Assembly: GCA_004292755.1 (NCBI GenBank)
Contig: RDXE01000026.1
Coordinates: 62,001-126,000 of the forward strand
From: Alphaproteobacteria bacterium
GTDB lineage: Bacteria > Pseudomonadota > Alphaproteobacteria > Elsterales > Elsteraceae
Direction of reading: 5' to 3'
Length of the DNA stretch: 64,000 bases
Positions within the stretch are counted from its first letter, which is position 1; each line of letters starts with the position of its first letter. A program made the position numbers and the translations under genes. The notes under the pieces were generated by a model. The model saw only the letters and a list, made by a program, of their open reading frames with translations, was not told where the DNA came from and made no database searches. Below, piece by piece: positions 1-64,000 of this stretch.

Positions 1-1
1 G

Positions 2-325
2 GCAGGCCTGCGCCAGATCGGCTTTCTGGGGCAGAGCCCGGCCCCGATTTCAGGACGGCACCGTGATGGCAGCCCGGTTGACGTGGCGATGGCCGTGTCG
101 GTCGCCGTGAACAACTTGTTTGTCGCCAAGGAACTCGCTATCGCGGGCTTTGGCGTCACCCGCGTGTTGGCAACCTCGGTCACCACCGACCTCGCGACCG
201 GGCGACTGATCAACATCGCCCCGGAGGCGTGGTTTGGCGCCGTTAGCCTCAGCATCATCTGCCGCCCTGGCGCGCTAAGCCCCGCAGCAGTGGCAACCGT
301 CCGCAGTTTGGAGGCCACCCGATGA
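2..325 (+). CDS. LysR-type transcriptional regulator, C-terminal end (partial)
   Basis: The reading frame is open from the left edge of the window, so only the last 107 residues are present. They resemble the end of a LysR effector-binding domain: a segment with VAVNNLFVAKELAIAGFGVTR matches the region where these proteins carry a conserved aliphatic-Gly stretch followed by a loop and GRLINIAPE. The DNA-binding helix-turn-helix would lie outside the window. The stop overlaps the start of the deaminase gene (ATGA). LysR regulators are usually divergent from their targets, so this same-strand coupling suggests it controls its own operon with the amidohydrolase. Family assignment rests on a fragment and is moderate. 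Confidence 0.6.
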   Translation, partial: AGLRQIGFLGQSPAPISGRHRDGSPVDVAMAVSVAVNNLFVAKELAIAGFGVTRVLATSVTTDLATGRLINIAPEAWFGAVSLSIICRPGALSPAAVATVRSLEATR

Positions 326-1617
326 CTCAGCCCGACCTCGTCCTCAGGGGTGGCACCGTGCTCACGCCCGCGGCGGCGCTGGCTGTCGATGTCGCCGTCC
401 GTGATGGCCGGATCCATGCCCTGGGACCGGGCCTGCCGCGCGGCGGGGTGGAGATTGACTGCACCGGGCGGCTGGTCACGCCCGGCATGCTGAACCTGCA
501 CTGCCACGCCGCGATGGTGCCGTTGCGCGGCCTGGGCGAGGATGTCCCGGATCGGCTGTCGCGGGTGATCTGGCCGCTTGAGCAAGCGCTGGTGGATGCC
601 GCCTTCGTCCGCCTGGGTGCTGCGTTCGGCCTGGGCGAACAATTGCTGTCGGGGGTGACCACAACCGTCGACTTGTACTTCTTTGAAGATCAGGTGGCAG
701 AGGTCGCCGATCGCCTGGGCATCCGCCTGATCGCGGGCCACACCATCGCGGACCAGCCAATGCCAGACGCGGCAACCAGCGATGCGGCGCTGGCCGCCAT
801 CCCGATAAGTGTGGCGCGCTGGCGAGGGCACCCGTTGATCCAGCCAGCCCTCGCCCCGCACGGCCCCCACACCGTCGCCGACGCCACGCTGCGCGCCATC
901 GCAGACCTGAGCGAGCGTTACGATCTGCCCGTGCTGACCCACCTGGCCGAGACCCTGGGCGAAACAACCGCGATCCACCGGCGCGCGGGCGTGAGCCCGG
1001 TCCGCTATCTTGATCAGGTTGGTCTGTTGACGCCGCGCCTGATCGCAGCCCATGGCATCCACCTGGACGCCGGGGATATCGATCTGATCGCCCGCCGCGG
1101 CGCTGTGATTGCCCATTGCGTCGGCGCCAACACCAAAGCCGCCAAGGGCACCGCACCGCTGCCAGGCCTGCTGGCGGCTGGGTGCAAGGTCGGCCTTGGC
1201 ACCGATGGCCCGATGAGCGGCAACACACTCGACATCCAGGGCCAGTTGGCGCAGGTCGCGAAGGTCCATAAGCTGATCACACGAGACCGCAGCCTGTTGC
1301 CCAGCCGCACGTTGCTGGATATTGCCACCCAAGCAGCAGCGGACGCGATTGGGCGCCCTGACCTTGGCCGCATTGCCCCTGGGGCAGCGGCTGATCTGGT
1401 GGTGTGGGGGCTGGACCACCCCTCACTGCAGCCCAACCACGACCCCTACGCCACCCTGGTCTATGCCGCCAGCCCGCGCGATGTGCGGGAGGTGATCGTC
1501 GCGGGGCGGCGTGTGGTGATCGATGGTCGCCTCGCCAGCCAGGACTTAGACGAACTGCGTCAACCTCTTCTCTCATTGGCACAGCGCTGCCGTGACACAG
1601 CCATGGGACTGGCTTAG
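322..1617 (+). CDS. Amidohydrolase of the MTA/SAH deaminase (MtaD/TrzA-AtzA) family
   Basis: This 431-residue protein has the full metal-ligand set of the ATZ/TRZ branch of amidohydrolases: His60-x-His62 (HCH), His207 in THLAE, His244 in HGIHLD and Asp295 in GTDGP. Members hydrolytically deaminate amino groups on purine or triazine rings; MtaD acts on methylthioadenosine and S-adenosylhomocysteine. Length and the N-terminal GGTVLTP and GMLNLHCHAAM motifs fit the family. The start overlaps the upstream regulator by ATGA, which fixes it. The substrate cannot be read from sequence; guanine, triazine or 5-methylthioadenosine are all possible. Confidence 0.85.
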   Translation: MTQPDLVLRGGTVLTPAAALAVDVAVRDGRIHALGPGLPRGGVEIDCTGRLVTPGMLNLHCHAAMVPLRGLGEDVPDRLSRVIWPLEQALVDAAFVRLGAAFGLGEQLLSGVTTTVDLYFFEDQVAEVADRLGIRLIAGHTIADQPMPDAATSDAALAAIPISVARWRGHPLIQPALAPHGPHTVADATLRAIADLSERYDLPVLTHLAETLGETTAIHRRAGVSPVRYLDQVGLLTPRLIAAHGIHLDAGDIDLIARRGAVIAHCVGANTKAAKGTAPLPGLLAAGCKVGLGTDGPMSGNTLDIQGQLAQVAKVHKLITRDRSLLPSRTLLDIATQAAADAIGRPDLGRIAPGAAADLVVWGLDHPSLQPNHDPYATLVYAASPRDVREVIVAGRRVVIDGRLASQDLDELRQPLLSLAQRCRDTAMGLA

Positions 1618-1646
1618 GACCAAGATCATCGCTTAAGGTTGTAGCC

Positions 1647-2765
1647 ATGCTGTCCCATGGTGAACGGCGGGATCGGTTACGGCTGGCCCGCACTGAAAAT
1701 GTTGGCCCAGTGACGTTCCGCCAGCTGCTGCTGCGGTTCGGCACGGCATCGGCTGCCCTGGCGGCCCTTCCGGAGCTTGCACGCAAGGGTGGGCGGCGGG
1801 CCCCTCTCGCGATCGCAGCCCCGGCCAAGGCCGATCAGGAACTGGACTGGCACGCCGCCGCAGGCTTTGACCTCGTGATCCAGGGAGACCCCGACTATCC
1901 GCGCCAACTGCTGGCGCTGGAGGACCCGCCGGCCGTGTTCTCCATCGCTGGCAGCCGCCATCTGCTAGCGCGCCCGATGGTCGCGATTGTCGGCGCCCGC
2001 AACGCCTCCGCCAACGCGCTCAACTTTGCCAATCGCCTCGCCCGTGACTTGGCTGAGGCGGGCGTGGTGGTGGTCTCTGGCCTTGCGCGTGGGATCGATG
2101 GCGCAGCCCATGGTGGTGCCTTGCGCGCCGACACGCTGGATGCGGCCACCATCGCTGTCATCGCAGGCGGCATCGACACCCTTTATCCCCCGGAGCACGC
2201 CGCCCTGCAGGAGGAGATTGCCGCCCGCGGTGCCGTGGTGGCGGAGATGCCGCCCGGCACCCAAGCGATGGCGCGCCACTTTCCGCGCCGCAATCGGATC
2301 ATCAGTGGCTTGTCCCTGGGCGTAATCGTGGTGGAGGCGACGGAGAAATCAGGCTCCCTGATCACCGCCCGCTATGCAGCCGACCAAGGGCGCGAGGTGT
2401 TTGCCGTGCCCGGCTCCCCCCTTGATCCCCGCTGCAAGGGACCCAACCGCCTGCTGCGCGAGGGCGCCCACTTGACCGAAAGCGCTGCCGATGTCTTGAG
2501 CGTCCTTAAGGATCGCTCGCTGGCGGAGCCCGCAGGCAGCATGCCACCAGCTCTGCCCCCCACCCCCATCACTGCCGATCAACTGGACACTGCGCGAGCC
2601 CAGGTGTTGGTGTTGCTGGGTCCATCACCAGTGCATGTTGACGAGGTGATCCGCCGGTGTCAGTTGTCACCGGCGGTCGTGCTGACGGTGCTGCTCGAAT
2701 TGGAGTTGGCCGGACGGCTTGACCGACAGGCCGGCAACCGGGTCGCCTTGATCGACCCGGCCTAA
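1647..2765 (+). CDS. dprA: DNA processing protein DprA (Smf)
   Basis: DprA loads RecA onto single-stranded DNA during natural transformation and is widespread in non-competent bacteria. The 372-residue protein has an N-terminal helical region, the Rossmann-like core with the diagnostic stretches VSGLARGIDGAAH, GGIDTLYPPEH, FPRRNRIISGLS and GREVFAVPGSP, and a C-terminal winged-helix domain (about residues 310-372) as in longer alphaproteobacterial versions. It stands immediately upstream of topA, an arrangement common in alphaproteobacteria. The start at ATG 1647 fits the family length; no strong Shine-Dalgarno is visible. Confidence 0.95.
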   Translation: MLSHGERRDRLRLARTENVGPVTFRQLLLRFGTASAALAALPELARKGGRRAPLAIAAPAKADQELDWHAAAGFDLVIQGDPDYPRQLLALEDPPAVFSIAGSRHLLARPMVAIVGARNASANALNFANRLARDLAEAGVVVVSGLARGIDGAAHGGALRADTLDAATIAVIAGGIDTLYPPEHAALQEEIAARGAVVAEMPPGTQAMARHFPRRNRIISGLSLGVIVVEATEKSGSLITARYAADQGREVFAVPGSPLDPRCKGPNRLLREGAHLTESAADVLSVLKDRSLAEPAGSMPPALPPTPITADQLDTARAQVLVLLGPSPVHVDEVIRRCQLSPAVVLTVLLELELAGRLDRQAGNRVALIDPA

Positions 2766-2811
2766 CCGCGGGGGTAACCCCGCCAGAACCGTCAACGGAA
2801 GTGCTGCGCGC

Positions 2812-5589
2812 ATGAAAGTCGTCGTGGTCGAATCGCCTGCAAAGGCCAAGACCATCAACAAGTATCTCGGCGATGGCTATCGCGTGTTGGCAAGCTTCGG
2901 GCATATCCGCGACTTGCCACCCAAAGATGGCTCTGTTCGGCCCGATGATGACTTCGCGATGGATTGGCAGGTTGATGACAAGGCCAAGGCTCGTCTGGCC
3001 GAAATCGCAAAGGAAGCGCGCCGGGCAGACGCCGTTTATCTTGCCACCGACCCGGATCGCGAAGGCGAAGCGATCTCCTGGCATTTGCACGAGGTGTTGC
3101 GGGAGCGCGATGCCCTGAAGCGCGGCACCACGGTTGCCCGCGTCACCTTCAACGAGATCACCCGCAACGCTGTCCTGGAGGCGTTCCGCAACGCGCGCAC
3201 CATCAACCAGGAACTGGTGGATGCCTATCTGGCACGCCGGGCGCTGGATTATCTGGTGGGCTTCACCCTGTCGCCGGTGTTGTGGCGCAAACTGCCGGGC
3301 AGCCGCTCAGCTGGTCGGGTCCAGTCGGTCGCGCTGCGGCTAGTGTGTGAGCGCGAGGCGGAGATTGAGGCGTTTCGCTCCGAAGAGTATTGGAGCGTCG
3401 CAGCCTCTCTTCAAACCCGCGCGGGCGAAGGGTTTGAGGCGCGGCTGGTCAGCCTAGATGGGCGCAAGCTGGAAAAGCTGTCGCTGAAGACCAAAGACGC
3501 CGCAGCAGCAGCCGTAGCGGCCATTGAAGCCAGCACGCTCAGCGTGGCTGAGGTTGATCGCCGCAGCTTGAAGCGTCACCCCCAGCCGCCCTTCACCACC
3601 TCCACCCTGCAGCAGGAAGCCAGCCGCAAGCTTGGGTTCGGCGCCACCCGCACGATGCAGATTGCCCAGCGGCTGTATGAAGGGATCGATCTCGGCGGCG
3701 AAACCGTTGGCCTTATCACCTACATGCGGACCGACGGCGTGCAACTCTCGGGCGAGGCAGTGACCGGCGCGCGGGCGTTGATCGCTCAAGACCATGGGCC
3801 CAAATATGTGCCGCCGCAGCCGCGGGTGTACAAATCCAAAGCCAAGAATGCCCAAGAGGCGCACGAGGCGATTCGCCCGACGGACTTCCAGCGCCGCCCT
3901 GGCCAGCTAGCCGGTCGCCTGGAGCCCGAACAGCTGAGGCTGTACGAGTTGATCTGGAAGCGTGCCGTCGCCAGCCAGATGGAAAGCGCGGTGTTGGATC
4001 AAGTGACAGCCGACATCGCTGGCGAGCGGGTGGGTCTGCGCGCCGTTGGCACCACCATCCTGTTCGATGGTTTCCTGACTCTGTACCAGGAAGGGCGGGA
4101 CGACAGTGACGAGGATGAGGGTGGTCGGCTGCCCAAACTGATGCCGGGGGACCCGCTGAAACGTCTGGGTGTGACACCGGCCCAACACTTCACCCAGCCG
4201 CCGCCGCGCTACTCGGAAGCCTCCCTGGTCAAGAAGCTGGAAGAGCTGGGGATTGGCCGCCCTTCCACCTACGCCTCCATCTTGCAAGTGTTGCAAGACC
4301 GCAATTATGTGCGATTGGAGCAAAAGCGCTTCATTCCAGAAGACCGTGGACGCATCGTGACTGCGTTCCTCAGTGCCTACTTCCAGCGCTATGTGGAGTA
4401 TGATTTCACAGCTGATCTTGAAAACCAGCTGGATGACATTTCTGGCGGTCGGATCGATTGGCGGGAAGTGCTGCGCCGCTTCTGGGTACCGTTCCAGGCT
4501 GCGATTGCTGGCACGAAGGACCTGAAGATCTCCGACGTGATTGAGCATCTGGACCAAACCCTGGGTGCTCACTTCTTCCCGGATGATGGCTCTGGCAAGG
4601 CGCCGCGCGGCTGCCCCTCCTGCCACAAAGGCACCCTTGGCTTGCGGTTGGGCAAAACCGGTGGGTTCATCGGCTGCTCCAACTATCCAGAATGCCGCTA
4701 CACCCGTCCGCTCGGCATTGATGGCGAGGGGGAGGGCGGCGACGGCGACTTGTCACAGCCCCGGCTGTTGGGCCAATCGCCGGATGGTCAGCCCGTCACG
4801 CTCCGCAAAGGCCCGTACGGTATTTATGTGCAGTTGGGCGATGGCGAAAAGCCGAAGCGCGCCTCCACGCCCAAGGGCGAGGATTTGGCGGCGATGACGC
4901 TGGACCGCGCCCTCGCCCTACTCGCGTTGCCGCGCCTGGTTGGCATCCATCCGGAATCGCGCGAGGAGGTCACCGCAGGCATCGGGCGGTTCGGGCCGTA
5001 TCTGAAGCATGGCGGCACCTACAAATCGCTTGGTCGCGATGATGATGTGCTGACCATCGGCCTCAACCGAGCCGTGGTGCTGCTGGCCGAAGCCAAATCG
5101 CGCGGTCCCAAGGCAATCCGCGTGCTGGGGCCGCACCCTGCCGATGGCAAGGACGTCGGCTTGTTCGAGGGGCGCTATGGCCCCTACGTCCAGCACGGTG
5201 CGCTGAACGCCACCCTGCCCCGCGGTGTCGAGGTTGAAGCACTGACGCTGGAGCAGGCCATCCTCCTGCTCCACGCCAAGGCGGAGAAGACGGGCACCGG
5301 CCCCGCGAAGCGCGGCGCCAGCCGGGCGAAGGCCAAGGCCGCACCAGCCGAGGACGGGGCTGCATCCAGCGGCGCCGCAAAACGCGCAACCAAGAGCACC
5401 ACTGCCGGGAAGACCGGCGCCAAGACCACTGCCGGGAAGACCGGCGCTAAGACCACTGCCGGGAAGACCGGCGCCAAGACTGCTGCCACAGCAGCCGCCA
5501 GCGGGTCAGACCCCAAACCCACGCGCGCCAAAGCCAGCAGCAAAGCCCCCGCCAAACGGGCCAGTCAGAAAGGTACGGAGCAATCGTGA
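2812..5589 (+). CDS. topA: DNA topoisomerase I
   Basis: Type IA topoisomerase that relaxes negative supercoils. The 925-residue protein opens with MKVVVVESPAKAKTI (Toprim), has the acidic DPDREGE motif near residue 80 and the catalytic tyrosine Tyr304 in GLITYMRTD. A single four-cysteine zinc finger (CPSC...CSNYPEC, about residues 601-630) is followed by beta-rich repeats with FGPYLKHGG and YGPYVQHG. The tail from about residue 820 is Lys/Ala-rich and contains three copies of a nine-residue unit (TTAGKTGAK). Such basic tails are typical of alphaproteobacterial TopA and probably help DNA or RNA polymerase contact. Confidence 0.97.
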   Translation: MKVVVVESPAKAKTINKYLGDGYRVLASFGHIRDLPPKDGSVRPDDDFAMDWQVDDKAKARLAEIAKEARRADAVYLATDPDREGEAISWHLHEVLRERDALKRGTTVARVTFNEITRNAVLEAFRNARTINQELVDAYLARRALDYLVGFTLSPVLWRKLPGSRSAGRVQSVALRLVCEREAEIEAFRSEEYWSVAASLQTRAGEGFEARLVSLDGRKLEKLSLKTKDAAAAAVAAIEASTLSVAEVDRRSLKRHPQPPFTTSTLQQEASRKLGFGATRTMQIAQRLYEGIDLGGETVGLITYMRTDGVQLSGEAVTGARALIAQDHGPKYVPPQPRVYKSKAKNAQEAHEAIRPTDFQRRPGQLAGRLEPEQLRLYELIWKRAVASQMESAVLDQVTADIAGERVGLRAVGTTILFDGFLTLYQEGRDDSDEDEGGRLPKLMPGDPLKRLGVTPAQHFTQPPPRYSEASLVKKLEELGIGRPSTYASILQVLQDRNYVRLEQKRFIPEDRGRIVTAFLSAYFQRYVEYDFTADLENQLDDISGGRIDWREVLRRFWVPFQAAIAGTKDLKISDVIEHLDQTLGAHFFPDDGSGKAPRGCPSCHKGTLGLRLGKTGGFIGCSNYPECRYTRPLGIDGEGEGGDGDLSQPRLLGQSPDGQPVTLRKGPYGIYVQLGDGEKPKRASTPKGEDLAAMTLDRALALLALPRLVGIHPESREEVTAGIGRFGPYLKHGGTYKSLGRDDDVLTIGLNRAVVLLAEAKSRGPKAIRVLGPHPADGKDVGLFEGRYGPYVQHGALNATLPRGVEVEALTLEQAILLLHAKAEKTGTGPAKRGASRAKAKAAPAEDGAASSGAAKRATKSTTAGKTGAKTTAGKTGAKTTAGKTGAKTAATAAASGSDPKPTRAKASSKAPAKRASQKGTEQS
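5398..5478 (+). repeat. Three tandem 27-bp repeats in the topA tail
   Basis: Three in-frame copies of a 27-bp unit encode TTAGKTGAK three times. The copies differ by a single base in the second unit (ggcgctaag instead of ggcgccaag), so they are recent or maintained. They lie in the basic C-terminal tail of topoisomerase I. Confidence 0.95.
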
Positions 5590-5617
5590 CCTGCCCCTGC
5601 CCCGCGCGGTCCGACGG

Positions 5618-7873
5618 GTGAGCGAGGACAGCTCACGTCGGCGCAAGGCCGCCCCCTTCCCAACGCCAGAACAGGTGCTGGCGTTCCTGCGCGATCAACC
5701 CGGCAAAGTCGGCAAACGCGAGATTGCCCGCGCGTTTCACATTTCTGGGGATGACCGGTTGCGCCTGAAGGCACTGCTCCGGGAGCTGGAAGCGTCCGGC
5801 CAAGTGCCGCACAAGGTGCCGCGCTCCAAGCCGGAGCGCGCTGCCCTGCCCGAAGTGGCCGTTCTGGAGATTGTGCGCGTCAACCCCGATGAGGGCGGGT
5901 TGGTCGGCGTGCCGGTTGGGTGGGAGGATGAGCGTCGCCCCCCCTCGATCCATGTCGCAACCAGCCCCGGTGCTGCTGCTGGCCTGGGCGACCGAGTGCT
6001 GTGTCGGCTCACGCGGACGGGCCCGCGCCACTATCTCGGCACACCCATCAAGGTGCTGCCACGGCGCACCGACACCACGGTCGGGCTGTTCATCCGCCAT
6101 CCCGGTCGCCCTGGGGAGATTGCGCGCATCCGCCCCAGCAATCGGCGTGAACGCGAGGAGTACGTGGTCCGCATCGGCGACGAGGGGGATGCCGAGGACG
6201 GCCAGATTGTGCGCGTCGAGTTGCTGGCCGGTGGGGCTGGTCTGCGCCGCGCCCGCGTGCTGGAGGTGATTGGTGACCAGCGTGACCCGCGGGTGTTCAG
6301 TCTGGTCGCCATCGCGGCTGCGAACATTCCAACGGTGTTCTCTCCCGAGGCACTGGCCGAGGCAGAAGCGGCGCGACCCGTGACGCTGGGCGACCGGACC
6401 GACTTGCGCGACCTGCCGCTGATCACCATCGATGGTGCCGACGCCCGCGACTTCGACGACGCCGTGTTCGCGGAGCAAGACGGTGATGGCTGGCACCTGG
6501 TGGTGGCGATTGCCGACGTTGCCCACTACGTCACCCCGGACAGCGCGCTGGATCGTGCCGCCTATGAGCGCGGCAATTCGGTCTACTTCCCCGACCGTGT
6601 GGTGCCGATGCTGCCCGAGGCACTGTCGAACGAGCTGTGCTCCCTAAAGCCGGGGGTGGAGCGCGCCTGTCTTGCCGTTCATTTGTGGATCGATGCCGAA
6701 GGCACCAAACGGGGCCATCGCTTCGTGCGCGGCTTGATGAAATCCACCGCCCGCCTGACCTATGAGCAGGTACAGGCCGCCATCGACGGCACCCCCGAAG
6801 ACCTGACGGCTCCGTTGGTGGAACCACTGCTGCGCCCGCTTTATGGTGCCTACAACGCTCTGCAACGGGCGCGCGATCGGCGCGGCACCCTCGACCTGGA
6901 CCTACCGGAACGCAAAGTTGCCATCGCCAGCACGGGTACCGTTGCTGGCATTCAGCCGCGCGCCCGCCTCGACAGCCACAAGCTGATTGAGGAGTTCATG
7001 ATCCTGGCCAATGTCGCAGCCGCTGAAACCATCGAGCGCTGCGGCCTGCCCTGCCTCTACCGGGTTCATGACGAGCCAAGCCAGGAGAAGACCGAGGCGT
7101 TGCGCGAGTTCCTCGGCACCTTGAACCTCAATCTGGTCAAGGGACAGCAACTGCGTCCCAGCCACATCACCCGCCTGCTGGCGAGTGTGGAGGAGAGCCC
7201 GGTCCGCCAGTTGGTGCACGAGACTGTGCTGCGCTCCATGGCGCAGGCGATCTACAGCCCCGACAATCACGGGCATTTCGGGTTGGCACTGGCGCGCTAT
7301 GCCCACTTCACCTCCCCCATTCGACGCTATGCCGACTTGATCGTGCATCGCGCGCTGATTCGCGGCCTCGCCCTCGGCGATGGTGCGCTGCCCAAGCACC
7401 AGGGCTTGGCAGCGATGGAGGAGATTGGCGAGCACGTCTCCACCACGGAGCGCCGGGCTGCCGAGGCCGAGCGCGACGCAATTGATCGCTATGTCACCGC
7501 CTTCATGGCCGCCAGCATCGGCGGGCGCTTCGTCGGGCGGGTGAGCGGGGTGACCAGCTTCGGCTTGTTCGTCACGCTGGAAGACACCGGGGCAACCGGC
7601 TTGATCCCGATGCGCGGCCTGCCAGAGGATTTCTACCACCATGACGATGGCCGGCAGCGCTTGGTGGGCGAGCGGCGCGGGCGCGCGTTCACCCTTGGCG
7701 ACACGCTGGAGGTGCGACTTGCCGACGCAGACATCGTGACCGGCAGCCTCTCGTTCGAGTATCTCTCCGGCGGCACCATGGCCGATGCGGAAGGTCGGCG
7801 CGGTGCCCGGATGGAGGCACAGATGCGCGGTCGCAGTGGCAGACCCCAGCGCCGCTTCGGGCCGCGGCGATGA
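5618..7873 (+). CDS. rnr: Ribonuclease R
   Basis: RNase R is a processive 3'-5' exoribonuclease that degrades structured RNA. The 751-residue protein has an N-terminal winged-helix segment, cold-shock domains, the RNB catalytic domain with the aspartate cluster DGADARDFDDAVF (about residues 272-284), and a C-terminal S1 domain (GRFVGRVSGVTSFGLFVTL), ending in an Arg-rich tail. It starts with GTG at 5618, 29 bases after topA; no upstream ATG is available in frame. The 3' end overlaps the DUF983 gene by ATGA. Confidence 0.95.
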   Translation: MSEDSSRRRKAAPFPTPEQVLAFLRDQPGKVGKREIARAFHISGDDRLRLKALLRELEASGQVPHKVPRSKPERAALPEVAVLEIVRVNPDEGGLVGVPVGWEDERRPPSIHVATSPGAAAGLGDRVLCRLTRTGPRHYLGTPIKVLPRRTDTTVGLFIRHPGRPGEIARIRPSNRREREEYVVRIGDEGDAEDGQIVRVELLAGGAGLRRARVLEVIGDQRDPRVFSLVAIAAANIPTVFSPEALAEAEAARPVTLGDRTDLRDLPLITIDGADARDFDDAVFAEQDGDGWHLVVAIADVAHYVTPDSALDRAAYERGNSVYFPDRVVPMLPEALSNELCSLKPGVERACLAVHLWIDAEGTKRGHRFVRGLMKSTARLTYEQVQAAIDGTPEDLTAPLVEPLLRPLYGAYNALQRARDRRGTLDLDLPERKVAIASTGTVAGIQPRARLDSHKLIEEFMILANVAAAETIERCGLPCLYRVHDEPSQEKTEALREFLGTLNLNLVKGQQLRPSHITRLLASVEESPVRQLVHETVLRSMAQAIYSPDNHGHFGLALARYAHFTSPIRRYADLIVHRALIRGLALGDGALPKHQGLAAMEEIGEHVSTTERRAAEAERDAIDRYVTAFMAASIGGRFVGRVSGVTSFGLFVTLEDTGATGLIPMRGLPEDFYHHDDGRQRLVGERRGRAFTLGDTLEVRLADADIVTGSLSFEYLSGGTMADAEGRRGARMEAQMRGRSGRPQRRFGPRR

Positions 7874-8271
7874 GTAAGTCCACGACATCATTGCCCTTTC
7901 CACCAGCTCGCGGGGTTGCTGTGCAGCGCGGCGTCGCGGGCCGCTGCCCAGTGTGCGGCGTCGGCCCGTTGTTCGCGGGCTTTGCGCGCGTACACCCAGT
8001 GTGTCCGCACTGCAGCGCAGAACATACCCGCCATCCCGTTGACGATGGGCCTGCGTACTTCACCATGTTTCTGGCACTGGCTATGCTCGTGCCCGGACTT
8101 GTGGTGGTCGAACTCAAATGGGAACCGGCACCCTGGGTGCATCTGCTGCTGGGCTTGGGCCTAACACTCGCCATCGTGGGGCTCGTGCTGCCGCGATTGA
8201 AGGGCGTTTTCCTGGGTATCGCGTGGAGTTTGGACAGCGATGGGCCTCCGCCCAGCGCGCCGTCCATATGA
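7870..8271 (+). CDS. DUF983 family membrane protein
   Basis: A 133-residue protein with two CxxC pairs (GRCPVCG near residue 25 and HPVCPHCS near residue 50), probably binding zinc, followed by two hydrophobic helices (about residues 64-80 and 91-108). This is the layout of the DUF983 family, common in alphaproteobacteria beside rnr. Function is unknown. Both ends are translationally coupled: the start overlaps rnr by ATGA and the stop overlaps the peptidase gene by ATGA. Confidence 0.88.
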   Translation: MSKSTTSLPFPPARGVAVQRGVAGRCPVCGVGPLFAGFARVHPVCPHCSAEHTRHPVDDGPAYFTMFLALAMLVPGLVVVELKWEPAPWVHLLLGLGLTLAIVGLVLPRLKGVFLGIAWSLDSDGPPPSAPSI

Positions 8272-9860
8272 CCATTCGCCCGATGACGCGGCGCGTGCTG
8301 CCGCTGCTTGCGCTCCTGGTAGCAGCCCTGGTGAGCGGTTGTGGCAGCAGCCCCTCGCAGCCTCCTGCGTCATCAGTGGCGATCAACCGTGCCTACAATA
8401 CCGATCAGTCACGGCAAGCCTTCCTGATCGCACTGCGCCGCATCCATGCGGAATACATTGAGGAGCGCGCCCTCGCGGACCTGGTGGCGGCCGGCCTAGA
8501 AGGGTTACAGCGGCTGGAGCCGCAGTTGTTGGTGATTCGCGACCAAGGCGTCTCGGTTACCGTGCGCGGGGCTGGCTTTCGCTTGTTCGAGGCGGGCGAC
8601 CGTGACGATCCGATCATCTGGTCGGCACGCCTGACCCGCGCGATTGACTGGATCCGCACGGTCTCCCAGCCGGTGGTGCAGGCGGATCAGGAAACCATCT
8701 TTCGCACGGTGTTCGATGGCATGATGACCCGGCTGGACCGGTTCTCCGCCTATCGTGACCCGCAAAGCTCAGCTGCCAGCCGCAACGACCTGCACGGCTT
8801 CAGTGGGATCGGCGTTACCATCATGGCGCGCGACCGGCGCATTGTGCTGCAAGCCATCACGCCAGGGGCCCCCGCGGCTGAGGGCGGTCTGCGCGCAGGC
8901 GACGTGGTGCTGGCCGTTGATGGCCGCAGCACCGAGGACCTGTCCGAATCAGCAGCAGCGGATTTGATGCGCGGGGCCAGCGGCACGTCGGTGGATTTGA
9001 CCATCCAGCGCGGCGACCTGCCGCCGTTCCTCGTTCGGCTGATCCGCGCGCAGATCTTCAACCCCACGGTTGCCTTCCGCTGGGAGACCGGCGGCATCGG
9101 CTACATGCGCATCACCGGGTTCAACGAGCGCACGCCAATCATGGTGCTGGACCAATTGACCCGCGCGCGCACGGAAGCGGGTGGTCTGCAAGGCCTGATT
9201 CTGGACCTCCGCGGCAATCCAGGTGGGCTGTTCTTTGAAGGCGTGCAGACGGCCGACATGTTCTTGAGTTCGGGAATCATCGTCTCGACCACCAGCCGGG
9301 CGCCGGGCGGCACCTCAACCCGCCGGGCGACTGGTCGTGACATGGCGAACGGCGTGCCGATTGTCGTGCTGATTGATGGCGGCACCGCCTCCGCAGCAGA
9401 GATTCTTGCCGCTGCCCTGCAGGACAATGGCCGCGCGGTGGTGGTCGGCAGTCGGTCGTTTGGCAAGGGCTCCGTTCAGTCGCTGATCTATGACCTGCCG
9501 AATCGCGGAGAAATCCGCTTCACCTCAGGGCGCTGGCTGACGCCATCGAACTACTCGTTCGACCAGTACGGCATCATCCCAAACCTGTGCACAGCCGATG
9601 ACAGCTTTGACGTCGCCAAGACCCTGACGGCATGGCGCGACGGTCGGCTGGATTTGATGGCTGCCCCGCGCCAGCGCCGTGCCCTCAGTGGGCAAGCGGG
9701 CGAGCAGAAGGTCAGGGCGCTGGAGGGGATTTGCCCAACCTCGACCACCCGGCGCGAAGCCCCGGAAGAGATGCAGGTTGCCCGCGCGCTGCTGGCTGAC
9801 CAAGCCTTGTTCCGCCGCTCTGCACGGCCCGCCACCTCCACCGCGCGCCGCCCGATCTAG
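8268..9860 (+). CDS. S41-family carboxyl-terminal processing peptidase, lipoprotein
   Basis: I place the start at ATG 8268, giving 530 residues with a lipoprotein signal ([18 protein letters not shown]; lipobox LVSGC). A PDZ domain follows at about residues 180-260 ([21 protein letters not shown]). The tail-specific protease core carries the Ser-Lys dyad: Ser375 in GGTASAAEI and Lys400 in FGKGSVQ, the 25-residue spacing seen in CtpA/Prc. Members process or degrade periplasmic proteins from the C-terminus. The frame is open further upstream, but the lipobox and ATGA overlap favour this start. Confidence 0.9.
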
Positions 9861-9871
9861 CAAGCCCTCGC

Positions 9872-9899
9872 TTGACAGATGCAGGCGGATGCCTATTGT
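9872..9899 (+). promoter_or_regulatory. Sigma-70-type promoter for rpmG
   Basis: A perfect -35 box TTGACA (9872-9877) is separated by 16 bp from TATTGT (9894-9899). It lies 12 bp after the peptidase stop codon and about 75 bp before rpmG, consistent with independent high-level transcription of a ribosomal protein gene. Confidence 0.75.
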
Positions 9900-9972
9900 G
9901 GCGCCTCCCGCCTGCGAGGCACCCGCCGCGCGGACGATCCCGTTTCACCTGCCGCCTCGCCGGAAGCTCGTC

Positions 9973-10140
9973 ATGGCCAAGACCAACACTGTTCTGATCA
10001 AGCTCGTCAGCACCGCCGACACTGGCTACTTCTATGTAACCAAGAAGAATCCGCGGAAGACCACCAACAAGATGGAGCTGAAGAAGTACGATCCGAAGGC
10101 TCGCAAGCACGTCGTGTTCCGCGAAGCCAAGATCAAGTAG
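9973..10140 (+). CDS. rpmG: 50S ribosomal protein L33 (bL33)
   Basis: A 55-residue basic protein starting [19 protein letters not shown] and ending REAKIK, the standard length and sequence pattern of bL33 in alphaproteobacteria. It contains no cysteine, so it is the zinc-independent form. It has its own promoter upstream and a strong intrinsic terminator 33 bases downstream, making it monocistronic. Confidence 0.97.
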
Positions 10141-10172
10141 GTCTGATTGCCACTTGTTGGGGATCACGCGAC

Positions 10173-10196
10173 AAGCCCGGCAATTGCCGGGCTTTT
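10173..10196 (+). terminator. Rho-independent terminator after rpmG
   Basis: A 22-bp perfect palindrome (AAGCCCGGCAA/TTGCCGGGCTT, 10173-10194) ends in a run of T. It closes the rpmG transcript. Confidence 0.92.
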
Positions 10197-10254
10197 GCTG
10201 TTTGGCTGGACAGTTGGGCGCGGCACCAGTCGCCGCAGCGCTGGGGCCCTGCCG

Positions 10255-10734
10255 TCAGGTGCCAGCGTCCGCCAGCATGTAGGTGACCTTGCGGAGATTC
10301 TGGTTCGGGACGTTGCGGGAGATTTGGAAGAACAGCACGTCTCCCGCCAGCAACAGCCGCTTGGCAGCCTTCACGGGCACTGGCACAGCCTTGAGCTTGC
10401 AGTAGGCAAGGAAGGCTGCCACCAGCCATTCCTCATACAGGATGATCTCCCGCTCGCTCTGGGATTTGTCACTGACAAAATCAATTGTCACGACGATCTC
10501 TGGCATCATCGAGCGTCGAATCCGCTTCACCGTGCCCGACGGCAAGGGATCACCGATGCGCTTGAAGTGATCTGTGATCGCTTCTATCTGCTCGGCCTGA
10601 CTGAATATGATGTGGCGAATCTCAGCGGGCATTTGCACAGTGTAACGATTGATCGCGCCCCACGCCACTGCAATGCAGTCTCTGGGAAGGTTTGCCAGCG
10701 TGGATAGGATATCACCACCCATGCGCGCCACCAC
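10255..10734 (-). CDS. Uncharacterised protein divergent from hrpB
   Basis: This minus-strand frame encodes 159 residues from GTG 10734, or 155 from ATG 10722. The sequence is mixed hydrophilic and hydrophobic with no signal peptide or clear transmembrane helix, and includes stretches such as RSMMPEIVVTIDFVSDKSQ and EEWLVAAFLAYCKLKAVPVPVKAA. I recognise no family. Coding is supported by an AAAGGGTGA ribosome-site-like sequence just upstream of the GTG. The 5' end overlaps the start of hrpB on the other strand, so the two genes share a very compact divergent control region. Confidence 0.55.
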   Translation of the reverse strand: MVARMGGDILSTLANLPRDCIAVAWGAINRYTVQMPAEIRHIIFSQAEQIEAITDHFKRIGDPLPSGTVKRIRRSMMPEIVVTIDFVSDKSQSEREIILYEEWLVAAFLAYCKLKAVPVPVKAAKRLLLAGDVLFFQISRNVPNQNLRKVTYMLADAGT

Positions 10735-13174
10735 TCACCCTTTACCGATTGACGCTGTCCTGCCTGAGGTTACGGCGGCGCTCGCTGCCCATCCGCGCGT
10801 GGTGCTGCAAGCCCCGCCGGGGGCGGGCAAAACCACCCGCGTGCCGTTGGCCCTGCTGGCCGCACCCTGGCGCGGCGATGGACGGATTCTTGTGCTGGAA
10901 CCACGGCGGCTGGCGACCCGGGCGGCCGCCAGTCGCCTCGCCGTGGAGCATGGCAGCGCGCTGGGAAGCACCATCGGCTATCGCGTCCGCCATGAGGCGC
11001 GGGTCAGCGCTGAGACGCGGGTAGAGGTGCTGACCACCGGTCTGTACCTACGCCGTCTGCAGGCAGACCCCGGTCTGGACGGGGTGGCAGCCGTGCTGTT
11101 CGACGAAGTGCACGAACGCGCCGCCGAGTTGGACCTAGCGCTTGCCCTCACTCTGGAAACCGCGGCCTTGCGCGAGGATCTGCGCCTGCTCGCGATGTCG
11201 GCGACCGTCGATGGTGCCGCGATTGCCGCGCTGTTTGGGCCAGAAACACCGATCATCCGCAGTGAGGGGCGGCTGTTCCCAGTCTCGGTCACCTGGCTTG
11301 GCCGCCCGACGGACCGGCTCGGCCCAGCGATGGCCTCCGCCATCCGCCGCGCCGTGACCGAGGGGGATGGTGACGTGCTGGCGTTTCTGCCCGGCCTCGC
11401 CGAGATTCGCCGCACCGAGCAGGACTTGGCTGGGCTGTCGGCTGAGGTGCTGCCACTCCACGGCGATCTGCCGCTCGACGCGCAGGACCGCGCGTTGAAG
11501 CCCCATCCAGCAGGGCTGCGCCGGGTGATCCTGGCCACCTCCATCGCCGAAACCTCCCTCACGCTCGAAGGGGTGCGGGCGGTGGTCGATAGCGGCTTGG
11601 CGCGCGTCCCGCGCTTTGATCCGGGCAGCGGCATGGGGCGGCTGGACACCGTCGCCGTCTCTCAAGCCACCGCCGAACAGCGGCGCGGGCGTGCGGGCAG
11701 TGTGGCACCAGGGCGGTGCTATCGCCTGTGGTCCGAACCCGAGCATCGCGGGCTAGCCCCGTTTCCAACACCAGAAATCGTGCAGGCGGACCTGGCTCCC
11801 CTGGCTCTCGCCCTGGCGGAGTGGGGGGCGGAGGTGGGCAGCCTCGCCTGGCTGGATCAGCCACCAGCGGGTGCCTTCGCGCAGGCCCAATCGCTGTTGC
11901 GGGCCCTGGGCGCGTTGGATGACGCCCATCGGATCACCAGCCATGGCCGGGCGATGGCTGCCCTACCCGTCCATCCGCGGCTGGCGCACATGCTGCTGCT
12001 GGGCGCCGCCGAAGGAGCGGGGGGCACGGCTGCGGCACTGGCGGCGTTGCTGTCAGAGCGGGACTTGCTGCGGGGCGAGGTAGACCTCCGCACCAGTCTG
12101 GAGGCGCTGCGCCGTGGCAGTGGTGACCCAGCCGCCCGCCAGCGCATCCGGCAGGCGGAGCGTCAGTTGCGCGGGCTGATCGGTGTGCCCGCCAACGCCG
12201 AGATTGAGCCGGAGGATGCCGGTGCGCTGATCGCCGAGGCCTACCCTGACCGCATCGGTCAGGCCCGGGGCGCGCGGGGTCAAGTGCGGCTGACCAACGG
12301 TCGCGGTGCAGCCTTGGCGGCGGACCATGGGCTGGCGGGCAGCCCATGGCTTGCCGTTGCCGATCTGGATGGCGACCGTACCTCTGCCCGCATCTTCCGG
12401 GCCGCCCCCCTGCGGCCGGAGGATGTGGAGCGCGTGCTCGCGCGCCGCGGCGTCACCATCGCCCATGTCGGCTGGGATGCCGGTGACCAAGCCGTGGTGG
12501 CGCGGCGCCAACGCCGACTGGGGGCGTTGGTGCTGGAGGACAAGCCACTGCCCTCACCCGATCCAGCAGCAGTGCGGGCAGCCCTGCTGGCCGCAATCCG
12601 CGCCGAGCCCACCTTGCTGCCCTGGAGCGAGGCGACCGCCCTCCTCCAGGCGCGCGTCGCGCTGATGCGAGGCCTGGAGCCCGATGTGTGGCCAGACCTT
12701 AGCACATCGTCTCTGCTCGCCCGGTTGGACAGTTGGGCCGGAGATGCGCTGGAGGGCCTGTCGCGGGCGAGCCACCTAGCCCGCCTGGACCTTGCCTCGC
12801 TGCTGCGCACGTGCCTGCCCTGGGCACTACAGCAGCGACTGGATCAAGAGGTGCCAACCCATTGGACGGTGCCAACGGGATCGCGTATCGCGCTGGACTA
12901 TACCGGAGAACGCCCCGTGCTGGCGGTGCGCCTGCAGGAGATGTTCGGCTGCGCTGCCACCCCGCGCCTGGCCCAGGGGCGGGTTCCAGTGGTGCTGCAC
13001 CTGCTCTCCCCGGCCCGGCGACCCGTGCAGGTAACAGAGGATTTGGCGGGCTTCTGGAGCGGCAGCTACAAAGCCGTGCGTGCCGAGTTGCGCGGGCGTT
13101 ACCCGAAGCACCCGTGGCCGGACGATCCATTGACGGCTCCGCCAACCACCCGCGCCAAGCCGCGGGGCACTTGA
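10721..13174 (+). CDS. hrpB: ATP-dependent helicase HrpB
   Basis: A DEAH-box helicase of the HrpB branch, 817 residues from ATG 10721 (the frame is open 24 codons further up, but that part has no homology-like character). Walker A is PPGAGKTTRVPL near residue 31; the DEAH-type motif is DEVHER near residue 128; SAT appears in LAMSATVDG; motif VI is QRRGRAGSVAPGRCYRLW. The C-terminal HrpB_C region ends with PVQVTEDLAGFWSGSY, KAVRAELRGRYPKHPWPDDP, a hallmark of the family. Its cellular role is poorly defined in bacteria; RNA remodelling is presumed. Confidence 0.93.
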   Translation: MRATTHPLPIDAVLPEVTAALAAHPRVVLQAPPGAGKTTRVPLALLAAPWRGDGRILVLEPRRLATRAAASRLAVEHGSALGSTIGYRVRHEARVSAETRVEVLTTGLYLRRLQADPGLDGVAAVLFDEVHERAAELDLALALTLETAALREDLRLLAMSATVDGAAIAALFGPETPIIRSEGRLFPVSVTWLGRPTDRLGPAMASAIRRAVTEGDGDVLAFLPGLAEIRRTEQDLAGLSAEVLPLHGDLPLDAQDRALKPHPAGLRRVILATSIAETSLTLEGVRAVVDSGLARVPRFDPGSGMGRLDTVAVSQATAEQRRGRAGSVAPGRCYRLWSEPEHRGLAPFPTPEIVQADLAPLALALAEWGAEVGSLAWLDQPPAGAFAQAQSLLRALGALDDAHRITSHGRAMAALPVHPRLAHMLLLGAAEGAGGTAAALAALLSERDLLRGEVDLRTSLEALRRGSGDPAARQRIRQAERQLRGLIGVPANAEIEPEDAGALIAEAYPDRIGQARGARGQVRLTNGRGAALAADHGLAGSPWLAVADLDGDRTSARIFRAAPLRPEDVERVLARRGVTIAHVGWDAGDQAVVARRQRRLGALVLEDKPLPSPDPAAVRAALLAAIRAEPTLLPWSEATALLQARVALMRGLEPDVWPDLSTSSLLARLDSWAGDALEGLSRASHLARLDLASLLRTCLPWALQQRLDQEVPTHWTVPTGSRIALDYTGERPVLAVRLQEMFGCAATPRLAQGRVPVVLHLLSPARRPVQVTEDLAGFWSGSYKAVRAELRGRYPKHPWPDDPLTAPPTTRAKPRGT

Positions 13175-13177
13175 GCC

Positions 13178-13756
13178 ATGCCGCTCGCCAACCGCATTGA
13201 TCCATTTGGGCGCCGCGCGGCACTGCCAGGGCGGGGCTTGTTCACCGGCAATCGCGGCTGTCTGGTCACGCACGCTGGCGCGATCACCCGCGCCAGCGCT
13301 AGCCCGGCCTGGTTGATCTGCACGCTGGTGTGGCGGCAGGCTCGCCAACCCCTTGCCGCGCCGCACACCTGGACACCGCTGTTCTTTCTGGATGAGGCGA
13401 CCGCCTTTGCGGCTGGTCATCGCCCCTGCGCACGCTGCCGTCGCCCGGCCTTTCAGGCTTTACTGGCCGCAACCGGCCATCGGCGCGCCGCTGAGCTTGA
13501 CCGGGTGCTCGCGGTCGAACGGCGGGCCGAGCGCCCGATGGCTGACCCGCGCACTCTGCCCCTTGGTGCTATGGTCGCGGACGGACTCGACGCCTATCTC
13601 GTTGCCGCGGAGGGGGTGAGGCGCTGGTCGATGGCGGGCTATGGCCCGCCTGAGCCCTGGCCCGCCCATCCGCTGCCCGTGCTAACCCCCGCCCTGCATC
13701 TGGCAGCGCTGGCCAACGGGTACCCCGTCGTGATCCAGGGATCGGGCCATGAGTGA
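13178..13756 (+). CDS. Conserved hypothetical protein with CxxC motif
   Basis: A 192-residue protein beginning PLANRIDPFGR and RGLFTGNRGCLVTH, with GHRPCARCRR near residue 85. I recognise this as a conserved hypothetical found in alphaproteobacteria, in which the GHRPCxxCR motif resembles the zinc-cysteine segment of Ada-type repair proteins; that likeness is only a short motif. The start is 3 bp after hrpB and the end overlaps the methyltransferase by 8 bp, so the three genes probably form one operon. Confidence 0.7.
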   Translation: MPLANRIDPFGRRAALPGRGLFTGNRGCLVTHAGAITRASASPAWLICTLVWRQARQPLAAPHTWTPLFFLDEATAFAAGHRPCARCRRPAFQALLAATGHRRAAELDRVLAVERRAERPMADPRTLPLGAMVADGLDAYLVAAEGVRRWSMAGYGPPEPWPAHPLPVLTPALHLAALANGYPVVIQGSGHE

Positions 13757-14567
13757 GCTTGGTGACTATTATGACAGATTGGCCCGTCTGCTGCGCCTGA
13801 CCCGGCGGGTTGGCCATGGTGGTGGCGTGGAGCATCTGACCGTGCACCGCTTCCTCGCCCCGCCCGGCAGTGCCGAGCCCGCCCGACCGGACCGCATTCA
13901 TGATCTGCTGGCCGATGCCTTGATGCTGCAACCAGGCCAGCATGTGCTGGATGCCGGGTGCGGCCTCGGTGGCACACTGCGCGATCTGGCACGCCGCCAG
14001 TCGATCACCGGCGAGGGGCGAACGATCAGCGCCTCCCAGGCCGCCACGGCCCGCGCGGCCCTGGCAGAGGCAAATCTCGCCGGGCGCATCCTCATCCAGC
14101 AGGCCAGCTATGATGCGCCTTACGATCAGGCATTTGACGCCATCTGGATGATCGAATCGCTAGCCCACAGCCCCGATCCGGTCGCCACCCTTGCCCATTT
14201 GGCGCGTCAGCTGCGCCCAGGCGGTCGGATCGCGATAGTTGATGATCACCCCGAGGGTGCTGAGGACGCAGACCTCGCCTGGTTCCGCCGCGGCTGGCAG
14301 GTGCCGCACCCGCTCTCCCCTGCTGCCTTGGCGACCGCGGTGACGGCGGCAGGCCTGCGGATCACCAGCCAGCAGGACCTGTCGGCTTGGCAACGTCTGA
14401 AGTCTCCGCTCCGCGCTGGCGTGCTGTTGAGCCTCTGTCGCCTTGCCCGCCCCGTCACCCCGGCCTCCTGGCGCAGCGTGCTGGACGGCTATGCCGGTGG
14501 CCTCGCCCTCGAACGCCGCTACGGTCGCGACCGCATGCGCTACCTGCTGACTGTGGCGGAGCGGTGA
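13749..14567 (+). CDS. Class I SAM-dependent methyltransferase
   Basis: The 272-residue protein has a canonical Rossmann methyltransferase core: motif I is VLDAGCGLGGTLRDLA (about residues 65-80), motif II/post-I SYDAPYDQAFDAIWMIESLAHSPDP, and motif III LRPGGRIAIVDD. The two-domain layout and AESLAHS-like acidic loop resemble small-molecule methyltransferases of the tocopherol/sterol or sarcosine type, but the substrate is not identifiable. The start overlaps the preceding gene by 8 bp. Confidence 0.8.
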   Translation: MSELGDYYDRLARLLRLTRRVGHGGGVEHLTVHRFLAPPGSAEPARPDRIHDLLADALMLQPGQHVLDAGCGLGGTLRDLARRQSITGEGRTISASQAATARAALAEANLAGRILIQQASYDAPYDQAFDAIWMIESLAHSPDPVATLAHLARQLRPGGRIAIVDDHPEGAEDADLAWFRRGWQVPHPLSPAALATAVTAAGLRITSQQDLSAWQRLKSPLRAGVLLSLCRLARPVTPASWRSVLDGYAGGLALERRYGRDRMRYLLTVAER

Positions 14568-14877
14568 CAGCTGCTGACCGTTTTTGCCGATTCCGATCTG
14601 GCTTCCGTCGAGTCACACGCCGGGCCATCCGTGCCATGGTGCCCGATTGACGTCGCCGAACTCGATCATCAGCTCCTCCGACACGGTCAATCATCCTACC
14701 ATTGACACGCCCGCGGCGGCGGGCCAAGAGTATCGCTCCGGGGAGTTGGGACAACCGAAAACGGTGGTTGCCAGTCCCATTCCGGGTCGTCTTAGATAGG
14801 TTCGTGATCGGGGGATCACGGCCAATTATCAAAAACACACAAACGCACGCAAAAACGGCGTGCAGGGGGAGAAACAC
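14568..14877. other. 310-bp regulatory gap upstream of the sugar ABC operon
   Basis: No coding sequence is supported here. The region contains a GC hairpin (GCCCGC/GCGGGC, 14709-14724), which may end the upstream transcript, and a 7-bp inverted repeat at 14803-14820 suited to a repressor. It most likely carries the promoter and operator of the downstream xylFHG-like operon; I see no clear -10/-35 pair. Confidence 0.5.
14803..14820. promoter_or_regulatory. Inverted repeat, possible sugar-operon operator
   Basis: CGTGATC and GATCACG flank a GGGG spacer (18 bp in all), 58 bp before the binding-protein start. Position and size fit an operator for a LacI- or ROK-type repressor, but no such regulator gene lies nearby. 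A role as a simple hairpin in the leader is equally possible. Confidence 0.4.
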
Positions 14878-15936
14878 ATGGTTGAGACAGTGAAGCTCGG
14901 GCGCCGGGCGGCTCTTGGTGTGCTGGCCGGAGCGGCCATGCTGGTCAGCGTGCCGGCAACCGCGCAGCAGCGCATCACCGTTGGCGTGTCCTGGTCCAAT
15001 TTCCAGGAAGAGCGCTGGAAGACCGACGAAGCGGCCATCAAGTCCGCGCTGGAGCGCTTGGGTGCCAATTACATCTCGGCTGATGCCCAGTCCAACCCAC
15101 AAAAGCAGCTGGCCGATATCGAAGGCCTGATCACCCGCGGCGCCAAGGCGCTGATCGTGCTGGCGCAAGACAGCCAGGCGATTCAGCCCGCGATTGCCCG
15201 CGCCCAGGCCGAAGGCATTCCAGTGCTGGGCTATGACCGCCTGATCGAAGTGCCGGGCGTGTTCTACCTCACGTTCGACAACCGCGAAGTGGGCCGCCAA
15301 CAGGCGGCGGCAGTGCTGGCCCAGAAGCCGCAGGGCAACTACGTGTTCATCAAGGGCAGCTCGTCCGACCCCAATGCGGACTTCCTGCATGCCGGTCAGT
15401 TGGACGTGCTGCGCCCGCACATCCAGGCCGGTCGCATCCGCGTGGTGGGTGAGCAGTACACCGACCGCTGGCTGCCCGAGAATGCCCAGCGCAACATGGA
15501 GCAGATCCTGACCGCCAACCAAAACCGGGTTGACGCTGTGGTCGCCTCCAACGATGGCACGGCTGGCGGGTCCATCGCTGCCCTCGCGGCGCAAGGCTTG
15601 GTCGGTGTGCCGGTCTCCGGCCAGGATGGTGACCATGCTGCGCTGAACCGCATCGCCCGCGGGCAGCAAACTGTGTCGGTTTGGAAGGATGCCCGGGAAC
15701 TGGGCGCCAAGGCGGCCGAGATCGCTGTGCTGATGGCGCGTGGTACCCGCCCCGATCAGGTTCCCGGTGCTCAGAAGTGGGCCGAAGGTGCGCGCAAGGT
15801 GTCGATGGACGCCATCTTCCTGAAGCCAGTGGCGATCACCCGCGACAACCTCAATCTGGTGATTGATGCCGGTTGGGTCACCCGCGACGTGGTGTGCCGT
15901 GGCGCGCCTGCCAATGGCCCGGCGGTTTGCCGCTAG
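14878..15936 (+). CDS. Sugar ABC transporter substrate-binding protein, XylF-like
   Basis: Periplasmic-binding protein of the type I (ribose/xylose) class, 352 residues from ATG 14878, which has a GGGGGAGA ribosome site. A signal peptide containing [15 protein letters not shown] ends at ATAQQ. Diagnostic stretches include [43 protein letters not shown]-like [24 protein letters not shown] and [20 protein letters not shown], which match the D-xylose-binding protein XylF. It is followed by a permease and an ATPase of the same system. Xylose is the best guess; no xylose isomerase or kinase gene is in the window. Confidence 0.85.
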
Positions 15937-16045
15937 TCCTAGCGCAGACTGGTTTTCCGTGTGAGGACACCCCCGATCCAGCGCCCATTTGCGGCTGAGA
16001 TCGGGGGCTGATCCCTGCATCACACCATTGTTGGGGGAGGAGAGG

Positions 16046-17305
16046 ATGGCCGCAGCGGCTGCATCCGATCCGGGGACTGCGTCACAATCGCAGGCTCAAA
16101 CAGGCGTGCGTGGCCTGTTGGGTGCGATTGGCGTTGATGCCCGCGTGTTCGCCATGATCGCCGCGTTGCTGGTGATCTGGCTTGGCTTTCATCTCTTAAC
16201 CGACGGCTTGTTTCTGACGCCGCGCAACCTGTGGAACCTAGCGGTCCAGACCTCGGTGGTTGGCATCCTGGCCACTGGCATGGTGCTGGTGATCGTGGCC
16301 CGTCACATCGATTTGTCGGTTGGCTCGGTTCTGGGCTTCATCGGCATGACCGCTGCTGTGTTCCAGGTCACACTGTTCGAGCCCGGCGTCTGGTGGAACA
16401 CGCCCGCGACGATTTTGATCGCGCTGGCGGCCGGTGCCGCGATTGGCGCCTTCCAAGGCTATTGGGTGGCCTATCGCTTGGTGCCTGCGTTCATCGTCAC
16501 CCTGGCGGGGCTGTTGATGTTCCGCGGTGGGGCGTGGCTGCTCACCAGTGGGCGCACGCTGGCACCGATGGAGCCAAACTTCCAGGTGCTGGGCGGCGGC
16601 ATCACCGGCGCGATCGGCGCGCCCGCCAGCTGGGTGCTGGGTCTGCTCGCCTCAGCCGTGATGGTGATTGCGGCTTGGCGCGCGCGCACACGGCGCCAGC
16701 GCTTTGGCTTCCCGGTTCGTCCCGTCTGGGGCGAGGCGGTGCGCCTCGGCCTCTGGGTGTCTGTGATCCTTGGCTTTGTCGCCACCATGAATGCCTACCC
16801 GCAGCCGCGCACGGGCATCCCCATGGGTATTCCCGTGCCAGTGCTGATTTTGATCGCCATCGTCTTGGTGATGGAGGCGATGACCCGGACCACCGCCTTC
16901 GGCCGCTACATCTACGCGATGGGCGGCAATCCGGAAGCTGCACGCCTGTCGGGGGTGGATACGCGCAAGGTTACCTTGCTGCTGTTCGTGCTGATGGGGG
17001 TGCTGGCGGCCATTGCGGGCATCATCGCCACCGCGCGCTTGAACGCGGGCGCGAACGCCACCGGCGAATTGGCGGAACTCTCGGTGATTGCAGCGGCCGT
17101 GATTGGTGGCACCAGCCTTGCCGGTGGAGTTGGCACCATTGCCGGGGCAATCCTAGGGGCGGTGATCATGCAAAGCCTGCAAAACGGCATGGTGCTGATG
17201 GGCCTGCCCTCGGCATTGCAGAACGTGATCATCGGTGCGGTGTTGATCCTGGCGGTTTGGCTGGATGTCAGCTATCGCCGTCGACTGAAAGGGGGTGGCG
17301 CATGA
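16046..17305 (+). CDS. Sugar ABC transporter permease, XylH-like
   Basis: I choose ATG 16046 because a strong GGGGGAGGAGAGG precedes it; this gives 419 residues. The protein has about ten hydrophobic segments and the BPD_transp_2 features [46 protein letters not shown] and [12 protein letters not shown] long form with an insert between helices, as in XylH, is seen rather than the shorter RbsC. It couples to the downstream ATPase gene by an ATGA overlap. Confidence 0.88.
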
Positions 17306-18048
17306 CCGTCCAGCCTTTGGTGGAGATGCGCGGCATCTCCAAGCACTTCGGCGGCGTGGTGGCACTGGATGATGTGACGGTGGACCTCTACCCAGGCGAA
17401 GTGGTGGGTCTGTTGGGCCACAATGGTGCTGGGAAATCGACCCTGATCAAAATCCTGGCGGGTGCGCATGAGCCCGACAGCGGTGAGATCCGGGTGATGG
17501 GCCAACCCGTCAGCATCGATAGCCCGCGCGCCGCCCGTGCCGCTGGGATTGAGACGATCTTCCAAACCCTGGCCCTGGCGGACAATTTGGACGCGCCCGC
17601 CAACTTGTTCCTGGGCCGCGAGCTGCGCACCCGCTGGGGCATGCTCGACGACGACAGTATGGAGCATGCCACCCGTCAGGTGCTCGACCGCTTGAAGGTG
17701 CGCTTGAAAAGCCTGCGCATGCCCGTCGGACAGATGTCCGGCGGCCAGCGTCAGGCCATCGCCATCGGCCGCGCGATCCACTTCGACGCCAAAATCCTGA
17801 TCATGGACGAACCTTGCGCGGCTCTTGGCCCACAGGAAACCGCCATGGTTGGCGACTTGGTGAAGGAGCTGAAGCGCCAGGGCATCGGCATCTTCCTGAT
17901 CAGCCATGATATGCATGATGTCTTTGATCTGGCAGATCGGGTGACGGTGATGAAAGGCGGCCGGGTGGTCGGCACCTACCGCACAGAAGACGTGACGCAG
18001 GACGAAGTGCTAGCGATGATCATCTCTGGCAAGCTACCTGTGCGCTAA
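17302..18048 (+). CDS. Sugar ABC transporter ATPase (single domain), XylG-like
   Basis: A 248-residue ATPase with Walker [10 protein letters not shown] (about residues 37-45), signature SGGQRQ and Walker [13 protein letters not shown]. The usual DEPTAAL is changed to DEPCAAL, a substitution of the residue after the catalytic glutamate region that leaves the Walker core intact. Only one nucleotide-binding domain is present, unlike E. coli XylG with two, as is common for alphaproteobacterial xylose-type systems (FrcA-like). The gene overlaps the permease by ATGA and is followed by a hairpin. Confidence 0.88.
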
Positions 18049-18058
18049 CAACACCAGG

Positions 18059-18087
18059 ACCCGGCTCCACTGCCCGTGGGGCCGGGT
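18059..18087 (+). terminator. Terminator-like hairpin after the sugar ABC operon
   Basis: ACCCGGCTCC (18059-18068) can pair with GGGGCCGGGT (18078-18087) over ten base pairs with one G-U. It starts 11 bases after the ATPase stop. The downstream T-run is weak, so efficiency is uncertain. Confidence 0.65.
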
Positions 18088-18126
18088 TGCGCTCGCCTTT
18101 ACCATATAACTGGTTTGCAATACGGT

Positions 18127-18155
18127 TTCGGTATCGTGGAATTCGGTATCGTGGA
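18127..18155. repeat. 14-bp direct repeat (15-bp period)
   Basis: TTCGGTATCGTGGA occurs at 18127-18140 and again at 18142-18155, separated by one base. It sits between the convergent ends of the sugar operon and the next minus-strand gene. A replication-slippage duplication is the simplest explanation. Confidence 0.9.
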
Positions 18156-18161
18156 CGGGGG

Positions 18162-19169
18162 CTAAAAGTCGATCCGGGGCATCACGGTGATATTTTTCAA
18201 ATGGCTTTCCAGCACTGACAGCTTCGGCGCGATTCGCTCCAGCATGAAGGTGATTCGTTGGTCCATGGTGCTTTCGCGCCGCCGGGTTCCACGCTCGCCA
18301 AACCGACCGGTCCAAGACGCCACCTTCACCTGCCAAATGCACAGGGCCGCGCCAACCGCTGGATACTGGGCTTCGATCCCATCGCGCAGCACTTTGAACC
18401 GCTCTGGCGTGATGTGGGTCCAGATGCTGCCGAGGTCGCGATAGCTTTCAAAGTAGCCTGAGAGCTTGCGGTGCGTTTCGGCCCCGAGTTGGATGATTTC
18501 CCAGGCCCGCGGACGCAGCTGCGGGTGCCGATAGAATGCCGTCCGGTCATCATGCAATTGCTTGATGTCCATCAAGAAATTTTCCAGCGGCTTCTTCTCA
18601 ATCTCGAAGCTGCGGCGATAGAAGCCAATCGCCAAGATCATCTCACCCAGGCCAGCGATATAATTCACCAAGTTCTCGCTGTTGATGGAGAACTTACGTG
18701 CCAATTCCAACACGTTACGTTGCACAATTTCTTTCGATGTACCTTCGAGAAGTTGGCGCATGCTCTGGCGATCGCGCGCTTCTACGTTGCCTTCTTCAAA
18801 GATCAGCTTGAACAAGGCACGGGTGTATTCGCGTGTGTACTCTTCCAGCTTTTGCTTTTCATCATCAGGCAGTTGCAGCCGTTCAAACTGCTCGGGCGTC
18901 AAAAGCTCTGCCATCGCAGCGCGCAGAGTGTAGACGTCATAGGAGCGCAGGCGCAGCATCGCCTGAAGCTTGGCCTTGTCGTCTTCGGCTAGGTTCAACT
19001 CCGCCGCGGCCTGTTCGGCATTGCGACCACCGATGCCAACTTCGTCTGCATTAAAGAAGTCGATGGTCGGCGTCAGGTCACTGACCAGAACGATCCGCGC
19101 CCGCTTCAGCGTGTAGCTGGAAAACAAGTCCCAGCGATTGAGCGGTAACTCGAAGAACCGTTCGTACAT
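18162..19169 (-). CDS. Uncharacterised 335-residue protein
   Basis: I do not recognise the family. The protein is hydrophilic, largely alpha-helical by composition, and has no signal peptide or membrane segment. It begins MYERFFELPLNRWDLFSSYTL and contains an acidic/basic helical middle (EQFERLQLPDDEKQKLEEYTREYTRALFKLIFEEGN) and a later segment LSGYFESYRDLGSIWTHITPERF. Codon usage and length support a real gene. It stands alone on the minus strand, facing the sugar operon, with the nearest neighbour upstream divergent. Confidence 0.75.
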   Translation of the reverse strand: MYERFFELPLNRWDLFSSYTLKRARIVLVSDLTPTIDFFNADEVGIGGRNAEQAAAELNLAEDDKAKLQAMLRLRSYDVYTLRAAMAELLTPEQFERLQLPDDEKQKLEEYTREYTRALFKLIFEEGNVEARDRQSMRQLLEGTSKEIVQRNVLELARKFSINSENLVNYIAGLGEMILAIGFYRRSFEIEKKPLENFLMDIKQLHDDRTAFYRHPQLRPRAWEIIQLGAETHRKLSGYFESYRDLGSIWTHITPERFKVLRDGIEAQYPAVGAALCIWQVKVASWTGRFGERGTRRRESTMDQRITFMLERIAPKLSVLESHLKNITVMPRIDF

Positions 19170-19425
19170 TCGTTGTCAGCCCCTACCCGCCAAGGCCGGA
19201 CCCGACACCGTGCCACGCGGTGCCTGCCCTTGGTGACAAAAAGGCCAGAACCCGGCGCCAACGGCAAGCAACTATTGCGAGGCAAACGACGTCTCGCGCG
19301 ATTTCTTGGACAGTGGTGCTGTGCGCAGTTGCACAACGGCACAATCCGCGCGACCTTTGAACAGCGCGAGATACCGAAGCCGTGGTCTCCAGCCGGTTCG
19401 CGAGGCTGACAGAGGGATTGTACCT

Positions 19426-19650
19426 ATGAGACGCCGTCTACCATCGTTCTGGCTGATTGCCGTTCTCTTCGCCGGAGTCGCCGCCATCGCTTTCGGTGCA
19501 GGAATGTCAATCCGGGATATCCTTGTCGGATACGTGGGAATTCTTGCGGCCTACTTTCTGGTCAGCCGGATGGAGGGGTTGCTCGACACGATGCCGAGCC
19601 GCCAGCCGGTTGTTCCGCCGCGCCGCCCTGAGCCACCCGACCCAGCCTGA
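19426..19650 (+). CDS. Small membrane protein, 74 residues
   Basis: From ATG 19426 (preceded by AGAGGGA at a good distance) the product is a basic start MRRRLPSF, two hydrophobic segments (about residues 8-24 and 28-46, the second GYVGILAAYFLVS) and a Pro/Arg-rich tail (PPRRPEPPDPA). It looks like a small inner-membrane protein with the proline-rich tail in the cytoplasm or periplasm. The frame is open upstream to 19306, but that part looks non-coding. No family is recognised. Confidence 0.55.
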   Translation: MRRRLPSFWLIAVLFAGVAAIAFGAGMSIRDILVGYVGILAAYFLVSRMEGLLDTMPSRQPVVPPRRPEPPDPA

Positions 19651-19707
19651 GCGTCGCGTCTACTCTCGATCCGGCAAACAAGCAGAATTAGACCGAATAT
19701 CAAGTGA

Positions 19708-20409
19708 TTACCGCTTCAGAACCTGCATCCACACCGCACCAGGCCGCGTTAGACCGATGCGATCCATCGCGCCAAGGATAACCTGCAACTCCCCGCTGTC
19801 CGACGGCGTGACGCCTGGTCCGGCCAGCTTTGCTTCTGTCTCAGCGTCCACGTCCTCTCGATTGCGGTAGCTGACGTCGAGCCACGTCCCAAGAGTGACC
19901 GCGAGGTCGGTCCGCAGAACAAGGGAGCGCGCCAATCGAGCTCCGGACGGCGCCTCGAACGTCGTAACCCCAACGCGGCGATCAATCGCTTTCGACCAAC
20001 CATCCAAATGGTTCGCCAACACCTGCGATGGCAAGCCAGGATCATAGTGATCCTCGATCACCAGCACCCCGCGGCGCGCAATACGCAGCGACTGGGTCAG
20101 CACACTCGGCCAATCCAGGCATCGGTGGGCAACATGCATGACCAGGGCGAGGTCAACACTGTCGTCCTCCAGCGGAAACAAATCCTCGCTGCCATTCACA
20201 ACAGGGAACGTGCCGCTCAAGGGGTGAGGCTCGGCCGCGCCGAGGCTGACCACGCACGTCACCGGCACACTGGCACGGACCTGGGCAGCAAAATCAGAGA
20301 CGGGGCCGCCGATATCTGCCACAGAGTCAGGGCTCAATGACAACAGAAGCTGCTGAAATCGACTGAGGTAGATGGTATTGGATGTCGTCGCGTAGGCAGT
20401 CATCAGCAT
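19708..20409 (-). CDS. SAM-dependent methyltransferase-like protein
   Basis: A 233-residue protein (from ATG 20409) with a weak methyltransferase core: motif I VADIGGPVSDFAAQV near residue 33, an acidic post-motif region PLEDDSVDLALVMHVAHRCLDWPSVL, and RIARRGVLVIEDHYDPG. The pattern (methyltransferase type 11) is convincing, although motif I has IGG instead of GxGxG. Substrate unknown. Its start lies 28 bases after the small gene upstream on the same strand, so both may be co-transcribed. Confidence 0.65.
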   Translation of the reverse strand: MLMTAYATTSNTIYLSRFQQLLLSLSPDSVADIGGPVSDFAAQVRASVPVTCVVSLGAAEPHPLSGTFPVVNGSEDLFPLEDDSVDLALVMHVAHRCLDWPSVLTQSLRIARRGVLVIEDHYDPGLPSQVLANHLDGWSKAIDRRVGVTTFEAPSGARLARSLVLRTDLAVTLGTWLDVSYRNREDVDAETEAKLAGPGVTPSDSGELQVILGAMDRIGLTRPGAVWMQVLKR

Positions 20410-20437
20410 ATCCAACGTAAGTTGATCGGGTGAGGGG

Positions 20438-20677
20438 CTACAGCTTTGTTAGCCGGTAGATGCCGCCGGTTTCCTCAGCGCGGCTCCGGGTGTTTTGCAG
20501 CAGAACGGTTTCTATCAGCTCCGCTCGCCACTCTGACTTCTCAAGGTGGCCTTCCGGTCGATCCCCGTGCGAGAAAACCTTGCGCAACTCCTTAACCGAG
20601 CCAATCGCGATCAACAGATGGTGGGGATACCCCTCCACGCGATGCCGATCCAGAATGATGCCATAGTAAACGCTCAC
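20438..20677 (-). CDS. Small uncharacterised protein
   Basis: Best read from GTG 20677, which has an AGGGTGG ribosome site eight bases upstream, giving 79 residues: VSVYYGIILDRHRVEGYPHH and further LLIAIGSVKELRKVFSHGDR. The frame is open to 20863, but that extension runs through a perfect 11-bp hairpin and has an unconvincing composition, so I reject it. No family is recognised. It precedes the methyltransferase-like gene. Confidence 0.45.
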   Translation of the reverse strand: MSVYYGIILDRHRVEGYPHHLLIAIGSVKELRKVFSHGDRPEGHLEKSEWRAELIETVLLQNTRSRAEETGGIYRLTKL

Positions 20678-20764
20678 AGCGACCACCCTGTATTTAGCCA
20701 ACGGACTGGTCGACGAACGGCCTGGAGGTGCCGCAAGTCCAACCAAGCCACCCCCTGGCCTGAT

Positions 20765-20790
20765 CGAAACGCTTGAGGCCAAGCGTTTCG
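20765..20790. terminator. Perfect 11-bp hairpin downstream of the CBS gene
   Basis: CGAAACGCTTG (20765-20775) and CAAGCGTTTCG (20780-20790) form a perfect stem with an AGGC loop. It lies 78 bp beyond the 3' end of the minus-strand CBS gene. There is no T-run on either strand, so it may be an attenuator, an mRNA-stabilising stem or a Rho-assisted stop rather than an intrinsic terminator. Confidence 0.55.
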
Positions 20791-20867
20791 TGACCAAGCC
20801 CTGCAACCCAGCAGACAAGACCGTGGCCGCAAAGCATTGCCCGCCGCGGTCAAGCCACTCCAAGACC

Positions 20868-21308
20868 CTAGGCGTTCAGCACACCACGGCACACATCGGC
20901 CCGGCTGATCGTGCCGACCAGCTTGCCGTCAGCGATCACCGGCAACCGGCGAATCTGCTTCGACACCATGATGGCAGCCGCCTTCTGCAGCGGATCCTCT
21001 GGGCTGAGCGTGATCGGCGTGCGAATCACGTAAGGATCGATCGCCTGGTCGGCGAGTTGGCGGCCCTTTTCCTCAAACAACTGGTAGGTATCAGCCAAGG
21101 TGCCACCGGCCTCGATAACCTCTGTCATCTTTGGCAGCACGGCCCGCATCATATCGCCTTCGGACAACACGCCGACAAAGCCGTTGTTAGGATCGACGAC
21201 AACCAAATCACTGGCGCCGGAGAATGCAACCATTTCCGCCGCCTGGCGCAGACTGGCGCCTGCGAGAATGCGCACGGCATTGATGCTCATCACGTCACGT
21301 ACCTTCAT
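20868..21308 (-). CDS. CBS-domain-pair protein
   Basis: A 146-residue protein made of two CBS domains: KVRDVMSINAVRILAGASLRQAAEMV (about residues 2-27) with SDLVVVDPNNGFVGVLSEGDMMRAV, and PITLSPEDPLQKAAAIMVSKQIRRLPVIADGKLVGTISRADV at residues 98-139. Such stand-alone proteins bind adenosine nucleotides and regulate partner enzymes or channels; the partner here is unknown. An AGG-rich site precedes the ATG. Confidence 0.9.
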   Translation of the reverse strand: MKVRDVMSINAVRILAGASLRQAAEMVAFSGASDLVVVDPNNGFVGVLSEGDMMRAVLPKMTEVIEAGGTLADTYQLFEEKGRQLADQAIDPYVIRTPITLSPEDPLQKAAAIMVSKQIRRLPVIADGKLVGTISRADVCRGVLNA

Positions 21309-21732
21309 CCTACAGGCCCTTTCATCGCGATACCCGCCGTATCAGCGGAATGACCGGCACCAAATGCCGCTGCGGCAGATGCTACAGGATGATCGACCGC
21401 GGATGAAGGTCAGAAGCCGGGCGATACCCTCATTCAGCCGCTGGTCCACCCGTCGCGCCCCTGATCCGGTCAGGTCAGGCACCGGGACTGGCCCCTTGGG
21501 CAGGTGCGCGGTCGGTCAAGGTTACCCAGTGAGGCGGCAACTCTTGCCCAGCGCGCAGCCAATTCGGTTGCTTGTTACTCACCCGCCGTCTGAGAAACCC
21601 GACCTAAGCGTATGATGTGATTTTGGGATGGACGGCTGGCACGACTCTTGTTTACCATTCTGTCGCGGGGCAACTGCTCCCACCGTCTGACCCTCAGAAG
21701 AGGGTGTCCTCTGAGAACAGGAAACGACTACC
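21309..21732. other. 424-bp gap between the CBS gene and the flagellin
   Basis: No gene is supported. The right part holds the sigma-54-like promoter (21636-21653) and a leader of about 70 bases before the flagellin start. The left part must contain the promoter of the minus-strand CBS gene; I see no clear consensus. Long 5' leaders on alphaproteobacterial flagellin mRNAs are known targets of FlbT/FlaF regulation. Confidence 0.5.
21636..21653 (+). promoter_or_regulatory. Sigma-54-like -24/-12 promoter of the flagellin gene
   Basis: CTGGCACGACTCTTGTTT matches the sigma-54 consensus TGGCACG-N4-TTGC at every position except the -12 element, where GC is GT (GG-N10-GT). Placement gives a leader of about 70 bases. 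Flagellin genes of Caulobacter and relatives are transcribed by RpoN, so the location is expected. The -12 mismatch lowers certainty. Confidence 0.6.
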
Positions 21733-22932
21733 ATGTCGGATATCAAGCTCTCTCTCTCATCGCGCCAAAACCTGTTGTCGCTGTCGTCGACTCAGGCTCT
21801 GTTGGACCGCACCTCCGGTCGCCTCAGCACCGGTCTGAAGGTTGCCACGGCGGTTGACAACGCTCCGGCGTTCTTCGCCTCGGCCGCGCTCAGCACCCGC
21901 GCTGACAACTTCTCCATCGCCCAGTCGGACATTGAGCAGTCGATCCAGTCGCTCAACAGTGCACTGTCGGGCCTGACCGCGATCACCAAGCTGGTTGAGA
22001 ACCTGAAGGGTATCTTGATCAGCCTGCAGACCGCGACGACTGAAACGGCCGCTGCCACGCTGACCGTTCAGTACAACTCGATTCTGAACCAGATTGACCA
22101 GCTGGCGAATGACTCGAGCTATCAGGGCCGCAACCTGATCAACAACGCGTCTCAAACCGTCACCATTCAGTTTGCGAACGACCCGGCTGGCAGCTCCTTC
22201 ACCATTTCCGCGCTGCGCAATGACAGTGCTGGACTGGGCCTGACCACGATCGCGACCAACCTGTTCTTCGTGTTCACCACCTCGGTTCCGGGTATCCCGG
22301 CCCGTGACTCGGTGGCCTCAATTGCGTCGGTTGCCTCGATCGCCTCGCTTGCGTCGGTCGCTGCCGTGGCTGCGCGCTTCTCCGAGCAGTCGATCGACTC
22401 TCAGAACTCGATCCAGTCGTTTGCCAGCGTCAACAGCCAAGCTGCGACGCCGACCAACACCGACACGATCCCGTCGGCAGCCAGCCGCGCCTCGGTTGCG
22501 TCTGTTGCCTCGCTGGCCAGCCGCGCCTCGATCGCAGCAGTCTCTGCGGCGCCGTCGTTCGGCTCCACCAACTCGATCGCCCCCAGCGCGTCGGCCAACT
22601 CGGTCGGCGCGATCCCGTCGGTGCCGGGTGTCACGGTGGCTGGCGTCAACATCGCGCTGATCAACTCGCGTCAGGTCACGGTCTCCAGCGCTCTGGTCAA
22701 GCTGCGCAGCGACCAAGCGACCCTCGGCTCCAACACCGCGGTGCTGAACATCCGGTTGGACTTCTCGAAGTCCTACGTGGCGGCCCTGCGCACTGGTTCC
22801 GACAAGCTCACCCTGGCCGACCTGAACGAAGAAGGTGCAAACCTGACGTCGCTTCAGACCCGGCAGCAGTTGGGCGTGGTGTCGTTGTCGATCTCGACCC
22901 AGTCCGAGCAGAGCATCCTGCGGCTGTTCTAG
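21733..22932 (+). CDS. Flagellin with serine-triplet central domain
   Basis: A 399-residue flagellin. The N-terminal D0/D1 region (residues 1-165) is typical: SSRQNLLSLSSTQALLDRTSGRLSTGLKVATAVDNAPAFF, then IEQSIQSLNSALSGLTAITKLVENLKGIL and SYQGRNLIN. The C-terminal region (about 315-399) is also typical, ending QSEQSILRLF. Between them, residues 183-299 are built of three-residue units with serine at one fixed position (see the repeat entry), in place of the usual globular variable domain. No other flagellar gene is nearby. The next gene on the opposite strand encodes a nuclease coupled to a FlmG-like glycosyltransferase, which suggests that this filament protein is glycosylated. Confidence 0.9.
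   Translation: MSDIKLSLSSRQNLLSLSSTQALLDRTSGRLSTGLKVATAVDNAPAFFASAALSTRADNFSIAQSDIEQSIQSLNSALSGLTAITKLVENLKGILISLQTATTETAAATLTVQYNSILNQIDQLANDSSYQGRNLINNASQTVTIQFANDPAGSSFTISALRNDSAGLGLTTIATNLFFVFTTSVPGIPARDSVASIASVASIASLASVAAVAARFSEQSIDSQNSIQSFASVNSQAATPTNTDTIPSAASRASVASVASLASRASIAAVSAAPSFGSTNSIAPSASANSVGAIPSVPGVTVAGVNIALINSRQVTVSSALVKLRSDQATLGSNTAVLNIRLDFSKSYVAALRTGSDKLTLADLNEEGANLTSLQTRQQLGVVSLSISTQSEQSILRLF
22306..22629 (+). repeat. Ser-x-x triplet repeat region in the flagellin
   Basis: The translated region reads as triplets: DSV ASI ASV ASI ASL ASV AAV AAR FSE QSI DSQ NSI QSF ASV NSQ, three serine-free triplets, then units with Ser in the third position such as AAS RAS VAS VAS LAS RAS and FGS TNS. 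Serine holds its phase through about 15 units, shifts once near residue 240 and holds again. The DNA is not identical between units (tcg, tca, agc serine codons), so the pattern is kept at the protein level. Confidence 0.85.
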
Positions 22933-22964
22933 TCGCATCGACGCCTCTTCGGCAGCATTACGGC

Positions 22965-22990
22965 ACGGGCGGCGCTTCGGCGTCGCCCGT
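22965..22990 (+). terminator. Terminator after the flagellin gene
   Basis: A stem of 11 base pairs (ACGGGCGGCGC with GCGTCGCCCGT, one G-U) closes a TTCG tetraloop and is followed by TTCGTTT. It begins 33 bases after the flagellin stop codon. Confidence 0.9.
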
Positions 22991-23010
22991 TTCGTTTGGC
23001 CCTGGCGATG

Positions 23011-23030
23011 GGTCTTGATAGACCAAGACC
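23011..23030 (-). terminator. Hairpin downstream of the minus-strand nuclease gene
   Basis: GGTCTTG and CAAGACC form a 7-bp stem with a 6-base loop, just beyond the 3' end of the nuclease gene and before the flagellin terminator. A T-run is lacking, so it is a modest terminator candidate. Confidence 0.45.
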
Positions 23031-23035
23031 TGGGG

Positions 23036-23485
23036 CTAGCGGCTCCGCACCACGCATTCCGGTGGCAGCGGCGCGCGGCGCCCTGGCCCATCAACCGGTG
23101 CCCGCGCCTCTTGCTCGCGATAACGACCGCGCGACTCTGCCGGGCAATCCCGCGCCGCTCCTGCCTCCACGGCCAGCGCACCGATATCCCGCCCGCGCGC
23201 CTCGCAGCCAGCCACCATCAGCCCATTGCGCTGAACGCCGATGCGATGGCAGGTGACCACCCACCCGGCGACCACCCGCTCCAACAAGTCGCGCGCCTCG
23301 GCCCCGCCAGGATCCTTCAGCGCTGGCGCAATCAAGCCGTGCAGCCGCACGACCCGACCGTTCACCTGCAACCTGTCGCCCTCCACGGCCTGGGCGTGGC
23401 CGGTGCTGGTGTCTTGAGCCAGTGCGCCGCCGCCGGCTGCGAGCCAAACGGCCACCAACCACCCTATCCCGATCGACCCTCTCAT
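23036..23485 (-). CDS. Secreted thermonuclease-like (SNase family) protein
   Basis: The start at 23485 overlaps the upstream glycosyltransferase gene by ATGA and gives 149 residues with a signal peptide (MRGSIGIGWLVAVWLAAGGG, cleaved near ALAQ). The mature part has SNase-type elements: VVRLHGLIAP, matching RLxGIDAPE with the acidic residues lost, and GRDIGALAVEAGAARDCP, matching the family's GRDVgxwxVxxGxA. The RGRYREQEA tail fits the Y...E..A motif. Because the DAPE acid is not conserved, catalysis is doubtful. It is translationally coupled to a FlmG-like gene, but I see no functional link. Confidence 0.7.
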   Translation of the reverse strand: MRGSIGIGWLVAVWLAAGGGALAQDTSTGHAQAVEGDRLQVNGRVVRLHGLIAPALKDPGGAEARDLLERVVAGWVVTCHRIGVQRNGLMVAGCEARGRDIGALAVEAGAARDCPAESRGRYREQEARAPVDGPGRRAPLPPECVVRSR

Positions 23486-24867
23486 GGCCAAACCTCCGGT
23501 AATGGGTGTCCCGGCTGCCATGACCTCAGACCGCGGATCAGGCGGGCGACGGTGTCGTCCCATCGCTCCTCCGCCCGTTGGGTGATGACCCGGAGGGTGG
23601 GATACCAGGAGGTCCGCCCCTCCCCCTCCCAGCGCCAGCAGCCACCGAAGCGGTTCAACAACACGGTCGGTCGCCCCAAGCCACCGGCCAGGTGGCTGAC
23701 GGCGGTGTCAACCGTCACCACCAGATCCAACGCCGCCATCAGCGCAGCCGTGTCCGCAAAGTCGCGCACCGGGCGCGGCGGCGGGGGCAGCAGCGTGTCG
23801 ATCAGGTCATCGGGAGGATCGGTCTGGAGCGCGATCCAGGCGAACTGATCCAAGCCCAGCAGCGGCTGGACGTGATCGAACCGCAGGGACCGGCGCCGAT
23901 CAATCTGCATGGCCAGCGGCTGATCACTGCGTGCCATGCCATGCCAGCACAGACCCACCCGTGGTCGGCTCTCCTCTGGCAGCAGAGCCTGCCAGGCCGC
24001 CACCTCCTCTGTTGCTGCGCTCAGGTAGGCTGGCACTGGCTGAGGGTCCGGCTGGTGCAGCCGCCCTGGCAGCGACATCAGGCCGACCACCATGGCTCCC
24101 GGCGGAAGCGGTGCGTCGAACCCCTGCACGTGATCAACCCCCTCCACCCGTTGGAACAGGCGATGAAGAGGCGGCTGTGCAACCACCACCGTTGCGTCCG
24201 CCCGGGCACGCGCGGCCGCCGCGTAGCGAATGAACTGCAACCCGTCGCCAAAGCCCTGCTCGGCCACCAGTACCAACGGGCCGCGGAGTGGACTGCCATC
24301 CCAATGCGGTGGCTGCAGGCCAGTTGGATAGTGCTGAAACATGGCTGTGCGCCAGCGCGCCTCAAACGCCCGCCAGCCGTCCTGCCACCGTCCCAGCGCG
24401 AGCAGAGCCATCGCTTCGGCCAGCTCGATCTCGGCATTGGCGGGGTCCAGCCTCCGCGCGTGCGCCAGCTCAGCCAGCGCCGCGGCGGGTTCTCCACGAT
24501 CGAGCAACAGATTGCCCAGGATGTGGTGTGGTGCCGGATGGTTGGGCAGCAGCGCCAGCGCAGCGCGGGCATCGGCCTCCGCCCCGTCGGCGAGACCGGC
24601 AGCCCGGCGCAGGGTCGCCCGGTTTAACAGCGCGTAAGGGTGCTGGGGTGCCTGCGCCAGTGCGACGTCGATCAGGTGAGCGGCCTCGCTGTGGCGATTC
24701 TCCTCCAGCAGCAGCAGACCCAATAGGTTGAGTGCATCGGGCTGGGTTGGGGCTTGGGCCAGCACTGCCTGATAACACGCCGCCGCTGTGACGCGATCAC
24801 CGGATTGGTGCCCCGCGAAACCCTTCGCCAGCAAGGAGTTGATGTCGGTCCATGTGCCCACTTGCAT
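23482..24867 (-). CDS. FlmG-like TPR glycosyltransferase
   Basis: A 461-residue protein from ATG 24867. Residues 1-150 are TPR repeats, recognisable by ALNLLGLLLLEENRHSEAAHLIDVALAQAPQHP and ILGNLLLDRGEPAAALAELAHARRLDP. The C-terminal half is a GT-B-like domain with VGLCWHGM, RRRSLRFDHVQPLL and TAALMAALDLVVTVDTAVSHLAGGLGRPT. This is the layout of Caulobacter FlmG, the TPR-bearing glycosyltransferase that attaches pseudaminic acid to flagellin. The flagellin gene is about 550 bp away, reading towards it. A frame open far upstream to 26550 is not coding; it is antisense to a solid gene. Substrate sugar is unknown. Confidence 0.8.
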   Translation of the reverse strand: MQVGTWTDINSLLAKGFAGHQSGDRVTAAACYQAVLAQAPTQPDALNLLGLLLLEENRHSEAAHLIDVALAQAPQHPYALLNRATLRRAAGLADGAEADARAALALLPNHPAPHHILGNLLLDRGEPAAALAELAHARRLDPANAEIELAEAMALLALGRWQDGWRAFEARWRTAMFQHYPTGLQPPHWDGSPLRGPLVLVAEQGFGDGLQFIRYAAAARARADATVVVAQPPLHRLFQRVEGVDHVQGFDAPLPPGAMVVGLMSLPGRLHQPDPQPVPAYLSAATEEVAAWQALLPEESRPRVGLCWHGMARSDQPLAMQIDRRRSLRFDHVQPLLGLDQFAWIALQTDPPDDLIDTLLPPPPRPVRDFADTAALMAALDLVVTVDTAVSHLAGGLGRPTVLLNRFGGCWRWEGEGRTSWYPTLRVITQRAEERWDDTVARLIRGLRSWQPGHPLPEVWP

Positions 24868-24975
24868 GAGGTGAGTGTAGCGGTGCGAAGCCAAGCTTCC
24901 CAGCGCTGGTGTTGGGTGTCGACGCTGTCCCCTGCCTCTGGATAGGGTCAGCAGCACCAAACTGAGGGCGCAGTG

Positions 24976-26610
24976 ATGACCAAGCGGGCGCAAGACCCCC
25001 GATTGCAGACGGTCTCCAGCTTGTTTCGCCAGGGCGACCGCGCCGGAGCCGAGGCGGTGCTGGCGACCGTGCTGGCCGAGCAGCCTGACGATCCGCACGC
25101 CAATCACCTGCGCGGCCAGTTGGACTATGGCGATGGTGCTGTTGACACTGCGCGCGCGCGGTTCCGCCTTGCTGTCGCAGGGGCGGAGACCATTCCCTCC
25201 TACCGCAACAGCCTGGGCGTTGCCGCCCTGGCGCTGGGGGATGTGGCGGAGGCAATTGGCGCTTTTGAAGCCGCCATTGCGCTGGGCTCCCGCGATCCCC
25301 TGTCCTTTGTCAATCTGGGGCACGCCAAGCGGATTGCCGGACAGGTTGCGGAGGCGCGAGCGGTCGTCAATGCCGCGCTGACCATCCACCCCGGCCATGC
25401 GGGTGCGCTGGCGGAGTTGGCGGCGATTGAGCACCGCGGCGGCGCGTTGGTGGAGGCGGAACGCTTGTACCGCGCGGCCTTGGCGGCTGATCCCACCAAC
25501 TTGAGTGCCCTGCATCACTTGGGCGAATTGCTGATCGAACGCGACCGGTGCGAGGAAGCCGCCGACTGTTTCCGCCGCGTGCTGGCTCTGGCGCCTGCCA
25601 CGCCCGCAGCGGCGGTTGGGTTGGCGATGGCCCAGCAGGCGTTGCTGGATGTCGATGGCGCGCTGGCCACGCTGGAGGGCCTGCTGGCGCTGATCCCGGG
25701 CGACCGTGACGCGCTGTTTTTGCAGCGGGTGATCTTGTCCGGCCAGATCGCGGGCTGGCACATCCCGATGATCAACGACCATGAGCGCAACGATGCCTAT
25801 CGCGCGGCGCTTGAGGCGACGGTCACCCCCGACGACGTGGTGCTCGAGATCGGCACCGGCTCTGGCATTGTGGCGATGATGGCGGCGCGCGCCGGTGCTC
25901 GCCATGTCTATACCTGCGAGGTTTCGAAGCCCCTGGCGACAGCTGCCGTGGAGACTGTCCGCCGCAATGGCTATCACGACCGTGTCACTGTGATCCCGAA
26001 GAAATCCACCGCCCTGGTGGTGGGTGACGATCTGCCGGAGCGGGCGACAGTGTTCGTTTCGGAATTGATCAACATCGGCATGCTGGCGCCTGCCATGCTG
26101 CAGGTGTTGCGCCATGCACGGGAAGCACTGTGCACGCCCGACGCGCGCATCATCCCGGCCGCTGCGACGGTGTACGCCGCGCTGATTGAGACGCCGGAGC
26201 TGGCGCGGGTGAACCCCGTGGCGCGGATCGATGGGTTCGACATGAGCCATTTTGACCGCTTCCGCTCCCCCGGCTATACCCAGATTGATTTGGGCGCCGA
26301 CCCGCATCGCCTGTTGTGTCAGCCAGTTACGGCGCTGCAGTTCGACTTCACCCGAGATATGCCGGACGAGCATGGGCTTTCGCTGCCCCTGACGGCGACC
26401 GCCACAGGGGTGTGCCACGGGGTTGTGTTCTGGTTTGACCTCGCCATGGCCGACGGGGTGACCTACCACTCCGCCAGTCAGGCGCGCACCAATCACTGGA
26501 AGCAAGCGTTGGATTTCTGTGCCGTGCCGCTGCCCGTGACGGCCGGTCAAGCCCTGACCCTGTCGGCCCGATACGACAAAACCCGCATCTGGTTCGAGGT
26601 GACGCCATGA
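24976..26610 (+). CDS. TPR protein with PRMT-like (arginine methyltransferase) domain
   Basis: The 544-residue protein (GTG 24973 or ATG 24976) has TPR repeats in its first 230 residues (YRNSLGVAALALGDVAEAIGAFEAAIALGS; LHHLGELLIERDRCEEAADCFRRVLALAP). The second half is a methyltransferase with motif I VVLEIGTGSGIVAMMAARAGA (about residue 287), then CEVSKPLA, VFVSELINIGMLAPAML and the C-terminal TNHWKQALDFCAVPLPVTAGQ. The latter matches the HWKQ barrel element of protein arginine methyltransferases. TPR plus PRMT is the layout of PRMT9 in animals and is seen in some bacteria. It is divergent from the FlmG-like gene and coupled by ATGA to the acyltransferase. Confidence 0.75.
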   Translation: MTKRAQDPRLQTVSSLFRQGDRAGAEAVLATVLAEQPDDPHANHLRGQLDYGDGAVDTARARFRLAVAGAETIPSYRNSLGVAALALGDVAEAIGAFEAAIALGSRDPLSFVNLGHAKRIAGQVAEARAVVNAALTIHPGHAGALAELAAIEHRGGALVEAERLYRAALAADPTNLSALHHLGELLIERDRCEEAADCFRRVLALAPATPAAAVGLAMAQQALLDVDGALATLEGLLALIPGDRDALFLQRVILSGQIAGWHIPMINDHERNDAYRAALEATVTPDDVVLEIGTGSGIVAMMAARAGARHVYTCEVSKPLATAAVETVRRNGYHDRVTVIPKKSTALVVGDDLPERATVFVSELINIGMLAPAMLQVLRHAREALCTPDARIIPAAATVYAALIETPELARVNPVARIDGFDMSHFDRFRSPGYTQIDLGADPHRLLCQPVTALQFDFTRDMPDEHGLSLPLTATATGVCHGVVFWFDLAMADGVTYHSASQARTNHWKQALDFCAVPLPVTAGQALTLSARYDKTRIWFEVTP

Positions 26611-27164
26611 GCTTCTACACCAAAGATCAAATTGTGATGGAGCATGTCACCTTCGGCGACTTCACCTATGGCGCGCCACGGATCTTCTATCCCGATGCCG
26701 ACGCGACCCTGACAGTTGGCCGCTATTGCTCCATGGCGCACGAAGTATCGTTTTACTTGAAGATGGACCATCGCCCGGACTGGATCACCACCTACCCGTT
26801 CAGCGGCATTCCCAACATCTACCCCGAGGTTGCCCGCGTGCCCGGCCACCCCTACACCAAGGGGCCGATTGTGGTGGGCAATGACGTGTGGATCGCGGCC
26901 CAGGTGATCGTCACCTCTGGCGTGACGATCGGCGACGGCGCGATCATTCTGCAGGGCGCCGTCGTGACGGAGGATGTGCCGCCCTTCGCCATCGTAGCCG
27001 GCAACCCCGCCCAAGTGGTGCGCCTGCGCGCCACCCCCGACCAGATCGCTGCCATGCTGCGCATCCGCTGGTGGGACTGGCCCGACCACGTCGTCCGCCG
27101 CCGCCTCCCCGACCTCTGCACCGGCGACTTCGCCGGGTTCATCGAGGCGTATGATCAGGGGTGA
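26607..27164 (+). CDS. Hexapeptide-repeat acyltransferase (CatB/Vat-type)
   Basis: A 185-residue left-handed beta-helix acetyltransferase. Features are TVGRYCSMAHEVSFYLKMDHRPDW followed by a loop, VVGNDVWIAAQVIVTSGVTIGDGAIILQGAVVTEDVPPFAIVAGNPAQVVR, the hallmark of xenobiotic acyltransferase and sugar N- or O-acetyltransferases. The catalytic His is likely in KMDHRPDW near residue 51. It overlaps the methyltransferase gene by ATGA. Near a flagellin and a TPR glycosyltransferase, a role in acetylating a surface sugar is plausible but inferred. Confidence 0.85.
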   Translation: MSFYTKDQIVMEHVTFGDFTYGAPRIFYPDADATLTVGRYCSMAHEVSFYLKMDHRPDWITTYPFSGIPNIYPEVARVPGHPYTKGPIVVGNDVWIAAQVIVTSGVTIGDGAIILQGAVVTEDVPPFAIVAGNPAQVVRLRATPDQIAAMLRIRWWDWPDHVVRRRLPDLCTGDFAGFIEAYDQG

Positions 27165-27193
27165 TGGGGGGAGGCACTGATATTCGGCCGATA

Positions 27194-27237
27194 TGTCTGC
27201 ATCACGCATGCCTACTTGCATTCACACAATGCAGACA
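27194..27237. repeat. 9-bp inverted repeat between convergent genes
   Basis: TGTCTGCAT (27194-27202) and ATGCAGACA (27229-27237) are exact reverse complements separated by 26 bases that include the GCATGC palindrome. It sits between the convergent acyltransferase and PhaZ genes. It could be a bidirectional transcription stop or a protein site. Confidence 0.6.
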
Positions 27238-27324
27238 CACCAAGAACTTCCCCAGAACCAGAGCGATAGAGAGCTAGGCTGGAGGCGATAAAGAGGACGC
27301 GATGGCGCTGTGTGACAAGCCTCC

Positions 27325-28599
27325 CTACGCCGCCTCTACCCCACCAGGGACGGAGCGTTGGCGGGCGGTGCCGGTTTCTTGGTCGTGTTCGCGGATGAAG
27401 GATTTCACGCGCGGGGCGATGATGCGGCGCCATTTGCCGCCGTTGAACACGCCGTAATGGCCCACCTTGTCCTGCAGGTGATAGGCTTTCAGCCCAGTGT
27501 CGAGGGATTTGGTGATGGTGAGGGCGGCTTTGGTTTGGCCGACGCCGGAGATGTCGTCCAACTCCCCCTCCACGCACAGAATGGCGGTGCGGGTGATGCG
27601 GTCTGGCAGCACTGGCTGCCAGCGGGCAACCATGGCGTTCTGCGGCAATGCGTGATCCTGGAAGACGGTCTTCACGGTTTGCAGATAGAACTCGGCGGGT
27701 AGGTCCATCACTGCCAGATATTCCTGATAAAAGCTCTTCTTCTTCTCCGCTTCTTCTTCGTCACCTTCCACCAGATGGTCGAACAGCTCATGCAAGGATT
27801 GCATGTGGCGGTCCAGGTTCATCGAGATGAAGTTGGTCAACTGAATGAAGCCGGGATACACCTTGCGCCCGGCACCGGGATAGGGCAACGGCACCTTGGT
27901 GATCACGCGGCGCTCAAACCACTCAATGGGATGGTCTTTGGCCAGCTTGTTGACAGCTGTCGGGTTCTCCCGCGTGTCAATCGGGCCGCCCATCAGGGTC
28001 ATGGTTGCCGGGGTGCAGAGATCACCCCAGCCAGACATGATCGAGACCGCGGCCAGCACCGGCACCGAGGGCTGACACACCGCCAAAACATGGGTGTTGG
28101 GACCCAGGAAGTGCAGGAAATCAATGACATAGTCGATGTAGTCCGACAGATTGAAGCGGTCGGACTGCACGGGGATCAGGCGCGCGTCAATCCAGTCGGT
28201 GATGTAAACCTCATGATCCGGCAGCATCGCCTCCACCGTGCCACGCAGCAACGTCGCGTAGTGGCCGGACATCGGCGCGACGATCAGCAGCTTCGGGTCC
28301 TTGCGCCCTTCCACATCGCGGCGAAAGTGGACCAGCTGCCCGTAGGTGCGGTGCAACACCTCTTCGGGCTCAACCGATACTGTGCGGCCATCAATCTCGG
28401 TGGTGTCCAAACCCCAGGAGGGTTTGCCATAGCGGCGCGTCACTTGCTCGAACACATCGGCAGCCGAGCTGATCTGGCGGCCAAGGGCCGTGTGTGCGAA
28501 GGGATTCCAGGGGTTGCGCAGGCCAAACCGCAACGCTTCGGCGGCAACGCGGGTCGGCAGCATCGCCAGGCGCTGGGCTTCGTGCAGGTAGTACATCAT
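27325..28599 (-). CDS. phaZ: Intracellular polyhydroxyalkanoate depolymerase
   Basis: A 424-residue protein from ATG 28599 with a GGAGGG ribosome site. It begins MYYLHEAQRLAMLPTRVAAEA and has the FAHTALGRQISSAADVFEQVTRRYGKP segment of the family. The nucleophile is Cys175 in VLAVCQPSVPVL, the cysteine lipase-box variant known from Cupriavidus PhaZ1. Members break down intracellular PHB granules. Further matches are the VEGELDDISGVGQT and KVGHYGVFNG segments, holding the Asp and His of the triad. No PHA synthase gene is in the window. Confidence 0.92.
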   Translation of the reverse strand: MMYYLHEAQRLAMLPTRVAAEALRFGLRNPWNPFAHTALGRQISSAADVFEQVTRRYGKPSWGLDTTEIDGRTVSVEPEEVLHRTYGQLVHFRRDVEGRKDPKLLIVAPMSGHYATLLRGTVEAMLPDHEVYITDWIDARLIPVQSDRFNLSDYIDYVIDFLHFLGPNTHVLAVCQPSVPVLAAVSIMSGWGDLCTPATMTLMGGPIDTRENPTAVNKLAKDHPIEWFERRVITKVPLPYPGAGRKVYPGFIQLTNFISMNLDRHMQSLHELFDHLVEGDEEEAEKKKSFYQEYLAVMDLPAEFYLQTVKTVFQDHALPQNAMVARWQPVLPDRITRTAILCVEGELDDISGVGQTKAALTITKSLDTGLKAYHLQDKVGHYGVFNGGKWRRIIAPRVKSFIREHDQETGTARQRSVPGGVEAA

Positions 28600-28669
28600 C
28601 GGCGCACCCTCCGTCGCTGCCCCGCGACGGGGCACCTTCGAGACATTGTGCGGCGCAGCATACGCAGGG

Positions 28670-29278
28670 TTACCGCAGGGCAGCAAGCGGTGCGACCGTC
28701 GCAACGGGGGCGAGGCCAGCCAGAGCCTCCTCGTGCAGGCGGCGGGAGAACGCGGCACAGCCATCGGCCACCACGGTCACCTCAAAGTCCCGGACATGGG
28801 CATCACGCACAGTCGAGGCGACCCCGCCATTGGTGACAATCCCGCAGCATAACAGGTGGCGAAAGCCCGCCTTGCGCAGCAGCCATTCCAGCCGGGTCAT
28901 GTAAAACGCGCTGAAGGCGATCTTTTCCACTGCCGCATCAACCGGCCCCAACTCCTCCAGCACCTGATGGCCCCAGGACCCAGCCTGAAAATCCCCGCGC
29001 GCGAGGAATGGTCGCAGCGCCTTCAAGTGCGGGGCGATCATCGGTTCGCCATCGCGGCCGGGCACCAACGTGAAGTGAGTTGCCACCACCCAGCCCCCCG
29101 CGGCGCGCACGCGGTCAATCAGGCGGCGCTGAACGGCGATGATCGCGGCTGCATCGGGCAACACGGCCCCACCGCGCGCATAGGCTCCATCGCGGTGCAG
29201 AAAGTCGTTCTGCATGTCGCACAACAGCACAGCTGTGTTGGCATCGATCCCGGCTGCATGCATCCCTGGACTGGCCAT
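28670..29278 (-). CDS. Isochorismatase-fold protein lacking the catalytic cysteine
   Basis: A 202-residue isochorismatase-like protein: Asp21 in LLCDMQNDF, Lys119 in VEKIAFSAF, and GIVTNGGVASTVRDA at residues 146-160. In cysteine hydrolases the last motif is GxxTxxCVxxT; here the Cys position is Gly152, as in true isochorismatases and YecD-like members. Two other isochorismatase-fold proteins in this window (38156 and 40353) keep the cysteine. The gene overlaps hyuA by TAATG, so it belongs to the hydantoinase operon. Its activity is probably not a simple amidohydrolase. Confidence 0.75.
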   Translation of the reverse strand: MASPGMHAAGIDANTAVLLCDMQNDFLHRDGAYARGGAVLPDAAAIIAVQRRLIDRVRAAGGWVVATHFTLVPGRDGEPMIAPHLKALRPFLARGDFQAGSWGHQVLEELGPVDAAVEKIAFSAFYMTRLEWLLRKAGFRHLLCCGIVTNGGVASTVRDAHVRDFEVTVVADGCAAFSRRLHEEALAGLAPVATVAPLAALR

Positions 29279-31332
29279 TACGCCCTCGCGGTCATGATCA
29301 GATTGCCGAACGGGTCCACCCGCGCGGTGTGAGCCGCCTCCACCACAATGGTGGTGTCGCTTTGCTCCAGGATGGCAGGCCCCTCGACCAGAGCGCCAAC
29401 GGGCAGCGCTGCCCGGTCAAGCACGGGAACGGTGCGGTAGCTGCCTGCCACAAACAGGCGCCGCTCGCCCAGCTGTGGCGTGCGCCCTGCCACCGGCGCG
29501 GGGGCCAACACGGCGAGGTCCAGCTTTGGCCGCACCCCGATGACCGCGATGCGCAGGTTGAGCAGGCGCACCGCCAACCCCTCCAACACCCGGCCATAGG
29601 CAGTGCGATAGGCGCTGGCGAACGCCGCCTCCACCCCTGCCTGGGTGAGCGGCTGGTCCGGCTGCCACGGCAGGGGTGTCGCCACGGTGTGGGTCTGGCC
29701 GAGGTAGGACAGATCAGCCGACACCTCCACCCGCCTGCCTGCAAACGCCACACCGGCACGGTCCAGGGCGGCCTGCTTGTCAGCGATCAGGGCGGCCGTG
29801 GACGCGGACAGGGCGGCGAAATCCACCTGTCCAACCAGTCGATTGATGGTGTGCACATGGTCTTGGCGCATGTCGGCCAGCACACAGCCCAGAGCTGAGG
29901 TCACACCGGGAAAGCGCGGGACCAGGGCACCGGCCAGCCCAACCTCGGTCACCAGTGCGCCAATATGCAGCGATCCCCCACCGCCAAAGGCCAGCGCCAG
30001 GAAGCGCTTCGGGTCATGACCGCGCTCGATTGAGATCAGCCGGATGGCGCCCGCCATCCGGGCGTTCGCAACCCGCACGATTGCCGCTGCCGCTTCGGCT
30101 GGGGAGAGGCCGAGTGGCTCGCCAACATGGCGGGCGATAGCGCGCTCGGCTGCCTCCACATCCAGGCGGGTGAGTGCGCCGCCGATCGGACGCTCAGCAT
30201 TGATGCGCCCCAGCACCAGATTGGCATCGGTCACGGTTGGGCGATCATTGCCGCGGCCATAGGCAACGGGGCCGGGGTCAGAGCCAGCACTCTCCGGCCC
30301 GATCTGCAACAACCCGCCGCGATCCACCCGCGCGATCGAGCCGCCACCCGCCCCGATGGTGGTGATCTCAATCATCGGCGAGCGGACGACGAGGCCGAAA
30401 TCAATCGCAGTTTGCGGTGCCTCGGCCGCCACGCCATCGGCGATCAGCGAAACATCGAAGCTCGTACCGCCCATGTCGCAGGTGATGACGTTGGGAAAGC
30501 CTGCGGCGCGCGCTATCTCCGCACACGCGATCACCCCCGCAGCAGGACCCGACAGAGCCGTGCGCACCGGCACGGCTGAGGCGGTCGGCACTGTGGTCAC
30601 CCCGCCGTTGGACTGCACGATCAACACCTCGCCTGCGAAGCCGCTTGCACCCAGGCGCGTGGTCAATTGCGTCAAATAGCTGCCAACCGGCGGCTGCAAG
30701 TAGGCGTTCAGCGCCGTGGTCGAGGTGCGTTCAAACTCTCGAATTTCTGGCAGGATGTCGGTGGAGACGGAGACGTGGGGCGTCGGCCACACGGCCCGCA
30801 GGGCGGCAGCGGCCGCCTGCTCGTTGGCGGGATTGGCATAGGCGTTGATGAACACCAAGGCCACGGCCTCGCAACCAGCCGCCAGCAGCGTGGCCGCAGC
30901 CGCGCGCACGCCGTCCAGATCCACGGCAGTGCGGATGGTGCCATCGGCCAGTGTGCGCTCGGCGACCTCCAGGCGCAGATCGCGGGGGATGATGGGCACG
31001 AACTGACCCCACAGCCCCCAGGTGGTCGGGCGGTCCCGGCGCCGCATTTCCAGCACGTCGCGGAACCCAGCCGTGGTGATCAAGCCGGTGCGGGCACCCT
31101 TGCGCTCCAACAACGCGTTGGTACCCACCGTCGTGCCATGGACGATGGTGGCGACCCGGCCAAGATCATCCACCTCGGCGCGGATGCCCGCCAGGAAGCC
31201 CGTTGCCTGATCGCCCCGCACCGAGGGAACCTTGGCGATGCTGGCGCGACCCGTGGCCTCATCCAGGCAGAACACGTCCGTGAACGTGCCGCCGACATCC
31301 ACGCCAATCACCAGAGAGGCCTGTTTGCTCAT
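29278..31332 (-). CDS. hyuA: Hydantoinase/oxoprolinase family protein A
   Basis: The 684-residue protein has the ATP-binding ASKHA-type fold of HyuA: VIGVDVGGTFTDVFCLD at the N-terminus (about residue 8-24), VHGTTVGTNALLERKGA, CDMGGTSFDVSL in the middle and AFGGGGSLHIGALV. With HyuB it forms the ATP-dependent N-methylhydantoinase, acetone carboxylase or 5-oxoprolinase class; the exact substrate is not deducible. The order is lyase, hyuB, hyuA, isochorismatase-fold, all on the minus strand and closely spaced. Confidence 0.9.
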   Translation of the reverse strand: MSKQASLVIGVDVGGTFTDVFCLDEATGRASIAKVPSVRGDQATGFLAGIRAEVDDLGRVATIVHGTTVGTNALLERKGARTGLITTAGFRDVLEMRRRDRPTTWGLWGQFVPIIPRDLRLEVAERTLADGTIRTAVDLDGVRAAAATLLAAGCEAVALVFINAYANPANEQAAAAALRAVWPTPHVSVSTDILPEIREFERTSTTALNAYLQPPVGSYLTQLTTRLGASGFAGEVLIVQSNGGVTTVPTASAVPVRTALSGPAAGVIACAEIARAAGFPNVITCDMGGTSFDVSLIADGVAAEAPQTAIDFGLVVRSPMIEITTIGAGGGSIARVDRGGLLQIGPESAGSDPGPVAYGRGNDRPTVTDANLVLGRINAERPIGGALTRLDVEAAERAIARHVGEPLGLSPAEAAAAIVRVANARMAGAIRLISIERGHDPKRFLALAFGGGGSLHIGALVTEVGLAGALVPRFPGVTSALGCVLADMRQDHVHTINRLVGQVDFAALSASTAALIADKQAALDRAGVAFAGRRVEVSADLSYLGQTHTVATPLPWQPDQPLTQAGVEAAFASAYRTAYGRVLEGLAVRLLNLRIAVIGVRPKLDLAVLAPAPVAGRTPQLGERRLFVAGSYRTVPVLDRAALPVGALVEGPAILEQSDTTIVVEAAHTARVDPFGNLIMTARA

Positions 31333-31347
31333 ATCGTGTGCCTCCCG

Positions 31348-33018
31348 TTACTGCGCGTGGCTGACATAGCCGAGGCGCTGATCTTCGGCGCGTGCCGACG
31401 GCTCCCGCTGATCGGGGGGACCAAAGCCGCCGCCGCCCGGTGTCTCCAGCCGCACCCGGTCACCGCGATTGAGGCTTGCGCCGACCAGCTTGGAGGCCAT
31501 CGGTGGGGTTTTGACGACACCTGCGTCCGTCCAGGTGAAGCGATTGAGCGCCCCTGGCTGGCCGCCCAGCACACCGGGGGGCGCGTGGCGGGCGCGCTCG
31601 CCAAACAAGAACAAATCTGCCCGCTCGGCCAGCAGTTCGAACTCATAGATGGCTCCAAGGCCACCGCGATGCCGACCATCGCCACCCGAATCGGGCCGCA
31701 ACGCCCACTCAGTCGCCATCACTGGATAGGCCGCCTCCAGAATCTCCAGCGGCGGGATGGTCGCCATCGAGATCGGCGCATTGCCATGGTTCAGGCCATC
31801 GCCCTTGGGATGCCCGCCATGGCCACCGCCGAAAAAGCTGAACATCACAAAGCGCGATCCGTCCGCCCGATGGCCCGCCAGCGACAGCGCGTTGATCGTG
31901 CCATAGGCGCAGGCAGTGGCGCGCTCCGGTGCAAAGCGCGCCATGGCGACGAACACGGCATCGATGACGCGCAAGATCGTCTCGGTATAGCCGCCCACCG
32001 GTTTTGGCGCCCGGACCGACAGAAAGCTGGTCTCCGGGATCAGGATCTCGACCGGGTCCAGCACCCCGGCATTGGCAGGCACATCGGGGAACAAATGCTT
32101 CAGGGCGACATAGCACGCTGCAATCGCCGTGGACCGCGCAATGTTTACCGGACCCAGGCACGCAGCATCAGTGCCTGTGAAATCCAGGGTCAAGCGATCA
32201 CCAGCCACTGTGACCGCCAAGCGGATGGTCAATGGCTGGTCTTGGATGCCGTCATTATCGAGGTAGTCAGCCACATGCTCGGTGCCGTCGGGCAGCGCCT
32301 CAATGCTGTCACGCATCAAAGTGGCGGCGCGCAAGCGCAAACGATCCATCGCCCGGCGCACCAGAGCGGGGCCATAGTGATCGAGCAGGTCATCCAGACG
32401 GCGCACCCCAAGGTCGAGGGCGTTCAACTGACCGTTCAAGTCCCCGTAGAGCGAGCCAGGCAGCCGTGAGTTGGCCTGCAGAATGCGGATAATATCGCCA
32501 TTCAACACACCTGCTGCGATCAGCCGCACCGGCGGGATTACCATGCCTTCCTGAAAGCATTCTGTCGCGGCGGGGTTATAGTTGCCCGGCACCGCGCCGC
32601 CCACGTCATGCCAGTGGCCAACACTGGCGAGCCAGCAAAACAAGGCACCATCGCGGAAATAGGGCCGCACCAACTTGAAGTCGGAGAGATGGGTGCCGCC
32701 GTCATAAGGATCATTGAAGATGTGAACATCACCCGGTTGCGGCGTGGTGCCATCGCGCTGATGGGTATCAATCACCGCCCGCACGGCGAATGCCATCGCG
32801 CCGACAAACACCGGCAAACCAGACTTGCCCTGCACCAGTGTGTCGCCGGTGCGGGCATCGTAGAGACCGTGGGAGGCATCATGCGCCTCGGCAATGATTG
32901 GATTGAAGGCGGAACGGAATAGGGTTGCGTCCATCTCGTCGGCAATCTGCTCCAGCCGCCCTTGCAGCACAGCCAGCGTGACGGGATCGAGATCGTCCAA
33001 TGGTGCGACTGGGGTCAT
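31348..33018 (-). CDS. hyuB: Hydantoinase/oxoprolinase family protein B
   Basis: A 556-residue HyuB: DPVTLAVLQGRLEQIADEMDATLFRSAFNPIIAEAHDASHGLYD at the start, NDPYDGGTHLSDFKLVRP near residue 100, and a glycine-rich end GGGFGPPDQR. It carries the metal site in this class and works with HyuA, whose gene lies 15 bases downstream. The start overlaps the lyase gene by ATGA. Confidence 0.92.
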   Translation of the reverse strand: MTPVAPLDDLDPVTLAVLQGRLEQIADEMDATLFRSAFNPIIAEAHDASHGLYDARTGDTLVQGKSGLPVFVGAMAFAVRAVIDTHQRDGTTPQPGDVHIFNDPYDGGTHLSDFKLVRPYFRDGALFCWLASVGHWHDVGGAVPGNYNPAATECFQEGMVIPPVRLIAAGVLNGDIIRILQANSRLPGSLYGDLNGQLNALDLGVRRLDDLLDHYGPALVRRAMDRLRLRAATLMRDSIEALPDGTEHVADYLDNDGIQDQPLTIRLAVTVAGDRLTLDFTGTDAACLGPVNIARSTAIAACYVALKHLFPDVPANAGVLDPVEILIPETSFLSVRAPKPVGGYTETILRVIDAVFVAMARFAPERATACAYGTINALSLAGHRADGSRFVMFSFFGGGHGGHPKGDGLNHGNAPISMATIPPLEILEAAYPVMATEWALRPDSGGDGRHRGGLGAIYEFELLAERADLFLFGERARHAPPGVLGGQPGALNRFTWTDAGVVKTPPMASKLVGASLNRGDRVRLETPGGGGFGPPDQREPSARAEDQRLGYVSHAQ

Positions 33019-33878
33019 GCCTGTTCTCCCGCGTAGCGCTTGCCGCGCTCCAATAGCTCTGGCGTGCCCAGCGCCGCTGCAAGGCCTTGAAAATCCAGCA
33101 TACGGTCCCGGAACGGCTCGGTCGTGCCGTGCTCCGCCAGAGAGGCGAAATAGGCCCGCGCGGTGAAGGCGACGGCGCGGGCAAAGCCACCGGGAAAGAT
33201 CGCGAGCCGATAGCCCATGGCCGCTAGATCAGCGACTGGCGTCATTGGCGTGGAGCCTCCCTCCACCATGTTTGCCAAGAGCGGCACGCGCGTGGCAAAG
33301 CGCTCCGCCACTCGGCCCAACTCTGCCTTGGTGCGAGGGGCTTCGACGAACAAGATGTCAGCACCAGCCTCGACATAGCGCTCCGCCCGCTCAAGCGCTG
33401 CCTCAACGCCCTCCACGGCGATGGCATCGGTGCGCGCGATCACCAGCATCTGGTCACGCGAATCCAGGGCTGCCTTCAACTTGCCAACCATCTCCGAGGT
33501 GGGGATCACCTGTTTGCCCTGCAGATGCCCGCAGCGTTTGGGCATCACCTGATCTTCCAATTGAATGGCAGCGGCGCCCGCGCGCTCGTACTGGCGCACA
33601 GTGCGCTGGGTGTTGAGCGCATTTCCAAACCCCGTATCCCCATCGGCGATCACTGGCAGACGCACCCGGTCGGTGATCGCCGCCAGCACGCCCAGCACAT
33701 CATCAACGCTGTACAGCCCTATGTCGCCCTGGCCGAGGCGGCTGTAGGAAATCGATGCCCCAGACAGGTAGAGAGCGGGAAAGCCTGCGGCTTCGGCAAA
33801 TACTGCACCCAGCGCGTCATATACCCCTGGGACAATCAAGCACCCCGGTTCGCGCCACCGATCCCGTAAACTCACCAT
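33015..33878 (-). CDS. PEP mutase/isocitrate lyase superfamily enzyme
   Basis: A 287-residue TIM barrel from ATG 33878. The family signatures are GVYDALGAVFAEAAGFPALYLSGA, VIADGDTGFGN (metal-binding Asp residues) and KRCGH (residues 113-117, the catalytic cysteine loop). Methylisocitrate lyases, carboxy-PEP mutases and oxaloacetate hydrolases share these. The length and sequence point to the 2-methylisocitrate lyase/PEP-mutase-like branch. It is first in an operon with hyuB, hyuA and the isochorismatase-fold gene. Substrate unknown. Confidence 0.85.
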   Translation of the reverse strand: MVSLRDRWREPGCLIVPGVYDALGAVFAEAAGFPALYLSGASISYSRLGQGDIGLYSVDDVLGVLAAITDRVRLPVIADGDTGFGNALNTQRTVRQYERAGAAAIQLEDQVMPKRCGHLQGKQVIPTSEMVGKLKAALDSRDQMLVIARTDAIAVEGVEAALERAERYVEAGADILFVEAPRTKAELGRVAERFATRVPLLANMVEGGSTPMTPVADLAAMGYRLAIFPGGFARAVAFTARAYFASLAEHGTTEPFRDRMLDFQGLAAALGTPELLERGKRYAGEQA

Positions 33879-33991
33879 CGTTCTGCCCCCCGGCAGGTCC
33901 TGTGCGCCGTGCCCGTCGCGGACCGGCAGGCACCTTAGGGGGGTTGAGCAGTGGACGAAAGAGACCGCAAGCCGAAGGAAACGCATAGCCG

Positions 33992-34453
33992 ATGTCGACC
34001 TTGAACACGCGCGTTCCGCCGCCCGTGATCGTTGTCCTGGTTGGCCTGATCATGGTGGGCCTGACCGAGGTGGGACCCGACCTCCAGCTCGATCGAACCT
34101 TGAGGTGGCTGCTGGCGACCGTCATCGCCGCGCTCGGCCTTGCCGTAATGCTGGTGGCGGCGTGGTCGTTTCGCCAAGCCGGCACCACGCTCAACCCCCG
34201 CGCAGTGGAGCGGACCAGTGCCCTGGTCACCACCGGCGCATTCACCATCAGTCGCAATCCCATGTATCTCGGCATGCTGGCCTTGACTGTGGCGCTGGCG
34301 TTGGTGCTGGGAGGGATCGCAGCGTTCTTGGGTCCGGTCCTGTTCTGGGCCTACATCACCCGCTTCCAGATCCTGCCAGAGGAACTGGTCCTGGCCCGCC
34401 GCTTTGGCGCCGAGTTCGACGCATATCGCGAGCGGGTGCGCCGCTGGTTGTAG
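33992..34453 (+). CDS. Isoprenylcysteine methyltransferase-like membrane protein
   Basis: A 153-residue integral membrane methyltransferase: three or four hydrophobic segments and the family motif TGAFTISRNPMYLGML (about residues 84-99), then ILPEELVLARRFGAEFDAYRERVRRWL at the C-terminus. This is the ICMT/PEMT fold in which the SAM site lies near the second motif. Bacterial members often methylate phospholipids or small lipid-like molecules. It is divergent from the lyase operon, with only 113 bp between the starts. Substrate unknown. Confidence 0.8.
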   Translation: MSTLNTRVPPPVIVVLVGLIMVGLTEVGPDLQLDRTLRWLLATVIAALGLAVMLVAAWSFRQAGTTLNPRAVERTSALVTTGAFTISRNPMYLGMLALTVALALVLGGIAAFLGPVLFWAYITRFQILPEELVLARRFGAEFDAYRERVRRWL

Positions 34454-34917
34454 AACAGACAAAGGATGAGCCACAGACCTTCGCCCGGCGCCTCTGTCGG
34501 CGCCCACCCTGGGGGCGGGGTCGTCTCCAATCACAGGGCGCACCCTGTGGGTCACCCGCGGCCGACCGAAGGTGGATCGCGTCGCCTGCGCCTGGCTGGT
34601 CCGGCGCTGTGTTGATCCCTCCGCGGTGTTGTTGTTCACAGCGCCGGAGCGGCGCACGCGGTCACCTCCAGCTGGGTCCAGGACGGAAGCGGGACAGCCC
34701 GGTTGGTCCGCGCTCGGCGCGGCCAAATCCCGCTCAGCCTGTTCATCTCGTGCGCATTAGCCGCTGTTTCCAGCGCGCTGCCCAAGAAAGCGGCAGGCGC
34801 ACACAGTGCGCAGTGACCCACAGCCTTAATCAGCCCCAGTCGCAAGGCGTGGCACACGCGTTGCTGATCAACCTGCGGGCGCCCATCGGAGGCGCTGGTT
34901 GCTGCAAGGAAACTGCC
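34454..34917. other. 464-bp gap holding a chrB-like remnant
   Basis: No intact gene is present. From about 34536 a frame with the highly characteristic ChrB segment can be read for about 40 codons and then degrades. The remaining sequence up to the binding-protein start at 34918 shows nothing I can support; the promoter of the downstream operon is presumably here. Confidence 0.5.
34536..34660 (+). pseudogene. Remnant of a chromate-resistance protein (ChrB) domain
   Basis: The translated frame reads TLWVTRGRPKVDRVACAW followed by LVRRCVDPSAVLLFT, which corresponds to the conserved ChrB segment TWVTRxRPKxDRIACPWLIRRFIDPxAxFLY. There is no start codon with ribosome site upstream in the frame and no continuation of the domain (the expected H and C-rich end is absent). 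I read it as a decayed gene fragment. Confidence 0.6.
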
Positions 34918-36033
34918 ATGAGCCGTGGTCCCCTCTCGCGCCGTACGCTGTTGACCTCTGTTGCTGCCTCAGGCGTTGCGGCCTCGGGCTTGGCTCAGAC
35001 AGTCGGTACGGCGTTGGCACAAACCAACATCACGGTTGGTATTCTCTATGTCGGCCCGCGCGATGATTTTGGCTACAACCAAGCCCATGCAGTTGGCGCT
35101 GCGGAATTGAAGAAGGTCCCCGGCGTCAAAGTCGTGGAAGAGGAGAATGTCCCGGAGACCATCGCCGTTCAGCGCTCGATGGAATCGATGATCAATCTGG
35201 ATGGCGCACGGCTGATCCTGGCGACATCGTTTGGCTATTTCGATCCGCACATGCTGGCAATGGCGGCGAAGTACCCGCGGGTGGAATTCCGCCACGCAGT
35301 CGGCCTGTGGGATCAGGCGAAGCATCCGCAAAATGCCGGATCGTATTTCGGCTATCTGGACCAAGCGCACTATGTCAACGGCATTGCCGCTGGTCTGGTC
35401 AGCAAGACCAAAAAGATCGGCTTCATCGCTGCCAAGCCGATCCCCTCGGTGCTGCGGAACATCAATGCCGTCTTGTTGGGCGCACGCAAGAACATGCCAG
35501 ACGCCACGGTCCAGGTGGTGTTCACGGGCGACTGGTCGCTGCCAGTGCGCGAAGCGGAAGCCACCAACGCGCTGATTGCCGCCGGTTGTGATGTTATCAC
35601 CTGCCACGTCGACAGCCCGAAGGTGGTGGTGGAAACCGCAGAGCGCCGCGGCGTGATGACCCTCGGCCACAATGCCTCCCAAGCGAGCCTGGCACCGCGC
35701 GGCTTTGTTACCGGCGCGGAGTACAAGTGGGAGACGATCTACAAAGGCTTTGCTGACAATCTGGCGAAGAGCCAGAAGCTGCCGAACTGGGTGCGCGGCG
35801 GCTACGACCTGGACTATGTCCGCAACACTGCCTACGGCGCGGCGGCCACCGATGGCGTGCGCCGGGCCTGTGACACGGCGATTGCGGAGTTGAAGCGCGG
35901 CGCACCGATCTTCGTCGGCCCGATCAAGGACAATCGTGGCAACACGGTGATCCCAGCGACGCTCGACAACTACGCACCGCCGTTGGAAGGCATTAACTAC
36001 TTGGTTGAGGGCGTGATCGGCTCGATCACCTAA
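34918..36033 (+). CDS. BMP/PnrA-family ABC transporter substrate-binding protein
   Basis: A 371-residue lipoprotein-like BMP family binding protein from ATG 34918 (AAGGA upstream), with a twin-arginine signal (SRRTLLTSVAASGVAASG, ending AQT). Recognisable elements are GILYVGPRDDFGYNQAHAVGA, ERIAVQRSMESMINLDGARLILATSFGYFDP and KIGFIAAKPIPSVLRNINAVLLGARK. BMP proteins bind nucleosides, purines or similar ring compounds. It heads an operon with two permeases, an ATPase and two cysteine hydrolases (34918-41039), implying uptake of a nitrogen-rich ureide-like compound. Confidence 0.88.
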   Translation: MSRGPLSRRTLLTSVAASGVAASGLAQTVGTALAQTNITVGILYVGPRDDFGYNQAHAVGAAELKKVPGVKVVEEENVPETIAVQRSMESMINLDGARLILATSFGYFDPHMLAMAAKYPRVEFRHAVGLWDQAKHPQNAGSYFGYLDQAHYVNGIAAGLVSKTKKIGFIAAKPIPSVLRNINAVLLGARKNMPDATVQVVFTGDWSLPVREAEATNALIAAGCDVITCHVDSPKVVVETAERRGVMTLGHNASQASLAPRGFVTGAEYKWETIYKGFADNLAKSQKLPNWVRGGYDLDYVRNTAYGAAATDGVRRACDTAIAELKRGAPIFVGPIKDNRGNTVIPATLDNYAPPLEGINYLVEGVIGSIT

Positions 36034-36057
36034 GCCCTGCGGTCTGGAACCAAAGCC

Positions 36058-37152
36058 ATGGCAGTCGCCGCGGACCTCACCCACCGCCTGCGCCAAGGGG
36101 CGGAGTACACGTTGATCCCACTGGGTGCGCTGGTGGTGTCGGCGGCGCTGTTCTCGGTGTTTCTGCTGGGGCTTGGCAAATCGCCCCAGCAGTTCTTCGA
36201 GTTGATGTGGCGCGGCGGCTTCGGCACGGCGTTCTCCTGGCAGAACACCCTGCAGCGGGCCGCCCCCTTGGTGTTGACCGCACTGTGTGTTGCGATCCCA
36301 GCCCGCATTGGGCTGGTGATCATTGGCGGCGAGGGAGCCTTGGTGCTGGGTGGCTTCGCTGCTGCTGCCATTGCCATTCCCATGATCGGGCCAGTTGCTG
36401 CGGGCAGTCTTCCCGTAGCGCTGATGCTGGGGGTGATGGCGCTGGCAGCCGCCTTGGCAGGGGCATTGTGGATTGGCTTTGCGGGGTGGCTGCGCCATGC
36501 CCGGGGCGTCAATGAAACCATCTCCTCCCTGCTGCTGACCTACATCGCGATTGCGATCCTGTACTTCTTTGTCGAGGGGGCACTGCGCGATCCAGGCTCG
36601 CTCAACAAACCGTCGACACCGCCAATTGGGGCAGGCGCGATGCTGCAGCCAATCCCCGGAACGGACATCCATTGGGGCCTCGCGGCGGGGGCGCTGCTGG
36701 CGGTGCTGCTGCACCTGCTGATGACCCGCACCACCTTCGGCTTTGCCATGCGCGTGACTGGCGGAAACCCGCGCGCCGCACGCGCACAGGGCCTGCCGGT
36801 CGGTGGTTTGCTGGTGGCTGCGACGATGATCGCCGGGGCCTCTGCCGGGCTGGCCGGGTTCTTCGAAGTGGCAGCCGTGCACGGCAACGCCAATGCCTCC
36901 CTCGTGGCTGGCTATGGCTTCACGGGGATTCTGGTGTCGTTCCTGGCACGGCACAACCCCATCGCGATCCTGCCCGTTGCCATTCTATTCGGCGGCATTG
37001 CAGCGGCGGGGGGCTTGATTCAGCGCCGGATGGGCCTGCCCGATGCAACGGTGCTGCTGCTGCAGGGGGTGATCTTCGTCGTCCTGCTCGCCTCTGAAAC
37101 CCTCTATGGCCGCATTGCGTGGCTGCAACCCAAACGCAGCGGAGCCCCGTGA
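36058..37152 (+). CDS. ABC transporter permease 1 (BMP-type, YufP-like)
   Basis: A 364-residue permease with eight or more hydrophobic helices. Family features are PLVLTALCVAIPARIGLVIIGGEGALVLGGFAAA, a first-permease motif, and ARGVNETISSLLLTYIAIAIL. It partners the second permease (gene at 37178). Spacing of 25 bp after the binding-protein gene is consistent with one operon. Confidence 0.88.
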   Translation: MAVAADLTHRLRQGAEYTLIPLGALVVSAALFSVFLLGLGKSPQQFFELMWRGGFGTAFSWQNTLQRAAPLVLTALCVAIPARIGLVIIGGEGALVLGGFAAAAIAIPMIGPVAAGSLPVALMLGVMALAAALAGALWIGFAGWLRHARGVNETISSLLLTYIAIAILYFFVEGALRDPGSLNKPSTPPIGAGAMLQPIPGTDIHWGLAAGALLAVLLHLLMTRTTFGFAMRVTGGNPRAARAQGLPVGGLLVAATMIAGASAGLAGFFEVAAVHGNANASLVAGYGFTGILVSFLARHNPIAILPVAILFGGIAAAGGLIQRRMGLPDATVLLLQGVIFVVLLASETLYGRIAWLQPKRSGAP

Positions 37153-37177
37153 TGCCCCAGCGTAGCGGAGCCACCCG

Positions 37178-38092
37178 ATGGACGCGCTGATCACCGTGCT
37201 GATGGCCATGGTGGGTGGGGCGATCCGCGTCTCAACCCCCTTCCTGTTCGTATCCTTGGGCGAGTGCCTGACGGAGAAGTCGGGCCGGATCAATTTGGGG
37301 CTGGAAGGCACGCTCGTATTGGGGGCCATGGTTGGTTACATGGCGTCCTTTGAGACGGGGAACCCCTGGGCGGGAGTGATTGCCGCGGGCCTTGCAGGCT
37401 TTGTGATGGGGGCGCTGCATGGCGGACTGTGCAGCCTGCAACGGGTCAACGACGTGGCTGTGGGCATCGCGCTGATGACCTTCGGCACCGGCCTCGCCTT
37501 CTTCTTCGGCAAACCCTACATCCAGCCGTCCGCCCCGCGTCTGCCATCGATACCCCTGGCGGATTGGACGGGGATTCCGCATCTGGCCGATGCCTTGCGG
37601 ATCAACCCGTTGTTTTTTCTGGGCATCGCGCTGGCATTGCTGATGGCCTGGGCGTTTCGCACCACCCGCATCGGCCTGATTGTGCGCACCACGGGTGACA
37701 GCGCCGCGGCCGCGCGCGCGATGGGGGTGTCGGTGATCGGCGTGCGCGTGCTGGCCACCGCCGTCGGCGGCATCTTCGCGGGAATTGGGGGATGTTTCCT
37801 GTCGCTCTACTATCCCGGCAGTTGGAACGAAGCCCTGTCCTCCGGCCAGGGCTTGATGGCCGTGGCGCTGGTAATTTTCGCCCGCTGGGACCCCGTGCGC
37901 TGCTTTCTGGCCGCCTTGCTGTTTGGCGCCGCCGGTGCCCTTGGACCAGCGCTGCAGTCTGTTGGCGTCACCCAGGGCTACTACTTCTTCAACGCTGCCC
38001 CTTACATCCTGACCCTGCTGATCATGATCGCGTCCGCCAAGGGGCGGCTCGCGATGCGATCAATGCCGGGGGAGTTGACGATTTCGCGCTGA
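37178..38092 (+). CDS. ABC transporter permease 2 (BMP-type, YufQ-like)
   Basis: A 304-residue permease, shorter than its partner as is usual for the YufQ subunit. It contains ESGRINLGLEGTLVLGAM-like TEKSGRINLGLEGTL near residue 32 and several transmembrane helices. The start ATG 37178 is placed 26 bp after the preceding gene. It belongs to the same operon and pairs with the first permease. Confidence 0.88.
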   Translation: MDALITVLMAMVGGAIRVSTPFLFVSLGECLTEKSGRINLGLEGTLVLGAMVGYMASFETGNPWAGVIAAGLAGFVMGALHGGLCSLQRVNDVAVGIALMTFGTGLAFFFGKPYIQPSAPRLPSIPLADWTGIPHLADALRINPLFFLGIALALLMAWAFRTTRIGLIVRTTGDSAAAARAMGVSVIGVRVLATAVGGIFAGIGGCFLSLYYPGSWNEALSSGQGLMAVALVIFARWDPVRCFLAALLFGAAGALGPALQSVGVTQGYYFFNAAPYILTLLIMIASAKGRLAMRSMPGELTISR

Positions 38093-38155
38093 TGGCTCGC
38101 GCTCGTGAACTCAATGACGCCTGTTCTGTCTTGGTGGGTTAACCCAGAGGCTACC

Positions 38156-38833
38156 ATGCCGATCATCGACGCAACCCCCTACCCGTTTCCGTTCGACGGC
38201 CCGTTAAGCCCGGTCGACAGCGCCTTGATCGTGATCGACATGCAGACCGATTTCTGCGGCATCGGCGGATATGTCGACGCCATGGGCTACGACCTCTCGC
38301 TCACCCGCGCACCGATCGAGCCGATTGCACGGGTGCTGGCAGCCCTGCGGCCCCTTGGCTATTCCATCATCCACACCCGCGAGGGGCACCGGCCAGACTT
38401 GTCTGACTTGCCCGCCAACAAGCGCTGGCGGAGCCAACGGATCGGTGCGGGCATTGGCGATGTTGGCCCCTGTGGTCGCATTCTGGTGCGCGGGGAGCCT
38501 GGGTGGGAAATCATTCCCGAGTTGGCGCCCCTGTCGGGCGAGGTGATCATCGACAAGCCGGGCAAGGGATCCTTCTACGCCACCGATCTGGAGCTGATCT
38601 TGCGCAGCCGCGGCATCCGACGGCTGTTGCTGGCGGGCATCACCACGGATGTCTGCGTCCACACCACCATGCGTGAAGCCAATGACCGTGGCTTCGAATG
38701 CCTGCTGCTGACTGACTGCTGCGGCGCGACCGACCGCGGCAATCACGAGGCCGCGATCAAGATGGTCACCATGCAAGGCGGGGTGTTTGGGGCCGTCGCC
38801 TCCAGTGACCAGTTGCTGGCGGCCCTCGGCTGA
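38156..38833 (+). CDS. biuH: Biuret amidohydrolase-like cysteine hydrolase (BiuH type)
   Basis: A 225-residue isochorismatase-fold hydrolase from ATG 38156. The triad is Asp28 (IDMQTDF), Lys134 ([10 protein letters not shown]) and Cys167 (ITTDVCV). Characteristic stretches [25 protein letters not shown] and [17 protein letters not shown] agree closely with the characterised biuret hydrolase of Rhizobium as I remember it, with a constant offset of eight residues. BiuH splits biuret into allophanate and ammonia. Placed between the second permease and the ATPase of a BMP-type transporter, it probably acts on the imported compound. Confidence 0.85.
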
Positions 38834-40344
38834 TGCGCGCGCCAACTCTCGCCACCGAGGGCATGACGAAGGAATTCGGGGCCTTCACGGCATTGTCCGA
38901 CGTGTCAATCACTGTGCCAGCAGGCAGCTTTCACGCGCTGCTGGGGGAAAATGGCGCAGGCAAGTCGACATTGGTGAAGTGCATCATGGGCTTCCATGCG
39001 CCAACCCGCGGGCGGGTGCTGGTGGATGGGGCACCGGTGACCATCCGCAACCCGCGTGAGGCGCGCGCGCTGGGCATCGGCATGGTGTATCAGCACTTCA
39101 CGCTCGTGCCTTCCCTCACCGGTGCGGAAAACATGGTGATCGCGCGGGCTGACTGCCCCGCTGTGATCGACTGGCGCAAGGAACGCCAGGATCTGGCCGA
39201 GTTCCTGAACCGCATGCCGTTCCAGGTGCCGCTTGACCGGCCTGTGGCCGAACTCGCAGCTGGGGAAAAGCAAAAGCTGGAAATCCTGAAGCTGTTGTAC
39301 CTGAACCAGAGGTTCTTGATCCTGGATGAGCCAACCTCGGTGCTGACACCCGACGAGGCCGACGAAATCCTGGGTCTGTTGCGCCAGATGACCCGCGATG
39401 GCGCGATCAGCGTGCTGATGATCACCCACAAGTTCCGCGAGGTGACCGCCTTTGCCGATGCTGTCACGGTGCTGCGGCGCGGGCGCCTGACTGGCAGTGG
39501 AGCCGTGGGCGACCTGTCCACTGATCAAATGGCGCGACTGATGATCGGCGACAGTGAGGTGCGAGCCCCCGCGGCCCGCCAGCCCCGGGCAGCAGGGCCA
39601 ACGGTGCTGGAGCTGGCGGCGGTGTTCGCGGAGGACGAAGCGGGGCAGACGGTGGTCAACTCCCTCAACCTCAAGGTTCACGAGGGGGAGGTGCTGGGCA
39701 TCGCTGGCGTGTCCGGCAATGGCCAATCCGCGCTGGTGGAGGTGCTGGCGGGCCAGCGACCGATGGTCGATGGCCGCATCACCATCCATGGTAAGCCGTT
39801 TGAGCCAACCCGGCGCGATTTCGCCCGGTTTAAGGTTTATGGTCTGCCCGAGGAGCCGCTGAAGAACGCCACTGCGCCGCGGATGACCGTGGCGGAAAAC
39901 ATTGCCTTTCGCAGCTTTGATCGCCCGCCGATGGCACGGCTGAACTGGTGGCTGCGCCCTGGCCCGATGCGCGCCAAAGCGCGGGAGTTGATCCAGCGCT
40001 ACAACGTCAAGACCCCCTCCACCGAAGCGCCGATTGACACATTGTCGGGCGGCAACGTGCAGCGCGCAGTGCTGGCGCGCGAGCTGTCGGACGATGTGGC
40101 AGTGCTGATCGTCGCCAATCCCTGCTTTGGGCTGGATTTCGCCTCCGCGGCCGATATCCGCGCCCAGATACTGGAAGCGCGCAATCGCGGTGCAGCCGTG
40201 CTGCTGATCTCGGAAGACTTGGATGAGATTCTGGACCTCTCAGACCGCGTCGCCGTGATGTCGGAAGGACGGATCACCTTCACGGCACCGATCGGCGAGA
40301 CGGATCGGGCCACCATCGGCCATGCCATGGCCGGGCATCATTAG
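38833..40344 (+). CDS. BMP-type ABC transporter ATPase (two domains, YufO-like)
   Basis: A 503-residue ATPase with two nucleotide-binding domains. The first has Walker [10 protein letters not shown] (about residue 38), the signature [13 protein letters not shown] and Walker [13 protein letters not shown]. The second has the degenerate [16 protein letters not shown], in which the Walker lysine is replaced, and a signature [14 protein letters not shown] with DFNPC-like NPCFGLD. This pattern is normal in the PnrA/BMP family. The ATG overlaps the biuH stop (TGATG), so the operon is tightly coupled. Confidence 0.9.
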
Positions 40345-40352
40345 GACCGGCC

Positions 40353-41039
40353 ATGTCAGCCCTGGTGTCTATCCCAGCCGCGCCCTTCGCCTTCCCGCTC
40401 GATCCCGCCCACACAGCGCTGGTGGTGATCGACATGCAACGTGACTTCATCGAACCCGGTGGCTTTGGGGAGGCGCTGGGCAACGATGTCAGCCGTCTCA
40501 CCAGCATTGTGCCGACGGTGGCTGCCCTGCTGGCCCTGGCACGGCGGCTCGGCTGGCCGGTGCTCCACACGCGGGAGAGCCACCGTCCGGACTTGTCCGA
40601 TTGCCCGCCCGCCAAACAGCGGCGCGGCCTGCCCTCCTTGCGCATTGGCGACCCCGGCCCGATGGGACGCATCCTGATCCAGGGTGAGCCCGGCAACGCC
40701 ATCCTGGATGCCGTCGCCCCGCTTCCAGGCGAGTGGGTGATCGACAAGCCCGGCAAAGGCATGTTCTACGCCACGGAGGTTGGTACCCTGTTGGCGAACC
40801 ATGGCATCACCCACCTGGTATTCGCTGGGGTGACCACGGAAGTGTGTGTCCAAACCTCAATGCGCGAAGCCAATGATCGCGGCTTCGACTGCCTCTTGAT
40901 TGAAGACGCCACCGCCAGCTATTTCCCCGAGTTCAAAGCCGCCGCCATCGCCATGATGACGGCACAGGGGGCGATCGTCGGGTGGTCAACCAGCTTGGCT
41001 GCGTTGTCTGAGGCCGTCGGGCGAGATTATGCCAAATGA
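40353..41039 (+). CDS. Second cysteine hydrolase (isochorismatase fold)
   Basis: A 228-residue enzyme of the same family as the biuH-like gene, with a complete triad: Asp27 (VIDMQRDF), Lys132 (IDKPGKGMF) and Cys165 (TTEVCV). It shares the HRPDLSD and [10 protein letters not shown] segments but differs elsewhere (for example [13 protein letters not shown]), so it probably has a related but different amide substrate such as triuret, ureidoacrylate or a carbamoyl compound. It follows the ATPase gene by 8 bp as the last gene of the operon. Confidence 0.8.
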
Positions 41040-41080
41040 TGAGATAGACTTACGAGCATAACGGCAATTCTTTGCAGATA

Positions 41081-41752
41081 TTACTGGACGTCGTGAGTCA
41101 CTTGCGATCCATATGCAATGGTGAAGACAACCTCGCGCTCCAGCCTTGGATCACTTGCGGCGAAAGATTGCAGTACAGGAACATTGGTCCCACCGAACCG
41201 CCGCGCCGATGCTGCGATCAAACCATCAAGGCCAAGCTTTCGCGCCTCCTGCCCAATAGCTTGGCAGGGTTTGTGGTCAGGACCCACCAACCATGGATTT
41301 TGAGCAACCGCGGGCCTGAGGTCCCGAACATTCCCAGCCACTCGACATGAGATCAGCAAATACCGGACGCTAAATTGATCCCCGCTCGCCAGATCAATCA
41401 AACTGTTTGGAAGGTAGTGCGCAACTTCGTCAGCCGCCGTGCTCGGCTCGCGAGCAGTATAGAGTACGCCAAATGACCCATCAGAGAAGCGGGACGGTCG
41501 AGGGGCCGCAAAAGGAGCGCCAAGCAGACCAGTCAGGGCGCTGCTGTCGCCTAGCATTGTTTCATTCAACAGAAATTTCAGCGCCTCTTTAAGTGCAGCG
41601 TCGTCTGTTGTCGCTCTTCTCGCCTGATTGATTTCACGGTGTCGAGCACTGCTTAATGCAATCCGCCAAACACGTTCATCCACGGTCTGGTCTGAAAGTT
41701 GATCGAGCATTGGGTGTGAAATCTCAGCGCGGATTCGCAACGTATGTTTCAA
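41081..41752 (-). CDS. RES-domain toxin (NAD+ phosphorylase/glycohydrolase family)
   Basis: A 223-residue protein with the RES core: GVLYTAREPSTAADEVAHYL (Arg, Tyr and Glu catalytic residues), PNSLIDLASGDQFSVRYLLISCRVAGNVRDLR and the later GQEARKLGLDGLIAASARRFGGTNVPVLQ. RES toxins degrade NAD+. The start overlaps the 3' end of the Xre-type antitoxin gene by 29 bases. The region is AT-richer than its surroundings, suggesting acquisition by transfer. Confidence 0.85.
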   Translation of the reverse strand: MKHTLRIRAEISHPMLDQLSDQTVDERVWRIALSSARHREINQARRATTDDAALKEALKFLLNETMLGDSSALTGLLGAPFAAPRPSRFSDGSFGVLYTAREPSTAADEVAHYLPNSLIDLASGDQFSVRYLLISCRVAGNVRDLRPAVAQNPWLVGPDHKPCQAIGQEARKLGLDGLIAASARRFGGTNVPVLQSFAASDPRLEREVVFTIAYGSQVTHDVQ

Positions 41753-42359
41753 GATAGTGCAATACCTGCACCATTCCTGGAATCCGATTGTTCAGCATGT
41801 GGTTCAGCGGAGACACACCGGAAAAGGCGCTAAACGGACGCCTGATCCAAACCTCTTCTTGAGAGGGGTCAACGAAGAGTTCCGCCAACAATGAGTGAAT
41901 CTTGAAGATCTGGCGAGCGCGATCAAACTGATCCTCGGTCCCAAGAAAGGTCCGCGTGCCGTTCAACACATCACGGATAGTGGATGCACGGCCATAGGCC
42001 AGCAGCTTCGCTAGTTCCTCGTCGCTGAGCGACCATGCCCGTGCAACCGCTTGAATCAGCATTACGGGTCCGGTGATGCGACCTTTTGGTGGATCAGGTG
42101 CATAAGAGATAGGTGGTGACTCACTCCCCTCCGCGGCTGTCCGCGAGTTCTCTGCATTGTTGCGAGGCCAAGCGTCGCAAACGCTTTTGGGCCCTATCAA
42201 AGACTTTCGTCCATCATTATGACCCGACGACTGCTGCTTCGGAGAAATACCATGAGGTGCAAAAAAATTGTATTTGCTTCGCAGACTGTCCGCAGCGCCA
42301 AGTTTATCATCCGAACGGTGTTCTGGGCGACGTGGGTCCCATACTGTTTCTGTTTGCAT
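41724..42359 (-). CDS. Xre/MbcA/ParS-type antitoxin
   Basis: A 211-residue protein whose C-terminal 120 residues fit the antitoxins of RES toxins: LIQAVARAWSLSDEELAKLLAY, TIRDVLNGTRTFLGTEDQFDRARQIFKIHSLLAELFVDPSQEEVWIRRP and LNHMLNNRIPGMVQVLHYLETYV (DUF2384). An N-terminal region of about 95 residues is polar and not recognisable; it could be a regulatory extension or include a wrong start. ATG 42359 lies 3 bases after the stop of the upstream gene, which supports the long form. It neutralises the RES protein and represses the operon in known systems. Confidence 0.78.
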   Translation of the reverse strand: MQTETVWDPRRPEHRSDDKLGAADSLRSKYNFFAPHGISPKQQSSGHNDGRKSLIGPKSVCDAWPRNNAENSRTAAEGSESPPISYAPDPPKGRITGPVMLIQAVARAWSLSDEELAKLLAYGRASTIRDVLNGTRTFLGTEDQFDRARQIFKIHSLLAELFVDPSQEEVWIRRPFSAFSGVSPLNHMLNNRIPGMVQVLHYLETYVANPR

Positions 42360-42362
42360 GAC

Positions 42363-43058
42363 CTACAGCTCCAGATCAAGCCATTTTGCCAGATAAGAAC
42401 ATGTCTGCTTGAAAACACCAATCTGCTCTTCAATCTTTTGATATTTACCGTCTTCGAAAAATCTGAATTCTTGTGAGATACACATATCTGCATCCCATTT
42501 TGAGGACCAATCGATTTTCACTGAAACACCCCATCTATCTTGAGGATTTTGGATCCTGAAGTGTGGTGGATATACGATCTCAAGTCCAGATTCATCTTTT
42601 TCCAACACAAGCTTATCTGGCTGGCTAGCAGAATTTTCGAAGAGACGGTCAACAAGGTCTAATCCTCCCGTTGCAAGCCAAGCATGGACCTCTAGCTTTG
42701 CAAATCCGATTTGGCTGTCAGGTTCAATTCTTCCGACGATATCGTGTGCTAACACTGTGGCGTCCTGAGCAAACGTGATGTGTCCATTAGAAGTAAGATT
42801 TTTCGCTACAACTGAAATCTGATTAACTTTGATCTCAGCTTGAAACAAGCCGTCCAATAACGTGATTTGCAAACCGATATCACTAAGGTGGTCGGCGTTC
42901 AGGGCGCGAAAACTAGCTGCTGAAATCTCCGGATACCTGGCCACATAACTCTGATAGGCCAGTGTCATGGCACTAGGAACACCTGCGGCCAATGCCAAGA
43001 TTGGTGACCGCATCTGGCAGATATACTCGGCATCTAGTTGGCGTAATTCTGCTTTCAT
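42363..43058 (-). CDS. Uncharacterised first gene of the RES/Xre operon
   Basis: A 231-residue protein from ATG 43058 with GGAG at a good distance. I recognise no family. It is acidic and mostly soluble, with a conserved-looking segment SDIGLQITLLDGLFQAEIKVNQISVVAKNLTSNG and a C-terminal DADMCISQEFRFFEDGKYQKIEEQIGVFKQTCSYLAKWL. Its stop is 3 bases before the antitoxin start, so it is the promoter-proximal gene of the operon. Chaperone-like third components accompany some toxin-antitoxin pairs, but nothing here identifies one. Low-GC codons resemble the antitoxin and toxin genes. Confidence 0.65.
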   Translation of the reverse strand: MKAELRQLDAEYICQMRSPILALAAGVPSAMTLAYQSYVARYPEISAASFRALNADHLSDIGLQITLLDGLFQAEIKVNQISVVAKNLTSNGHITFAQDATVLAHDIVGRIEPDSQIGFAKLEVHAWLATGGLDLVDRLFENSASQPDKLVLEKDESGLEIVYPPHFRIQNPQDRWGVSVKIDWSSKWDADMCISQEFRFFEDGKYQKIEEQIGVFKQTCSYLAKWLDLEL

Positions 43059-43137
43059 GGGCTCTCCGTGACGGCAATGATCATCATGTCCCGCCAGGGA
43101 TGCAAGGGGCCTTCTGACCCACCACTCCGCCACAGTC

Positions 43138-43153
43138 ACAGACCGCGGTCTGT
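43138..43153. promoter_or_regulatory. 16-bp perfect palindrome upstream of the RES/Xre operon
   Basis: ACAGACCGCGGTCTGT is a perfect palindrome located about 80 bp upstream of the first gene of the minus-strand operon and about 100 bp upstream of the plus-strand binding-protein gene. It could be the operator bound by the Xre-type antitoxin, or a site for an unrelated regulator of the divergent pair. Confidence 0.5.
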
Positions 43154-43252
43154 AGCGCCTGGACCGCGAGGATTACACAGCGCTAGCCCCTACCCTTCCC
43201 GGCCAATCCAGCGCATCCTGCCAGCGCGCGGGATTGGCGTTTGGGAGGCGTG

Positions 43253-44335
43253 ATGCGGGCGACTGTGGCGGTGGTGTTGGCGCTGGTGGCGATGCCAGTG
43301 GCGGCGCAAGGGCTCGATGGACCGGAATTGTACGCCGGCGAGGCAGCCCTCTATGAGCAAGCCGCGCGGGAGGGGGCGGTCACGGCGCTCAACACGCCGC
43401 CGGGGTTTGCCAACTGGGGGCAGGTCATCCGCGGCTTTGAGCAGCGCTACCCCTCCGTCCTGCTCACCTACAACGCCGCGGGCCAGGGCCAAGCGATGGA
43501 GGTGATGGAGCGGACCCGTGGCCGTCCACCGGCCGATGTGGTGTATCTGCCGGGCTTTGTTGCCGTCGATGCAGCGTCACGCGGGTTGCTTGCCAGCCTG
43601 CCGCCCGACCGCCGTCCCCCTGCCTTTGAGCGCATCCCGCCCGTGCTGCGCGACCCGCAAGCCCAGTGGGTCGCCGTACATCAAGCGCCGATTGTGTTCG
43701 CCGTCAACAAGCGCCGGGTGCGCGTGCCCGTGCGCAGCTGGGCAGACCTGCGACGGCCGGAGTTGCGCGGCCAAGTGGTCTATGCCAGCCCGCGCAGTCT
43801 GGTAGAGGGGGTGGGCGTTGTGCTGGCTGCCACCATGGCCGCTGGTCAGGGGGCTGCCCTGGAAACCGTCCAGCCCGGCCTAGACCTGTTGGGCGAGGTG
43901 CATCGTGCCGGTGCCATCCAGCGTATCGAAACCCAAACCACCATCGGCCCCCGTTTCCTGCGTGGCGAGATTGGCGTGTGGGTGGGGCTGGAGCACGATA
44001 TTCTGCGCACACGTTTCCTTGATGGCTTTGGCGATGATCTGGAGGTGGTCGCCCCGGCCGAGGGCACGGCTGCCCTGCCCTTCGCGGTTGCCATCATCCG
44101 CGGTGCGCGCAACGAGGCGGCTGCCCGGTTGTGGCTGAACTATGTGCTGTCAGACGCGGGCCAACGCCTGTTCGCGGAAGGATTGGTGCGCCCATCGGTA
44201 CCCATCGCTTTGCCGCCGGAGCTTGCCCAACGGCTGCCCGCCATCGCGCGGATGGAAACACCTGACCAACTGCGCATTGCGTTCCGGCTCGCCGATATTC
44301 AGCGCGGATGGGCGCGCTTGCCAGGAGCCAACTAG
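43253..44335 (+). CDS. ABC transporter substrate-binding protein, orphan (iron/Fut-like)
   Basis: A 360-residue type 2 periplasmic-binding protein with a signal peptide ending AVAAQ. From ATG 43253 it has YEQAAREGAVTALNTPPGFANWGQVIRGFEQRYP followed by an intermediate motif. Layout resembles AfuA/FutA (ferric) or polyamine-type extracellular binding proteins. No permease or ATPase gene accompanies it; the next gene, 3 bases downstream, is an MFS transporter. Ligand unknown. Confidence 0.75.
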   Translation: MRATVAVVLALVAMPVAAQGLDGPELYAGEAALYEQAAREGAVTALNTPPGFANWGQVIRGFEQRYPSVLLTYNAAGQGQAMEVMERTRGRPPADVVYLPGFVAVDAASRGLLASLPPDRRPPAFERIPPVLRDPQAQWVAVHQAPIVFAVNKRRVRVPVRSWADLRRPELRGQVVYASPRSLVEGVGVVLAATMAAGQGAALETVQPGLDLLGEVHRAGAIQRIETQTTIGPRFLRGEIGVWVGLEHDILRTRFLDGFGDDLEVVAPAEGTAALPFAVAIIRGARNEAAARLWLNYVLSDAGQRLFAEGLVRPSVPIALPPELAQRLPAIARMETPDQLRIAFRLADIQRGWARLPGAN

Positions 44336-44338
44336 CCA

Positions 44339-45604
44339 ATGTCCGCCTCGCTGCTGATCCTGTTCCTGGCAGCAGCGCTGGCCGTGCTTGGCAATGCCTT
44401 GTTGATGACCCTGACCTCGGTCCACCTCTCGCTGGCAGGGGTGGCACTGGAGGTGACTGGGCCGGTGACCGCCTGCTATTATCTCGGGTTGATCCTGGGC
44501 TCGCTACGCGGTCCCCCCGTGATCGCGCGGGTTGGTCACATCCGCAGCTTCGTCGGCTTCGGCGTGCTTGTGGTGGTGGCCAGCCTGTTGATGCCGTTGG
44601 TCACGCCGGGCTGGTGGTGGGTGCCGCTGCGCCTGGCCGCGGGCTTCGGCATGGCTGGCTTGTTCGTTGTGATTGAAAGCTGGCTGCAGGACCGGGTCGA
44701 CCCAGCCTATCGCGGACGCGTGTTGGGGCTGTACATGGTGGTGAATTTCGGGGCGATTGCCGCGGGCCAGCAATTGCTCGCCCTGGGCGTACCTGGGGAT
44801 TTCCAGCTGTACAGCATCGCTGCCATTCTCGTCGCCCTTGCCCTGCCGGTGCTGGCTGTGCAACGGGTTGAGGCACCGGCGATCCGACCGATGGTGCGCC
44901 TCAAACTGGTCGCCCTCTATCGCACCTCGCCCCTGGGATTGGTCGGCGTGGCGCTGGTCGGGGCCGCCAATGGCGCCTTCACCTCGCTGATGCCGATTGT
45001 AGGCAAAGTGTTGGGCCTGCCGCTGTCCGAGGTGGCGCTGCTGCTCACCCTGGCTGTGCTCGGCGGGTTGGCTGGGCAGATCCCCGTCGGCAAACTCTCC
45101 GACCGCTTCGACCGGCGCCGCGTGCTCGCTTTTGATGCAGGATTGCTGGTGCTGCTGGCGATGGCGATGGCCGGGGGTGCGTTGCTCATGCCCAGCCTGA
45201 TGGTGCCACTCGCCTTCGCTTATGGGATCGCCGCCTTCACGCTTTACCCGCTGTGCGTCGCCCATGCCCAGGATTTCGCTGGACCAGACCAGCGCATCGG
45301 AACCGCCAGCGGCTTGTTGCTGGCATTCGGGGCGGGGGCAACGCTGGGACCAATCCTTGTTGTGCCCGCAATGACTGTGCTGGGACCCGTTGGGCTGTTC
45401 GCCTTTACGGGCGGTGTCGCTGGGCTGCTCGCGCTCTACACCCTCTATCGCATGGGCAAGCGTGCCGCACCGCCGGCAGCGCGCTTTGTCGCGACGCCAA
45501 CCACCACCCCAACCGTCACGCAGTTGGACCCCTTGGTCCCGCCGCCAGAGCCCGATGCACCGCCTACCGCGGGATCGTCACCGGGGCCGGACCGTAATGG
45601 TTGA
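44339..45604 (+). CDS. MFS transporter (YcaD-like)
   Basis: A 421-residue MFS protein with about twelve hydrophobic segments. The N-terminal loop carries RSFVGFGVLVV and the cytoplasmic loop IESWLQDRVDPAYRGRVLGLYMVVN, resembling the A-motif region, then GKLSDRFDRRRVLAF near residue 258, a second MFS motif. C-terminal extension is Pro/Thr-rich (about 45 residues) and disordered. The gene starts 3 bases after the binding-protein gene. Its family is close to the YcaD/UMF2 branch of MFS permeases. Substrate unknown. Confidence 0.85.
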   Translation: MSASLLILFLAAALAVLGNALLMTLTSVHLSLAGVALEVTGPVTACYYLGLILGSLRGPPVIARVGHIRSFVGFGVLVVVASLLMPLVTPGWWWVPLRLAAGFGMAGLFVVIESWLQDRVDPAYRGRVLGLYMVVNFGAIAAGQQLLALGVPGDFQLYSIAAILVALALPVLAVQRVEAPAIRPMVRLKLVALYRTSPLGLVGVALVGAANGAFTSLMPIVGKVLGLPLSEVALLLTLAVLGGLAGQIPVGKLSDRFDRRRVLAFDAGLLVLLAMAMAGGALLMPSLMVPLAFAYGIAAFTLYPLCVAHAQDFAGPDQRIGTASGLLLAFGAGATLGPILVVPAMTVLGPVGLFAFTGGVAGLLALYTLYRMGKRAAPPAARFVATPTTTPTVTQLDPLVPPPEPDAPPTAGSSPGPDRNG

Positions 45605-45776
45605 CCAGTCGGGAGGATTCCTTCGCCCCTAGCGGTTCCGGGTGGCAATCCACCACGGCGAGCGTGCGATAACAGTAGATCGGCACCGTGGATACCGAGG
45701 TTTCCGGGACCACCGGCTTTTCGGCACAGGCGGCCAGCAGTGTCATCGCGGCAGCCATCGCCAGTATCACCCGCAT
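45564..45776 (-). CDS. Small lipoprotein, 70 residues
   Basis: From ATG 45776 (strong GAGGGAGGG ribosome site) the protein has a signal peptide MRVILAMAAAMTLLAAC with lipobox LLAAC, a short region and two further cysteines (PIYCYRTLAVVDCH). It overlaps the 3' end of the MFS gene on the opposite strand by 41 bases. No family is recognised; similar small alphaproteobacterial lipoproteins are common. Both the lipobox and ribosome site support a real gene. Confidence 0.75.
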   Translation of the reverse strand: MRVILAMAAAMTLLAACAEKPVVPETSVSTVPIYCYRTLAVVDCHPEPLGAKESSRLVNHYGPAPVTIPR

Positions 45777-45836
45777 GGAACCCTCCCTCAACGCGTGGCC
45801 AATGCTAGCACGCTCTGCGCGCTAGGGCCAAATGCC

Positions 45837-46655
45837 TCAACCAGGACACCGACCAAGGGCGTCCAAACCCAAGTCGGCCGCGGTCCATGGTCCTGAATGC
45901 CGACGATCATTCAGAATTCTCAACACCCCCGGACAATTCGCCAACGCCACAGTCAGGCGTGCTTGGGTGGGCGGCGGCACCTCGGTATCGCGATAGGACC
46001 AGATATGCCGCTGCGGCAAGTGTCGCAGGGCGGGAATCAAGGTCAGTGCAGAGGGAGCGGGCAGTGGCGTGATGGTCAGCCCCGTGGTCCAGCCCGCCAC
46101 ATCAATCGGCGCTGCGATGGTGACCAACCCGCTGACATCGCGCCGCGCCGCCGCCAACGCGGCGGCGATCGTGCCACCGCCAGAGAAGCCAACCAGCACC
46201 ACGCTGTCGGCGTCCGCCAGTTGTTTCAGGCGATCCACTGCGGCGCCGTGGCGGGCGATGGTGGCGTCGGTAAAACGCTCCATGGTCCAGAGCGTCGGGC
46301 GACAGGCGGGTTCGACCGCCACACGATACTGGCAAGGGCGGGCCAGCACGGCGACGGGTTCGGCAATCTGCCCCGCGAGGCGCAGCGCGATGGGATCGAC
46401 CGGCGTAGGATCGGCCGAGGGTTCCCGCGCGCTGATCCAGGCCAAGCCATCGCCCTCAATCAGCACGGTCAGCACGCGGCCCTGCCCGCGCCGCCATGCA
46501 GCGAAGGCTGGGCCGCCTGTCACTGGCAGCACGACGGGGTCAAGCCGCAGAGACTGGGCGAGGCGATCCGCCTCGCCCCGCCGGGCCTCGGGCGGCGGCA
46601 AGCTGCAACCGGCGATCACCAGCAGCAGCGCAGCAAACCAAAGAGCTGGTTTCAG
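45837..46655 (-). CDS. Alpha/beta-hydrolase lipoprotein with apparent CTG start
   Basis: A serine hydrolase with the nucleophile elbow GFSGGG (near residue 155 of the 272-residue product), DRRHSGPW at the end supplying the His, and an Asp in SYRDTE. The only canonical in-frame start, GTG 46619, would begin inside a lipoprotein signal. A CTG at 46655, with GAGG eight bases upstream, gives MKPALWFAALLLVIAGC with an ideal charge, hydrophobic core and lipobox, and overlaps the previous gene's stop as CTGA. I therefore annotate the CTG start. Substrate unknown. Confidence 0.7.
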   Translation of the reverse strand: MKPALWFAALLLVIAGCSLPPPEARRGEADRLAQSLRLDPVVLPVTGGPAFAAWRRGQGRVLTVLIEGDGLAWISAREPSADPTPVDPIALRLAGQIAEPVAVLARPCQYRVAVEPACRPTLWTMERFTDATIARHGAAVDRLKQLADADSVVLVGFSGGGTIAAALAAARRDVSGLVTIAAPIDVAGWTTGLTITPLPAPSALTLIPALRHLPQRHIWSYRDTEVPPPTQARLTVALANCPGVLRILNDRRHSGPWTAADLGLDALGRCPG

Positions 46656-48214
46656 AACCGGATCCTCAAGGTGGCGGCGACTGAGCGGTCAGTCACCGCG
46701 TCTTTCAGTTCCACAGTCGTCGCCTGGATCGCAAGCCGAACTTGATCATGCAAGGCAAAGCGCAGACCCGCACTCAGGGCGAGGCCAAACCGGTTGACCT
46801 CTGGTCCGATGTCCCCGGTTTCGTATTCGCCACCAACACCCACAAACGGCTCCCACCCCTGGTAGTGATAGCCGACCTCGGTGCCCAGACGGGCGAGGCC
46901 GATTGTGTTGCGGCTACCCTCCACCCGCACACCCGCCCGGTCCGTGTAGGCAGATAGCTTTTCGACCGCGTGGCTATAGCTCAGATAGGGCGCAACCACG
47001 ATCGCGTTGAATACATAGGCGCCGCTCAACACCACACCGCCACCGACGCGATGGCCGGAGTAGTTGGAGGTCATATCGCCAAAGCGCTGATCGCTGCGGC
47101 TGAACTCATTGTCCAGCCACGTGTAGCCAACAAAAGCGCCCAGGGAGAGATTCTGCGTGATCTGTGCCGCGACATAGGGCGTGAAGGACGTGCCGACGGC
47201 CATCAGCCGCCCCCGGACATCCGGCAGGTCCAGACCAGTGCGGGCATAGCTGATGGCAGCCCCAACAGTCAGCCAGCCGACGGTGTGGTCCAACCCAATC
47301 GCCAACGCATGACCATCGCCATCGAACCGAGCACCCCGCGCCTTACCTTCCAGGAAGGAGACTGAGCCGTCGAGCCAGGCACCCCACTGACTCAAACCAT
47401 CGCCACCATTGGCACCCAGCGCCTCGCCATTGGCGGGGGCTAAGGCCGCGATGCCTGCGCGTGCGCGCGCCTGGTTGGCCCCGATGCTCTGCACACGGGT
47501 GCCGACCATGCCATTGCTAGCGCGGGTTTGTGCCGCAGCGGAACTCCGACCAGCAGCAGCCGTGCTGGTCTGCACGGCAGCTGGAGCCGTCGTAGGCGGC
47601 AGGACTGGCTCCACCGGTGTGGCCGTCGCCGTGGTGGTCGTGGTTGACGGAGTGGTGGTGGTGGTCGTCGGAGTGGTTGGGGTTGGTGAGGCTGGCGTGG
47701 CTGGCGCGGTCGGTGCCGTTGGTGCCGTCGGCGCGGTCGTGGTGGTCAAGGTGGCCGCGTTGTTCGGGTCCAGGGCGGCCGCGAAAGTATCGCAGCTGCC
47801 AGACGCCACGGTGGACCGTCCATTGGTGGTGCGGATCGCGCAGGAGAAGGGCGTTGTCGTCCCGTTCACCGTGGTGGTTCCGCTGTAGTTGATCAGCGTG
47901 GTGTCGGTCAGCTGCGCCGTCCCGGTTGCGGTGAACGACAAGGAATTGTTCTGCACCAGCGGGCCTGAGCCCGTACCATTGATCGAGAATGAAATCGCTG
48001 TGCCGCCAAACGTGCTGTTGCTGGTGGTATTGAAGCGCGATCCGTCGGTGTAGTTGATTGCAGTGGATACTGATGTGCCGCTGGTCGCAACAGTTGTGGT
48101 AAATCCAATCCCATTCGGCAGTGTCCCCGTCGAGCTGAAGCTTTGCGCCGCAGCAGTAGAGATAGCAAACCCACTCGCACCCAAAACTAAGATTGCCGCC
48201 AAGCCCCTGCGCAT
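46652..48214 (-). CDS. Autotransporter-like outer-membrane beta-barrel protein
   Basis: A 520-residue protein from ATG 48214 with a GAGGTGG site. The signal peptide (MRRGLAAILVLGASGF, cleaved near AAAQS) is followed by a Ser/Thr/Asn-rich N-terminal region, a Thr/Pro low-complexity linker (about residues 165-220) and a C-terminal barrel of about 250 residues, rich in alternating aromatic strands (SGAYVFNAIVVAPYLSYSHAVE) and ending in the outer-membrane signature RIRF. The short passenger and linker are unusual. It may be an adhesin-like surface protein. Confidence 0.82.
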   Translation of the reverse strand: MRRGLAAILVLGASGFAISTAAAQSFSSTGTLPNGIGFTTTVATSGTSVSTAINYTDGSRFNTTSNSTFGGTAISFSINGTGSGPLVQNNSLSFTATGTAQLTDTTLINYSGTTTVNGTTTPFSCAIRTTNGRSTVASGSCDTFAAALDPNNAATLTTTTAPTAPTAPTAPATPASPTPTTPTTTTTTPSTTTTTATATPVEPVLPPTTAPAAVQTSTAAAGRSSAAAQTRASNGMVGTRVQSIGANQARARAGIAALAPANGEALGANGGDGLSQWGAWLDGSVSFLEGKARGARFDGDGHALAIGLDHTVGWLTVGAAISYARTGLDLPDVRGRLMAVGTSFTPYVAAQITQNLSLGAFVGYTWLDNEFSRSDQRFGDMTSNYSGHRVGGGVVLSGAYVFNAIVVAPYLSYSHAVEKLSAYTDRAGVRVEGSRNTIGLARLGTEVGYHYQGWEPFVGVGGEYETGDIGPEVNRFGLALSAGLRFALHDQVRLAIQATTVELKDAVTDRSVAATLRIRF

Positions 48215-48332
48215 GTCGCCACCTCGTCTGTTTCGACTCATCGATATCTGTACCGCGATCCCCACGGCTCTGCGGTCCGCCTTTCTGTTTGGCTAAAAAG
48301 CGCCCCAATGTCAAAGAGAGTTCGTTGCGCGA

Positions 48333-50078
48333 TTACTGTTCCGACAACATAGAATCTATGTCTGGTCCAACTGTTTGCCCCAACACATGAAATCGAACCC
48401 ACAGGGCATAGAAGGTCAAGGTCCAGGCAGCCATCGCCGCCTTACCATCGCGGTCGGCCGCGGCGAACACTGGCGCCAACCGATCTGTCCGCGCCACCTC
48501 TGCCACGCCGGGGGATGCTGCAACCAGCGCGGCCAAGCGGGTGCCGCGCGCGGCGATCCAGGTGCCGACTGGAACTGTGAAGCCCTGCTTGCGGGCGAAG
48601 GCCGGATGGTCAGGATGACGGCGATGCAACAAACGGCGCAGCACGTATTTGCCCAACCGACCGGACACCTTCAGATGGTCTGGTACCTGCCAGGCTGCTG
48701 CCACCACGGCGGGGTCGAGAAAGGGGGTCCGCCCCTCCAGCGCATGGGCCATCAGGCAGCGATCCAGCTTAATCAGCAGATCGTTGGGCAGCCACTCTGC
48801 AATGTCTGCGGCCTGTGCCGCCTGCAGCCGCGTCCACTGGGGGGACGCCGGCGGTGTCGCCACCGGTGCCGGTGGGTGGGAGCGCGCCAGACCAACCGCC
48901 GCAAGGATCCCACGATTGCGCCGTGGCCAGCGCAGCCACGCCGGCCGCATTGCGCGGCGATAGCGACCGTAGCCCGCAAACAGCTCATCCCCCCCTTCCC
49001 CGGAGAGCACAACGGTCAGGTCTTGGCGCGCCAACCGCGCGAGGCACCAGGTTGGCAGGCAGGCATAGTCGGCAGCAGGGTCATCCATCGCAGCGGCAAT
49101 CGCTGGCAACTCCCGCCAGAAATCCTCAGCAGTCACCAGCACCTCGGTGTGGCGCGCACCGTGGCGGGCCGCACTCTGACGCGCGATGGCGCGCTCATCG
49201 GCTGCCCCCGGCACGTCGAACCCAGCCGAGACGGTGCGCACGGCCTCCCCCGTCACTTCTGCCATCAGCGACAGGATCAAGCTGCTGTCGATCCCACCAG
49301 ACAGGAACAGCCCATAGGGAACGTCGGACCGGCAATGTACGGCCACACTGTCGCGCAAGGCCCCTTCAACCAAGGTGAGGGCAGACGCTTCGTCCAGGCC
49401 GGGGGTGGGACCTGTGGCCGGTAGCACCGCGCGGCGATGACTGGCGACGACCCGCCCTTGCTCGATCACCACTGTCTCGCCGGGCAACAGCCGCCGCACA
49501 CCGGAGATCGGCGGCGCACCGCCGCTGACAAACTGGCGCTGGAACAGCGACTGAATGGCAGCGCGGTCCAAGTTTGGCTGAACCCAGCCAGCGCGGATCA
49601 GCGCCTGCACTTCGGAGGCAAAGGCCACCCCGGCATCGGTCTCCGCCAGATACAGAGGCTTGATGCCGAACGGATCGCGCGCGAGCACGAGCCGATTTTG
49701 AACGGGGTCATCAATGGCGATGGCATACATACCACGCAGATGGTCCGCGAAGTCGAGACCGTGGCGGCGATACAGCTCCAACGGCGGTTCGCAATCGGAC
49801 TTGGTGCGCCAGCCAACACCTGTCAGACGGTCGCGCAGTTCCAGGTAATTGTAGATCTCACCATTGGCCGCCAGCACCGCCCCATCGGCGCCGAACAGCG
49901 GCTGATTGCCGGTTTCAAGATCAATCACTGCCAACCGGCGCTGCACCAAAGCTGTGGAGCCCCGATGATGGCGCCCCTCGCCATCTGGTCCGCGGTGGGC
50001 CAGGGCCGCGGCCAACCGGTCAATCAGACCAGCGTCTGGGACCCCAGTGCGCAACACTACGCCAGCCAGGCCACACAT
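48333..50078 (-). CDS. asnB: Asparagine synthase (glutamine-hydrolysing)
   Basis: A 581-residue class II glutamine amidotransferase/asparagine synthase. MCGLAGV puts the nucleophile at Cys2 after Met removal, which fixes the start at 50078. HRGPDGEGRH and NGEIYN follow in the amidotransferase domain, and FLSGGIDSSLIL is the PP-loop of the synthetase domain, with LSGEGGDELFAGYGRYR after it. Overlapping the glycosyltransferase gene by TGATG and clustered with another glycosyltransferase, it is likely one of the cell-surface-polysaccharide asparagine-synthase homologues rather than a housekeeping enzyme. Confidence 0.92.
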   Translation of the reverse strand: MCGLAGVVLRTGVPDAGLIDRLAAALAHRGPDGEGRHHRGSTALVQRRLAVIDLETGNQPLFGADGAVLAANGEIYNYLELRDRLTGVGWRTKSDCEPPLELYRRHGLDFADHLRGMYAIAIDDPVQNRLVLARDPFGIKPLYLAETDAGVAFASEVQALIRAGWVQPNLDRAAIQSLFQRQFVSGGAPPISGVRRLLPGETVVIEQGRVVASHRRAVLPATGPTPGLDEASALTLVEGALRDSVAVHCRSDVPYGLFLSGGIDSSLILSLMAEVTGEAVRTVSAGFDVPGAADERAIARQSAARHGARHTEVLVTAEDFWRELPAIAAAMDDPAADYACLPTWCLARLARQDLTVVLSGEGGDELFAGYGRYRRAMRPAWLRWPRRNRGILAAVGLARSHPPAPVATPPASPQWTRLQAAQAADIAEWLPNDLLIKLDRCLMAHALEGRTPFLDPAVVAAAWQVPDHLKVSGRLGKYVLRRLLHRRHPDHPAFARKQGFTVPVGTWIAARGTRLAALVAASPGVAEVARTDRLAPVFAAADRDGKAAMAAWTLTFYALWVRFHVLGQTVGPDIDSMLSEQ

Positions 50079-51109
50079 CACGTCCTCTCCGCGCACAAGC
50101 GTTGGAACAGCGCGACATACTGGGCGACGACCGCCGTCGCCGTGAAGTCAGAGGCAAAGCGTGCCAGTCCCGCCTGGCTAAGGGCAGCAGCTGCCGCGGG
50201 GTCGTTGATCACAGCGCGACAGGCCTGCGCCAGGGCAGCAGCGTCGTCGATTGGTACCAGGCAACCATCGACACGATCCTGGATCAGCGAGGCGGGTCCC
50301 GCACTGGCAGCAGCCACAACGGGCGTGCCCGCGGCCCAGGCCTCCAACACCACATTGCCCAGCGGCTCATGCCGGGAGGGACAGAGCAGCACCGTCGCGG
50401 CACGCAACAAGGGGCCAGTATCGTCCCGCCAGCCGAGCCAACGCACCCGTGCGGCGACACCCAGTTGATCTGCCAGCGCGCGCAGCGCGGCCTCCTCCGG
50501 TCCAACGCCTGCAAGCCACAGGATGGCCTCCGGCAGGTCTGCCAGGGCTTTGAGCGCGACGTCGAACGCCTTGTTGGTGTGCAGGCGCCCCAGGCACAGC
50601 AGCACGGGTGCTGCCTCTGATGTTGCCAGCGCGCTCCGCGCCACCATGCCCGCCCCCGGTGGGTCAGCGAAGTTGGGCAGCACGTGCACGCGGTCCGCCG
50701 GGTGGCCTTCGGCGCGCAGATAGCGGGCGATGTCTTCCGTGTTGCCGATCAGATGCCGACAGCGGCGATAATGCGTCAGCTTGTAGTATCCACCGAGGCG
50801 GGCAGCCGTCACCCAGGAGCCTTGCGGCATCCGGTCGGCCGCCCGGCTCATCCACGCCAGCACCAAGTCAGGGGCGAAGGCCCGCACCAGACCGGGCACC
50901 CGCCAGCGGGTGATCAGGTCCACCGGTCCACCGAAGCGCAACTCCGTGGTGACGATGCCGTGGGCGCGCAGGTGGGCCGCGCGCTCAGGGTGGCGGCGAA
51001 TTGCAGCGGCCTGGGTGACCCCGGCCTGACCAAGGGCGGGCAGCAGCCGCTCAAAGAACCGCTCCGCCCCGCCGACGCGGGCACCGGCCATCAGATGAAA
51101 CACACGCAT
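50078..51109 (-). CDS. GT4-family glycosyltransferase
   Basis: A 343-residue GT-B glycosyltransferase. The N-terminal GAERFFERLLPAL and MAGARVGG resemble GT4 members; VLLCLGRLHTNKAFDVALKALADLPEA and PSRHEPLGNVVLEAWAAGTPVVAA (the E-x7-E retaining motif) identify family GT4. It overlaps asnB (TGATG) and the heptosyltransferase gene (ATGA), forming a surface-glycan operon. Confidence 0.9.
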   Translation of the reverse strand: MRVFHLMAGARVGGAERFFERLLPALGQAGVTQAAAIRRHPERAAHLRAHGIVTTELRFGGPVDLITRWRVPGLVRAFAPDLVLAWMSRAADRMPQGSWVTAARLGGYYKLTHYRRCRHLIGNTEDIARYLRAEGHPADRVHVLPNFADPPGAGMVARSALATSEAAPVLLCLGRLHTNKAFDVALKALADLPEAILWLAGVGPEEAALRALADQLGVAARVRWLGWRDDTGPLLRAATVLLCPSRHEPLGNVVLEAWAAGTPVVAAASAGPASLIQDRVDGCLVPIDDAAALAQACRAVINDPAAAAALSQAGLARFASDFTATAVVAQYVALFQRLCAERT

Positions 51110-52014
51110 CAGCCGGTCCGCGCCAAGAGGTCAATTGCTTCAGCATGGGCGGCCGCTACGGTTAGGCTGTCCATCATGTGGCCTTCAAACCTCGGCTCCG
51201 CCTTGCGGCGCTGCCACAACGCCTCCGAGGGCTCGGGCGTCCGGACGAAGCTGGTATGGTCGCCCCACGGGCGATAGAGCGCATCGGGGCTCGGTCCAAA
51301 CAGGCCGAGGGTTGGTGCGCCTGCAGCCGCGGCCAAGTGCATCAACCCGCTGTCATTGCCAATGAACAGCCGACAGGCGGCCAACCAGCCCGCGACAAGG
51401 CGCAAGTTGCCGGTGTCGATCAAATCGAGTGCGTCGGGAAACGCGCTTAGCACGGCAGCCGCCTGGGCGCGTTCGGATGGGGCGGCGAACACAGCGACTT
51501 TGGCCCCTGCCAGCGGACCCGCCAACAGCGCGCGCGCCAGAGCGATGAACCGGTCGGTCGGCCATTGCTTGCCGCGAAAATTCGCCGTCGGCCCCAGCCC
51601 CAACAGCGGCATTGCCGGTGGCGTGATGGGCAGCGGTGTCACTCTTGGCGCCGGTGGCGGCGTCACCCCGATCACCCGCGCCATCTCTGCCACACGGTGG
51701 CCTGATCCCGCGCGCCAAACCCGCCGGTGACGGGCGCGCAGCACCCAGGCCAGCGCCGAGCCGCGCAAGTCTACCACCGTATCCCAGGGCTGCTGGACGG
51801 TCCCCGCCCACAGTGTGAGCCAATGGCGGCTCCAACTCAGCTTGTGCACGGTGATCACGCGGGCGATTCCAGGTACCCCCTCGAACAGCGAGGTGGGTAC
51901 CGGGCCGCAGGCAACGGTCAGCGGGCCGCGACCAGTCGTGATCAGATGATCGATCACGCCTGTCGACAGAACGGCATCTCCAAGTCGGTTCGCGGTGATC
52001 ACCAACGAGGCCAT
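51109..52014 (-). CDS. GT9-family glycosyltransferase (heptosyltransferase-like)
   Basis: From ATG 52014, which has a GAGGGAC site, the product is 301 residues: ANRLGDAVLSTGVIDHL and LGLGPTANFRGKQWPTDRF, then FIGNDSGLMHLAAAAGAPTLGLFGPS. These match the GT9 heptosyltransferase family (RfaF/WaaC). In the surface-glycan cluster it probably adds a heptose to LPS core or a related glycan. The longer frame to 52221 has no homology-like character. Confidence 0.88.
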   Translation of the reverse strand: MASLVITANRLGDAVLSTGVIDHLITTGRGPLTVACGPVPTSLFEGVPGIARVITVHKLSWSRHWLTLWAGTVQQPWDTVVDLRGSALAWVLRARHRRVWRAGSGHRVAEMARVIGVTPPPAPRVTPLPITPPAMPLLGLGPTANFRGKQWPTDRFIALARALLAGPLAGAKVAVFAAPSERAQAAAVLSAFPDALDLIDTGNLRLVAGWLAACRLFIGNDSGLMHLAAAAGAPTLGLFGPSPDALYRPWGDHTSFVRTPEPSEALWQRRKAEPRFEGHMMDSLTVAAAHAEAIDLLARTG

Positions 52015-52057
52015 GATCGTCCCTCTGCCGTCGCAGCCAAGCGCTTTGATCAGACCC

Positions 52058-53026
52058 CTAGGGAGCGCGTTCAACCTGAATGATGGCATCCGCCAAGGCA
52101 GCCATGGCGGAAAACCGTTCATAGAGTTGCTGCACGGGAATCGCGAAAGCGAGGGAGCGTGCTGCCTGCAAGGTTTGCCGGGCGGCGCCACGATCCCCCG
52201 TCTCAGCCTGTGACAGGGCAATCAGGGTCAGCGTTCCCACCCGCTGAAACGGTGGAATCTCGATCTGCCGGGTGGAGCGGTCGAACGCCGCTGCTGCCTC
52301 ACGCGATAGGGCACGCCCCCGCTCCCGCCGCCCGGCCGCCGCCAGGGCGCGCGCGACTTGCGCATAGCCTGCCGCCTGCCCGTGGGCCGAGGTGATCTGC
52401 TGTAAGGCGGCAACTGCGGCGTCAACTGTGGCGTCTGCCGCCCCAGCCTCGCCCGTGCGGGCTTGGGCCTGGGCGATGAGGGCGAGGGCGACTGCCTGCT
52501 CCTGCCCCGCAGGTGCCTGGATGGCGGCCGCCAACCCTTCCCGGATCACCTGCTCGGCTGCTTGGCGCGCGCCAACATCCACCAGTGCAATGGCGAGGAA
52601 CGGCAGCAAGGGCGCCTGCGCGGCAGGTGGCAGCGTGCGAATCTGCGGCAGGGCGGTATTCGCCAGTTCCATGGTTGGCGCGACATCGCGCAAGTCGGAA
52701 TAGACCTGAGCCAGAATCGCCATCACGGCACCCGGTGCGACCACAGGCGGTGGCGCTTGGCGCACCGGCTCAAACGTAGCCGTCGCGGCATCCCGCGCCA
52801 TGGTTTTCGCCGCCTCCGCATCGCCAGCACGGGCCATCACCCGCGCCATGCGCGCCAGGGCATTGGCCCGCCAGTGCCCATCGATGTTGGAGCCGCGAAT
52901 GGCCGTCAGCAACCGCCCCGCCTCGCCAATGGCCTCACGCGCTGCAGGCGGCACACCACGAGATTGCTGGGCTGCTGCGGGCTGCAGGCCCACCAACAGA
53001 GCGAGGATTAGAAACAAGGCGCGCAT
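52058..53026 (-). CDS. Secreted alpha-helical repeat protein
   Basis: A 322-residue protein with a signal peptide (MRALFLILALLVGLQPAAAQ; start at 53026 chosen, though 53062 is possible). The mature part is almost wholly Ala-rich helices of about 35-40 residues, such as RANALARMARVMARAGDAEAAKTMARDAA, resembling TPR-like (solenoid) scaffolds but without the strict TPR consensus. Nothing suggests an enzyme. Its gene ends 43 bp before the heptosyltransferase start on the same strand, so it may be the first gene of that operon. Confidence 0.65.
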   Translation of the reverse strand: MRALFLILALLVGLQPAAAQQSRGVPPAAREAIGEAGRLLTAIRGSNIDGHWRANALARMARVMARAGDAEAAKTMARDAATATFEPVRQAPPPVVAPGAVMAILAQVYSDLRDVAPTMELANTALPQIRTLPPAAQAPLLPFLAIALVDVGARQAAEQVIREGLAAAIQAPAGQEQAVALALIAQAQARTGEAGAADATVDAAVAALQQITSAHGQAAGYAQVARALAAAGRRERGRALSREAAAAFDRSTRQIEIPPFQRVGTLTLIALSQAETGDRGAARQTLQAARSLAFAIPVQQLYERFSAMAALADAIIQVERAP

Positions 53027-53170
53027 GGGCTGGGTTGTGGGCGCGTGCGCCCGGTCTGTCAATGCCAGCCGCGGCAGCAGGGGGGAGGGCCACTGTGCGC
53101 CCAGGGCTTGGCCTTGCCATCGTGATCATGCCATCACTGCCGCCGAACTGGCCGGGGGGATAGAGCGGCG

Positions 53171-54010
53171 ATGCAGGTGTATCACGAGCTGATCGAGCGC
53201 ATTCTGCGCGAAGGGGTGCCCAAGGCGGATCGCACGGGCACCGGCACCCGCGCGGTGTTCGGCCATCAGATGCGCTTCCCGCTGGCCGACAGCTTCCCGT
53301 TGGTCACGACCAAACGCGTCCATTGGAAGTCGGTGCGGGAGGAGTTGCTGTGGTTTGTGCGCGGCAGCACCAGCAACACTGAGTTGCGCGCAGCTGGCGT
53401 TACCATCTGGGACGAGTGGGCCGGCACCGATGGCGACCTGGGCCCGATTTATGGGCGGCAATGGCGGCGCTGGCGCACCTTCCTGCCCGCGGAGGAAACC
53501 GCAAGCGACGGCGCCCCGCTGTTTCGCGAAGGGCCGCCGGTGGACCAGCTGCTGGCCGCCCAGGAAGAATTGCGCCGCAACCCCTCCTCGCGCCGCATCG
53601 TGGTTTCGGCCTGGAATGTTGCCGACTTACCCGACATGGCCCTCCCCCCCTGCCATGCCATGTTCCAGTTCGCTGTGCTGGGTGGACGCTTGCATTGCCA
53701 CTTGCTGCAACGCTCAGCCGATGTGTTCCTGGGCATACCGTTCAACATCGCGTCCTACGCGCTGCTGACCCGAATGATGGCGCAGGCAACCGGCCACGCG
53801 CCGGGGGACTTGGTCCACACCTTGGTGGATGCCCACCTCTACGACAACCATGTCACCCAGGCTGAAACGTTGTTGAGCCGCGCCCCCCGCCCTGCCCCGC
53901 AACTGGTGCTAAACCCAGCTGTGCGGGACATCACCGCGTTCACCAGCGCCGACATCGACTTGGTCGGCTACGACCCGCATCCCGCAATTCCAGCCCCGGT
54001 GGCGGTGTAG
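53171..54010 (+). CDS. thyA: Thymidylate synthase
   Basis: A 279-residue Thy[19 protein letters not shown] near residue 21, the catalytic Cys161 in [11 protein letters not shown], and [20 protein letters not shown]. It makes dTMP from dUMP with methylene-THF. A GGGGGA site precedes the ATG. Its stop is directly before folA, whose product regenerates tetrahydrofolate, so thyA-folA-mazG form a nucleotide-pool operon. Confidence 0.97.
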
Positions 54011-54012
54011 TG

Positions 54013-54516
54013 ATGCCGGAGCGCGTGCTGATCGCTGCTGTCGCCCGCAATGGGGCGATTGGCTGGCAGGGTGGTTTGCCCTGGCGGTCACGCGCGGACC
54101 TGAAGCGGTTCAAGGCGCGCACCCTCGGCCATCCGCTGATCCTGGGGCGCACCACCTTTGAAGGCCTGCCCGGCCCCTTGCCAGGACGAGCCGTCATTGT
54201 CCTAACCCGGCGCCCGCTCCTGGTGCCCGAGGGGGTCCACACCGTGACCAGTCTCGCCGCCGCCCTGGCCCTGGCCACCCAGCTTGACCCGGAGGGACCC
54301 CACTTCGTCGGCGGCGGGGCAGCGGTTTATCAACTGGCGCTGACCCACCAAGCCGTCGATACCCTCGACATCACAGAAGTGGATGTGACGCCCGAGGCCG
54401 ATGCTTGGCTCCCACCTCCCGATCCCACGCGCTGGCAGGTGGTGGAGGATAGTGGTTGGTATGATCCCGCCGATGGCGGGCCACGGCTGCGTCACCTCGC
54501 CTACCGATCTGCATAA
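54013..54516 (+). CDS. folA: Dihydrofolate reductase
   Basis: The protein of 167 residues begins VLIAAVARNGAIGWQGGLPWRSRADLKRFK, the conserved DHFR N-terminus with the Trp and acidic/nucleotide loops, then RTTFEGL and FVGGGAAVYQLAL near residue 98. It reduces dihydrofolate produced by ThyA. The ATG lies three bases after the thyA stop; a GTG at 54010 is an alternative. Confidence 0.95.
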   Translation: MPERVLIAAVARNGAIGWQGGLPWRSRADLKRFKARTLGHPLILGRTTFEGLPGPLPGRAVIVLTRRPLLVPEGVHTVTSLAAALALATQLDPEGPHFVGGGAAVYQLALTHQAVDTLDITEVDVTPEADAWLPPPDPTRWQVVEDSGWYDPADGGPRLRHLAYRSA

Positions 54517-54527
54517 GGACCAAGCCG

Positions 54528-55046
54528 ATGGATACCGACACCTACTTGCGCGAGTCTGCCCGCACTGCCTCCACCCTGTTCCGCACCGATGTCGTCTCGG
54601 TCGCCACGCTGAAACAGACGCTGGAAGACGCGATCACCCTGGGCCAGCGGGTCGATCAGGTGAAAAAGGGCTTGTTCTATGGCAAGCCGGTGAAGGACCC
54701 CACCCTCACGGGTGGTGCTGTCGGTGAACCATCGGGCACTGTGCCACCCGACTTGCTGCACGCAGCCCTCGGTATCTACACCGAAGCCGTGGAACTGATG
54801 CAGGCACTGCTGGCTGGTCTGGATGGCGCCCCCCTCGACCGCGCCAATCTGCTGGAGGAACTGGGCGACATCGAATGGTTCATGGCGCTGGCCTATCGCA
54901 CGCTAGAGGCGAGGCCGGAAGCAGTGCGGCAGGTCAACATCGACAAACTGCGCAAGCGCTTCCCCGACCGCTTCACCGAAGCCCAAGCCATCGACAAGGA
55001 CATCGCAGCCGAGCGCGACCTGCTAGACCGCGCCATCAGCGGCTGA
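54528..55046 (+). CDS. MazG-like nucleoside triphosphate pyrophosphohydrolase
   Basis: A 172-residue all-alpha NTP pyrophosphohydrolase. ELMQALLAGLD and LLEELGDIEWFMALAYRTL (the EExxD metal site) precede NIDKLRKRFPDRFTEAQA, as in the short MazG-like family. It hydrolyses non-canonical or excess (d)NTPs. It is 11 bases downstream of folA, completing a thymidylate/nucleotide-sanitation operon. Confidence 0.85.
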   Translation: MDTDTYLRESARTASTLFRTDVVSVATLKQTLEDAITLGQRVDQVKKGLFYGKPVKDPTLTGGAVGEPSGTVPPDLLHAALGIYTEAVELMQALLAGLDGAPLDRANLLEELGDIEWFMALAYRTLEARPEAVRQVNIDKLRKRFPDRFTEAQAIDKDIAAERDLLDRAISG

Positions 55047-55114
55047 CGCGCTTGCTCTTCTGCACCATCACGCCCACATGAACCTGTCTTGGGATGATGA
55101 AGGAGCATGCAGCC

Positions 55115-56005
55115 ATGGCAGTGGGGACCCGCCTCGACCACGTGGGCTTGATCGCTGTCGGCGGGGCTGATGCCCGTCCGTTTCTGCAGGGGCTGGTCTC
55201 CAGCGATGTCGTCGGGCTGTCGCCGACCCGTGCTGGCTATGCTGCGCTGTTGAGCGCCCAGGGTCGCTACCTGCACGATTTTCTAATGGTCGAGTACGGT
55301 GGCGTCCTGCTGCTGATGTGCGAAGCCGCGCGGCGCGAGGACCTGCTGAAGCGCCTCAAGCTTTATCGCCTGCGCTCCAAGGTGACGCTGGAGGACTGGA
55401 CCGGGCGGCTGGAGGTGATGCGGGTATGGGGGGACGGTGCGGCGCAGCTGCTGAGCCTGGATGGTGCCACCCGCGGCACCGCACGGCCCCTGCTGGGTGG
55501 GGCAGCGCTGATCGACCCACGGCTGGAAGAGTTGGGGGTGGTGCTGATCGGTGAAGCAGCGACCCTGGCGATGATGACCCACGGGGCCAGCCCCGCGGAG
55601 GATGGCGCGTGGGAGCGTCACCGCCTGCAATTGGGAATTCCAGACGGCAGCCGTGATCTGGAAGTGGATCGCGCCTTGCTGTTGGAGAATGGATTCGATG
55701 AGCTGAACGGCATCGATTGGAAGAAAGGCTGCTATGTCGGCCAGGAACTGACTGCCCGCACCAAGTATCGCGGGCTGGTGAAGAAGCGTCTGCTGCCGGT
55801 TATCATCGACGGTACCGCCCCAGAACCCGGTACCCCGCTGCTCGTGCAGGGGAAGGAGGCCGGGGAGATGCGCTCTGCTCAGGCTGACCTTGGGCTGGCC
55901 TTGGTTCGCCTGGAGTATCTGGGTCAGGTGTTAAGCACGCAGAGTGCCACCCTCACCCCGCGTCCGGCACCCTGGATGCAGATACCGCAGGCAGACGCCG
56001 GTTAA
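55115..56005 (+). CDS. ygfZ: YgfZ/GcvT-like folate-binding protein
   Basis: I choose ATG 55115, which has AAGGAG nine bases upstream, giving 296 residues. The diagnostic motif is KGCYVGQELTARTKYRG (around residue 205), the YgfZ signature with its redox-active Cys. GARPFLQGLVSSDVVGL-like ADARPFLQGLVSSDV is at the start. YgfZ uses a folate for the assembly of iron-sulfur clusters in proteins such as MiaB. It lies after the nucleotide operon with a 68-bp gap, so it may have its own promoter. Confidence 0.9.
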   Translation: MAVGTRLDHVGLIAVGGADARPFLQGLVSSDVVGLSPTRAGYAALLSAQGRYLHDFLMVEYGGVLLLMCEAARREDLLKRLKLYRLRSKVTLEDWTGRLEVMRVWGDGAAQLLSLDGATRGTARPLLGGAALIDPRLEELGVVLIGEAATLAMMTHGASPAEDGAWERHRLQLGIPDGSRDLEVDRALLLENGFDELNGIDWKKGCYVGQELTARTKYRGLVKKRLLPVIIDGTAPEPGTPLLVQGKEAGEMRSAQADLGLALVRLEYLGQVLSTQSATLTPRPAPWMQIPQADAG

Positions 56006-56166
56006 AGCGGTTTTTCCCCCTGGACAAGCGCTGTGCCTGCGTCAATGTGGATTAGGGTCTCGCAACTGATCGCCATGCCAGCGTGACCAACCACGAAGGT
56101 CGGCTCATCGCCTATGGGCAGGCTATAACAATGGCATGGCGTTGTCCTCGGGGGAGGAAATTGACC

Positions 56167-57300
56167 ATGTCGGATCACGATCAGAAGTCGACCACCAATA
56201 ATCGTCGGCGTTTCTTGAAGACCGCTGGTGTTGGCACTGTTGCCGCGGCTTCTGCCGTCGCCATGCCAAACGTCAGCCGGGCGCAAACTGTGGTTTGGCG
56301 GTTTCAATCGACTTGGCCGCAGCGCGACATCTTCCATGAATTCGCGCAAGACTATGTCCGCCGGGTCAATGAGATGTCCGGTGGCCGCATGCGGTTGGAT
56401 TTGTTGGCGGCGGGCGCCGTGGTCGGTGCGTTCCAATTGATCGATGCCGTGAGCGCTGGCGCGCTGGATGGCGGCCACGGTGTGGCAGCCTATTGGTATG
56501 GCAAGAACAAGGCCGCATCGTTGTTCGGCACGGCAGCGCCGTTTGGCTGGACAGCCAACGAGTTGCTCGGTTGGATCCACTATGGTGGCGGTCAGGCGCT
56601 GTATGACGAGCTGATGCGCACCGTGCTGCGCATGAACACCCAGTCGTTCTTCTACGGCCCAATGCCAACCCAGCCGCTGGGCTGGTTCCGGCGCGAAGTC
56701 AGCCAGGCCGAACAGATGCGCGGCCTGCGCTATCGCACCGTGGGTTTGGCGGCTGACCTCTACCAAGCCATGGGCGTGGCCGTCACCATCATCCCCGGTG
56801 GCGAGATTGTGCCAGCGATGGATCGCGGCTTGATCGATGCGGCTGAGTTCAACAACCCGTCGTCCGACCGTGTGCTTGGTTTCCCGGACGTGTCCAAACT
56901 GTACTACCTGCAAAGCTATCACCAGGCCCTGGAATGCTTTGAGGTGATGTTCAATCGGACCAAGTTTGACGCTCTGCCAGCCGAGTTGAAGTCGATCCTA
57001 CGCTATGCAGCGGAGGCCAGCTCGTCCGACATGGCGTGGAAGGCGATGGATCGCTACTCCAAGGACTTGACTGAGATGCGGGAACGTCAAGGGGTCCGCA
57101 CGGTCAAAACCAGTGACGCGATCCTGCAGTCCCAGTTGCGGGCCTGGGACACGGTGATCAACAACCTGTCGCAAGACGCGTTTTTCAAGCGCGTGGTGGA
57201 TAGCCAGCGGGCTTGGTCGCAGCGCGTGGTTGGCTTCCGGCACGAATATGAAGTCTCGTCTGAGACTGCCTACGCCCATTTCTTCCCGCGTCGCGGCTAG
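56167..57300 (+). CDS. TRAP transporter DctP-type substrate-binding protein
   Basis: A 377-residue binding protein with a twin-arginine signal (RRRFLKTAGVGTVAAASAVA). The start at 56167 follows GGGGGAGGAAA. FQSTWPQRDIFHEFAQDYVRRVNEMSGGRMRLDLLAAGAVV and GGHGVAAYWYGKNKAASLFGTAAPFGW correspond to the TakP/SmoM branch of DctP proteins, which bind 2-oxoacids or polyols. It belongs with the DctQ and DctM genes downstream; a hydratase of aromatic catabolism closes the operon, hinting at a 2-oxo or hydroxy acid ligand. Confidence 0.88.
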   Translation: MSDHDQKSTTNNRRRFLKTAGVGTVAAASAVAMPNVSRAQTVVWRFQSTWPQRDIFHEFAQDYVRRVNEMSGGRMRLDLLAAGAVVGAFQLIDAVSAGALDGGHGVAAYWYGKNKAASLFGTAAPFGWTANELLGWIHYGGGQALYDELMRTVLRMNTQSFFYGPMPTQPLGWFRREVSQAEQMRGLRYRTVGLAADLYQAMGVAVTIIPGGEIVPAMDRGLIDAAEFNNPSSDRVLGFPDVSKLYYLQSYHQALECFEVMFNRTKFDALPAELKSILRYAAEASSSDMAWKAMDRYSKDLTEMRERQGVRTVKTSDAILQSQLRAWDTVINNLSQDAFFKRVVDSQRAWSQRVVGFRHEYEVSSETAYAHFFPRRG

Positions 57301-57460
57301 TTTGGTCGTCTGACCTCTGCCAGGCCGGTGCGGTGATACCGAAGCATCGGCCTGGCAGCTGTTCGCCCGCAGGTTCCAATCGCGGGCTGATCTCACTGTT
57401 CGCCGCACACCCCTCTGCCTCACCAGATCGGGCGGTGCGTCCGCGGATTGGGAGCCTCCC

Positions 57461-58066
57461 ATGCAGGCAGTCTTGCTGTGGGTCGATCGCATCAACACAT
57501 GGATCGGCCAAGCCTTCGCGTGGAGCATCATCGCGCTCACGCTGGTGGTCAGTTATGAAATCGTCATGCGGACCTTGTTCCGCGCACCGACTGGATGGGC
57601 GTTTGACTGGAGCTACATTCTGTATGGCACCCTGTTCATGATGGCAGGTGCTTACACATTGGCCCGCAACGGCCATGTCCGTGGCGATTTCTTATATCGG
57701 AACTTCCCCATCAAGGTTCAAGCAGCGTTGGATATGCTGCTGTACTTTTTGTTCTTTTTCCCTGGCATCCTGGCCTTCATGTATTTTGGGTACAAATTTG
57801 CCCATCTATCCTGGCTGATCAATGAACGCTCCATGTTCAGCCCAAGCGGTCCGCTGCTCTGGCCGTTCAAGGCGTTGATTCCCTTAGCTGGTGCGACGCT
57901 GCTGGCGCAAGGCATTGCGGAAGTGGTGCGCTGCGCGATCACCATTCGAACCGGTGTCTGGCCCGAGCGCCTGCATGACGTCGAAGAGACGGAGAAACTG
58001 ATTCTAGAACAGGCGCAAGCCCAGGCGGAAGCTGACGCACGTGCGGCCAGAGGGGTGTCCCAATGA
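57461..58066 (+). CDS. dctQ: TRAP transporter small permease (DctQ)
   Basis: The product (201 residues) has four hydrophobic helices, including IALTLVVSYEIVMRTLFRAPTGWAFDWS and GTLFMMAGAYTLARNGHVRGDFL, the standard DctQ pattern. It has a GGGAG site at ATG 57461. It overlaps the dctM start by ATGA. Confidence 0.88.
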   Translation: MQAVLLWVDRINTWIGQAFAWSIIALTLVVSYEIVMRTLFRAPTGWAFDWSYILYGTLFMMAGAYTLARNGHVRGDFLYRNFPIKVQAALDMLLYFLFFFPGILAFMYFGYKFAHLSWLINERSMFSPSGPLLWPFKALIPLAGATLLAQGIAEVVRCAITIRTGVWPERLHDVEETEKLILEQAQAQAEADARAARGVSQ

Positions 58067-59382
58067 CTGATCCAATCCTTGGCCTCTTGATGCTAGGCCT
58101 GTTTTTGTTCTTCATTCTGCTGGGCTTTCCAATTGCCTTCACCTTGATGGCAATGGGGCTTGGCTTTGGCTATCTTGGCATGGGCAACATGGTTTTTGAC
58201 CTGTTGGTGCAGCGCACCTACGGTACCATGACCAACGACGTGCTGATCTCCGTGCCTCTGTTCGTGTTCATGGGCTACATCATTGAGCGGGCGAACATCC
58301 TGGATCGGCTGTTTCGCTCGCTACAATTGGCCTCCAACGCCATTCCCGGATCGCTCGCAGTGGCAACGCTGTTCACTTGCACGCTGTTCGCCACAGCAAC
58401 CGGGATCGTGGGCGCTGTTGTCACCTTGATGGGGCTGCTGGCGTTTCCGGCGATGTTGCGGGCGGGCTATGACCCGCGGCTCTCGGCTGGTGTCGTGTGT
58501 GCGGGCGGGTGCCTTGGCATCCTGATCCCACCGTCGATCATGTTGATCTTGTACGGTGCAACGGCTGGGGTCTCGGTCGTGCGCCTGTACGCGGCTGCCT
58601 TTCTGCCTGGGTTGATGTTGGCTGGCAGCTATGTTGCCTATGTGGTCATCCGCGCGATGCTGCGCCCGCATGAGGCGCCGAAGCTGCCCCCAGCCGATCC
58701 ACCGATACCGACGCTGCACATCGTGAAGGAACTGGTGGTCTCCTTCGTGCCGCTGGCCTCACTGATCATGCTGGTGCTGGGGGCAATTCTCGCCGGTTGG
58801 GCCTTGCCGTCGGAAGCCGCCGCCTTGGGCTCGCTTGGCTCGGTGATCCTGGCCGTAGCCTACCGCTCCATGAGCATCACCAAACTGAAGGAGAGCGTGT
58901 TCCTGACTGCCCGCACCTCAGCCATGGTGTGCTGGCTGTTCGTCGGCTCTAACCTGTTCTCGGCTGTGTTCGGCTTCCTGGGTGGCCAGCAATTGGTGGA
59001 ACAGTTTGTGCTGAGCCTGAACCTGTCGCCGTTTATGTTCATGGTGTTAGCTCAGGCCATCATCTTTGTGCTGGGCTGGCCGCTCGAGTGGACTGAGATC
59101 ATCATCATCTTCGTGCCAATCTTCCTGCCACTGTTGGATGATTTTGGCATCAATCCGATCTTTTTCGGTGTGATGATCGCCCTCAATCTGCAAACTTCGT
59201 TCCTCTCCCCACCGGTTGCGATGGCCACCTTTTACTTAAAAGGTGTCGCACCGAAGCACATCAGGCTGGAGCAGATTTTTGCCGGTGTCATGCCGCACAT
59301 TTACATCGTGGTTGGCTGCATGATCCTGTTGTATCTGTTTCCCGGAATCGCCCTCTGGCTGCCGGAGCAACTCTATCGATGA
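58063..59382 (+). CDS. dctM: TRAP transporter large permease (DctM)
   Basis: A 439-residue, 12-helix permease. It begins LLMLGLFLFFILLGFPIAFTLM and has VPLFVFMGYIIERANILDRLF, GVVCAGGCLGILIPPSIMLILYGATAGVSV and NLQTSFLSPPVAMATFYLKGVAP, all typical of DctM. It starts within the dctQ stop (ATGA) and overlaps the hydratase gene by ATGA. Confidence 0.92.
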   Translation: MTDPILGLLMLGLFLFFILLGFPIAFTLMAMGLGFGYLGMGNMVFDLLVQRTYGTMTNDVLISVPLFVFMGYIIERANILDRLFRSLQLASNAIPGSLAVATLFTCTLFATATGIVGAVVTLMGLLAFPAMLRAGYDPRLSAGVVCAGGCLGILIPPSIMLILYGATAGVSVVRLYAAAFLPGLMLAGSYVAYVVIRAMLRPHEAPKLPPADPPIPTLHIVKELVVSFVPLASLIMLVLGAILAGWALPSEAAALGSLGSVILAVAYRSMSITKLKESVFLTARTSAMVCWLFVGSNLFSAVFGFLGGQQLVEQFVLSLNLSPFMFMVLAQAIIFVLGWPLEWTEIIIIFVPIFLPLLDDFGINPIFFGVMIALNLQTSFLSPPVAMATFYLKGVAPKHIRLEQIFAGVMPHIYIVVGCMILLYLFPGIALWLPEQLYR

Positions 59383-60158
59383 CCCGCCCGTCTCGCTTCA
59401 CCCGCGCGGTTGACCTGTTGGTCGATGCGTTTGAAACCGGCGCACCGCTGGCACCACTGCCAGAGGACATGCGTCCGCAAACCCCGGCCGAGGGCTACCG
59501 CATCCAGGAGATGCTGGCGGAGCGATTGGGCTATGGCATCGTCGGCTGGAAGATCGGCGCCACCAATCCCGGTGCGCGCAAGATGTTCAAGACGCGCTCC
59601 CCCTTCGCCTCGCGCCTGTTCAAAACCCGCCTGATGGATAGCGGCGCGAGCCTGCCCGGCGCTGCCATGCGCATGCGTGGCATCGAGAGTGAGTTCTGTT
59701 TGATCCTTGCCAGCAGCCTGCCGCCGCGGGCCAACGCCTATAGCGCAGCAGAGGTGATGGCGGCGATCGGCGGCGTGCGGGCAGCCTTTGAAGTGGTGGA
59801 GCCGCGCTGGACCGATTGGCTGGCTGCTGGCATCGCGAGTGTGATTGCCGACATGGGTGGCAACGGCCAAGTGGTGCTGGGTGACGGTGTCGACGGGCTG
59901 CCGAAGACCGACTTGTCGGAATGCTTGGTTGAGTTTGAGGTCAATGGCGACAGCAAGGCCCGCGGTGCTGGCATCGCGACCGAAGGCAGCCCAGTCAACG
60001 CCTTGCTGTGGCTCGCCAACAAGGTGCGCACCGGCCCAGGGCTGGAAGCTGGACAGATCATTATGACCGGCAGTTGCACCGGCCTGTTCAAAGCCGCCCC
60101 GGGTGATCGCCTGCGTGCCCGTTTCGAGGGGTTGGGAGAGGTAGCCCTTACCCTCTAG
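59379..60158 (+). CDS. 2-keto-4-pentenoate hydratase-like protein
   Basis: A 259-residue protein of the FAH/hydratase family: TPAEGYRIQEMLAERLGYGIVGWKIGATNPGARKMF near residue 31, IESEFCLILASSLPP and GGVRAAFEVVEPRW, as in 2-oxopent-4-enoate hydratases (MhpD). It hydrates 2-oxo-4-enoic acids from meta-cleavage pathways; family members with decarboxylase roles are also known. The ATGA overlap ties it to the DctPQM genes, suggesting the transporter imports a related organic acid. Full catalytic residues cannot be confirmed by eye. Confidence 0.82.
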   Translation: MTRPSRFTRAVDLLVDAFETGAPLAPLPEDMRPQTPAEGYRIQEMLAERLGYGIVGWKIGATNPGARKMFKTRSPFASRLFKTRLMDSGASLPGAAMRMRGIESEFCLILASSLPPRANAYSAAEVMAAIGGVRAAFEVVEPRWTDWLAAGIASVIADMGGNGQVVLGDGVDGLPKTDLSECLVEFEVNGDSKARGAGIATEGSPVNALLWLANKVRTGPGLEAGQIIMTGSCTGLFKAAPGDRLRARFEGLGEVALTL

Positions 60159-60186
60159 GGTCTGGTAACTGGTGATGATCTTCGCT

Positions 60187-60204
60187 AGAAGAGGGTACTC
60201 TTCT
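60187..60204. other. Hairpin between hydratase and secreted protein gene
   Basis: AGAAGAG and CTCTTCT are exact complements around GGTA. It is 28 bases after the hydratase stop and 15 bases before the next gene's start; it may act as a leader hairpin or weak stop. Confidence 0.4.
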
Positions 60205-60218
60205 GGCGGAGGTCTCTC

Positions 60219-60836
60219 ATGGGTGTTACCTGCTCGGGTTGGCAGCTGCTCGCGTGTCTTGGCACGGTTCTGTTGGCCGTCACCTGCACCGCCCGCCCTA
60301 GTCACGCGCAGGATTGGTGGGCGATCCCCCCTGCCGAGTCACGGCTGGTGTTTGGAGAGGGAAAGCCATTTACGGGGGCCTGGACCTTCTCTGGAACTGG
60401 CAGCGGGCCTATGCTCTGCCGAACTGATCTAGACGAGGCTATTGTTCAGACCAATGGGTGGATCGGTCGGATGGTTGTGCATTCAACCTCTGAGCGCTGC
60501 TATTACAGCGGGATGTCTGGGGTGATAGCCACCACTGAGGGGTGGCCTGAGTTCCGAGGTCAGACGCTCCAGCCTGACGCCAGTGGATCCTACTCCCAGG
60601 GAGTGACCGGAGGTCGCTGGATGCGCTTCCAAGCCCAATTTCGCGGGCGGCAGGCCACTTGTTTCTCTTGGCAGACTTCGGGTCAGCGTGTGCGCGGATC
60701 CGGCTTCGTGTGTGCGCCGCCTGGACTAGTCGTCACCGGCCTCGTCGGCGCCGATATTGCCCGCCGCGCCGGTCGCGTGGACGATCTTCTCCCGGAGGTA
60801 ACCAGCCCGCTACCAGGTTCAGTCGCCCAGCGCTGA
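60219..60836 (+). CDS. Secreted uncharacterised protein
   Basis: A 205-residue protein with a signal peptide (GWQLLACLGTVLLAVTC, cleaved near SHAQ). The mature protein is Gly/Trp/Ser-rich with four or more cysteines, TFSGTGSGPMLCRTDLDE and GVTGGRWMRFQAQFRGRQATCFSWQTS, possibly a small beta-rich periplasmic domain stabilised by disulfides. I recognise no family. It follows a short hairpin; whether it is part of the TRAP operon is unclear. Confidence 0.6.
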   Translation: MGVTCSGWQLLACLGTVLLAVTCTARPSHAQDWWAIPPAESRLVFGEGKPFTGAWTFSGTGSGPMLCRTDLDEAIVQTNGWIGRMVVHSTSERCYYSGMSGVIATTEGWPEFRGQTLQPDASGSYSQGVTGGRWMRFQAQFRGRQATCFSWQTSGQRVRGSGFVCAPPGLVVTGLVGADIARRAGRVDDLLPEVTSPLPGSVAQR

Positions 60837-61174
60837 GCCCGCCGCTGACACCGAATGTTCAGGCTTAACGTGATCGCGGCGAGCCGTGAACTACTGCCCA
60901 CCACTTAAACGAGTAGCATAAGCAAGATAAAAACCTTTTTAGTGCCGTAAAGTGGAGAAGGTATGATTTTTTGCAGGGGCAAAACCATACTCTGTCTCTG
61001 ACATGGCCAACCTGAACTCTGCCGTCCAGTTCAGTGAGTCAAGCCGCGACGACGACGGCCTGGAGCGGCAGCCCGTGGCCGCACCCTTCAGGCTTGACAG
61101 CCCCATGCGGCGCTCATACCTTCCGCGCCTCTTGACCGACCCAGACCAAGCGGCGTGATCCGCGGAGTTGTGTG
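60837..61174. other. 338-bp gap upstream of rpmJ
   Basis: No supported gene. A stem-loop can form at 60961-60990 (GTATG with CATAC, then TTTT/AAAA and GC/GC with mismatches). The strong rpmJ promoter lies at 61094-61122. An open frame at 61003-61158 (51 codons) crosses this promoter and lacks a ribosome site, so I do not annotate it. Confidence 0.5.
61094..61122 (+). promoter_or_regulatory. Sigma-70-type promoter for rpmJ
   Basis: TTGACA (61094-61099), a 17-bp spacer and TACCTT (61117-61122). The start codon of rpmJ is about 50 bases downstream. Confidence 0.75.
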
Positions 61175-61300
61175 ATGAAGATCGTCAATTCCCTTAAGAC
61201 CATGAAGACGCGCCACAAGGCGTGCCGGATCGTGCGCCGCAAGGGCCGCGTCTACGTGATCAACAAGGCCAATCCGCGCTTCAAGGCGCGCCAAGGCTAA
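61175..61300 (+). CDS. rpmJ: 50S ribosomal protein L36 (bL36)
   Basis: The small, basic protein of 41 residues reads [20 protein letters not shown], then [21 protein letters not shown]. It has one cysteine only and lacks the CxxC...H zinc site, so it is the zinc-independent paralogue. GGAG stands seven bases before the ATG. It is monocistronic between its own promoter and a strong terminator. Confidence 0.97.
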
Positions 61301-61327
61301 CCTTAGCCCTGTTGGCTTGACCGACCA

Positions 61328-61359
61328 AACCCCCGGATGGGCAGCCGTCCGGGGGTTTT
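61328..61359. terminator. Bidirectional terminator after rpmJ
   Basis: AACCCCCGGA (61328-61337) and TCCGGGGGTT (61348-61357) pair fully with a 10-base loop, followed by T residues; the reverse strand also ends in an A-rich stretch giving a T-run. It serves rpmJ and the convergent phosphoribosyltransferase gene. Confidence 0.92.
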
Positions 61360-61394
61360 GTCGTGCTGATACCCTCAGCGGTGCAGCTACACGC

Positions 61395-61922
61395 TCACGC
61401 AGGCAGCAGGCGCACCCAGGGATACCGAGCGAGGATCGGCCGGGTCTGGTCATTCTCCCGGATTTGAATGGCAGCCAGCCCCACCACAACGCCCTGGGCA
61501 GCTTCGATCAAGGCGATGGCGGCTGCGATTTGCGCGCCGGTCTGAATCCAATCGTCGAGAATCAGCACACGCTGACCAGGCAAGGGGCGGTCGGTCGCCA
61601 ACTCCAATGCCTTGCTCTCGCCAGTATAGTCGATGAAGCGCCGCTCGGCAGCGGCCACCGGCAGTTTGCCGGGCTTGCGCAGCAGGATCAGCGGCAGACC
61701 GGCTGCCTGGGCATAGGCACCGCCCAGGACAAAGCCCAACGCATCGAGCGCCGCCACGGCGGTCGGTTCAAACGGGGCTGTCAGGCGCACCAAATCCTGG
61801 ATCAGCGCCTGGAACGCGGCTGCATTGGCGAAGATGGGTGTGACGTCTTTGCGTACGGGTCCGCGCGTGCCCTGCTGGATCAGCGCGGCATACACCGGCG
61901 GCTCAGCCACGCCCGTACACAT
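61395..61922 (-). CDS. Phosphoribosyltransferase (Apt-like)
   Basis: A type I phosphoribosyltransferase: the PRPP loop is VLILDDWIQTGAQ (about residue 120), and the N-terminal part has AALDALGFVLGGAYAQAAGLPLILLRKPGKLP, typical of adenine phosphoribosyltransferases. The PRPP loop departs from the usual DDvlaTGGT in having Trp-Ile-Gln. ATG 61922 gives 175 residues; GTG 61910 is an alternative. It overlaps the 3' end of manC by 20 bp. Confidence 0.75.
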   Translation of the reverse strand: MCTGVAEPPVYAALIQQGTRGPVRKDVTPIFANAAAFQALIQDLVRLTAPFEPTAVAALDALGFVLGGAYAQAAGLPLILLRKPGKLPVAAAERRFIDYTGESKALELATDRPLPGQRVLILDDWIQTGAQIAAAIALIEAAQGVVVGLAAIQIRENDQTRPILARYPWVRLLPA

Positions 61923-63315
61923 CCTCAAAGCGAACGATATCATCCTCGCCCAGATAGGCGCCGGACTGCACCTCAATCAGGTGCAGGTCGATCTTGCCGG
62001 GATTCTCCAGCCGGTGCTTGGTGCCGATCGGCAGATAGATCGACTCATTCTCAAACACCAGCGATTCGGCGTCGTTGCGGGTCACCTTGGCTGTGCCGCG
62101 CACAACAATCCAATGCTCCGCCCGGTGGTGGTGCATTTGCGAGGAAAGCTTGGCGCCGGGCTTGACGATGAGGCGCTTCACTTGAAACCGCTCACCCTCG
62201 TCCACGGTTTGATAACTGCCCCAGGGGCGGTAGATCACCGTGTGCTGCACTGCCTCGCGCCGTTTGCGCGCTTTCAACTCCTGCACCAACAGGCGCACAT
62301 CCTGACTGCGCTCCCGCGGGCAGAGGAACACGGCGTCGTCGGTCGCAACCACGATCATGTCCTCAATGCCGGTGGCGGCAACCAAGCGTCCGTCGGTGGA
62401 GCGCACGTAGCTGTTGGAGACGTTCTGAACAATCACGTCCCCCAACAGCACATTGCCATTCTGATCCCTGGGGGAAACATCCCAAAGCGCGCCCCAGGAG
62501 CCAACGTCGCTCCACCCCATCGAGACGGGGACGACGCTGCCCAGCGTGGTCTTTTCCATCACTGCCACGTCGATTGGCAGATCAGGGCAGGCGCCGAAGG
62601 CGGCCTCATCCAAGCGAATGAAATCCAGATCGCTGGCGGCCGCGGCCAATGCAGCTGCGGCCTTTTCCATCAACTCCGGCTGAAACCGCTCCAACTCCGC
62701 GCGCATCACATCGGCGCGGAACAAGAACATGCCGGAGTTCCAAACATAGCCGCCCTCGGCTAGATAGGAGGCTGCGCGTTCGGCATCGGGCTTCTCAACG
62801 AACCGCTCGACGGGGTGGGCGATCAACTCGCCCTCCCCCGCCATCTTGATATAGCCATAGGCGGTTTCGGCGTGGGTTGGCGTGATCCCGAAGGTCACAA
62901 TCCGCCCGGCGGCTGCGGAGTCCCGACCCACGGCGACAGCGTGATGAAACACGGCATCGTCGCGCACCACGGCATCGGATGGCGCGATCAGCAACAGCGT
63001 TTCGGGCTGCGGCGCTTGCAACACGGCAATCGCAACGGCAGCAGCCGTGTTGCGACCAATTGGCTCTAGCACGATGGCCGTGGGCGCGATTTGCACCTTG
63101 CGCAGCTGCTCTGCCACCACGAAGCGATGCTCAACATTGGCGATCAGCAGGGGGGGTGAAAACAGCTGGGGTTTGGCAAGGCGAAGCGCGGTTTCCGCCA
63201 GCATCGGCCGCTCGGTTGCCAGTGGCAGGAACTGCTTGGGGTGCAACGCCCGCGACATCGGCCACAACCGATGACCAGAGCCGCCAGACAAGATCACCGG
63301 TTGGATCAACGGCAT
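61903..63315 (-). CDS. manC: Mannose-1-phosphate guanylyltransferase / phosphomannose isomerase
   Basis: A 470-residue bifunctional enzyme of the ManC/AlgA/XanB type: PVILSGGSGHRLWPMSRALHPKQFLPL at the N-terminus (nucleotidyltransferase), VEKPDAERAASYLAEGGYVWNSGMFLFRADV, and a C-terminal cupin RPWGSYQTVDEGERFQVKRLIVKPGAKLSSQMHHHRAEHWIVVRGTAKV that gives isomerase activity. It makes GDP-mannose for surface glycans. It starts 7 bases after glmS, so the two are in one operon. Confidence 0.93.
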   Translation of the reverse strand: MPLIQPVILSGGSGHRLWPMSRALHPKQFLPLATERPMLAETALRLAKPQLFSPPLLIANVEHRFVVAEQLRKVQIAPTAIVLEPIGRNTAAAVAIAVLQAPQPETLLLIAPSDAVVRDDAVFHHAVAVGRDSAAAGRIVTFGITPTHAETAYGYIKMAGEGELIAHPVERFVEKPDAERAASYLAEGGYVWNSGMFLFRADVMRAELERFQPELMEKAAAALAAAASDLDFIRLDEAAFGACPDLPIDVAVMEKTTLGSVVPVSMGWSDVGSWGALWDVSPRDQNGNVLLGDVIVQNVSNSYVRSTDGRLVAATGIEDMIVVATDDAVFLCPRERSQDVRLLVQELKARKRREAVQHTVIYRPWGSYQTVDEGERFQVKRLIVKPGAKLSSQMHHHRAEHWIVVRGTAKVTRNDAESLVFENESIYLPIGTKHRLENPGKIDLHLIEVQSGAYLGEDDIVRFEDVYGRG

Positions 63316-63322
63316 AGCGCGC

Positions 63323-64000
63323 TTACTCCACCACCACGGACTTTGCGAGATTGCGGGGCTGGTCAACATCGGTGCCTTTGCGCACCGCCACATGATAGGC
63401 CAGCAGCTGAACCGGAACGGTGTAGAGCAACGGCGCGACGAAGGGGTCAACCGTCGGCAACTCAATCACCGCGCGTGCCACATCACCCAACCCCGCGCGT
63501 CCCGCGCTATCGGTGAGCACGATGGCATAACCGCGGCGAGCGGCCACCTCCTGAACGTTGGCTGCGGTTTTCTCAAACCACGGCCCGTGGGGAGCGACCA
63601 CAATCACCGGCATCGCCTCTTCGATCAAGGCAATCGGCCCATGCTTCATTTCCCCTGCCGGATAGCCCTCGGCATGGATGTAGCTGAGTTCCTTCAGCTT
63701 CAAAGCACCTTCCATCGCAATCGGATAGCTGGTTCCCCGACCGAGATAGAGGACATCCCGAGCAGCCGCCACTGTCTCCACGACGGCACGGAACTCGAGC
63801 GACGCATCCAGACGGTGAATCACTTCCGCAACCCGCGAGGGCACCTCCGCCAGCGCCTGGGTCAGCGCCGCCTCGCGCTCTCGATCGATGCGCCCGCGTG
63901 CCCGCGCAGCCGCCAGTGCCAAAGCGGCAAGCAGAGTCAACTGCGCCAGAAAGCACTTGGTGGAGGCAACGCCGATCTCAATGCCAGCGCGCAGCGGCAG
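63323..64000 (-). CDS. glmS: Glutamine-fructose-6-phosphate aminotransferase, C-terminal part
   Basis: Only the last 225 residues are in the window; the N-terminal glutaminase domain is off the right edge. The isomerase (SIS) domain shows AGIEIGVASTKCFLAQ, YLGRGTSYPIAMEGALKLKELSYIHAEGYPAGEMKHGPIALIEE and the C-terminal signature DVDQPRNLAKSVVVE. The usual VASTKAF has Cys in place of Ala. It makes glucosamine-6-phosphate for cell-wall and LPS synthesis. Confidence 0.92.
   Translation of the reverse strand: MPLRAGIEIGVASTKCFLAQLTLLAALALAAARARGRIDREREAALTQALAEVPSRVAEVIHRLDASLEFRAVVETVAAARDVLYLGRGTSYPIAMEGALKLKELSYIHAEGYPAGEMKHGPIALIEEAMPVIVVAPHGPWFEKTAANVQEVAARRGYAIVLTDSAGRAGLGDVARAVIELPTVDPFVAPLLYTVPVQLLAYHVAVRKGTDVDQPRNLAKSVVVE

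Follow-up and report, generated by a model that had tools for sequence, protein, structure and literature searches.

Flagellin Gene and Its Surroundings

The 64 kb stretch of DNA analyzed here (the window) carries, at 21733..22932 on the + strand, a gene for a 399 aa protein that matches both terminal flagellin families of Pfam, Flagellin_N (E 5e-10, 40 bits, compared with a curated cut-off of 26.6) and Flagellin_C (E 8e-6, 26.5 bits, compared with a curated cut-off of 23), as well as solved flagellins of Caulobacter crescentus (8uxk, 9cem, 8uxj, 8uxn, and 9cef), the D0/D1 core of which aligns to both of its ends. On these grounds, the open reading frame encodes a real flagellin. The N-terminal D0/D1 half spans residues 1–175 (21733..22257, +), of which residues 14–175 align to 14–174 of 8uxk, and the C-terminal D1/D0 half spans residues 316–399 (22678..22929, +), which align to 187–270 of 8uxj. 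Between them, at the position of D2/D3, lies an insert of about 140 residues (residues ~176–315; 22258..22677, +). Both source organisms are alphaproteobacterial and carry multiple flagellin paralogues; the Caulobacter proteins, however, are 270–273 aa long and have no outer domain at this place.

The insert has no convincing relative in searches of Pfam, NCBIfam, and the PDB, and no peptidase family of Pfam was found in it. A search of viral contigs gave no match, and a plasmid search gave no record covering 80% of the query, the matches listed being pieces at the flagellin ends. Upstream of the gene, 96 nt before its ATG, lies a sigma-54 promoter-like site, TGGCACGACTCTTGTT (21637..21652, +), which is near consensus, departing from TGGCAC[GA]N4TTGC[AT] at a single position. 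The + strand of the window holds just two sites of this kind, and no comparable site was found within 300 nt of the flagellin homologues, such that a good site is present only at the window gene and carries no weight in the interpretation below. Further along, the window contains hydantoinase/oxoprolinase A and B genes together with a PEP-mutase-like gene (29278–33986), followed by an ABC transporter set (34105–40344).

Serine Periodicity of the Insert

The first-pass annotation had described residues 183–299 (22279–22629) as the variable segment of a flagellin, in which serine is held at one phase of a three-residue unit. Both the coordinates and the assignment hold: the terminal flagellin families and the solved flagellins match on either side of the segment and, since the Caulobacter flagellins that lack an outer domain align to residues 14–175 and 316–399, the triplet segment lies inside the insert at the D2/D3 position. 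Of its 29 serines, 26 fall on period-3 positions. In the first run (residues 192–236; 22306..22440, +), serine occupies 13 of the 15 positions 193+3n between residues 193 and 235; a linker (residues 237–246; 22441..22470, +) then moves the phase by one residue, as had been proposed, and in the second run (residues 247–298; 22471..22626, +) serine occupies 13 of the 17 positions 248+3n between residues 248 and 296. Serine is thus found at 26 of 32 phase positions, and the earlier count of about 36 units was slightly high, although the repeat itself stands.

This periodicity is far from what composition would give. Serine has a Fourier power at period 3 of 3.31 over residues 190–240 and of 2.39 over residues 241–299, compared with a shuffle mean of ~0.2, and in both stretches it exceeds all 5000 composition-preserving shuffles (p = 0.0002, which is the floor of this test). 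Likewise, Ser-Ser spacings of 3, 6, 9, and 12 residues occur 20, 17, 17, and 15 times, respectively (69 in all), and spacings of 2, 4, 5, 7, 8, 10, or 11 residues in only 12 cases. The serines are encoded by a mixture of codons (18 TCG, 5 AGC, 3 TCT, 2 TCC, and 1 TCA in residues 183–299). The position after the next (+2) is dominated by Ala, while the +1 position holds Val and Ile irregularly mixed with Arg, Gln, and Thr; there is no six-residue alternation in the window protein, successive +1 residues being of the same class in nine cases and of different classes in nine. Overall, the insert contains 20% V/I/L, 7% charged residues, and no Lys, and a charge-hydropathy comparison places this composition on the ordered side.

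The two runs can be aligned with each other, 59 or 62 being the best offsets. Tested against triplet-preserving shuffles, their similarity stands out for the window protein (p 0.006) and for L003, its closest homologue (0.000), and is not significant in the other three homologues from the genus. The two runs are therefore likely, although not certain, to be the product of an internal duplication.

Conservation within the Genus and Family

The same layout is seen in five flagellins from two species of the genus. The second flagellin of the same genome, on G000:C2, is 65% identical to the window protein, and several more are found in the second species. (A third Flagellin_N match in the same genome, L033 at G000:C1:95264–95662, lies just over the cut-off, at 26.8 bits, in a frame of 1029 codons, and is perhaps a hook-associated protein.) The five copies are 56–79% identical, and the insert is 117–118 aa long in every one of them; its serine positions are kept while the other two phases change. 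Across the 32 phase columns of the five-flagellin alignment, 79% of residues are Ser, the remainder being mostly Ala or Thr, and 20 of the 32 columns are invariant, compared with 5 of 32 for the +1 columns (V, I, R, A, T, and Q) and 10 of 32 for the +2 columns (mostly Ala).

At 14 of the 19 columns with Ser in all five flagellins, the codon differs between copies, and a switch between TCN and AGY is seen at two columns. Because synonymous codons vary at invariant serine columns, selection acts on the serine itself, which bears out the initial proposal that the pattern is maintained at the protein level. It had also been anticipated that close homologues would share the phase, and this is the case only in part: members of the same genus keep it, but two other species of the family with matching flagellins (G005 and G007, from one other genus) carry different inserts of similar length with no serine phase. 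A profile search (A2) of 385 genomes of the class matched the source genome alone.

Predicted Structure

With the five-member alignment, AlphaFold2 yields pLDDT values of 23–32 over the window insert, in a model that is weak as a whole (mean 46). The model of a distant relative described below (L126), built from 17 sequences, is better: D0/D1 reach pLDDT 80–94 over most of their length, and a nonrepeat helix within the insert reaches 85–90. Most of the L126 repeat nevertheless remains at 28–45, with no secondary structure, and only its short first part (177–221) is helical, at a pLDDT of about 47–72. In neither protein does AlphaFold2 predict strands over the serine repeats (repeat pLDDT 23–45), and the Pfam hexapeptide model for left-handed beta-helices does not match the insert even at E 10. 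The extended fiber, beta-solenoid, or PPII-like segment suggested in the first-pass annotation, although a reasonable idea, is thus not borne out, and an ordinary globule fares no better, with the caveat that low pLDDT obtained with few sequences is no demonstration of an extended form. The insert is an outer-domain variant with a three-residue unit; the models give it no confident fold and favor neither fiber, solenoid, nor globule.

Neighboring Genes and Possible Glycosylation

Located 0.55 kb downstream of the flagellin gene, on the opposite strand, is a gene (23482..24867, –) for a 461 aa protein with matches to Pfam TPR families and to Glyco_transf_9. GT9 belongs to the GT-B superfamily. 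In Caulobacter, the flagellin O-glycosyltransferase FlmG, which combines TPR and GT-B domains, glycosylates the flagellins (PMC7591256). The window gene shares with FlmG its domain order, with N-terminal TPRs and a C-terminal glycosyltransferase (GT9-like in the window gene), and its product is shorter than FlmG (596 aa); we consider it a candidate flagellin O-glycosyltransferase. A homologue is found in a syntenic position beside the orthologous flagellin of the sister species, as is a homologue of the next gene (24973..26610, +), which encodes a 545 aa fusion of TPRs with a methyltransferase carrying a PRMT C-terminal subdomain (Pfam PRMT_C, PrmA, and TPR) and is possibly a flagellin-modifying methyltransferase.

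At the paralogue locus L116 (G000:C2:216501–236000), three TPR-GT41 genes flank the flagellin, each lying in a frame of >1000 codons, and two of them are 54 and 72% identical to the GT41 domain beside the sister species' flagellin. The source genome holds 15 GT41 relatives in all. In the sister species, further TPR-GT41 genes surround the second flagellin. TPR-glycosyltransferase genes adjoin four of the five flagellin loci of the genus, and the filament of the window flagellin is, from this gene context, likely to be glycosylated. We note, however, that of 44 related flagellin loci with sufficient flanking sequence, 32 have such a neighbor as well, nearly all of them without the repeat, and that L043, a triplet flagellin, has none within 6 kb, such that the link between the repeat and glycosylation is not specific. 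The triplet serines may themselves be glycosylated, and it is plausible that, as proposed, their spacing makes them a regular series of modification sites.

Recurrence of Serine Arrays in Other Lineages

A genome-wide scan with follow-up searches identified three relatives in a separate Rhodospirillales lineage, L125 (587 aa; 526–2289 of its locus), L126 (664 aa; 1501–3495 of its locus), and L043 (337 aa). The three share with the window protein the insertion site, a Ser at every third residue, the same proportions of Ser, Ala, and V/I/L (~25% Ser, 25–31% Ala, and 17–21% V/I/L), and almost no charge (3–7% charged residues). Their inserts, of ~84, ~318, and ~396 aa (roughly 320–400 residues in L125 and L126), differ in being built from the hexapeptide S-V-A-S-Q-x rather than from plain triplets, with a true six-residue period (autocorrelation at 6, 12, 18, 24, and 30), and their D0/D1 regions are not sister to that of the window protein. 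In addition, an Opitutales flagellin carries a short version of the serine array. A fragment of L126 gave no match in 299 genomes of the phylum, but that search had no positive control and is uninformative.

On a D0/D1 tree of 110 flagellins, the triplet flagellins fall in three places, and the branches with good support require no fewer than three changes of label, which implies that this type of insert arose or spread repeatedly. Since flagellin variable regions are thought to have been gained by horizontal transfer (PMC7018530), the recurrence may reflect either convergence or transfer of the insert. The similarity between the window insert and those of L125, L126, and L043 seemed strong against whole-insert triplet shuffles, but only a few of the 30 insert comparisons stand out when shuffling is confined to each phase run; we do not claim common descent of these inserts, as their similarity goes no further than a shared grammar. 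We also discarded a DNA pattern for five successive S-x-A units, which matched 78 of 385 genomes of the class but whose reversed control turned up equally often or more often in many of these genomes; eight of the most repeat-like places were fetched, of which five had a readable frame, and none was a flagellin.

Relation to Known Flagellins

The first-pass annotation went too far in stating that the D2/D3 domains of known flagellins are either globular or missing. Giant flagellins of the Oceanospirillales, in which a repeat-bearing insert with internal duplication likewise takes the place of D2/D3, have been published (PMC6248924). These differ in that their tandem Domain-Extension (DE) regions, compared here by description, are large and the proteins exceed 800–1000 aa, whereas the present protein has a three-residue unit and 399 aa. 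Similarly, proteolytic flagellins carry a foreign segment in the hypervariable region (PMC5595980), but that segment is a metallopeptidase, and the window insert has no peptidase match. Searches of the open-license literature turned up no account of flagellin inserts made of Ser triplets, and from their sequences these inserts appear to be an undescribed variant of the flagellin outer domain.

Interpretation of the Triplet Insert

Taking these observations together, our preferred but still tentative reading, to which we give slightly less than an even chance, is that the Ser-[V/I/R/Q]-Ala repeat, which stands in place of the surface-exposed outer domain, projects as a nonglobular element and carries O-glycosylated serines. 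The triplet segment would extend from the filament as a regularly repeating, nonglobular element, and the thousands of subunits would present dense rows of serines. TPR-type glycosyltransferases (GT9-like at the window locus, GT41-like at the paralogue) would O-glycosylate many of the phased serines in the cytoplasm, before the flagellin is exported, and the glycosylated serines would give the filament a glycan coat. The composition of the insert speaks against this reading, as it differs from what is typical of mucin-like or disordered carriers of glycans. That same composition, on the ordered side and without Lys, would suit a compact repeat fold, be it a beta-solenoid or another fold with a three- or six-residue unit, in which Ser and Ala would be structural, Val and Ile would face inward, and glycosylation would be beside the point. 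Two of every three positions are indeed small and the third is often Val or Ile, and the S-V-A-S-Q-x hexapeptide of the distant relatives resembles the left-handed beta-helix consensus, which is [LIV]-[GAED]-x2-[STAV]-x. Against such a fold stand the lack of predicted strands, of a hexapeptide match, of any PDB relative of the insert, and of a six-residue alternation in the window protein, and we consider it unlikely on balance.

The lack of a confident fold and the scarcity of charges, with no Lys, would also be expected of a flexible, uncharged segment rich in Ser, Ala, and Val that serves in adhesion or in contacts between filaments and is modified little or not at all, but a flexible linker offers no obvious reason for a strict serine phase, and the composition again lies on the ordered side, which makes this explanation quite improbable. 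Slippage on a 9 bp unit, leaving low-complexity filler that does no harm in a dispensable outer domain, draws on imperfect short tandem arrays of 9 and 18 bp in the DNA at 22308–22361. We disfavor it as very improbable, however, since serine is retained across the diverged copies through synonymous and even TCN/AGY changes while the other phases vary, and since the constant insert length contrasts with the drift expected of neutral sequence. A more far-reaching version of the preferred reading, in which the inserts form a novel class of flagellin outer domain, with a repeat fold of its own based on three or six residues and with a ladder of glycosylated serines running the length of the filament, present in Alphaproteobacteria and Verrucomicrobiota through independent evolution or spread, seems to us doubtful.

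Flagellin outer domains carry antigenicity, phage contacts, and glycans. They rank with the most diverse regions known in proteins (PMC7018530). A recurrent, minimal three-residue grammar at this position provides a simple system for studying the way in which the surface of a filament is built from a repeat fold or a glycan ladder. In the long relatives, with repeats of up to ~400 residues, cryo-EM would be able to show such a structure.

What the first reader, a model, noticed from the sequence alone, without database searches (positions are those of the whole stretch)
45837..46667. Lipoprotein hydrolase apparently starting at CTG, overlapping the previous stop as CTGA
Between the upstream in-frame stop and the first GTG there is no ATG, GTG or TTG, but the codons just upstream of that GTG encode a perfect lipoprotein signal (charge, hydrophobic core, VIAGC). 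A CTG at 46655 is preceded by GAGG eight bases away and overlaps the autotransporter TGA by the same 4-base geometry as ATGA. CTG initiation is rare in bacteria.
Basis: seen in the sequence. Interest (0 to 1): 0.6.

Follow-up and report, generated by a model that had tools for sequence, protein, structure and literature searches.

The report
Rare CTG-start envelope lipoprotein hydrolase gene
A bacterial gene for a membrane-anchored hydrolase appears to start at the rarely used codon CTG, overlapping the end of the outer-membrane gene before it; rare starts of this kind are known, but the two-gene partnership it reveals recurs in many bacteria and seems little studied.

Summary
On the minus strand, an intact 272-codon frame (CTG 46655 to stop 45837) encodes an alpha/beta-hydrolase. 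Its only codons upstream of the GTG at 46619 are 11 non-start codons after an in-frame TGA (46691-46689), then the CTG stretch. CTG overlaps the preceding gene's stop as CTGA, with GAGG 8 nt upstream. Starting at GTG would leave MIAGC and destroy the signal peptide. A family of homologues (80 loci kept of 286 found, 29-47% identity) shows that the signal peptide is real: 78 of 80 have a lipobox Cys in place, the Cys, Ser-Asp-His triad and IEGDGLAW motif are invariant in 25 aligned members, and 76 of 78 have ATG/GTG/TTG where the window has only CTG. So CTG initiation by coupled reinitiation is the best reading (about 0.72); it remains unproved, and no close relative carries the junction. It is rare but not new biology.

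The parts
45837..46655 (-). lipoprotein alpha/beta-hydrolase gene, 272 aa read from CTG
   Evidence: Translation; Abhydrolase_1 E=4e-6 above the gathering score; family alignment; AlphaFold2 mean pLDDT 88.2, Foldseek matches to esterases
46653..46655 (-). CTG, proposed start codon; forms CTGA with the upstream stop
   Evidence: Sequence; no ATG/GTG/TTG between the in-frame TGA and GTG 46619; homologues have ATG/GTG/TTG at the corresponding place
46664..46667 (-). GAGG, Shine-Dalgarno-like, 8 nt before CTG
   Evidence: Sequence. The genome's own 16S 3' end could not be read: no RF00177 match in the held assembly
46605..46655 (-). lipoprotein signal peptide LKPALWFAALLLVIAG-C with lipobox VIAGC, Cys17
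   Evidence: Cys17 invariant in 25 of 25 aligned members
46617..46619 (-). GTG, first conventional start codon, inside the signal peptide; rejected as start
   Evidence: the ORF listing gives MIAGCSLPPP...; no signal peptide remains
46689..46691 (-). in-frame TGA that bounds the frame upstream, 11 codons before CTG
   Evidence: Sequence; open frame 283 aa
46652..48265 (-). autotransporter gene (signal peptide, short passenger, T/P-rich linker, beta-barrel ending in F)
   Evidence: PF03797 E=8.6e-21; only PF03797 match found in the genome

Best explanation
The second gene of a two-gene envelope operon is translated from CUG. Ribosomes that finish the autotransporter at UGA, helped by the GAGG eight bases upstream, reinitiate (presumably with fMet) at the overlapping CUG and make a 272-residue pre-lipoprotein. 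Its signal peptide would be cleaved before Cys17 and the Cys lipidated, leaving an alpha/beta-hydrolase (Ser158, Asp223, His253) anchored in the envelope beside its autotransporter partner. Shown: the sequence, lack of other starts, intact frame, conserved lipobox and triad, recurrent gene pairing. Inferred: actual use of CUG, reinitiation rather than fresh initiation, low yield relative to the barrel, lipidation, catalysis and the working partnership.
For: Only CTG is available between the in-frame TGA and the signal-peptide core before GTG. Homologues fix the N-terminus: lipobox Cys found in 78 of 80 loci, and 76 of these 78 have ATG/GTG/TTG 12-45 codons before it; in a second set of 30 class loci 29 have a lipobox, all 29 with such a start. 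L007, L056 and L057 start MKP..., matching LKP.... Cys17, Ser158, Asp223 and His253 invariant in 25 of 25. The autotransporter ends ...RIRF*, the terminal Phe usual for outer-membrane barrels (recalled), so its stop is the natural one. Pairing: PF03797 in the upstream ORF of 34 of 69 loci plus the window and of 10 of 24 class loci.
Against: No translation, proteomic or read data. CUG is rarely used: 2 of 61,358 reconstructed AUG starts switched to CUG (PMC5622118, passages), and a CUG seen by toeprint in Caulobacter dnaA is not used in vivo (PMC8443254, passages). No close relative has the junction. A hairpin precedes the SD, but folding is not exceptional (z -1.78). L039 and L053 also lack a nearby usual start, so odd N-termini occur in draft assemblies.
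Confidence: 0.72

Rival explanations
1. Consensus error in a draft genome: the true base at 46655 gives ATG, GTG or TTG, i.e. an ordinary ATGA-type overlap.
For: The held assembly is a draft of 95 contigs; all but two homologues with a lipobox have a usual start; ATGA is the commonest overlap in the genome sample, 29 of 53.
Against: No sign of poor sequence nearby: both flanking frames are intact. Single-base consensus errors are rare in well covered assemblies (general knowledge; coverage here unknown).
Confidence: 0.12
2. Decaying gene: an ancestral start mutated to CTG and the hydrolase is now hardly made or on its way to being lost; the other genomes of the family lack it.
For: 0 of 8 other family genomes have it; several residues common in the family, such as the HxCCW motif at the catalytic His, are changed here.
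Against: No stop or frameshift in 272 codons; all invariant residues of the alignment including the triad kept; good SD geometry kept.
Confidence: 0.1
3. Translation starts at GTG 46619 and gives a 260-aa cytoplasmic hydrolase.
For: GTG is a usual start and would be chosen by a caller restricted to ATG/GTG/TTG.
Against: It cuts the signal peptide in two; family members have the lipobox Cys (78 of 80); no SD-like sequence at usual spacing.
Confidence: 0.03
4. Ribosomal frameshift or readthrough fuses the hydrolase to the C-terminus of the autotransporter.
For: The two frames overlap for some 38 bases before the autotransporter stop.
Against: The barrel would lose its free C-terminal Phe; the signal peptide would be internal; separate genes in homologues, usually with a gap.
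Confidence: 0.03

Closest known systems
Bacterial CUG starts (NCBI table 11 lists CTG as a possible start, recalled; candidate pop gene of E. coli O157:H7, PMC7103648, passages read)
   Same: SD-preceded CUG proposed as initiator
   Different: Here the CUG overlaps an upstream stop and is backed by homologues with a usual start at the same place, not by ribosome data
ATGA-type overlapping gene pairs with termination-reinitiation (PMC6728339, PMC10666635, passages read)
   Same: Four-base stop/start overlap with an SD inside the upstream gene
   Different: CTGA instead of ATGA; coupling not measured here
Alpha/beta-hydrolase fold esterases (Pfam Abhydrolase_1; Foldseek top hits such as puromycin hydrolase 3azo, EstD11, feruloyl/chlorogenic acid esterases)
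   Same: Fold, nucleophile elbow and triad order
   Different: Sequence identity 10-19% to the listed structures; lipid-anchored; own motif IEGDGLAW...DPTP; substrate unknown
Type Va autotransporters (PF03797)
   Same: Upstream gene has the beta-domain and terminal Phe
   Different: Paired with a lipoprotein hydrolase gene; passenger has no Pfam match

Membership tests
Alpha/beta-hydrolase fold | Profile match above curated cut-off | tested here: met
   Abhydrolase_1 27.1 bits against 25.8
Alpha/beta-hydrolase fold | Ser-Asp-His triad in order, Ser in GxSxG | tested here: met
   G-F-S158-G-G, D223, H253, S/D/H invariant in 25 of 25; role in catalysis not tested
Alpha/beta-hydrolase fold | Fold | tested here: met
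   Model pLDDT 88.2, pTM 0.88; Foldseek top hits E about 1e-10 but TM only about 0.5
Bacterial lipoprotein | Charged N-region, hydrophobic core, lipobox, Cys | tested here: met
   LKPALWFAALLLVIAGC; Cys17 invariant in the 25 aligned. Holds only if translation starts at or before CTG
Bacterial lipoprotein | Lipidation of Cys | not testable with these tools
   needs labelling or mass spectrometry
CUG-initiated gene | No conventional start available for the conserved N-terminus | tested here: met
CUG-initiated gene | Initiation at CUG shown by ribosome or peptide data | not testable with these tools
   none held
Translationally coupled overlapping pair | Stop/start overlap of 4 bases with SD | tested here: met
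   CTGA and GAGG at 8 nt
Translationally coupled overlapping pair | Downstream yield depends on upstream translation | not testable with these tools
   needs reporters
Type Va autotransporter (upstream gene) | PF03797 beta-domain at the C-terminus | tested here: met
   E=8.6e-21, residues 297-493 of 537

The most novel reading that the evidence does not exclude
The autotransporter and the lipid-anchored hydrolase are two parts of one undescribed outer-membrane system found across Proteobacteria: the barrel displays, exports or is modified by its cognate hydrolase. In this species the hydrolase is deliberately rationed by coupling it to barrel translation through a weak CUG restart.
Probability: 0.25. 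Interest if true: 0.6.

Novelty: new member of a known kind. Interest (0 to 1): 0.36.

Why it matters
Gene callers that allow only ATG, GTG and TTG would place this start inside the signal peptide and call an envelope lipoprotein cytoplasmic. It is a clean natural test case for CUG restart after a stop. The recurrent neighbour suggests that an uncharacterised hydrolase family works with autotransporters.

Tried and rejected
A second CTG start was sought among homologues. L075 has CTGA at its junction, but a TTG two codons later is better placed behind its GAGG, so it is no CTG case. L039 has no usual start close by, but a long open frame with starts further up. L053 lacks one too, but has a run of seven G just upstream, so an indel in that draft is likely. 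Both are left as unexplained.

Relaxed start selection by an unusual initiator tRNA was considered. It could not be tested: two patterns for the initiator arm found nothing, the window and 20 own-genome stretches held only one CAT-anticodon tRNA, which by its sequence looks like an elongator, and no 16S was found, so that part of the genome is probably missing from the assembly.

The sequence search of the PDB gave only short weak esterase matches. Paper searches (listings only) showed nothing on the gene pair; two searches gave nothing useful.

Full report
OBSERVATION. The minus strand reads TGA CCG CTC AGT CGC CGC CAC CTT GAG GAT CCG GTT CTG AAA CCA GCT... with CTG at 46655-46653. The TGA at 46691-46689 closes the frame upstream and the first ATG/GTG/TTG is GTG 46619. 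From CTG the frame is open for 272 codons to the stop ending at 45837, and the whole open frame is 283 codons. The autotransporter frame ends ...TLRIRF and its TGA overlaps CTG as CTGA. GAGG stands 8 bases before CTG.

THE PROTEIN. Pfam gives Abhydrolase_1 (E=4e-6, 27.1 bits, cut-off 25.8). A scan of genome contigs found 286 stretches that encode relatives; the best 80 were kept (29-47% identity in the best segment). In an alignment of the window protein with 24 of these, whose starts I chose by script or by hand, Cys17, IEGDGLAW (66-73), Ser158 with flanking glycines, Asp223 and His253 are invariant. Because the starts were chosen, the conserved M1 in that alignment is not independent evidence. 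The AlphaFold2 model has mean pLDDT 88.2 with helix 3-15 as the signal peptide. Foldseek ranks puromycin hydrolase, carboxylesterases and feruloyl/chlorogenic acid esterases first, with TM about 0.5 and 10-19% identity, so the fold is clear but the substrate is not.

THE START. Of the 80 kept loci, a lipobox Cys at the expected place was found in 78, and 76 of the 78 have ATG, GTG or TTG 12-45 codons before it; the exceptions are L039 and L053. Of 30 further loci from 385 genomes of the class, 29 have the lipobox and all 29 a usual start. Three homologues start MKP (L007, L056, L057) against LKP here. The window's N-terminus is thus the family's ordinary signal peptide with CTG in place of the start codon. 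In a 369,932-base sample of the genome (63.5% G+C, 306 genes called by my own simple codon-usage script, not a standard caller) the 53 four-base overlaps were ATG 29, GTG 11, CTG 10, TTG 3; inspection of the 10 CTG cases shows an ATG/GTG/TTG nearby that can serve in 9, the window being the exception. So CTG starts are not a habit of this genome as far as sampled. A relaxed lipobox survey found 5 cases in called genes and 4 of 5 have a usual start; a stricter one gave 3 of 4. These numbers are small.

HOW RARE. [quoted passage not shown] author name recalled). [quoted passage not shown] In M. [quoted passage not shown] In Caulobacter dnaA a CUG gives a toeprint but is not used in vivo (PMC8443254, passages). 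A CTG start has been proposed for E. coli pop (PMC7103648, passages). Four-base overlaps with an inner SD are typical of termination-reinitiation (PMC6728339 and PMC10666635, passages). CTG as start is therefore unusual, not unheard of.

THE PARTNER. I took the last 330 residues or fewer of the nearest same-strand ORF upstream in 69 of the 80 loci (11 had none that passed the script's rule) plus the window; 35 of these 70 match PF03797. In the class loci 10 of 24 upstream ORFs match (6 of 30 gave no ORF). Downstream, by a looser rule that takes either strand, 9 of 72 match (8 of the 80 loci gave no usable ORF); this was meant as a control but shows that the partner can also lie on the other side. 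In the window's genome PF03797 has exactly one match, the gene directly upstream. In the class sample 62 of 69 genomes with the hydrolase have PF03797 and 121 of 316 without the hydrolase do (Fisher odds ratio 14, p=7e-16; with the four weakest hydrolase matches taken as absent, 59 of 65 against 124 of 320). Shared ancestry and genome size are not corrected for in this test. Of the other 8 genomes of the family none has the hydrolase and none matches this autotransporter protein, though three of the four other family genomes included in the class sample have another PF03797 gene. Other upstream neighbours also occur, among them sulfotransferases (5 of 70), so the pair is frequent but not obligate. 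Ten upstream proteins scanned whole showed only the beta-domain and, in three, the extended signal peptide ESPR; no passenger family was recognised.

MECHANISM. Most likely the ribosome ending the autotransporter restarts at the overlapping CUG with help from GAGG. The mRNA around the junction folds with an 11-pair hairpin before the SD, but the region is not more stable than chance would allow (z -1.78, 12 of 200 shuffles as stable), so I give it no weight. A weak start would yield less hydrolase than barrel; this is inference.

LIMITS. There are no reads, expression data or close relatives; the assembly held lacks a detectable 16S gene, and no initiator tRNA was found with my patterns, so neither the anti-SD nor the initiator of this organism was examined.

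VERDICT. The start is a rare variant of known biology; the recurrent pairing is the more useful lead.

Noticed in passing
window 46652-48265 and homologue loci L007, L009, L013, L017, L023, L028, L036, L056, L067, L073: Autotransporter-domain gene directly upstream of the lipoprotein hydrolase in many Proteobacteria; the only PF03797 gene found in the window's genome.
   Followed up: yes
window, minus strand, about 45776 down to about 45566: A short frame starting MRVILAMAAAMTLLAACAEKP behind GAGGGAGG looks like a second, small lipoprotein just downstream of the hydrolase.
   Followed up: no
window 47690-47782 (+): ARAGORN calls a tRNA-Gly inside the antisense of the autotransporter's T/P-rich linker; probably a false positive from repeats.
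   Followed up: no
L053 2940-3060: Homologue with no ATG/GTG/TTG in its upstream frame; a run of seven G just before the signal peptide suggests an indel in that draft.
   Followed up: partly
homologue loci, upstream and downstream ORFs: Sulfotransferase-domain genes upstream of the hydrolase in 5 of 70 and downstream in 4 of 72; a possible alternative partner.
   Followed up: no
window 46610-46700 (minus strand): Perfect 11-pair hairpin in the last codons of the autotransporter, just before the SD of the hydrolase.
   Followed up: partly
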